Below are positions 1-34,578 of a stretch of 34,578 bases of DNA, piece after piece. Below the pieces are notes generated by a model. The model was not told where the DNA came from. It was given only the letters and a program-made list of their open reading frames with translations, and did not search any database. The translations under genes were made by a program, and so were the position numbers. The DNA is from Priapulus caudatus (Eukaryota; Priapulida; Priapulimorpha; Priapulimorphida; Priapulidae): the NCBI RefSeq assembly GCF_000485595.1, contig NW_014578952.1, forward strand, positions 14,510 to 49,087, read 5' to 3'. Numbering within the stretch: position 1 is the stretch's first letter; every line of letters starts with the position of its first letter.

Positions 1-90
<90 letters not shown>
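1..90. repeat. (CT)n microsatellite
   Basis: An uninterrupted run of 45 CT dinucleotides opens the window, so its true left edge is unknown. It lies upstream of the first readable SASH1-like exon, probably in an intron of that gene. A tract of this kind is length-polymorphic and can also be an assembly edge. Confidence 0.97.
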
Positions 91-93
<3 letters not shown>

Positions 94-765
94 GTGCGCG
101 CTGCATTTCCAAGTGCGGTAACATCTAGAATGACATATCTAGAACAGACGTTATCTTTTCGCTAGCCTACTTACGGCACCTCAGCGTTATCGCTATACCG
201 TAGTAACGATAAATAAAGCAATCCCTTCTTTTATACGGTCACGTTTAAAACCGACAGCGTAGGACGTAATCAGCTTTACGATGTTTGTTTGAACTGGGCG
301 CGGGAGATTCATTTATTCATTCTTTCATTCATTCATTCGTTTATTCATTTATTCATTCGTTCGTTCGTTCATTTATTTATTTATGTATTTATTCATTCTT
401 TCATTTATTTATTCGTTCATTCATTTATTTATTCATTTATTTATTTATTCATTCTTTCTTTCTTTCTGTCAGTCATTTATTCATTCATTCGTTCATTCAT
501 TCATTTATTCATTCGTTCGTTCGTTCATTCATTTATTTATTCATTCAGTTATTTATTCATTCATCTATTCATTCTTTCTTTCTTTCTGTCAGTCATTCAT
601 TCATTCTTTCTTTCATTCATTCATTCCGGATCCGTCAAATTGTGAAATGGTTTAATATAATTAAAATAATTAAATTGTAATTAATAAAATTGTAATAATA
701 AAATGGTTAATTTTTGGTTTAAAACATTAATTAATTAATCAATGGTTCCCTCCCGCTCTCCGTAG
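91..765. repeat. Unresolved upstream stretch with a degenerate ATTC/ATTT tetranucleotide repeat
   Basis: Bases 306-627 are a degenerate tetranucleotide array (ATTC, ATTT, GTTC variants) with two copies of a longer block containing CTTTCTTTCTTTCTGTCAGT (around 453 and 573). The repeat opens all three forward frames into Ser/Phe/Ile-rich low-complexity translations that are not proteins. The rest (91-305 and 640-765) is anonymous and AT-rich toward the acceptor at 764-765. No upstream SASH1-like exon, such as an SH3 exon, was recognised here, so the missing 5' exons are probably outside the window. Confidence 0.8.
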
Positions 766-2430
766 AAGTACATCAGCGTGTTCATGTTGAACGACTATGA
801 CCTTGAACGCTTCGGAGAACTGGAAGAAGAAGATCTAGACGACCTTCAGATTGTGAGCAGCGAGGACAGAGCGAAGATTCTCACGGCAGCCGAACTTCTA
901 CACGACTACGATGGTATGTGACGTCATACTGATGAAGATGGCAATACCCGCACGCTAATATCTTATATCGAATCCGCACTTATATCCAATCCGTGCATTC
1001 ATGCGTCTTCCATCTGTGAAATATGATATACCGATCTCTTTTTGTTAGCTAACCGGATATATATCAATATATGTATATATCGGTAATGTGGCGCAATTAA
1101 GATTTTCGAATTTGTGTTTAATATGAGGTCGGACGACAAATACCACTTCTACGTAGCTTACATCTATATTTCAAAAATAGATATAGATAAAGATATAAAT
1201 GTAGATATAGACATAGATGTAAATAAAATATATAAAATTCCGAGTGTTATTCGACGTATCCGCTGTGATATAAATAATATTTACGATAACAGGTGATGCA
1301 GAACCAGCGCATGCGCAGCAGCAGCAGCAGCCGGAAGTGGCGGCGGAGGTGACGTCACGCGGTGAGATCAGAGACTCAGGTATCTATGCGAGCAGCGACT
1401 GCCTACAGATGACGAAACCAGCCGACGTCGATGTGTCGGCAACGACGACGACCACGACCGCCGCCAGCAGCAGCAGCGCTCCGGCGACGCTCAAACGACA
1501 AGACGCCGTGCGCACGAAGCAGAAACAAGAGCGCATCTCAAAGTTCTACGTCAATATTTGCCCGCCGGAAGAGGGCTCTGGTAAACGCCAAACGCCCGGA
1601 AGCGACGCCGACGTGAAATCGACAATGCCGAGTGAGACCGCGAGCGCCGCAATTAAAACAAAGGCAGAGCCGACGAAGACGCCCTCTGACGGGAAATCAT
1701 CCGCCGACTGGAAAACAGCGAGCGTGAAATCGAAAGCGAAGCCGGGGAAGGAACACACGAAGGCACTGCGCATGTCCGTCAACATCTCACCGCTAGTGGG
1801 AGTGCCGGGCATAGATGATAGCATTCACGCGACGCAGAGCTGCGAGGCCCTCGTCGAACCGAGCGCGCCGACAGCGAGAGAGAAATCGTCGCCGCCGCTA
1901 GAGGACAGTGTGTTCAGTGCGTCGCCGGCGAGCAAGCAGCGCGTCAGACTGACGGCGACGCACCACGCCGACGGCTGCAAGAAACTCTTCTCCGACTCGA
2001 ACGTCAACTACGGAGAGGTTCGCTTCAGAAGCAAGGGTGGGTTCGGGCAGCGCGCGGCGACGCTGCCGCGGCCACCTAGCGACGAACGCAAGCGCGAGTC
2101 GACGCCGTCGGCGCGTCCGTCTGCCAGAGGGCACCAGTCTCGCGTGAAGACGATCATCGAGACGTTCCAGGGACTGCGGACGTGGAGGGAGTCGTCGCTA
2201 CGCCCCATGTCGTCGGCTGTGGCTGAGAGGTCGATGACGGCAGTGCCGTCGGTCGTCGAGGCGATGTTGAGACGGAAGCTGGGAGAGGAAGGGATCGACC
2301 TCCTGAAGGAACCATACACGACGGGAAAGGCAAGCTCGAGGAAACAACGCGTTTATCCTAATAGGTTAAAGAGTTTGATGGAAGAAGTTCTAATCTCTAA
2401 GATAGTTCTAAAGAAGTTCTAATTGAGGAA

Positions 2431-2480
<50 letters not shown>

Positions 2481-4132
2481 CAAAATTCTGGATTGAATCC
2501 CTATGTCCCAGGTTGGAACACGGTCAACCCAGAAGCCACCGGCTAATGCCGTGTTCCACTTTGTAAATAATAATAATAACAGTATAGGGTGTCGCGCCAT
2601 TCCATTGTCGTTGTGAACGCGTGTGCTTCTCGCCTGCACACAGGACGGGGTCGGCGACATTCCGCCAGCTCTCATCACACGCTATGCGGCAGAGCTGTGC
2701 TACCATGCATCAGAGATCGCTAACGCCATGGAAACACTGCGCGTCACACAGCTTCACGAGAAGCAGAAACCAGCAGTAAGTGCGCATGCGCATGTCTCTG
2801 TAAATTAGGGTCTTCTGTTCTAATTTTGCACAAGGGAGAGATAGTGATCCGCTAGGGGACGGCTCTGATTGGCTAATTTTGTCTCTTATTTATTTGTATT
2901 TTTGGCTAATTTTGTTTTATTTTAGAATAAGGGTTAGGGTTAGGGTTAGGGTTAGGGTTAAGGTTAGGATTAGGGTTAGGGTTAGGGTTAACTGATTTCT
3001 ATATCCACAACACACTAATAATGCGCCATCTAGCGAATCACTATCTCTCCCCTGAGACCTACTTCTTCTGTTCAATGAAACCCGACGCACGCGAACGCAA
3101 CCAAACCGCGCACGTACACGCATGCGCAGAACACACACTAGCGTCATCGTGACGTCACTGCTTATAAGCCAAGCATTTTCAAGGGGGTGCTTTCAAATGT
3201 TTACTTTTCTGTGGTTTCCGTTTTATTAATACTGCGTAGACTTGGGTCACTCATTCCTCAAGCTACCAACTAAAATAATGTATATAAAAAATTATTTTGC
3301 AAAGTAGAACGACAATTTCCCTTTAAGCACATCTCTCTGTTAGACACGGGTCGATTGCTTACCCCCACCCCCACCCTCACCACCACCACCACCATTTTTA
3401 ATTATTTGAGTTGGAGATCGAGGAAATGCGAAATCAACAATTGCGATATGAAATGTTTAGGTGTTCAGTGAGAAGCTGAGTGAAGCCCGCTTATTGACGA
3501 GCACCCCCGTATACAACTACTCATCAGTACAGGACTGGCTCACCTCTCTCGGTCTCCCAATGTACACCGAGAATTTGGTAAGCAACTGATTAGTAGTCGT
3601 CAGTCTCAGCTAAAATAGTTCAAATAGTTTTCACAATTCTTTCGAAATTCACGGAATATCATTTTATTATGCGTGTGTGTTAGTAGTATAGTTATATGTA
3701 GGTGATGTCCAGTTTAGATTAATCTGTAAAACCACCCATCTTCGTTTTGTGTCTATATCTAAGGTTTAATCTACTTTCCCTCTCCCTTCCCCATTCTCAC
3801 TCTCTCTCTCTCCCTTCTCTTTCTCTCTACCTTCCCATTCTCTTTCTCTCTACCTTCCCATTATCTATCTCTCCCTTCGCTTTCTCTCTACCTTCCTCCT
3901 TTTCTCTCTCCCTTTGTTTCGTTGATTCGTTGTCTTTATCTATGGTTAAATCTTCTCCCTCTCTTCCTCTACATAGATGAAGCAGGGATACAGCCAAATA
4001 GAACAAGTAGCGATGCTGAGACGAACAGAACTAGAGGCGCTCGGCATATCGAAGACGTCACATCTTAGCATACTTAGTGCTGCCTGCGACCACCTACGAC
4101 AACACCTGCGCAAATACGGTATAGTTAATTAG
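766..4132 (+). CDS. SASH1: SASH1-like SAM/SH3 adaptor, 3' part of the gene (five exons)
   Basis: Partial at the 5' end. Exons: 766-913, 1293-2329, 2644-2775, 3461-3577, 3977-4132 (TAG); 529 readable residues with compatible phases. Exon 1 is the end of SAM domain 1 (…FMLNDYDLERF…EDRAKILTAAELLHDYD). Exon 2 is long, disordered, Ser/Lys/Ala-rich with a Gln run, and ends in the SASH1-type motif EEGIDLLKEPYT. Exon 3 (DIPPALITRYAAEL…) and exons 4-5 (SAM2: SSVQDWLTSLGLPMY… GISKTSHLSILSAACDHL) follow in the order of vertebrate SASH1, a scaffold acting in TLR4/NF-kB and adhesion signalling. The SLY and SH3 regions would lie upstream. The exon 2 donor is best read as GC (AAAG|GCAAGC at 2330), because no good in-frame GT donor exists. 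SASH3 and SAMSN1 are paralogues, but the two-SAM layout favours SASH1. Confidence 0.86.
2433..2478. repeat. (TAA)n microsatellite in SASH1-like intron
   Basis: About fifteen tandem TAA units lie between the proposed GC donor at 2330 and the acceptor at 2643. A shorter run of the same triplet follows at 2567-2578. Confidence 0.9.
2821..3063. mobile_element. MITE-like inverted-repeat element carrying a TTAGGG tract
   Basis: The arms at 2831-2855 and about 3030-3054 are inverted copies with about two mismatches (core GGAGAGATAGTGAT[C/T]CGCTAG). Between them, at about 2928-2990, lie roughly ten GGGTTA units, some degenerate. A perfect 10-bp direct repeat TCTTCTGTTC lies at 2811-2820 and 3064-3073, symmetrically about 7-10 bp outside each arm, and is a candidate target-site duplication. 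The element sits in the SASH1-like intron 2776-3460. No transposase coding is present, so it would be non-autonomous. Confidence 0.65.
3361..3395. repeat. C-rich (CCCCCA)/(CCA) tract
   Basis: A short low-complexity tract in the last part of the SASH1-like intron before the exon starting at 3461. Confidence 0.8.
3775..3976. repeat. Long polypyrimidine (CT-rich) tract ahead of the last SASH1-like exon
   Basis: Bases 3775-3970 are almost wholly C and T, with CTCTCT runs and a repeated CTACCTTCCCATT block. They end at the acceptor ACATAG (3971-3976) of the terminal exon, so the tract doubles as an unusually long polypyrimidine tract. Confidence 0.8.
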
Positions 4133-4324
4133 CCAGGTGATGCCAAATCAAACCTGCATGATCTCCGTATTTTTTTTATAGAGTTGATGGCGTAAACGAA
4201 TTCATGTTCGTATTTTATATTCCAAACATCAAACGTTTTGTACGTGTGCCTAAATCTGCGTTTACCCTTTCCTCTGTTTCTTTTTTCATTTGTTTTTCGA
4301 GCAAAGTATTTTAACTGTGATGAA

Positions 4325-4391
4325 ACTTGCCAACGTTTCCTTGCCAACGTTTCCTTGCCAACGTTTCCTTGCCAACGTTTCCTTGCCAATC
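4325..4391. repeat. 14-bp tandem repeat in the SASH1-like 3' UTR
   Basis: The unit CCTTGCCAACGTTT is repeated about four and a half times, starting about 190 bp after the stop codon and ahead of the candidate polyadenylation signal. The copies are nearly identical, so the expansion is recent. Confidence 0.9.
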
Positions 4392-4554
4392 GCTGTTTTG
4401 TACGTGAAAAAACTTGTGTCAGATATTTTCTGGTTATACTTGTCGTGTGTATGTGAAAACTATCCTTCACCCTCTATTCGTGTTGAACAATTAACGGTGC
4501 TCTGTGTAGGAAAACGTGTTATCTACATTACCTTAAATGTACATAGTACTACTT

Positions 4555-4560
4555 AATAAA
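4555..4560 (+). promoter_or_regulatory. Candidate polyadenylation signal, SASH1-like gene
   Basis: AATAAA lies 423 bp after the SASH1-like stop and is the first canonical hexamer seen downstream. A reverse-strand AATAAA (TTTATT at 4646-4651) lies less than 100 bp further on and could serve the converging PCNP transcript, though that would give PCNP a 3' UTR of about 1.9 kb. Confidence 0.45.
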
Positions 4561-6505
4561 TGTATACACCTGTGACCAACCGAAATGCAGCCAGGACCCA
4601 TTGGTTAAAGAGTCAAACTCTATACAGGACGAAAGGTTATTGTTATTTATTGTACAATATTGTTGTACATAGCAAATAGTATACTCATATTCTTCCAAAC
4701 TTCTTACAAATGCGTAGATGCATTTTTCTCTTTACTGGAAGTTATTTATATATTTCATTCAATATAGTTCAACATGTATAATTACACGCTGTATATCGTT
4801 GTGGGAATATACATTTGTCTCACACCCATATTAACATGAATATGTTATTGCTAAAGTCATTTCACATTGAATCAATCGTGTTACTGCTTAAAACTATTAT
4901 AGGTGCCATTCATGTTTAACTATATACACAAGTATCATCCAATATGAGATATCATATATATAATAACTACAGATATGTAGTTAGATTAAATTGATTGGAA
5001 ATAAACGATTATAATCGTAATTAATCTTTTTTTTAATAGCAATTTATATTCACATCAGAGTGAGTGCAATATTCCAGGAGCACCTACAATACATTTACCT
5101 GCGTCCTGAGATTACGACATGCCTGGTTCCACGTTGACACACTCGTACTACCGATATATAGTTTATCCTGATGTTCTATAACCTATTTATGTTTGCATTA
5201 ACCTTCCAATACCAGATTATTAACGGAATTGCTGCATCAGGAACTCTGTTACAAGTGTACACAATCATTCGTAAACGGGAGCTTAGTAGCTATCCTAATT
5301 CTATCATAAAATTATTAAAGCCTTGTGGTTTAATACTACCAGATCAAACGGCCACCTAAACGATGCAACGCCTATTGTGCCAAATCAAGTACAAAAATAT
5401 ACACCCTTCACTACAAACGTTTTTCTGATTCACTGTCTATAATTAGACATTTCAAATCTTAGTCTTATCCTCTTGGTCCCCCGATGGGACAGAGACCATT
5501 TAAATTTTAAATATTCCACTGTTATCTAGGCTGGGTAGTTCTCAAGTTGTTTGACACACTCTGAGTGTGCATACCAATCCATGATACTCCCGATAAATCA
5601 ATCGAGAGATGAAATTTGTCATCGGTGTCTGCGGGTATATGCCGCATGCTTTCTGGGCAGTTGTTCAATGTAGTGAGAGTGCAGCTTTAACATAAATAAC
5701 ATGACCTACTTGACTATATTTCATGCAGTTGAGAAACCTTCCCCAGATGCTATACTATGAGTCTAAATGTGCCATGAAGCAGTGACTAACACCAGTAACA
5801 CGGGCTGTGTCGTACGCTGTGCATCCATAAACACGTTACACCATTAGAAAATGGATGAATGACATAAATAGCACGAACGTGTGAAATGCTGGGCAATACA
5901 TAACAATGTCTTTCTACTCACAGCCACAGTAGGCACATGCAACATGTTAAATCGAAGACAATTGATTTCAAAAGGCAGTTTTACCCGAAGTGTCTGCATG
6001 AGTCATCAAAATGAAACAGATGGAGATGAAGAAGTTGGTATGAAGCATGACCAAGGTGCAGGCTGTTTCCATGGTAACAACCTGGAGCACGTGTGCATTA
6101 ACATGACACTTCGTTAACATACATTTACACTTGGAATTTACATATGTTTCAATATAGTTGTCAACAGTAAATTAAAGGGTAAAAACAGGTTGTTTGTGCA
6201 TTATCATAACGACGTTGCATCAGTTGATGCTCTTAAATGCCAAATAACAAGGAATGGAGTAATTTAGCTTTAGAAATTAACCGTAAAATAACGAACTTCG
6301 CGACCTGCACAGGCCTGAATTCGCATAAGCCGTCACAACGCCGAAATGGAATGACTCTTGCCCTTGATGTGCAACAGATGGCAATGGAAGGAATCTACAA
6401 TGCACATATCTGATAGCTAAACAAACGATAGCTAAGCATCACCTTCAGCGGCTAACCGAGTAACCGCTCATTAGCACACTGCCGTTTCCACGGCAACTAT
6501 AAACA
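4561..6505. other. Tail-to-tail spacer between SASH1-like gene and PCNP
   Basis: AT-rich sequence with no recognisable gene. Short open frames (for example 5171-5359 and 5881-6117, forward) show no known domain and no codon-use contrast with their surroundings. Much of it may be PCNP 3' UTR. Confidence 0.6.
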
Positions 6506-9500
6506 TTAGTCTCCTGCCTCTGCCTTGTCGGCAGCTTCTTTCAACTTTCTCGCGGAAAGCCTGGCGTTGTCCGAGAATCCGATGCGACCCTTATTGAAGG
6601 AGTTTGGACCGGCTGACGTTGGTGTGTTCCTGACATATCGTAATGAATCATTTACCATAGAAACCATTAAAAACGATAAGGGCTAATAGTGTGGAATACA
6701 GATACGTATATGCCAACAGCGCAACATTGGTGTTCCGTCATTATTCGTCGGAAGAGCACACTATAACACACGTTGGAATCATTAAAATTAGATTTCTAGT
6801 TACTTTTAATTGATGTCGAACAGTAAATTTAGTTACGTATCATAAATCTACAGACTAGCGTGATTCAAAACTAGTTAGGAACGTTAACAGGAGTGAATGA
6901 AAACTATTTGTGTTTATTCACTCACGACATTATGCATCTACTATATAATTTGTATTTACCTGCCAATGTTCTTCATCCGCATCCGGGCTTCGCGAGGCAT
7001 TTCCTCCTCCTCCTGAAAGTACGAACAAAATTTACATTTAGAAAAAACGAATTGTTACCATCTCATAAGTTGAATTTCAACATTGGCCAAATCACAATAC
7101 CATCATCTGCACTCAGGGGTTCAATAACTAAAGAAGAGCTTAATGGATAAATAAAAGCAGGATTGCTCAGAAATTTTATGCATAATGACACATATACAGA
7201 AATACATAATTAATTAAAGGTAATTAAAACTCACATCACTGGAGTCATCTCCTCCAAAAACACTTGCAACAGTCTGAGATTTCTTTAGTGTGGTGTCTTG
7301 CTCTTTTGGCTTCTAAAAAAGTATTGTGAATATAAAAAAGTGACTCAACAGAGAAGGGGATGTGCACACTAACATGCGTCGCACACATGCGTGCACCTAC
7401 GCATTCAACCAACTACGAATAATGTTATTATAGAAACACAGAGCTTCAAAAATACAGCATTTACACATATGCGTATTTATACTATAATTATTATAATTCT
7501 ATAAACAAACACAGTCCTTGCATCTTACTAGTCGTAAACACAATCAACCTAACATAGCTCGTAAAGTCAATAACAAACATGCCAGACATCGGGGCAACTA
7601 TACCACGAAAAACTCAATCAATAATTTAGAAATAATACCTGGCCTCCTAACTTCATGGAAATGCCGGGTAATGGCTTCTTCTGTGCAGCTGCCTTTGTCG
7701 CATGATCGGCAGCTTGAAGCTTCGACTTTTTCTCTTCCGGCACACCATCACTGCCGCCGTCGCTCTTTCTCTTCTCCCCAAGATGTGTGCTGCCTTGATT
7801 TACCTTATCTTGGCCTGGGAGAGGTGAAATACTGGCAAAATTTAAAAAGGGGGTAAAAATACAGGTAACTACTCAATCAGACACATTAATAAACGCTTTC
7901 AACTGCTGCCATGACAACCAATGCTAATATAGGTCACTACTGTCACCGTCCCGTATCACTTAAGCAAATGTTGCTTCCTCGAAAATAAATACCTAGTAAT
8001 AATAATAAGAAACATGAATGTAGGCCGTGAGTAGTTAGTGAGATATTAGTGTTAATTCTGCATCAAGCACTAACCCACGTCTACTAAAAAATTCGTACAC
8101 ATATGATTAGTGATAGAACGTAAAATTTTACCTCAGAAAATTGTTAACTAAATTAAGTGTCAAATGTGCCCATACATATCTCTTTAGCATCGTACTGAGG
8201 TAAAACAGATCAGTGTAAAAATTACAAAGCAATATTCCGAACAGCACGAGTTGAATGCTAGGATCACTATCTGCCCCAAGCTTAGTCCTTGCCGACACAT
8301 GCTACCTATAGAGTCGCTAATTCTGCCTTTATCACTGTCTCTGTCGTCGTCTCCACCATGATGTCCTCTAGATGGCAGCACATATGCGGGATGATTTTCA
8401 GATCGTGTCAGGAGTTGGGCGACTCGTTCTGTAAGAGAATAGCAGTGATTAATCGGTAACTGCACACGATGCTAACGCACAAATTAATAAAATAAAATAC
8501 ACAAATATTAATGTAACAGCAGTTGGTTGAATAACGTTTTACGTAAGGTGTTCGCCACTGTGATAATTTTGCACTGAACTATATCATGCTTGCAGCAAAT
8601 GTAGATATAGCATGTGATACTGTTACACAACAACAGATACACGACTTCTCCTAGTGAAAATTTTACTACACGTGTTCCGCTCCATCTAACATGCCCCGTC
8701 ACTGTCATACTTGAACACTTGCAATCAGTTCTGCTTAATTATATCGTGCATATTCTGGTTACTAGTGGTACAGTATTATGACAATATCAAATTATGTACT
8801 GCACAACTGGCTCCATCACAAACCGATTTTAACAATGCTATGTAATCGGGGTTCCAGGCAACCAGTGGCAGTACTGTAGTGCCAGTACAGTAGACCGAGT
8901 AGCTATGCTAGCACAGCAGAGGAATCTTGAAGAAAGGCATTACACCGTCACACAGGCACTTGGAACGTCTCAATAAACAAAAATTATGGTAAATAAACAC
9001 GAAATGTACCAAAGTCTTAATGTTTCTCTACTCTATTTCGCCTATAATCACCTGTAAATGCCAGTCAAATGCTCATCTGCAACACGCAAGTACACCGCAC
9101 GCCTGCGCTGTGCACAAACAACATGAATAAGAGAGCAGGTAGGAAAGCGTGATCGCGAAATTCGCTCGACGCTCGCTTCATTTCACACGATCACAGAACG
9201 AAAACATATCCGTTCAGCTCCCATCTTGGTATCTATGTGTACATAACTGTTCACTTGTTCGAATTATAACTCTGGCCTTTGTTCTTACCTACTCCGGACA
9301 GAGATATCTCGTGAAATCCTGCAGGAAATGTTCTCTCCGTGAAAATGTAAAGAGGACGAGATGTCTGTTTATACACGAGTAATGGGGCGCATTGCATGCT
9401 GGGATGAGCTGCTGCCGGCCTCCGAGCTCGATCCATTTCGAGGCCCGCCAAGCCAAGCACAATGCGCGCGGGCATGATGTCACGCACACACGACTACAGC

Positions 9501-10267
9501 GATCGATCGAAAGTAGCGCTGTTAGGGATTTTCGGATGATACCGTCCTCTTTACATTTTCACGGAGAGAACATTTCCTGCAAGATTTCACGAGCTATCTC
9601 TGGCGGGAGTAGGTAAGAACAAAGGCCAGAGTTATAATTCGAACAAGTGAACATTTATGTACACATAGATACCAAGATGGGAGCTGTTGGATATGTTTTC
9701 GTTCTGTGATCGTGTGAAATGAAGCGAGCGTCGAGCGAATTTCGTGATCACGCTTTCCTACCTGCTCTCTTATTCATGTTGTTTGTGCACAGCGCGGGCG
9801 TGCGGTGTACTTGCGTGTTGCAGATGAGCATTGGACTGGCATTTACAGGTGATTATAGGCGAAATAGAGTAGAGAAACATTAAGACTTTGGTACCTACAT
9901 TTCGTGTTTATTTACCATTAATTTTTTTTATTGAGACGTTCCAAGTGCACCGTCACATCAGCGGGCAGTCACGCAATATCTACAGGGCATTTACTTAAGT
10001 ATTTAATGACGATTCCATAATCATAGAGGTTTAGTCGTGCTTCACTGCTTACCATCCACTGGAATGTTTGGTTTTCTAAGGTACGGACTTCCCCCGGGTC
10101 CAGACTGGTTACTGGCGTTGCTGTGCTTCGGTGACGGCGCATCGCCGCTTTCTGAAAAAATAGACATCATGGTATAAAACATGTTACATCAGTAACATAG
10201 ATGATGACATTTATCTACAGGTTAAAATTCAAACATTACCATATTCGTCGTGTTCACTCGACATCAT
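6506..10267 (-). CDS. PCNP: PEST proteolytic signal-containing nuclear protein (complete, six exons)
   Basis: Coding exons in transcript order: 10267-10240, 10151-10053, 7814-7639, 7312-7235, 7012-6960, 6629-6506 (TAA). All boundaries are GT-AG and phases join, giving 185 residues against 178 in human. The diagnostic C-terminal block is MPREAR then [19 protein letters not shown] and NKGRIGFSD (about residues 132-165). Upstream are Lys/Arg-rich nuclear-targeting stretches (EKRKSD, EKKSKL), the [11 protein letters not shown] motif near residue 95, and an acidic run GGDDSSDEEEE at the exon 4/5 join. PCNP is a small, largely disordered nuclear protein linked to cell-cycle control and ubiquitination by UHRF2. 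Two in-frame ATGs open the frame; the first was used. Intron 2 (7815-10052) carries the foldback transposon at 8953-9947. Confidence 0.95.
8943..9957. mobile_element. Foldback (long-TIR) DNA transposon in PCNP intron 2
   Basis: The left arm (8953-about 9360) and right arm (about 9543-9947) are inverted copies of about 410 bp with only scattered differences, around a GC-richer unique loop of about 180 bp. The termini read CAGGCACTTGGAACG inward; the right end lacks the outermost few bases. A perfect direct repeat CACCGTCACA (8943-8952 and 9948-9957) is the target-site duplication, 9-10 bp depending on the boundary. Duplications of 9-10 bp with long terminal inverted repeats are typical of Mutator-like elements. 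There is no transposase frame, so it is non-autonomous. In the pre-mRNA the arms would pair into a hairpin of about 400 bp. Confidence 0.9.
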
Positions 10268-10612
10268 TCACTGCTTTCACGTCTGGCAACAAATATTATG
10301 AAAACGCGACAGTATCGATGCTATGATTGTGTGAAGCTAACTGGCTTGACGATATAGCTACCAAGTGTCGCCATCTTTGAGCATAAAATGAGAGTAGGTC
10401 TTGGAATAGGGGTGCAAAAAAGTAAATAATTGATCAGATAAATAAAAAAGCGGCAAAGAACGATGGAGGAAGGAAAGCTCAATATTAGGAATAAAAAGAA
10501 AAGAAGAGAGCGAGGATTTTGTTAATAACTCAACATTATTTTTAGTTGGCAAATGAGACATGGGGTGGCGCCGCCCATCAGCACTGGCAAAGGCGCTCTA
10601 TTGTTTGTAGAA
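10268..10612. promoter_or_regulatory. Head-to-head PCNP/DNAJC8 spacer, probable bidirectional promoter
   Basis: Only 345 bp separate the PCNP start codon (reverse) from the DNAJC8 start codon (forward). A YY1-type site AAGATGGCGAC lies on the reverse strand at 10367-10377. Such sites typically sit just downstream of start sites of TATA-less housekeeping genes, here pointing into PCNP. The same ATG would open a 17-codon upstream frame in PCNP if it is transcribed. A GC-richer patch (GGTGGCGCCGCCC, 10564-10576) lies just before the DNAJC8 start. No clear TATA box was seen. Confidence 0.7.
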
Positions 10613-13600
10613 ATGGCGTCTACAGAGCAAAACAGTAATGTTCCACCAGAGGAGAGCTCAGAAAATGGGTCTAATTCGGGAGCTGGGGAGGCTGCCTTCA
10701 ACCAATATTACTCAGAGGTATAATGGTTTTTAATTATTAAAATTGATAGCAGCTAACCCTTGTATTTGGCGACTAGCATTCTGATTGTTATTGTCATTTT
10801 CTTACGGGGTTTTCACAGTAATCCTACAGTATCACTCTGTTGAAGTTAACTTAACCACTCAACCCTCAAGTTTGGTTATGTGCTATAGATTGACATTTAA
10901 AAATTATAGGTTGCGAGGTATACATACATACATCTATGTGCGTGGTAACCCTAACACCATCCATGGAACGGCGAATGACCAGAAAGTAAATGCCATCCTT
11001 GCAGTTGCAGTTGTAACTTGTAGTTGGCTAAGACTAAAGTTGCAATGCCATTCGCATTGTCTCAATCAAGTTGTTAACATTCGTAACTTTTCCTCATGAC
11101 AGGTTAAGCAAATTGAAATCGCCGATTCCTGCCTGACACCGCAACAGCAGATAGATCGTTTATTGCGGCCTGGCTCAACGTACTTGAACTTGAACCCATT
11201 CGAGGTAATACATTGCTTCCGAGTTTATAATATTTTGCATCTTCATTCAAAAGAAGTTGGCTATCACAGAGGGTCTTGTGTTGTACAGAACATGGGTTTT
11301 ATTTGTAGAAAAGAACTGATATTAGCCAAATAGCCAGACCATCCACTATGGCCACAATAACCAACGCCACCAATACAACATGAACGCGCAAATCTTGGAA
11401 CAAGTGGAAGAAGAGAAGGATCTTGGAGTCATAATAGCAGACTCCCTGAAATGCGACAAACAGTGCGATACAGCTGCGAAGAAAGCAAATAGTGTCTTAA
11501 GAATCATATATAGAAACATATCTTACAAAGACAAAGAAATAATCCTCCAACTATATAAGTCACTGGTGCGTCCCCACCTAGAGTATGCTGTGCAAGCATG
11601 GAACCCTCATCTTCAAAAAGACTCATCTATATTAGAAAAGGAAAACGAAGGGCTACACGAATGATATCCGAAATTCACCACCTTTCATATGAGCAGAGAT
11701 TAACAAAATTAGGACTTATATATCGTTAGAACAACGGAGATTGAGGGGGGACCTCATCGAGACTTTCAAGCTAATTCATGGTCATGGAGAAGTAGATTAA
11801 ACAAAATTTTTTTATCATGTCTGATTACAATAATACAAGGGGCCATAATTTAAAATTGTATGCTCCACATTCTAGGTTGGATGTAAGAATATATTTTTTT
11901 CCATTAAGTCCATTTACATTTTCAAAGGACAGGCGGCCAATTTGTTTTAGATGGGGGCGTACACAAGACCTAGACTTCCTGCCCTTCTATCCACCCCACA
12001 CCTTGGTGAGGGGTGGAGTCAGTTAAATCAGTTAAATAAAGGCCACAATTCGGGGTAAATGGAAATCGTGTCATAGCTCAATAGAAATAGAACTTGGCAT
12101 GAAAGCCGTGTTTCTAGTTCCACATACTTTCCATTTATCCTGTGGATTATAATGCAGATCCGTTCACGCATAATACCACTCTAGAGTCTAGACCTGCATT
12201 TTCATGTTTCTGTGTGGTTAGAGTTTAGTTCAAGATTTTTTCAATTTTGCGTTTATTGTAATAAATAGTTTTTATGCATGCATGGCCCCTATTTCGTTTT
12301 CATATTAGCCATTGGTTTTCTATTTTAATGACTTACTCCAATATAGACTAATATCAATTTTCATTTGAGATCACTTGGATGATGATTTTTCAGGTTTTGA
12401 AAGTGTCCCCAGATGTGGAGGTACCAGATATTAAGAAGATGTACAGAAAGGTTTGATTATTTAGATTCTTACCTAATGTAGTGATTTTTCGATAAATAAT
12501 AAGAATAATATTAAAAGGAATTTTAATACTTACTATATTTTAGGGCATTCTGAGAGATTAGACATGCAACACTATATACTAATAACTACTATAATTTAAT
12601 TTCTAATTAATAACTAAATTTCTAAAAACATTTCTGATATTGAACTATCTGTGCCTGAAGGATTTTATCGCTGAATTACTATTAATGTTATAATGTTTCA
12701 AGACAAACGGGATGTTATCAAAAGTCCATACGTGCCTTGAAATTTTAAATATTCATGGAATTTGGTGAACATGCTAAATAAACCTTTGGAGATTCTTCTC
12801 TCACCTGTTAGTTTATAGTGTAAAGGTTTTTTTTGGCTTTATGTACATATCAGATGCTGCACTCAACACTATTACCTCATAGATGCTATACATATAAAAA
12901 AAATACGACTACTAAAGAATCACAAATATGAAATGAGATGCATCCATTAATGTTCGTTGCTATTTGCACAGCTCTCAATCCTTGTCCATCCTGATAAGAA
13001 CCAGGATAATGTTGAGAGAGCGCAGCAAGCTTTTGAAAGTAAGTATTCTTCACCAGCTTCTTGTGTCAATCTTTGTAGAAGCTGTAAAATCCTATATCAT
13101 GATCATATTACAATCTCACAGTAATCAGTACATCAGAGTTGTTTAAGGTATCTAAGCAACAGTGACCTGGTACTATTACACTATATATCCTACTATATAT
13201 AATGTACTATTCCATCATACTTTATTCTATTGTTGGAACACTAGATTAAATATGTGCATACGTTGGTTATTTGGTATTTATAAAACATGTTGTACCTTAG
13301 TTGTGAACAAGGCTTGGAAGACCTTAGAGAATGAAGAGTTGTACAAACGATGCCTCGCTGTTATAGAGGAAGCCAAAGAGATGACAAAACACATGGTTAG
13401 TGAAATTATTTTAAACTAAGGTCACGTGCCTATATATGTTCTACGGTAGTATCTCGATTTCATTTTTTGTGTACGTGACATACGTATGGGTGAAACTGTG
13501 CAACGTGTATTTTTATGCTTCATGTCACATTATGTAAATCTATATTGATAAAGGCCTAGTTCACTGACTAGTACATTATTAGCATTTCTGATCACTTTGT

Positions 13601-15316
13601 GTCTTGCCTTTCTAAAGAGGATGGACAGTGATGTATCAAACATCACTATCATATGTGTCTGTGTGTGTGCATGCATGCACACATGCGTGTATGTGTGTGT
13701 GTGTATGTGTGTGCGTGCGTGCGTGTGTGTACATGGAATAATTCTTTTTTGTTAGGTTGAAGAAAAGCGGAAAAAGTTAAAAAAGGAAGGAAAACCACCC
13801 TCAGTGGATGAAGATGATTCTTCCAAGGTTCATCACTTCATATTTAAACAAAATTGTCAGCAACGATTCTATAAAACTTGAGCTTTTATTTGTTTACACT
13901 TACCCGTACTTTATTAAATTAAACTCGAACAAAATATTTCCTAAACATGATATGAAATTACGATAATTTACACACCAACGACATGTTTAGTAAGATATGC
14001 AAGTTAAAAATTGTCTTTTTTCTCCTTGTGTGATTAGAAATGCAGCATCATAAACCACGAGATATTGCTATAGTGTTTGTTATTGGTGAAATAAGCAACG
14101 CCAGCTGGTAAACGTACTGATGGAAATTTTTTCCTGCTTCAGATGGATCACTCCATCTATGTGCAGACAATGAAGCTGTTTGCAGATATGGAGAGGAAGC
14201 GTAGAGAGCAAGACATGAAAGAGATGCACGAACGGTGAGCGGGCGTTCTCTCTCGCTCATGCCTCATCCTTGCAGTGTCTTACTGCTACTGCAATCACAG
14301 CTCTATCGTGGCATTTCTATTTCGTGTAATGAAGACTGTGAAAGTGCAGGTGTCGGTGTTTTCATTCTACCCTTCTTCCTCCTGTCTGTAGACGGCTGGA
14401 ATAGGCAATGTTCATAGTCAGGATACACTGATCCCCGCTTTATCGGGCCTTGAATAAGTGGGCAGATCGCTAAAACGGCATACGTCTCTGAAAAACAATC
14501 CTTACGCTCGTTATTGTGTGTTCGCGGCCTAATCAAGAAATTTCATGGTTTGTGACATGTCCTGGTAAAGCAGGCGTGGGGCGACTACTGTATATTGTCA
14601 TGGGGTGAATACATACATCTTCCGTGTGAACATGCAGTTATTTCCCTCAAACCTTTCAGGAAGCGGAAAAGAGAAGAGGAAATCGCAGCTGCCGAGAAGC
14701 AGAAGATGGATGCAGAGTGGCAGAAAAACTTTGACGTAATATCTCAGTTGTTCTCACATATCTATATTGAATATCTACATAGTTTTCACCGGTAATAAAG
14801 TTGATAAACGTTGAGACAGTGTGAAAATTTTAATGCGATACTTAATCAGCATTTAAAAACCGAGTGCTGATGTTTTGAAGTGGTGATGCACATCTGACTT
14901 GACTCATTACTGTGTAATTCACACTGGTAGTGACTAGTGTTAGCATAAAATCAGTGCACCTATTTTTCATTTGACCTTTGTCATCATTTCTATGCCATGT
15001 TGATATTAACTAGTCAATCATGCCTATCAAAATCATATTGGCCTATGAAGTCGGGGGACATTTATGAAAAGGCCCAGGTCAGGAGGAAACAATTTATTAT
15101 GCTGAGTAGTCGTGAAATTTGTTGTCGTCGTTTTTTAATTTGTTACGCTGACGTTAGTAAAATCGAATGTCGCCATGACAAGAGACCATCATTATTGCGT
15201 TGCAGGAATCGCGCGACGGCCGAGTGAACAGTTGGCGGGATTTCAAGACGGGGTCGAAAGCCAAGAAGCAGAGAACATTCCTGAAACCGCCAAAGACGAA
15301 GCAGGAGCATCGCTGA
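10613..15316 (+). CDS. DNAJC8: DnaJ homolog subfamily C member 8 (complete, nine exons)
   Basis: Exons: 10613-10717, 11103-11204, 12394-12450, 12972-13038, 13301-13395, 13756-13827, 14143-14234, 14660-14735, 15206-15316 (TGA). All are GT-AG with joining phases; 258 residues against 253 in human. Order: acidic N-terminus with FNQYYSE, the lead-in RLLRPGSTYLNLNPFEVL, a J domain (about residues 66-130) with the Hsp70-activating HPD in ILVHPDKNQD, then a long charged helical tail (EEKRKKLKKEGKP, YVQTMKLFADMERKR, AEWQKNFDESRDGRVNSWRDF) and a basic end (RTFLKPPK). The tail matches the family closely. DNAJC8 is a nuclear, spliceosome-associated co-chaperone that recruits Hsp70. It shares its upstream spacer with PCNP. 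A LINE fossil occupies intron 2. Confidence 0.96.
11335..12045 (+). pseudogene. 5'-truncated, decayed non-LTR retrotransposon RT fragment (CR1/Jockey-like)
   Basis: 11380-11664 encodes the C-terminal part of a LINE reverse transcriptase: EEEKDLGVIIADSLKCDKQC, AAKKANSVLRIIYRNISYKD and KEIILQLYKSLVRPHLEYAV, followed by QAWNPHLQKD. After 11640 the similarity continues in other frames (EQRRLRGDLIETFKLIHGHG near 11735; NTRGHNLKLYAPHSRLDVR near 11835), so it carries frameshifts and stops. It lies in the sense orientation inside DNAJC8 intron 2. Only the 3' end of the element is present, as expected from incomplete target-primed reverse transcription. The clade is inferred from this C-terminal signature alone. 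Confidence 0.85.
13650..13736. repeat. (TG)n-rich microsatellite in DNAJC8 intron 5
   Basis: Alternating purine-pyrimidine sequence (TG, TGCA, CGTG runs) just upstream of the exon starting at 13756. Such tracts can adopt left-handed DNA. Confidence 0.85.
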
Positions 15317-16926
15317 TGATGGCCCGTTGCATGATAGAGACAGATTTGTGTAGTTTTTATATAGTGATCCATTGAAGTTGTAGTACCAATTTTACTACCC
15401 AGATGAGCAGGCAGCCAACATTATTTACGAATAGCGTGCAGGTATGCAGAAATCGGTCCAAATGTCGCTGAAAGAACGTTATGCACAAGTTTTTCTCGAT
15501 ATCGCGTGATGTCAGTTGTAAATTATGAGGTTTATTAAAAAAAGGCAATGTACATAATATTGTGGCCGTATTTTTGTCACATCGAAAGCTGTTCGTTACA
15601 TCATGGTAAGCTCTGTAAGAGGTGTGTTTCTCATTAGGTTTTTCGGTGATCGTGTATTTCTGTTGGCAGCCCTTGTGCCACGCATTAAGTGTTCGCCTCA
15701 ATGTTCATTTCACTTCAAAATTGTAGAGCGTTCCGCTATACGTACGACAGCTCATCGATGTAACGTTTGTCCCGAAAAAGTTTGTTCTTTATGTTTTGAG
15801 AGCGACTGTTCGATCTATGACATTCATCGATGATGTAAACTTCCACTTTTGTTGTTGTTGTCATTAGTGATAATTTTCCTGTGAGGTTCAAGAACCAGAT
15901 TATTATGACTTTTTAGTGGTACCCATTATCATTATGTGTGATCTCGTAGTTTTACATAATGACGTCAGTTACAGATTCTTAGATGAAATGTTAAAACTGT
16001 AAATCTAGAAACACATTTCCAGCGAGGTGTGAAATTCAAGTGACTAAGTCAACAGTTAGAGACAGTTATACACATATTTCTGGTGCTCGGTGGTAATTAT
16101 TGACGCGTTCTACATGTTCTAGTAATTTATTGACCGATTTAATCTTTATCGTAGCAAAAAACATGGTAGTTAAAAGCTCTGAGCTGATAGAGTTAATATC
16201 TGCATTTTTCTCGTCACAGTACACAGATAAATACCTAGTTCCATTACATTTTTATTGTAATCTAAAGAAAATACCAGCTCGTTACGAGAATGTAGTGTGT
16301 AACACAACCACATTTGATACAGGACAAATGACCATCTCATCTGTATCCCTTGCAGCGAGTGTTCGCAGCTGTCAAAACTTCACCCCTAATGAGAATTCTC
16401 CCTGCCCCACCCACGCGCGGGCGTGCGTGCAAGCATGAGCCTCGGAATCCATTTAGACATCGAACAGAGTGCTGATATTACGGCTGTCGTATGTTTAACC
16501 ATAGATATCATATATACACAGTGTGTGTATGATACTTGTGTGGCACCACGTACGTTGGCACTTGGCGATCACCATAGCAACGTCGTGTTGATATCACCTT
16601 GATGTTTGTTTTCGAACGTAGGGCATGTTATCTTGTCTGTATACGCCTGTCTATGACGACTATTACGTGAAGTAAACCAGTTGTTCTACATTTATGGCGT
16701 TGACCACTGATTTAGTATTCGTTGATTTATAAATTACTTTTAAATTTATTTTAATCCGTTATTAGATTTTTAATAAGGAATAGGTTGGTAGAGAAAGATG
16801 GCATCTGGCGAACACACATACACAAGGATCAGCAACGTAAAATTGTATGGGAATGACACCCATCAGAAATATTCTAGATTTACATAGAATCTAAGAAATC
16901 GACAGTAAATACGCCATTTGTTTACC
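15317..16926. other. DNAJC8 3' UTR and anonymous spacer
   Basis: No gene recognised. An ATTAAA at 15534-15539 is a candidate DNAJC8 polyadenylation signal, about 220 bp after the stop. The longest open frames (15603-15833 and 16100-16438, forward) lack recognisable domains. Confidence 0.6.
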
Positions 16927-16986
16927 ATAGTATCAGGAGTGGATAATAGAGTCATGCTCCTCTCTATGATCCACTCCTGATAGTAT
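16927..16986. mobile_element. Tiny palindromic element, copy A (46 bp, 7-bp direct repeats)
   Basis: The 46-bp near-palindrome 16934-16979 begins CAGGAGTGGATAATAGAG and ends with the inverted arm …ATCCACTCCTG. It is flanked by perfect direct repeats ATAGTAT (16927-16933 and 16980-16986). It abuts the larger TTAGGG-bearing element that follows, and a third ATAGTAT lies beyond that element at 17282-17288. Confidence 0.8.
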
Positions 16987-17289
16987 GGCTCATAGGGTCT
17001 ATGTCCCCGAGGGTACTGCCGGAACGTACCCTGGGTTCGGTCCGGTATACCGGAACGTACCCTGGTCACTATTTGATATGGTTAGGATTAGGATTAGGGT
17101 TAGGGTTCGGGTTAGGGAGTAGGCGTAGGCGACTCCCTAGACTCGTTAGTGGAGTAGGCGAGGTACGGTCCGGCATATTAGATAGTACCAGGGTACGTTC
17201 CGGTATACCGGACCGTACTATACCGGAACGTACCCAGGGTACGTTCCGGCAGTACCCCGGGGGACATAGACCCTCTCAGCGATAGTATG
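16979..17289. mobile_element. Long inverted-repeat element carrying a TTAGGG tract (Mutator-like MITE candidate)
   Basis: The arms 16988-17083 and about 17160-17280 are inverted copies of about 95-120 bp (right arm longer by an indel). The termini are GCTCATAGGGTCTATGTCCCC and GCTGAGAGGGTCTATGTCCCC. Both arms contain nested palindromes of CCGGTATACCGGAACGTACC. The centre (about 17083-17118) holds TTAGGATTAGGATTAGGGTT and further TTAGGG variants. A perfect 9-bp direct repeat GATAGTATG lies at 16979-16987 and 17281-17289, a duplication length typical of Mutator-like elements; a 7-bp reading (ATAGTAT) is also possible. No coding capacity. Confidence 0.75.
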
Positions 17290-17992
17290 ATATCATACTA
17301 GTGCAGGTTTCACAGCTAGATAATAAATATTGGGTACCGTAGTACCACGACTTTAAAACATGTAGGTTTTTCTAAATGGAAGGCTGTTCCAATTTAAGCT
17401 GTTTCTTCATGGTAGCATAGGTGTAAGGTGGTAGGTGGTAGTAAGGTGGTCCTCGTCCCAGTCCTCACCCAATCCGACAACACTGTTTACGTAAACCAGT
17501 AACCACACTTATTGTCAATCATTACAGATCATTCAATCATACCAAAAGTTTATTACCAAACTTATGAATATATGAATAAATACAATGGCTGAAACTACAA
17601 ATGACATACATGAAATTAACCCTTACTCGTTTTTATGTTCAGTTGAATTAATCCAAAACAGTTTTGATTTAACCTTGGAGAGATACATTGAATCTCACCA
17701 TCGTACACTAAGATTAGAATTGCATAATACAGTTGAGGAATATCTTCACAATACTAGATTCCTTAGTGCACAGCATTATTCTGTGAATTGTCGCGGGAAA
17801 TACGCAGGAAATTTTATAGCTGAGAGCATAATAAAAATATAGTAGAAATTTCTCATCACACTATAAAAATCGGTTATTAATATTATTCTAAGTTCATTGT
17901 TCACACTATCTTTCACCCTTGGTGTGTGTCTGCTACAAATACATAAAAGCTTACCAGCAAACAAAAATCGAGGCCACATCTCTCACGGTATG
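17290..17992. other. Anonymous spacer
   Basis: No gene recognised. A perfect palindrome AGTATGATATCATACT starts at 17284, at the right edge of the preceding element. A short GGTGG-rich patch lies at 17424-17447. The frame 17585-17842 (forward) has no known motif. Confidence 0.5.
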
Positions 17993-18045
17993 ATTATATC
18001 AGAAGTAGATAATAGTAGTTCCCTATTATCAACTCCTGATTATAT
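17993..18045. mobile_element. Tiny palindromic element, copy B (39 bp, 7-bp direct repeats)
   Basis: 18000-18038 begins CAGAAGTAGATAATAGTAG and ends …CTATTATCAACTCCTG, an imperfect palindrome with the family arm. It is flanked by perfect direct repeats ATTATAT (17993-17999 and 18039-18045). Confidence 0.8.
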
Positions 18046-19040
18046 TAATCAAGATGAATATTTTACTTCGTGAACCATCTATAATAAAAAAAAATATGCA
18101 CACTACTTCTCAAAAAAATAGATAATGTAACATATAATGAACATCAAACCGTTTTCTATGACATACTAATTCGGACTCTTAGTCAAGTGAAACAATCAAC
18201 TGACATGAGCATACCAGTGCTCAAACAGACTCAGAGTTAGCTGACGCCAATATGCATGAAAAGGGTGACAAGCATATATACATAGAACGCATACTTAGCA
18301 CAAAAGCTTTCCCATACACAATGAACATGCAACAAAGCAAAAATCTATATAGTCCTACGCTCACTCACCTCTGTACATCACATACGACGTGCTTCGAACA
18401 ATAATGCTGTGATCTCTGCTAAACAATATTACACAACCTGCGAGCCATTAATGCACGTCAGATGACCGTGAAAAGTAAGCCAGCAAAATACCTAAAATTT
18501 GTTTTTTAACCTCCCTGACTTCTGAGCTCCATACTCACAATTTGGCTGCATTTTATCCATGCTATATCCTGATACGCAAAGAAGCCCTTTCCACATTGTG
18601 CCGTTACACAATTGCTTAATGTAGGAGATGCTGGAAACCAGGCAAATGTCACCTCACGTTCTCTTATTGCGGGAAATGGCAACGAAAAGATGAAAGCAAG
18701 GCATCATTTTCAGACATACACTAACTATGGAATATCGCTGCGTGTGCCTCCTCACAACACACACAAACAGTTTTACACACAGTTCTGTAAACGTATCTCA
18801 CACCTCGCAGCCGAGAATACTATCAAAACTACTTCCACGAGTGACACCTCATTGAGTGTACTCATACTATACAGTACATTTCCTTACCAAGTGGGACGAT
18901 CACTATTTCAGCCCTATGTCTATCATATATAACCTTCACATCTGCACTACAGTGTCTTCCTCGTATTTCCCTCGCTAGAACGATCAACTGTCAGTAGAAC
19001 CAACTGCAACCCTCATCCGTCCACTTCATCCACCAGCTAC
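18046..19040. other. Anonymous spacer downstream of GTF2E1
   Basis: No gene or structured repeat recognised. The forward frame 18612-18932 has no known domain and is not conserved-looking. Confidence 0.5.
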
Positions 19041-19270
19041 TGACGCTAACACCCCGACGTATCAGTTGTACATGTTGGAGTAAGCTTCAAGTCCTATCCT
19101 GATGTACGTCTCCTTTTCTCCCAGCTACTGATGCTATCAGTCGTACATGCTGGAGTATGCTTCCTGTCCTATCCTGATGTACGTCTCCTTTTCTCCCAGC
19201 TACTGATGCTATCAGTCATACATGCTGGAGTATGCTTCCTGTCCTATCCTGATGTACGTCTCCTTCTCGG
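19032..19270. repeat. 75-bp tandem repeat derived from the GTF2E1 C-terminal codons
   Basis: The block GTCCTATCCTGATGTACGTC recurs at 19091, 19166 and 19241, a period of exactly 75 bp. Read on the reverse strand, each copy encodes a version of [17 protein letters not shown]-stop: the true GTF2E1 C-terminus (copy at 19212-19270) and two copies beyond its stop, the most distant diverged to …IGLEAYSNMYN-stop. That copy also carries an insertion of about 13 bp near 19048. Confidence 0.92.
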
Positions 19271-22200
19271 CGGCGGTCATCCTGGCGACTAGTTCCTCGG
19301 TCACCTCGTCTAGCGGAATCCTCATGTTACCGATGCTCACCATGACGGCTTCCTCGTCCTCGTCACTGTCGAAGTCTGCCACTGCATCTGTGAAGTACGT
19401 GACGATGGTAGTTCAGTTACACGGAATCGCGAATATGTACGCGTACATGTAGTTTACTCTATGTTAGCGGTCCCATCTAAAGAATGGGCGATCTGCCTAT
19501 CAAAGTCAATTTTGGCATTTCCCTTGAGTGAGCGCTAGACACTTGTTGGTTTAACTGTATGTAGAGAATGAGGGTAAGCCTGGCGAGTGTAACTCATAGC
19601 GTAACTTCAGCACTGGCCTAGCCAGCGAGGGGAACCAATGAGGATCCATCGGAACGGCTGGTCGTGGAACACGTTACGCTTACCTGCCGATGTCTGTGGC
19701 TTGCTATCCTCTTCCTCGCTCGTGTCGCTCTCGTTGCCGCTTCCCGGGAAATCCGCCGCCGCGCTCTTCTTCTCGTGCGCGAGTAGCGCTCGCATGATAT
19801 CATCGTTTTCGTCCACTGCGGCAGCAGGAGCGCCCTCTAGCACCGCCGACGGACCGGCGAATGACTCCGGCGCGGGGAACTGGAAAGCGAAATCCGGATA
19901 CATATTGTACGTGCACCCGATAAACGTGCATCATATCGCAGCTGTCATAACAAACTGCTCTCGATTTTAAAAAGATAACTATTGACTCGACACGAATGCA
20001 CTTTGAGACTTCTTTTTTCATTGTGATTTTTTTACTTTTACTATTTACGGTGACGTAATCACTTTAAATAATCTGTTGATTGACAAAAACAATAACGTAA
20101 TAACTCGTAACGATCGCGCTTTGCTACTCGCCTGCATCGAGGATTCACTCTCGATCGTCGACACGCCCTGTACAGTGCTAGCAGCCATCCAGATAGGCTG
20201 CTCCTTCTTCTCTACATCCCTAGCCTTCTTCTGTTCATCGCCAACATTCACGGTGACACCTTGCTCGTACATCTAAGTGCACAGGGAAAAAAATATAATT
20301 TATTTTTCGGGAGCTACTTTTCAAGCTCGCATGCATGAAAATAGCACTCTAAAATTTGGTTTGCATTAAACTCTATGCAAATTTCCGGGGGCTCTTTTTG
20401 GCATTTCCGGGGCTTTTTTTGGCATTTCAGGGGGCTAAATCGCCCCGAGCCCCCGTGTATTTTTTTCACTGTAAGTGCAGGATAAATCACACGGAGAGTA
20501 TAGAATACAGATAATTATCACGTGTTAGAGAAATCAGTCCTAAATGATTATCTATTCTGCTTCTGTGAATATGTTCATATGTAGGGACAGTGATTTTCCG
20601 TTTCAAAAAATTGCCTTTTCCGTTTGGGAAAATCATGAATTCCGTTCTAAAGTAAAGAAAAAATGGAAATTCCGTTTTGCCATAGAGATTGTACACACCA
20701 AAAATGCAAAATTCCGTTTACATAATATATTTGCATGAAAAAAAAAGGATTTGGTACAACCTTTGAAACCGGAACCGGCACCGAAACACAGGGCTACCAA
20801 AAGTCGTAATTGTAAGTTATTTCGCTCTGAAACTTGTCTGAATGTATACCAATGCTATTGTCGACTGTTTTTTGTGATTTTATTGAAATTTCCATGTTGT
20901 AATATGTTCAAATTACGTTCTCCCGTTTGAAAACATCTTTTCCGTTTCCAATAGCCGTTTCCGTGTTTTCCGTCCGTTTTCCGCGATCGCGGAAAATCAC
21001 TGTCCCTACATATGTATATCATATACGGTTTATGAATAATTATTTATAAATATACATTGCTCCGATAACACTGAAAGATTTGAGCATTGATGCTGCCTCA
21101 AAATAATCAATGCAAGAACAACCAACATGTATGTATTAATTAAATATATGAATATATGAGATGTAATCTTGGTGAGTAACCTGGAAGCCGGTATGCTGCT
21201 GGCCGCTCCATACATGTTGGTTTGGGTCTCGCGTTTGACCCATTCCTGCATGTCCCCTGAAAAATAAGTTTACATATATTACTCGAGGATTTCACTAGAA
21301 GCCGACAGACGGTAAATTCAGCGACAGTGTGGCTTGTATGCTATGTATTTAATATAAGCCCATAGACCCCCCCGACCAAGCCCGTAGCTGCTTTTAACAT
21401 GAGGTACTGTGGACCTCATCTTACCTCTCCTGATGATTTTACTCCTAGTAGTTTCAAGATGATCAAATTGAGTAAAACAACACCCGATTACTTATATCCG
21501 ACACAAACAACATAACTACCCAAAAACCGCAAAATCCTCAACTTTATAATTTAACGTTAGTGATATGATAACGCCTAAACGCATCTCTAATTTCTTGCCA
21601 ACACAAAATTTCATAACCCAGCATCCCCAGCAACAGTTGCATCGATTACTTTCCAACAAAAAACACTCTCGCTGCATACGATCTCTCACGTGGCAGCAAC
21701 CCACAGTGTAGTTTTCTACACACGACAAACACTACACACATAACATTGGAACCGTGCGCGCGAAAAATAAACTTCATCGATACGGCTTTCACGATCGACG
21801 GCGGCAGACACACCCCGCCGGGATAAGATTAAATACTATTATATAAGAATATATAACAAGCAAATATAGGGAAGACCGTTAGATGCAGTTCACTTTAAAA
21901 TAAAAAATGTTTAGTTTTTAAAATAAAATAATAAAAAAATTGTTTGAATTTTTCCCAAGACGGAAATGCGTCTAGCAGACGGACAGTTAGCACCCATGGA
22001 GACGGTTTTCCCGACCGACGCCAGCAGACGCCCCGCGCCCGCACCTGTTAGGCATGTTGGCGCGGATGCTCTCTATGTTCGTCGGCTCCGGTTCGAGGAT
22101 GCTCTGGTCCAACCGCATGTCCTCCGTGTCTCGCATGAGGTCGAATATCGGCTGCATCTGCTCGTTGAATCGCGCGAGAAGCGTCCGTGCGTCCTTCTTC

Positions 22201-22724
22201 GGCAGCGAGCCGTGGTCCTCCTCCACCTGCGTGTTGCAGTAACTGCAGCGGAACTCTCCCGTCGTGAAGTCGAAGAGCCGGTCGACCTCGAGGTCGGTGT
22301 ACGACTTTGCGCAGTTTCCGCACTTGAACGACGCGCGACTCGTCGAGTCTCGCTCCTCAACCTCGATGCGCCGCCGCATGTGGTCGAGCCGGTACTTGAC
22401 GACGTTCACGAACACCTTGTAGTTGATGAAGTAGTAGTTGTGCTTCGACGCCTTGCCGTCCGCGGTCGTCTCGACGCGAAGACGCACCTTGATGAGTTTG
22501 TCGGCTTTCAGCTGGCCGATGATCGCGCGGAGGTGCTTGCGTTCGAAGCGGAGAAGCTCGGCAAGGTCGTCTTCCTTCACGCATGGGTGGCTGACTAGGA
22601 GGTCGATGACGATGGCGTGTTCGACGCCGTAGAATCCGCGTACGACGAGGCGAGCGAGACGCTTCAGGCTGCTGGGAACCTCAGTAAGGATCCCACCGTG
22701 AACGTGCTGCAGAAGCGACGCCAT
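19212..22724 (-). CDS. GTF2E1: General transcription factor IIE subunit 1 (TFIIE-alpha), complete, five exons
   Basis: Exons in transcript order: 22724-22045, 21256-21181, 20272-20132, 19879-19684, 19387-19212 (TGA); 422 residues against 439 in human. Residues 12-120 are the winged-helix domain ([40 protein letters not shown]). The C4 zinc ribbon is intact: Cys135, 138, 160, 163 (FKCGNC…FRCSYC). [14 protein letters not shown] and ILEPEPT follow. Exon 3 carries [13 protein letters not shown], exon 4 [13 protein letters not shown], exon 5 the acidic C-terminus ([32 protein letters not shown]) that binds TFIIH. With TFIIE-beta it loads TFIIH onto the RNA polymerase II preinitiation complex. Exon 2 must be read in the frame [14 protein letters not shown]; the more protein-like [11 protein letters not shown] frame breaks both junctions. 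The exon 3 donor appears to be GC (ATGCAG|GCGAGT). Confidence 0.95.
20383..20460. repeat. Short imperfect tandem repeat (TTGGCATTTCCGGGG unit) in GTF2E1 intron 2
   Basis: Three imperfect copies of a unit of about 27 bp that ends in a G run plus a T run. A C-rich inverted match (GCCCCGAGCCCCC, 20441-20453) follows that could pair with the G runs. Confidence 0.6.
20576..21014. mobile_element. MITE with 19-bp TIRs in GTF2E1 intron 2 (hAT-like candidate)
   Basis: Perfect terminal inverted repeats TAGGGACAGTGATTTTCCG lie at 20582-20600 and 20990-21008. Each is flanked by CATATG (20576-20581 and 21009-21014). CATATG is its own reverse complement, so it may be either a 6-bp target duplication or part of the TIR. 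The interior repeats TTCCGTTT motifs in both orientations and has no transposase frame. A TAGGG… start is common in hAT elements, but the usual 8-bp duplication is not evident. Confidence 0.82.
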
Positions 22725-22961
22725 GACGCCTACTCCACCAGATCCTCAGAGCGGCGCGTTGTCGCGGAGCGAGGGAACCTGGAAATCGATTATACGTGTG
22801 ATTGATCGATTGACGGGTTCGACGCAGAGTTCGTGAAGAAATCTAAGCTGTAAAAAACGTGTTAACAGAAACACCAATCACTTGTGGGTGGAACCCACAC
22901 ATAATTTTGAAATGAAATATAAATCGTGAATGAAATATATAGGAACCAAACCATGCAGTTT
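22725..22961 (-). promoter_or_regulatory. UQCC2-GTF2E1 spacer with orphan 3' splice sites
   Basis: The 237 bp between the UQCC2 stop and the GTF2E1 start contain, on the reverse strand, a good acceptor ACGTTTTTTACAG| (exon would start at 22847) and a second, ATCGATTTCCAG| (22778). No AATAAA or ATTAAA was seen after the UQCC2 stop. The acceptors could close a 5' UTR intron or serve as trans-splice sites; the sequence alone does not decide. Confidence 0.45.
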
Positions 22962-23339
22962 CTATTTCCCAGTCTTCTTTTTCTTCTGCTCAGATTTCTG
23001 CTGTGCCTGCCACCATCTTCTGTTTTCCTTGTCAATTATCTGTAAGCTCTCAGTTGCCATCAACAAGTGACATTCCTCTAGGGTTAATCCGGTAGACGCT
23101 GTTCCTTCCTGAAACTTAACTTGGTATTTGTCTTTGTGTTTGTTGAGTGCAAGAGTCATTAACGCGTCGTAATATTTGTCGCACTCTACGGCGTTGGCGA
23201 TTTTCGTCGTTTCACCTTCACGAAATGTTTCTGCGACTTTGTTGCGAATATGCTGTCCAAGGTCACGGCTAAACTTGCTATTGTCAACTGGCCACATTTC
23301 TAGCAGCCGCACAAATTTTCTGTACTGGGAAAATGCCAT
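22962..23339 (-). CDS. UQCC2: Ubiquinol-cytochrome c reductase complex assembly factor 2 (intronless)
   Basis: A single uninterrupted exon of 125 residues, against 126 in human. The family signature is clear along the length: YRKFVRLLEMWPVDNSK…RDLGQHIRNKVAETFREGE near the N-terminus, CDKYYDALMTLALNKHKDKY in the middle, then GLTLEECHLLMATESLQ and a Lys-rich tail. UQCC2 is a mitochondrial nucleoid/matrix protein that works with UQCC1 to stabilise newly made cytochrome b during complex III assembly. The start chosen gives a family-length protein. The vertebrate gene has introns; this one has none, yet the frame is intact and it lies in a tight cluster, so it is a gene rather than a processed pseudogene. 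Confidence 0.94.
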   Translation of the reverse strand: MAFSQYRKFVRLLEMWPVDNSKFSRDLGQHIRNKVAETFREGETTKIANAVECDKYYDALMTLALNKHKDKYQVKFQEGTASTGLTLEECHLLMATESLQIIDKENRRWWQAQQKSEQKKKKTGK

Positions 23340-23473
23340 CTCGCATTTTTTGGCTATGCTTGCACGCTAGTAGTAGGAACAGATGTGCACGTAGTGACGT
23401 ACAAATCACAAGTAGTTGAAGTACAAATGACACAGTGAACGCGATATCACTGCGTGGATCGCAAATAAGCAAT

Positions 23474-23761
23474 TTAGTGATGCTGTTCGTTGCCATGCAT
23501 GGCCTCGAAATGACACAAAGTCTTATATTTCTGTAATAGTTCGTTCTTCAGAACAACCTGTTTTCTGAGAACATCAATCTGCTGCTGTTGTTCTGCCTTA
23601 CTCAGTTCGATTCCCGGCAACTTCGCAATTTGATGTCTACACAGCTCAAATAGCCGGCTCAGCTCTGCCAGCTTCTGCGCAACATCATGAGAGTCCTTTT
23701 CAATACTCCTTATAATTTCATATATTAACGAAAGGAAATTGACATCAACGCACTCGCCCAT
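23474..23761 (-). CDS. MED9: Mediator complex subunit 9 (intronless)
   Basis: A single exon of 95 residues. The MED9 core is recognisable: FLSLIYEIIRSIEKDSHDVA, then KLPGIELSKAEQQQQIDVLR and KNELLQKYKTLCHFEA, predicted to form the paired helices that hold MED9 in the Mediator middle module with MED4, MED7 and MED21. The long disordered N-terminus of vertebrate MED9 is absent. Mediator bridges activators to RNA polymerase II. It is the first gene of the reverse-strand trio and ends 134 bp before the UQCC2 start, with no canonical polyadenylation hexamer seen between them. Confidence 0.93.
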   Translation of the reverse strand: MGECVDVNFLSLIYEIIRSIEKDSHDVAQKLAELSRLFELCRHQIAKLPGIELSKAEQQQQIDVLRKQVVLKNELLQKYKTLCHFEAMHGNEQHH

Positions 23762-23782
23762 AGTGCATTTTGCAATTAACGT

Positions 23783-23827
23783 TCATTCCAGATAGACACG
23801 AAAAACGCTGAAGAGCGCTGCCATATT
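23783..23827 (-). promoter_or_regulatory. MED9 upstream region: YY1-like motif overlapping a 13-codon upstream ORF
   Basis: AATATGGCAGC on the reverse strand (23827-23817) resembles a YY1 site. Its ATG opens a frame of 13 codons (MAALFSVFRVYLE, 23824-23783) that ends 21 bases before the MED9 start. If transcription begins upstream, this upstream frame could lower MED9 translation; if it begins inside, the frame is irrelevant. Confidence 0.4.
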
Positions 23828-24059
23828 GGACCGGGTGCCGCGATTTTAAAACACAAGGCGCACCCGACGGCGAGTCTTCGTTTTTATACATTTTTTATTT
23901 ATAAAGTGCAAGCGTCATATTCAAGGTTTGAATTTACATATTAGTATTTGTGTTGACATTCATATTCATAGGTATAAATGACTTCAACTGAGATTATTGA
24001 CATCTAGAATTCGTAATCGTTTTCTGACGGTGAGGAGCTCGCAAGCTGATGTTGATTTA

Positions 24060-24182
24060 TCATTAATGCATATTAATATGCCTATTAATGCATTTTAATT
24101 AATTTAAATTTAAATTTAATTTTTAAATTTAAATTTAAATTTAATTTTAATTAATTTTAATTAATGCATATTAATTAATGCG
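24060..24182. repeat. AT-only self-complementary tract
   Basis: More than 100 bp made almost only of A and T, built from TTAAT, AAATTT and ATTAATGCAT blocks. The right part repeats the left part inverted (TTAATGCATATTAAT). It can fold back along much of its length. Confidence 0.8.
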
Positions 24183-24334
24183 CCACCATATATAGCTAGG
24201 CCTAAATGAAAAATATATAAGCTAAACAGATAAATAGCAATCACCTTGATTAGTATTCGCATCTGTATCCGTATTCGAATTTACTATATACTAAATAAAA
24301 TAAAGCTAACAAATGTACCGCTGTATATGACCAC

Positions 24335-25175
24335 TTTCAAACAAAGAAAGAGAGGTAGGCCCCTACCACTTACAAACGTAGTTTGGAAAGTCCTAGCAGA
24401 CGTCATCTTGCAGAGACTACATCACCTGCAGAGAAGATATACCCACAATCTCAGCCAGGGTACCACAGGGGCAGAAGTACTGTGGATGGAATCTTCACCA
24501 TTCGACAAGTAATGGAGAAAACGAGAGAACAGCGCAGAAGTTTGTATATAGCTTTTGTGGACTTCACTAAAGCGTTTGACACGGTGACACCGTCAATCGT
24601 GAGCTATTCTTTATCATCCTGAGTAAGCTGGGCTGCCCTGCAAAGTTCATAAGAATCATCAAGAAGCTATATACGAGCGTGCATGCAAGACTCATTGTAG
24701 ATGGTGAACTCACACAGGCCTTTGAGTACAACAGTGGTGTCAAGCAGGGTTGTAAGCTAGCACCAACACTTTATGGCATCTATGCAGCTGTTTTACTTTG
24801 TCTTGCTTATAAGAAAATCAAGCACACCTGCAGTGTAAAGGTCAGATTTCGCTATGATGGTGATATATTTGATCTTCGAAGACTGAAGTCAAAGACCAAA
24901 GTTCTTACCGAGTACATCAGGGAGCCTCAATATGCAGACGATATAACCATATTCAGTGACACTTCGGCGGGACTACAGTTGTTACTCACAGCTTACAACG
25001 ACCTTGCTAAGAAGATGGGACTACGTATTAACACTGCAAAGACAGAGACCATGTGCATTGGTACTGAAGCTGAGTTCTTCATAGCTGACACCAAGTTGGC
25101 GAACGTCACCCGCTTCAAATACCATGGCAGCTATGTAACAAATGGTCAAAGACTGGTGCGGCGTAGGCTGTGATT
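24335..25175 (+). pseudogene. Decayed non-LTR retrotransposon reverse transcriptase
   Basis: RT palm and finger motifs in order: LPLTNVVWKVLADVILQRL (24362 on), GYHRGRSTVDGIFTIRQVME, LYIAFVDFTKAFDTV (first catalytic Asp region, about 24542-24586), HARLIVDGELTQAFEYNSGV then KQGCKLAPTLYGI (24682 on), FNLRRL-like FDLRRLKSKTKV, and the catalytic QYADDI (24929 on) followed by MGLRINTAKTETM and FKYHGSYVTNG. Frame changes near 24440 and 24620 split it and the endonuclease and C-terminus are missing, so it is dead. It differs from the fossil in DNAJC8 intron 2. The clade cannot be set from motifs alone. Confidence 0.9.
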
Positions 25176-25486
25176 GGAAGACACAAAGTGTCAATCCTCG
25201 GCGCGCCTCGGCATCATGGCCGCATCACGTCTAGCGCATACTACAGCAAACGAATACACGCAGGTTGAGGAGACCGTGTAAAGGGCATGAAGTGACTAGG
25301 TGACAATTGCTAGTCACGGCAGGTAACAATATGCGCCAGATAAGGTACGCAAATACGGCCGGTGACGGGACGACGGCGAGGATGTCAAAAGGCGGATCAA
25401 TCTATAACCGAAAAATCCAAGGCCCCCCCCCTCAAGGCTGACGTAGCCGAGCCGGTGTACGTGTGACGAAAACTTCGCGATGTTAC

Positions 25487-25551
25487 GCTGCCCGCTATAC
25501 GGATTCGCGCGCCCGCCCTCCTTCGGCGCGCGAATCCGTATAGCGGGCAGC
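25487..25551. repeat. Perfect 26-bp-arm GC-rich hairpin
   Basis: The arm GCTGCCCGCTATACGGATTC plus GCGCGC (25487-25512) is matched perfectly in inverse at 25526-25551 around a 13-nt C-rich loop. The flanks GCGATGTTAC and GCGAGATGCTAC are only roughly repeated, so a target duplication is not established. Confidence 0.9.
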
Positions 25552-25943
25552 GCGAGATGCTACATACAACACCCCGCGGTCGCGTGCGCCTAGCTCCCGC
25601 GGAAGTGCGCGGCTTAACCACTCTCGGCGGTCGGGGAACAACGCATCTTTTGCGCAACGCAACCCTGTATCCGGTCTCTCTGGATGATTTACAATACAGG
25701 ATTAACAGGGTTACGCCGTCGGCTAAACAAATATTTGCTATATACTCAGAATTACTGCAGTTTATCTGTAAATGCGCCCGAAAAACAGTGTGTCAGTGAG
25801 TCCGTCAAACTGTTTCGCAACCATTAGGCCTAACCCACTTTACGTTGAAATTAAGTGGAACTCTTTACGTGTTCCTGACTGTACCATTGTATTAATTTTT
25901 CGTAGACGGGACGCATGGCGTTCTGTTGCTCCGATGCCGATGC

Positions 25944-25998
25944 GTCGGTCCCATAGAACTAGAAATATAACTTCTATTTCTAGTTCTATGGTCGGTCC
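25944..25998. mobile_element. 39-bp palindrome flanked by 8-bp direct repeats
   Basis: The palindrome 25952-25990 begins CATAGAACTAGAAATA and ends with its exact inverse around a short A/T-rich loop. It is bracketed by perfect direct repeats GTCGGTCC (25944-25951 and 25991-25998). Size and architecture resemble the CAGGAGTAG family elsewhere in the window, but the arm sequence is different. Confidence 0.75.
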
Positions 25999-26254
25999 GT
26001 GCACACTCACGTGGACAAGTGAATGTAGACGTAAATGAGTATATACAATTACTGTCACGTCCACAGAAATGTTTATAGAGAGTATAATTATTATGGTATT
26101 TCTATCGTCACGTATCTCACGTCCTGTCCCGTCCTTTTCCCCGCGCGCGTCTCTCGCGGGCCAGATCGCGGATGCCTGCTCGCGCTACGCGCGGGGTTAT
26201 ATATATTTCGCCCTCGAGATGGCGCTATGCTGTCGTATTTAAATCTTTAGTGTA

Positions 26255-26505
26255 CGCGCGAATATAGCAACCGGCAGTTAGATGCGATATGATATGACTA
26301 CTAGGCACTTTAATTTAATTTAATTTTTTTTTTTTTAGGGTTAGGGTTAGGGTTTAGGTTAGGTTTAGGGTTTAGGTTAGGTTAGGGTTAGGGTTTTTTT
26401 TTTTAAGTGCCTAGTAGTCATATCCTAAGTGCCTAGTAGTCATATCCTAAGTGCCTAGTAGTCATATCATATCGCATCTAACTGCCGGGTGCCGAATATA
26501 CGCGC
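26255..26505. mobile_element. Inverted-repeat element carrying a TTAGGG/TTTAGG tract
   Basis: The arms at 26269-26311 (GGCAGTTAGATGCGATATGA then TATGACTACTAGGCACTT) and about 26404-26487 (inverse) match almost perfectly, with weaker extension to ACGCGCG motifs at 26254 and 26499. The right arm has three tandem 22-bp copies of CCTAAGTGCCTAGTAGTCAT(AT) where the left has one. The centre (26334-26394) is TTAGGG/GTTTAGG telomere-type repeat set between T runs. No convincing target-site duplication was found. Confidence 0.75.
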
Positions 26506-27480
26506 GTGTGCATATAATTATGTGTGCTTACGTGCACATGTCACTGTACATAGTGTCACTGATGATTGATCTCTATAATTATACTAACGTTGGTCTGTGT
26601 ACCTACGCTCCACTGCTCACTAGCTAGTGGCGAAATTTGTGAGATTTATATCCAAGTTCCATGTTAGGTTATATGATTCGAATGCCACTGCACCTGGTCT
26701 GCGAAATGTCAAAAGTGCATGATTATATTCGAGAATCCCCACCGTAACCCTATAAATATCATTCGCCTAAATATATTATTTCTATGATCTCGATTCTTCG
26801 GTGCTCAGCTACTGGTCGGATGTAAAAAGCACGCGTAACCAGGGAAAGACACGTTGATCTTCTGGAGAGCTAGTGCTTCCCCCTATAAACAATAGCTACG
26901 GCCATCACGCGCCGAGTCGCGATTGGCTGAGTCGCTGCAGTCGCTGGACAGCAAAAAAACCGGTACCAAGTTGTTTTCGCGTGTCAATCAATATAATCGG
27001 AGTTACGGGAACGAGAACGGTAAGCGTGTACATTACTACTAAAGAGTGTATTTTTTACTCGAGAAATATCGTGGAAATGCAAGTTTGCGCGATCACTAGC
27101 TGCCCGATGGTTTACATGATGGGCACAGTTGTTTCGCTGTTGTTTTATACCGCTGTCATCGTTTCGTTTAGCGTTTGCTGGTGTCGTGATGGCACTGATA
27201 CTGATACTGATAGTGATTGTGATACTCGGTGACGGGTTGTCACCGATTGTGTGTGTGTGTACATTGATTGCATAGACCACCTTCTATGCGTACAACGCTG
27301 ACTGTGCGATCCTAACCGTTACACGATGATATGCTATATTTACTTATGCATAGCAAATATGGTATATTTGCACATGATTATTTTCGGAGCCTAGAGTAGC
27401 AAGAATTGAAGCGTATTAGCCGTATACACAATCGATCTACATTGTAAGTTTTGGAGAGTAGGCCTAGTTGTGATTTCAAC
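26506..27480. other. Anonymous spacer
   Basis: No gene recognised. Around 26890-27010 a GC-richer patch has an inverted CCAAT box (GATTGGCTGAG, 26921) and a good donor-like AACG|GTAAGC at 27020. It could be a promoter with a first exon, but no protein homology supports that. The forward frame 26873-27232 is unrecognised. Confidence 0.35.
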
Positions 27481-27720
27481 TGCCAGTGCCAGTTGCGTTG
27501 CCAACTCTCTTATTCATGTTGTTTGTGCACGCAGCACAGGGCGGGCGTGCGGTATACTTGTGTGTTGCAGATGAGCATTTGACCGGCATTTACAGGTGAT
27601 TATAGGCGAAATAGAGTAGAGAAACATTTGGACTTTGGTACATTTCGTGTTTATTTACCATTAATTTTTGTTATTGAGACGTTCCAAGTGCCTGTGCGTG
27701 TGCCAGTGCCAGTTGCGCTG
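27481..27720. mobile_element. Single-arm copy of the foldback element, between 20-bp direct repeats
   Basis: 27503-27696 matches the right arm of the 8953-9947 foldback element from CTCTTATTCATGTTGTTTGT to GAGACGTTCCAAGTGCCTGT, and preserves the outer end that the intronic copy lost. It is bracketed by TGCCAGTGCCAGTTGCG[T/C]TG at 27481-27500 and 27701-27720 (19 of 20 identical). The inner arm, loop and opposite arm are missing. Confidence 0.85.
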
Positions 27721-27776
27721 GAACCACCTTTTCTTGGTTGCGTACGTGACAGTGATCATGTCATCATCTATAACTA

Positions 27777-27829
27777 TATAGCCCCCCGCTCCGCCGCAGG
27801 CCGCCTGCGGCTGAGCGGAGGGCTATAAT
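27777..27829. repeat. GC-rich short palindrome
   Basis: TATAGCCC[C/T]CCGCTC and the GCCGCAGGC core pair with the inverse half around 27804, with one indel. The sequence just to its right (GAGCGGAGGGCTATAATTCT, then AGA…GAGCTAG) recurs in similar form at 33524-33553. Confidence 0.75.
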
Positions 27830-28362
27830 TCTAGACTAGAGCTAGATCCGTTCATTCGTAACACCCTCATTTTCTCAACACTTTCGCAACAGTAATAGGG
27901 CCGTAGCCTGCGGTACGTGGTCACAGCTAGCTGCCCCCTAGATTTTGGAGCAAAATAAAAAAAATAAATTGTTCTACTAAAAGAGAATTGTCGTAGTCAG
28001 AATGAAGGCTGTACATGTGCTCAAAAGTACCTCAAATACCATCTTCCGCAATCTACATTTTCAAAATTTTCTGTGGGAGAACCCCCAGACCCCACCTGTT
28101 TCTCACCCCCTCCTTGAAATCCTAGATCCACCACTGCCCCCCCCCCTAGGATTTTGCTCAGCCTACGGTCCTGCCATAATGATCTATACTGCATGAGCTC
28201 TTATATGTATGTGACGTTCTGTAGATGTATTATGGGCCAAGCTGGCAGTGACTGATGGAGTGTGAGTATAATCTATAGAGTATAAAGTAGCCTCTGACAT
28301 GACTCATAAAAAGTGTAAAAAAATTGGCACGTAGCACACACATCCTGTCTTGGCTATCTGCT

Positions 28363-28611
28363 TAAATTGGGTTTACAATGCCGACTTTATGTTGTAAAAT
28401 TGGCGAGTTGGACCAATTTTGTAATTCGGCAACAAAGAGTTGGTGAAAATAGAACATGTTCTAATCACCCAACTAGTTGCTATTGATCAGTTGCTCGCAC
28501 GACTTTTGCGTTTACACTGCCGATTGTTGGTTGTATACAAAGTTTGCGAAATTGGTCCAATTCGCCAATTTGACAACATAAGTCGGTACCAGGTAGTGTA
28601 AACACAGTTTA
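28363..28611. mobile_element. MITE with about 60-bp TIRs and TA duplication (Tc1/mariner-like candidate)
   Basis: The left end AATTGGGTTTACAATGCCGAC (28365 on) and the inverse of the right end AACTGTGTTTACAC…ACCGAC share about 60 bp with indels, including TTATGTTGT, AAATTGGCGA and TTGGACCAATTT. TA flanks both ends (28363-28364 and 28610-28611). The 245-bp body has no coding capacity. Confidence 0.8.
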
Positions 28612-28723
28612 GGTGGATGAGTGAATCTTCCAGTGAGTACTCATGAGCTGATATGCTGAATCATGGTGTTGTGTAATGTTTTATACATGCACCTAGTGTT
28701 GGAGATCGGTCCAAATTTCATGA

Positions 28724-28815
28724 TTGATCATCGGTTTTACAAAACAACCGATGATCAATTAATCATCGATCATTTTAGATTGCGGCGGCGACGCGGTGAC
28801 GCCGCGTCGTCGTCG
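28724..28815. repeat. Two adjacent hairpins
   Basis: TTGATCATCGGTT (28724-28736) pairs with AACCGATGATCAA (28746-28758) around 9 nt. About 25 bp further on, GACGCGG and CCGCGTC pair in the GC-rich stretch 28783-28815. No flanking duplication was found. Confidence 0.6.
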
Positions 28816-28839
28816 ACACAACCGGTGCATTGAGAAGGA

Positions 28840-29340
28840 ATATTGACATTGTATGTGTAGCTAGTATTTAATGGTAAGTAAATTAAGGATACTGTTAGGG
28901 TTCCGGACGGGTAACTAAGGGGCATTGCAACATAACTGCTCATCAAATTCAATCAAACTCATATCCATTACATAAGAGAGATGTCTCTCTATGCTATCGA
29001 TGCTATTATTAAAAATTCATTGCTAATTAAATGACGGCAAAAATTGTGAATTTATACAAAAATGCTTTTTTTGTTATATCTCAGAAACAGCAGATTTGGG
29101 ACCTAAACTTTTAACCATAAGTTGTTCTTAATATGAACAAAAAAATGGTCCCTGGAATTTTTTTTAAATGCTTTAATTTAGGAAATAAGTTGAAAAGATG
29201 TAGGAAAATTTAGGATTAGGCTTGATTTTCAGGAAACAAAGTCGCTTAGTTCCTTGAAAATTTACACCGCACCGTGTTTACTAATATATATATATTAAGC
29301 AATTATATATGTTAAATATGTTGACACATATATATGAATG
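28840..29340. other. Anonymous AT-rich spacer
   Basis: No gene or structured repeat was recognised apart from isolated TCCTTGAAAAT motifs (near 29252) like those of the next element. Confidence 0.4.
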
Positions 29341-29370
29341 TTGAATGCCAATGCAAGTGTTTTTGCCAAT

Positions 29371-29918
29371 GCATGGTTTGCACAGTCCTTGAAAAGTCCT
29401 TGAATTTGAGGGGAGTCCTTGAAAAGTACTTGAATTTAGTAAATGTTGATTTTGTGCTTGAAAAGTCTGAATTTCATGAAAATGTCCTTGATTTTTTAGA
29501 AAGAATCCTTGCCTGTAATAAAAAGAAATTTGTACCATCAATAATGTGCAAACTTCAATAAAATTTGCAATAAAATTTGCGTTAATTGAGCTTAAAAAGC
29601 TATAGACACGATAGACAGTTAAATGATGATCACAAATTACATTAAGTCAGTAAAATCAGTGGGTAAATCAAGGTATGTTGTAGATGTGACAATGACAGTG
29701 TTTAGAAGGGTTTATTAATGTGATCAAGAGTAGATAATCTACTCTTGATGTGATCCAGGTAAGTTTTAGAGGTGACAGTGATTAAGAATGGGGTTATTAA
29801 ATTAATCCAGATATGTTTTGTTCTGTGTATGAATTCCGATAAAATGTCCTTGAATTTCTGATAAAATGTCCTTGAAAAGTCCTTGAAAAAAATTTCAGTC
29901 CTGTATGAACCATGCAAA
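29371..29918. mobile_element. TCCTTGAAAAG-rich DNA element (candidate) with short TIRs
   Basis: The ends TGCATGGTTTGCACAG (left) and TGCATGGTTCATACAG (inverse of right) form imperfect 16-bp terminal repeats. AGTCCTTGAAAAGTCCTTGA-type motifs cluster next to both ends. Inside, two tandem units of about 65-80 bp (from about 29671 and 29755) share AGGTA[TA]GTT…GTGACA…GGGTTTATTAA. A tiny palindrome (copy C) is inserted at the end of the first unit. No coding. Confidence 0.55.
29718..29754. mobile_element. Tiny palindromic element, copy C (23 bp, 7-bp direct repeats)
   Basis: 29725-29747 begins CAAGAGTAGAT and is a complete palindrome around one central base. It is flanked by perfect direct repeats ATGTGAT (29718-29724 and 29748-29754). 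The neighbouring tandem unit has the equivalent sequence without the palindrome and with a single target (TTATTAAATTAATCCAG, around 29804-29820). Confidence 0.8.
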
Positions 29919-29924
29919 TTGCAA

Positions 29925-31310
29925 TATCATGTTTCACGCTTGCTTTCTAGATTCCAAATGTGTAAAATGTTGCTAAATTATGGCATGATATCCTTCAGGT
30001 AAAACAGCATTGTAGGCTATTTGCTCATTAATGCTATAAATAAAAATGTAGGTACTCGCTAACACGGCTGAACCCACCGGCTCGGAGGGCCGGTGTTTTG
30101 CCAATGTTTCTGGCCCTCCAAATAATTTGCCGGCATATATGCCGGTGGGCCAGTGCTAATTTCGCGCCCTGGCCCCTGGGCATATCAGTAATTTGGTGTC
30201 ATAGATTGATTACTCCCAGTAGGAGATGGGTGGGTTCTTCGGATGGGAATAGAGGCAGTCAGGCATATCATGGGTAATCCTCACAAAGCGTTCGGAATTT
30301 TAGACAAAGTCGGCCAACATTAAAAACCCATAAATCTGGTTTTAGTGTGCACAAATGACATTTACGCTATCTTATCACCCTTCAAGGACCAATCGTATCC
30401 TGAACGTCACACTCGCCTCGCCGACTTGGGAAACATCCCGACAATCTTCGTCACGTGCGAATGCGATGTGTAGACATTTCTCAGCTGTCGGTTACTGAAT
30501 TTTTCATGCTGACCAACTTAAATATTTAACACGGTCCCCCTTACCCTTCCGACATGAGCGATCGTATCGCGCGTAAGTGCTTCCTATTAGCAGGTCCCAG
30601 AGTGCCAGCGATCACATTATTCATCAGGAGAGAATACAGCTTGCATATTAAACAGCTCCTTGCCATTCATACTCTGCTCCCGCCCGAGTCGTGGCGCGTA
30701 ACGACGCGCACTTCTAGTATATATAATCCACGCTCTACCGTCGCCGTCGGGTGTCTCTGCGGCGTGTTGAGAAACACCGACGCTCTCCGCGTGATCTCCA
30801 GACTCGCTGTGATGGATTTAATCGCCTTTTTTACGTTGAACTGGATCTCTAGACGATCAGGGGCCAGCTGATCGGCCTCCTTCTCAGGAGCTCATAGCTC
30901 CCGGGCGAGACAATGGAGGGTTGACACGCCCCGCATTGTCATTGCTGATCGTATCACAGTTTCCCGCCGAACATCGCGGCGTGAAGTAGGCAGTTACATT
31001 AGCGAATACACGGGTATGATTTTACGAAATAAAGACCACCGGCGATAAGAGCGATAATAGCGGAACACCGAGTGATAGCCGCCGCTGATTGTATTGTCGT
31101 ATCTTGGCGTCCTCGTAAACTAACAAGTCAAAAGTCAAAACAGAGTAGATTGGCGATATATCTAAGGTCTCATGACGTTGTTTACTTTGCTTCGTTACCG
31201 GGGTCGGTGAGTGTACTCTATGAGCGTCGGTAAAGCCGTACCACGAGGTCGTGGGTACGTGGTTACAGCACTGTCAGCGTTTAGGTAATTAATCATTGTA
31301 AATTTGTAAC
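29925..31310. other. Anonymous stretch with a GC-rich patch
   Basis: 30061-30180 has short inverted blocks (GGAGGGCC/GGCCCTCC; CCGGCATATATGCCGG). 30540-31100 is GC-richer and open in a forward frame (30554-30871) and in a reverse frame of about 75 codons (about 30888-30660; …DRLEIQFNVKKAIKSITASL…). Neither is recognised as a known protein and neither has clear splice sites. Confidence 0.3.
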
Positions 31311-31316
31311 GTATTG

Positions 31317-31320
31317 TTAA

Positions 31321-31364
<44 letters not shown>
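31317..31364. repeat. (TTG)n microsatellite
   Basis: About fifteen uninterrupted TTG units. Confidence 0.95.
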
Positions 31365-31365
<1 letters not shown>

Positions 31366-31636
31366 GATGTGAGCTGCGGGAATGACCGGAGTAGTAGTGT
31401 AGTACGGTGTTTTAGCTAACAGAAAGAGAGAGGGAGAATTCGGCACATTACCCATGCAATTCTTCAGGGACGGCCGGCGATGGGCACAGAAGACATTAGA
31501 AGATAGTAGTAAGTCCGCTGCTAAGCCCTCCATCCTCCTTTATGACCTAGGGGGTGTTTGCCCCCTCCTCCATTCTGCGACCCTTTGCAGCTGTCATGTC
31601 GTATTGACGAGTGGGAGGCTGGATAATGTGATGAGC

Positions 31637-32120
31637 TTCATCTTAGAACAGCTTCATATAGTGGTCATCTTAGAACAGCTTCATATAGTGGTGATCTTAG
31701 AACAGCTTCATATAGCGGTCATCTTAGAACAGCTTCACATAGTGGTCATCTTAGAACAGCTTCATATAGTGGTCATCTTAGAACAGCCTCATATAGCGGT
31801 CATCTTAGAACAGCTTCATATAGCGGTCATCTTAGAACAGCCTTATATTGTGGTCATCTTAGAACAGCTTCATATAGCGGTGATCTTAGAACAGTTTCAT
31901 ATAGCGGTGATCTTAGAACAGCTTCATACAGCGGTGATCTTAGAACAGCTTCACATAGCGGTCATCTTAGAACAGCCTTATATAGCGGTCATCTTAGAAC
32001 AGCTTCATATAGCGGTCATCTTAGAACAGCCTTATATAGCGGTCATCTTAGAACAGCTTCATATAGCGGTCATCTTAGAACAGCTTCATATAGTGGTCAT
32101 CTTAGAACAGCTTCATAGAG
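31637..32120. repeat. 27-bp minisatellite, 18 units
   Basis: Tandem copies of ATCTTAGAACAGCTTCATAT plus AG[T/C]GGTC. The length of 27 keeps one forward frame open, translating as repeated ILEQLHIAV (18 copies). Units differ mostly at single bases (T/C at the AGTGG/AGCGG position; CCTTAT for CTTCAT), and variants are interspersed. The open frame is a by-product of the period; no other coding evidence was seen. Confidence 0.95.
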
Positions 32121-33355
32121 TTGCTGCAGCGGTCATTGTCGCTCGCTAGTTCCGCATTTGTAATGGTGTTCCGCTCTAAGAGTAGGCACTAATGTCGTCT
32201 GCTTAATTAACATGCTCACATCTATCAAGACCGCCTGGCACCCCCAATTATATATATGCGTTTCATTCGGCTCTCTCTTCGTAATCACTACAGACTACAG
32301 TGCGTGTTCTATATTAGGCCACCCTTAAAAAATTGTTTGTTTCCCTATTACCTACTCGCCTCTCAGCGTACCGAGTAGGTAGGTAGGTGAAAAATATTTT
32401 TTATTTTGTTTTGACAAGATGTGTGTATGTATATTGTATATTCTGTTTTGTGTATATGTTTTGCGGAACGAATTTGATTTTTTTTTGGCGAAAACGGAAT
32501 TATTTTTGTTTTGTTTTAATCGGCCAATAAAATGTGTCGAGTAGCGGCGTTTTGGCGAGTCGGTCGGTAAAGGGGAAACAAGCAATATTTTATCTAAGGG
32601 TAACACTTACGGTAATACGCTGTGCGCTCATCCTTATAAAACGTACGTGTTTGTTAGTAGGTCGTGTGACTGTGTTCAGTTATGTAATAGACAATTGAAG
32701 GATAACTTTTATGTAAAATAAACGATTTATTTAGTACTTGTGTTGTGCTGTAACACAGAATTTGTATGCGTGGCTATTTAAGAGATGGGAAAACATTATA
32801 TAGGGATGGGGGTTGGATTAGCGTAGCGTAATTGCTGTTGTTAGTATTGAATAGAAGTGGTGCATGTGGTGTCTGGGCATAGTTTGTATAGAAATCTACT
32901 AGTTGAGTGGCGGTCTGTGTTTGGTTTAAAAGTAGATCATTAGTCTATGGTCTTGAGAAGTATTTCTCATTAAGACATTAACTGGTTTGCTTCCAGCATT
33001 ACCAGTAGTAGCTAGCAGATGTTGTTTATTAGATAGAATGGGTGCGAACAACTGGGTATAATAATGGATCTTTGTATGATGGTTGCTTGGGGGGTTGCTG
33101 TGGCTGGAGATCTTGAAGGGTTTGGTTGTGTGCCCATGTGGAGTTTGGATTGTAAATAAATAATAAATATTTGGCTGAAACACACTTCCGGTTCACTATT
33201 TTGGTTTTCTAAAGTTATCATGGCTGTGTACTGAGCAGGTTGCCCCGCCAAGGTGCAGTAAGTTTGTGTTTGCACGCAGTAGAGCGACAGTGTTCCTTAT
33301 ATCATAATGTTTAGAGGAGATGTATTGTAATATTTTATATTTAACCGTTAGTTAC
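32121..33355. other. Anonymous AT-rich spacer
   Basis: No gene recognised. A short hairpin (TACCTACTCG / CGAGTAGGTA, 32349-32382) is the only structure seen. Confidence 0.4.
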
Positions 33356-33516
33356 AGGCTAGTGCACACAGTACTATAGCGCACATAGTACTATAGCGCA
33401 CATAGTACTATAGCGCACATAGTACTATAGTGCACACAGTACTATAGCGCACACAGTACTATAGCGCACATAGTACTATAGTGCACATAGTACTATAGTG
33501 CACACAGGCTAGTGCG
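33356..33516. repeat. 17-bp minisatellite, 8 units
   Basis: The unit AGTACTATAG[C/T]GCACA[T/C] is repeated eight times. It contains the palindrome TAGTACTA or CAGTACTA. The array is bracketed by the direct repeat CAGGCTAGTGC (33356 and 33506). Confidence 0.92.
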
Positions 33517-33970
33517 TGTGTCAGAGCGAAGGGCTATAGTTCTAGAGCTAGTGCGTAGGTTGTCATCATTGCTAATCGTATATTGCTATATTGCTATATC
33601 ATGCAGTATTGCTATCAATGCTAATCTGCAGGCTTGTAGAGCGTATAGAAATAGCTGTCATGCGTGATTGCCTAAATACGTCATGTTTGATTAGATAAGT
33701 GTTGTAGGTGATAACTGGACAGGTGTGCAAATACAACCAGGTTGTACCTGTGTATCCGAAAGTTCAGGGAATGTGTGAAACCCACACGAAATTTTTTTCC
33801 CCACAGTTTTATTTTTTCCACATTCCACGTTCAAAAACATTAAAAAAGTGGGGAATTTTTGCACCGAGCTCGGGACACCGTCACAAGACGAAAACACAAT
33901 AGGTGATATGCTATATAATGGGAGTTCTCCCATATATACTCTTGCTTTATATATCCCCCCTCCCTCTTCT

Positions 33971-34024
33971 ATCACACCAGGAGTAGATAATAGGGAATTC
34001 CCTATTATCTACTCCTGATCACAC
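33971..34024. mobile_element. Tiny palindromic element, copy D (40 bp, 7-bp direct repeats)
   Basis: 33978-34017 is a perfect 40-bp palindrome whose half is CAGGAGTAGATAATAGGGAA. It is flanked by perfect direct repeats ATCACAC (33971-33977 and 34018-34024). This is the cleanest copy and sets the element ends at CAG…CTG, because here the palindrome does not extend into the flanks. Confidence 0.87.
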
Positions 34025-34290
34025 CCAAGGTGAGCTACAGTGTCATTGACACTTACATTTATATTTAGTGGCGGTACGTTGGTAAAAATTATAACATGAG
34101 AAATTACATATTACAGTATTACTTCCCATTGTTCCCAATGAAAATGGCTGTATTCGGTTCTAGTACTTGTATGTGAATTATATGCAATTTAGAAGTTTTA
34201 ATAATAATAATAAAAGTAAATTAGCTTGCAAGCTGCTCGCCCTCAGTGCTTACTCAACCGCGTATAGCTTTGACATGGCTCACGTGCAGA

Positions 34291-34412
34291 GAAGGCGAGA
34301 GAAGTGGAGAGGTGGGATGGGGAGGCGGGAGAGGTGGGATGGGGAGGCGGGAGAGGTGGGATGGGGAGGCGGGAGAGGTGGGACGGGGAGACGGGGAGGC
34401 GGGACGGGGAGC
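34291..34412. repeat. 22-bp G-rich minisatellite
   Basis: The unit GAGAGGTGGGATGGGGAGGC plus GG is repeated about four times, then degenerates into GGGACGGGGAGACGGGGAGGCG. Clustered runs of three or four G on one strand could form G-quadruplexes. Confidence 0.92.
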
Positions 34413-34578
34413 GAAATTTTTTTTCCCAAACGGTATAACATAGCGAAGAATTTAGCGCCTTCTGATTGGCTGCTTCGATTTGCTTTGCCTTTGACAAGAG
34501 AACAAACGCCATAGAAATCGCAACACTAACGGTTATGGCATGTTGTTTGTGTCATAATTCGATTTTTGTTTTATGGTT

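What the first reader, a model, noticed from the sequence alone, without database searches (positions are those of the whole stretch)
16927..34024. A family of ultra-short palindromic insertions with perfect 7-bp direct repeats
Seen: four dispersed palindromes of 46, 39, 23 and 40 bp (16934-16979, 18000-18038, 29725-29747, 33978-34017) share the arm CAGGAGTAGATAAT(AG), start CA and end TG. Each is flanked by its own perfect 7-bp duplication: ATAGTAT, ATTATAT, ATGTGAT, ATCACAC. The flanks differ from copy to copy, so they are target duplications rather than part of the element, and they suggest a target preference AT-NNN-A-(T/C). Known: 7-bp duplications are unusual (P elements 7-8, Dada 6-7), and MITEs are normally longer than 80 bp. 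Inference: a mobile family that is essentially two fused terminal repeats with no interior, moved in trans by an unseen transposase. I know of no described family like it.
Basis: partly seen in the sequence, partly recalled or inferred. Interest (0 to 1): 0.87.

Follow-up and report, generated by a model that had tools for sequence, protein, structure and literature searches.

The report
Transposon excision scars resembling mini-elements
In DNA of a priapulid worm, four short mirror-image sequences flanked by 7-letter repeats look less like tiny jumping genes than like healed scars left when larger P-type jumping genes cut themselves out, and what looks like a scar of a second family lies nearby.

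Summary
The host is Priapulus caudatus or a near-identical relative: 227 residues of TFIIE-alpha match exactly. A scan blind to the arm found a fifth case of another family: 39 bp with CATAGAACTAGAAATA arms and an 8-bp repeat, 25952-25990.

'Moved in trans as mini-elements' is not the best reading. The four centres differ while the outer 14 bases are conserved, so the copies were not amplified from one master. The anatomy (target repeat, 11-20-nt end stub, joint or filler, stub, target repeat) is that of published Drosophila P-element excision junctions: of 63 that keep both target copies, 38 are 23-46 bp long and 19 of the 39 of 20 bp or more are perfect palindromes. CA...TG ends and 7/8-bp repeats fit the P superfamily.

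So: most likely end-joining scars of two P-type families. No intact element or transposase was seen; the genome search did not complete in 21 tries, so membership and copy number are untested. Five scars and no recognised interior-bearing copy in 34.6 kb is the surprise.

The parts
16927..16933 (.). left target duplication ATAGTAT of copy A1
16934..16979 (.). A1: stubs 18 nt / 18 nt (CAGGAGTGGATAATAGAG / reverse complement CAGGAGTGGATCATAGAG) around 10-nt filler TCATGCTCCT (16952-16961)
16980..16986 (.). right target duplication ATAGTAT of A1; also inside the 9-bp repeat GATAGTATG of a later insertion
17993..17999 (.). left target duplication ATTATAT of A2
18000..18038 (.). A2: left stub 16 nt, 3-nt filler TAG (18016-18018), right stub 20 nt
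18039..18045 (.). right target duplication ATTATAT of A2
25944..25951 (.). left 8-bp target duplication GTCGGTCC of B1 (second family)
25952..25990 (.). B1: stubs CATAGAACTAGAAATA 16 nt / 16 nt around 7-nt filler TAACTTC (25968-25974)
25991..25998 (.). right 8-bp target duplication GTCGGTCC of B1
29718..29724 (.). left target duplication ATGTGAT of A3
29725..29747 (.). A3: left stub 14 nt and right stub 11 nt sharing a 2-nt AT junction
29748..29754 (.). right target duplication ATGTGAT of A3
33971..33977 (.). left target duplication ATCACAC of A4
33978..34017 (.). A4: perfect 40-bp palindrome, stubs 20 nt / 20 nt, centre AATT
34018..34024 (.). right target duplication ATCACAC of A4

Best explanation
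The palindromes are excision scars of full-size cut-and-paste elements of the P-superfamily type. An element with CAGGAGTAGATAATAGGGAA ends inserted and duplicated 7 bp of target (shown: the duplications and the ends). The transposase later cut at the outer tip on one strand and about 17-20 nt inside the element on the other (inferred, from the P element). The element left, and each broken end kept its 7-bp target copy plus a single-stranded stub of the terminal repeat. The two stubs, being inverted copies of one sequence, were joined end to end, sometimes through short microhomology, sometimes with trimming or a few filler bases (inferred; the products are what is seen). A second family (CATAGAACTAGAAATA ends, 8-bp duplication) left one scar. 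The scars themselves are probably immobile, because they lack the interior of the element.
For: Four family-A copies have four different junctions (18+10+18, 16+3+20, 14 and 11 sharing AT, 20+20) on conserved outer ends. The Drosophila P junctions tabulated by Chan et al. 2010 have the same plan: 8-bp target copy, remnant of a 17-nt tail, microhomology, blunt joint or up to 15 nt of filler, remnant of the other tail, target copy. Of 66 isolates, 63 keep both target copies, with 4-44 bp between; 38 of these lie between 23 and 46 bp, and 19 of the 39 of 20 bp or more are perfect palindromes. The 17-nt stagger is called unusual for P. CA...TG ends as in P and zebrafish Pdre2. Target duplication 7 as in 1360 and Galileo, 8 as in P, Pdre2 and Anopheles P. 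T at position 2 and A at position 6 in 4 of 4 family-A duplications, as in 1360 GTTNAAC and Galileo GTANTAC. A second, unrelated family has the same anatomy. P transposase binds sites inside the 31-bp repeats and is cited as requiring internal sequences, so pieces of 23-46 bp should not move.
Against: No intact or internally deleted family-A or B element and no P-type transposase was seen: none in the 30 of 162 listed window ORFs that I scanned, and the whole-genome search did not complete. Family-A stubs reach 20 nt, longer than the 17 of Drosophila. The published junctions come from Rad51-deficient flies; in wild type, copying from the sister is favoured at first and most products are partial copies followed by end joining, so deleted elements with some interior should be commoner than bare scars, yet the end search (up to 3 mismatches) recognised no such copy in 34.6 kb. 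Twenty of the 63 fly junctions leave only 4 or 7 bp, a class my scan could not see. Fillers show no excess of templating: 472, 1000 and 736 of 1000 shuffles did as well. A1's two arms agree with each other at 17-18 where they leave the consensus, so part of the inner difference may be a subfamily's end. Family B's duplication lacks the last-but-one A.
Confidence: 0.66

Rival explanations
1. Ultra-short mobile elements: palindromes of 23-46 bp are transposed in trans by a transposase that needs only the terminal 14-20 bp.
For: Perfect target duplications at all four copies, unrelated flanks, shared arms, no recognised interior-bearing copy in the window, and arm changes mirrored within a copy (G at 8 in both arms of A1, A at 3 in both arms of A3).
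Against: Each of the four copies has its own centre and length; a transposed family should share both. Needs two such families in one window (A and B). The P-related MITEs described in Anopheles keep roughly the first and last 100 nt of a P element.
Confidence: 0.17
2. Short palindromic MITEs of one fixed length whose centres were later rearranged by hairpin cutting and trimming, so that only the outer arms look constant.
For: Changes are concentrated at the centre (9 of 16 inner cells against 7 of 81 outer), where a hairpin loop would be.
Against: Needs rearrangement in at least three of four copies while the target repeats stay perfect in all four; palindromes of about 40 bp are usually stable in animal genomes (recalled). 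Does not explain family B with its 16-nt stubs and 8-bp repeat.
Confidence: 0.08
3. Excision scars or aborted gap-repair products of another superfamily (hAT-like, or an undescribed one) that also cuts far inside its ends.
For: Family A begins CAGG, as many hAT elements do (recalled), and hobo's target GTNCGNAC also has T second and A last but one.
Against: hobo, the hAT family in that table, has an 8-bp duplication, not 7, and hAT excision is not known to leave 16-20 nt of each end (recalled).
Confidence: 0.08

Closest known systems
Drosophila P-element excision junctions (Chan et al. 2010, PMC2895639; section with Table 1 and passages seen)
   Same: Both target copies kept (63 of 66 isolates), two inverted end stubs joined by microhomology, blunt or with filler; perfect palindromes common (19 of the 39 isolates of 20 bp or more).
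   Different: Made experimentally from one P element in Rad51-deficient flies; 8-bp target, 17-nt tails. Here natural, several sites, 7-bp target and stubs to 20 nt in family A.
1360 and Galileo (P superfamily; PMC3276498, PMC4168063, PMC2775673; passages seen)
   Same: 7-bp target duplication with T second and A sixth (GTTNAAC, GTANTAC).
   Different: Their end sequences were not compared here; Galileo copies have long ends and interiors, and no scars of the present kind were mentioned in the passages seen.
Zebrafish Pdre2 / THAP9 (PMC10983969, PMC7776569; passages seen)
   Same: CA...TG ends, short terminal repeat (13 bp), 8-bp duplication as in family B.
   Different: Sequence differs (CATACCTGTCAAC); full-length and internally deleted copies are known there.
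P-MITEs of Anopheles gambiae (PMC1562414; passages seen)
   Same: Non-autonomous, P-like ends, perfect target duplications.
   Different: Carry P-related 5' and 3' regions and a shared interior; duplication 8 bp; not bare palindromes of 23-46 bp.

Membership tests
P superfamily | 7- or 8-bp target duplication | tested here: met
   7 bp in 4 of 4 family-A copies, 8 bp in the one family-B copy; compare
P superfamily | terminal repeats beginning CA and ending TG | tested here: met
   5 of 5; P CATGATG and Pdre2 CATACC. Other superfamilies share this trait (recalled)
P superfamily | symmetric target with T second and A last but one | tested here: inconclusive
   A: 4 of 4; B (GTCGGTCC) has T second but C last but one. 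hobo (hAT) shares the trait
P superfamily | excision leaves about 17-nt stubs of both ends between both target copies | tested here: inconclusive
   Stubs of 11-20 nt in 5 of 5 by sequence anatomy; no excision was observed, and stubs of 18-20 exceed the Drosophila 17
P superfamily | THAP plus RNase H / GTP-binding transposase in a full-length element with the same ends | tested here: inconclusive
   None in 30 of 162 listed window ORFs; genome search unanswered
P superfamily | subterminal transposase-binding sites | not testable with these tools
   no interior present
MITE | copies share length and interior (descent from one master) | tested here: not met
   4 lengths and 4 centres in 4 copies
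MITE | terminal inverted repeats and perfect target duplications | tested here: met
MITE | high genome copy number | not tested
   genome search unanswered (21 requests)
hAT | 8-bp target duplication | tested here: not met
   Family A: 7 bp in 4 of 4. Family B meets it

The most novel reading that the evidence does not exclude
At the boldest, a host-controlled transposase removes them in development, and the assembly shows the healed state.
Probability: 0.13. Interest if true: 0.8.

Novelty: new member of a known kind. Interest (0 to 1): 0.46.

Why it matters
Scars of this kind are a natural library of double-strand-break repair junctions in an animal outside the model species: each shows which repair route was used (annealing, blunt joining, filler). 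They would also show, from sequence alone, that the unusually wide cut of the P element is shared by relatives in a priapulid. For annotation, short palindromes with target repeats can be mistaken for mini-transposons when they are what a larger element leaves behind.

Tried and rejected
Segmental duplication: flanks unrelated in the ten pairs compared. Chance: excluded. Structured RNA or tRNA: no match at gathering cut-offs, no tRNA. Viral contigs: palindrome patterns for A and B had 0 matches, which says little about animal genomes. Printed sequence: four arm strings searched in the paper library gave one paper, on mouse-lemur receptors, holding one of them (listing only; taken as chance). 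Published accounts of P-type scars as dispersed palindromes: none recognised in the listings; these are limited to the held open-access library, and some lists were cut (20 of 54 papers, 20 of 21, 15 of 70, 10 of 39). Of papers I saw passages only and one whole section. Template search for fillers: no signal. With looser settings the scans also return places that I set aside: 17194-17232 (begins TA, one mismatch in its repeat), 20676-20710 (5-bp arms), 13178-13205 and 17193-17233 (repeats of 6 and 5), and rows from an AT-rich array near 24.1 kb and a 17-bp tandem array near 33.4 kb. A possible decayed family-B copy near 12086-12125 has no target repeat by eye (printout) and was not counted. 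A 4-mismatch family-A-like end at 32341-32360 lies in an outward-facing inverted repeat and was not counted. Below-cut-off Pfam hits (SrfB, CHORD, SACS) were taken as chance.

A tally of the fly table made used 44 of 66 isolates and wrongly dropped 19 that do keep both target copies; redid it with all 28 rows and replaces it (63 of 66).
Full report
Setting. The window is nuclear DNA of a priapulid worm. Its minus-strand ORF at 21990-22745 matches the TFIIE-alpha family, and residues 1-227 of the Priapulus caudatus protein P0001 are identical to it; the differences lie after residue 227, where the ORF probably runs on into an intron. UQCC2, MED9 and a LINE-type reverse transcriptase lie nearby.

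Check of the observation. The four palindromes and their perfect 7-bp flanking repeats are present as described. Chance is excluded: a 7-bp match has probability 7.4e-5 by composition, so four of four is about 3e-17, and the 60-bp flanks of different copies are unrelated (13-37% ungapped identity in ten pairs, the fifth case included). The arm CAGGAGTAGATAAT occurs 12 times with up to 3 mismatches against a shuffle mean of 3.5; 8 of these are the arms of the four copies.

A fifth case. A scan that knows nothing of the arm (palindromes of 18-70 bp with perfect direct repeats of 7 to 10 bp, tandem arrays masked) returned the same four places at each of three arm settings: copies A1, A3, A4 and a new one, B1, at 25952-25990, CATAGAACTAGAAATA-TAACTTC-TATTTCTAGTTCTATG between two copies of GTCGGTCC (8 bp). 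A fourth setting that allowed one mismatch in the repeat added 17194-17232, which begins TA, and a shifted form of A4. Sixty first-order Markov sequences (20 for each of three of the four settings) gave one hit in all. Copy A2 is missed because its two arms differ at positions 4 and 8 and because of a filter on the base before the repeat. The five cases begin CA and end TG.

Anatomy. Against the consensus end CAGGAGTAGATAATAGGGAA, the outer 14 positions are well conserved and the centres are all different: A1 is 18 nt, 10 nt of filler, 18 nt; A2 is 16, 3, 20; A3 is 14 and 11 sharing an AT; A4 is 20 and 20, a perfect palindrome with AATT at its centre; B1 is 16, 7, 16. Mismatches fall in 9 of 16 cells at positions 17-20 of A1 and A2, against 7 of 81 cells at positions 1-14 of A1-A3 (A4, which matches the consensus throughout, is left out, and A3 has no inner positions). 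Part of this may be a subfamily difference, since A1's two arms agree with each other at 17-18. Copies amplified from one master should share the centre; these do not.

Mechanism. The P element of Drosophila is cut with an unusually wide 17-nt stagger, and in the excision assay of Chan et al. 2010 each broken end keeps a 17-nt 3' single-stranded tail. Their Table 1 lists the sequenced junctions that follow: target copy, remnant of one tail, microhomology, blunt joint or filler, remnant of the other tail, target copy. Of the 66 isolates, 63 keep both target copies with 4-44 bp between them; 38 of the 63 lie between 23 and 46 bp, 20 leave only 4 or 7 bp, and 19 of the 39 of 20 bp or more are perfect palindromes. 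The five cases here have the same plan as the longer class. The two tails are inverted copies of one sequence, so annealing at a self-complementary centre, such as AT in the fly and AATT in A4, yields a perfect palindrome with no further assumption. The steps of cutting and joining are inferred; the products are seen.

Which superfamily. CA...TG ends, 7-bp duplications in A and 8-bp in B fit P and its relatives: 1360 has 7 (GTTNAAC), P has 8 (GTCCGGAC), Galileo has mostly 7 (GTANTAC), Pdre2 and Anopheles P have 8. The A duplications ATAGTAT, ATTATAT, ATGTGAT and ATCACAC share T second and A sixth with 1360 and Galileo, although hobo of the hAT group has T and A in like places. The test that would settle it, a full-length element with these ends and a P-type transposase, could not be made: the own-genome search stayed busy in all 21 requests, and in the 30 of 162 listed window ORFs that were scanned the only mobile-element domain was the reverse transcriptase.

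Relative age. A 293-bp element with inverted ends (54 of 60 bases alike; 16988-17280) is flanked by GATAGTATG on both sides. Its left copy consists of the last base of A1, A1's right-hand target repeat and the next base. The simplest reading is that it was inserted after A1 had taken its present form.

What does not fit. The window has five scars and no recognised copy with an interior, whereas in wild-type flies most repair products are partial copies of the element followed by end joining. Family-A stubs reach 20 nt, which could mean a wider cut or a few bases of such copying. Fillers are not demonstrably templated. Mirrored changes in the two arms of A1 and A3 need source elements with matching ends, or later correction of one arm by the other.

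Verdict. Real and striking; most likely excision scars of two P-type families rather than a mobile family of palindromes. New families of a known kind of product; the density is the part that deserves a genome-wide look.

Noticed in passing
16979-17289: A 293-bp element with about 60-bp inverted ends (GCTCATAGGGTCTATGTCCCC) and a 9-bp repeat GATAGTATG sits at the right-hand repeat of copy A1, giving three copies of ATAGTAT and a relative date.
   Followed up: partly
26259-26500: A 226-bp element with inverted ends GCA(A/C)CCGGCAGTTAGATGCGATAT, 8-bp repeat CGAATATA and TTAGGG-like repeats inside.
   Followed up: no
9109-9791: A 667-bp inverted-repeat element with long arms; its 8-bp flank TGTGCACA is self-complementary, so it may belong to the arms. 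A stretch of about 160 bp starting at 9787 recurs at 27534-27691.
   Followed up: no
25486-25552: A 67-bp hairpin with perfect 28-nt arms (CGCTGCCCGCTATACGGATTCGCGCGCC) and no flanking repeat seen by eye.
   Followed up: no
32328-32402: An inverted repeat whose arms resemble family-A ends pointing outward (4 of 20 mismatches on one side); possibly chance.
   Followed up: partly
12086-12125: A possible decayed family-B palindrome (core GAACTAGAAA) without target repeats.
   Followed up: partly
31638-32117: A 27-bp tandem array of about 18 copies that stays open as a repeated nine-residue unit in one frame.
   Followed up: no
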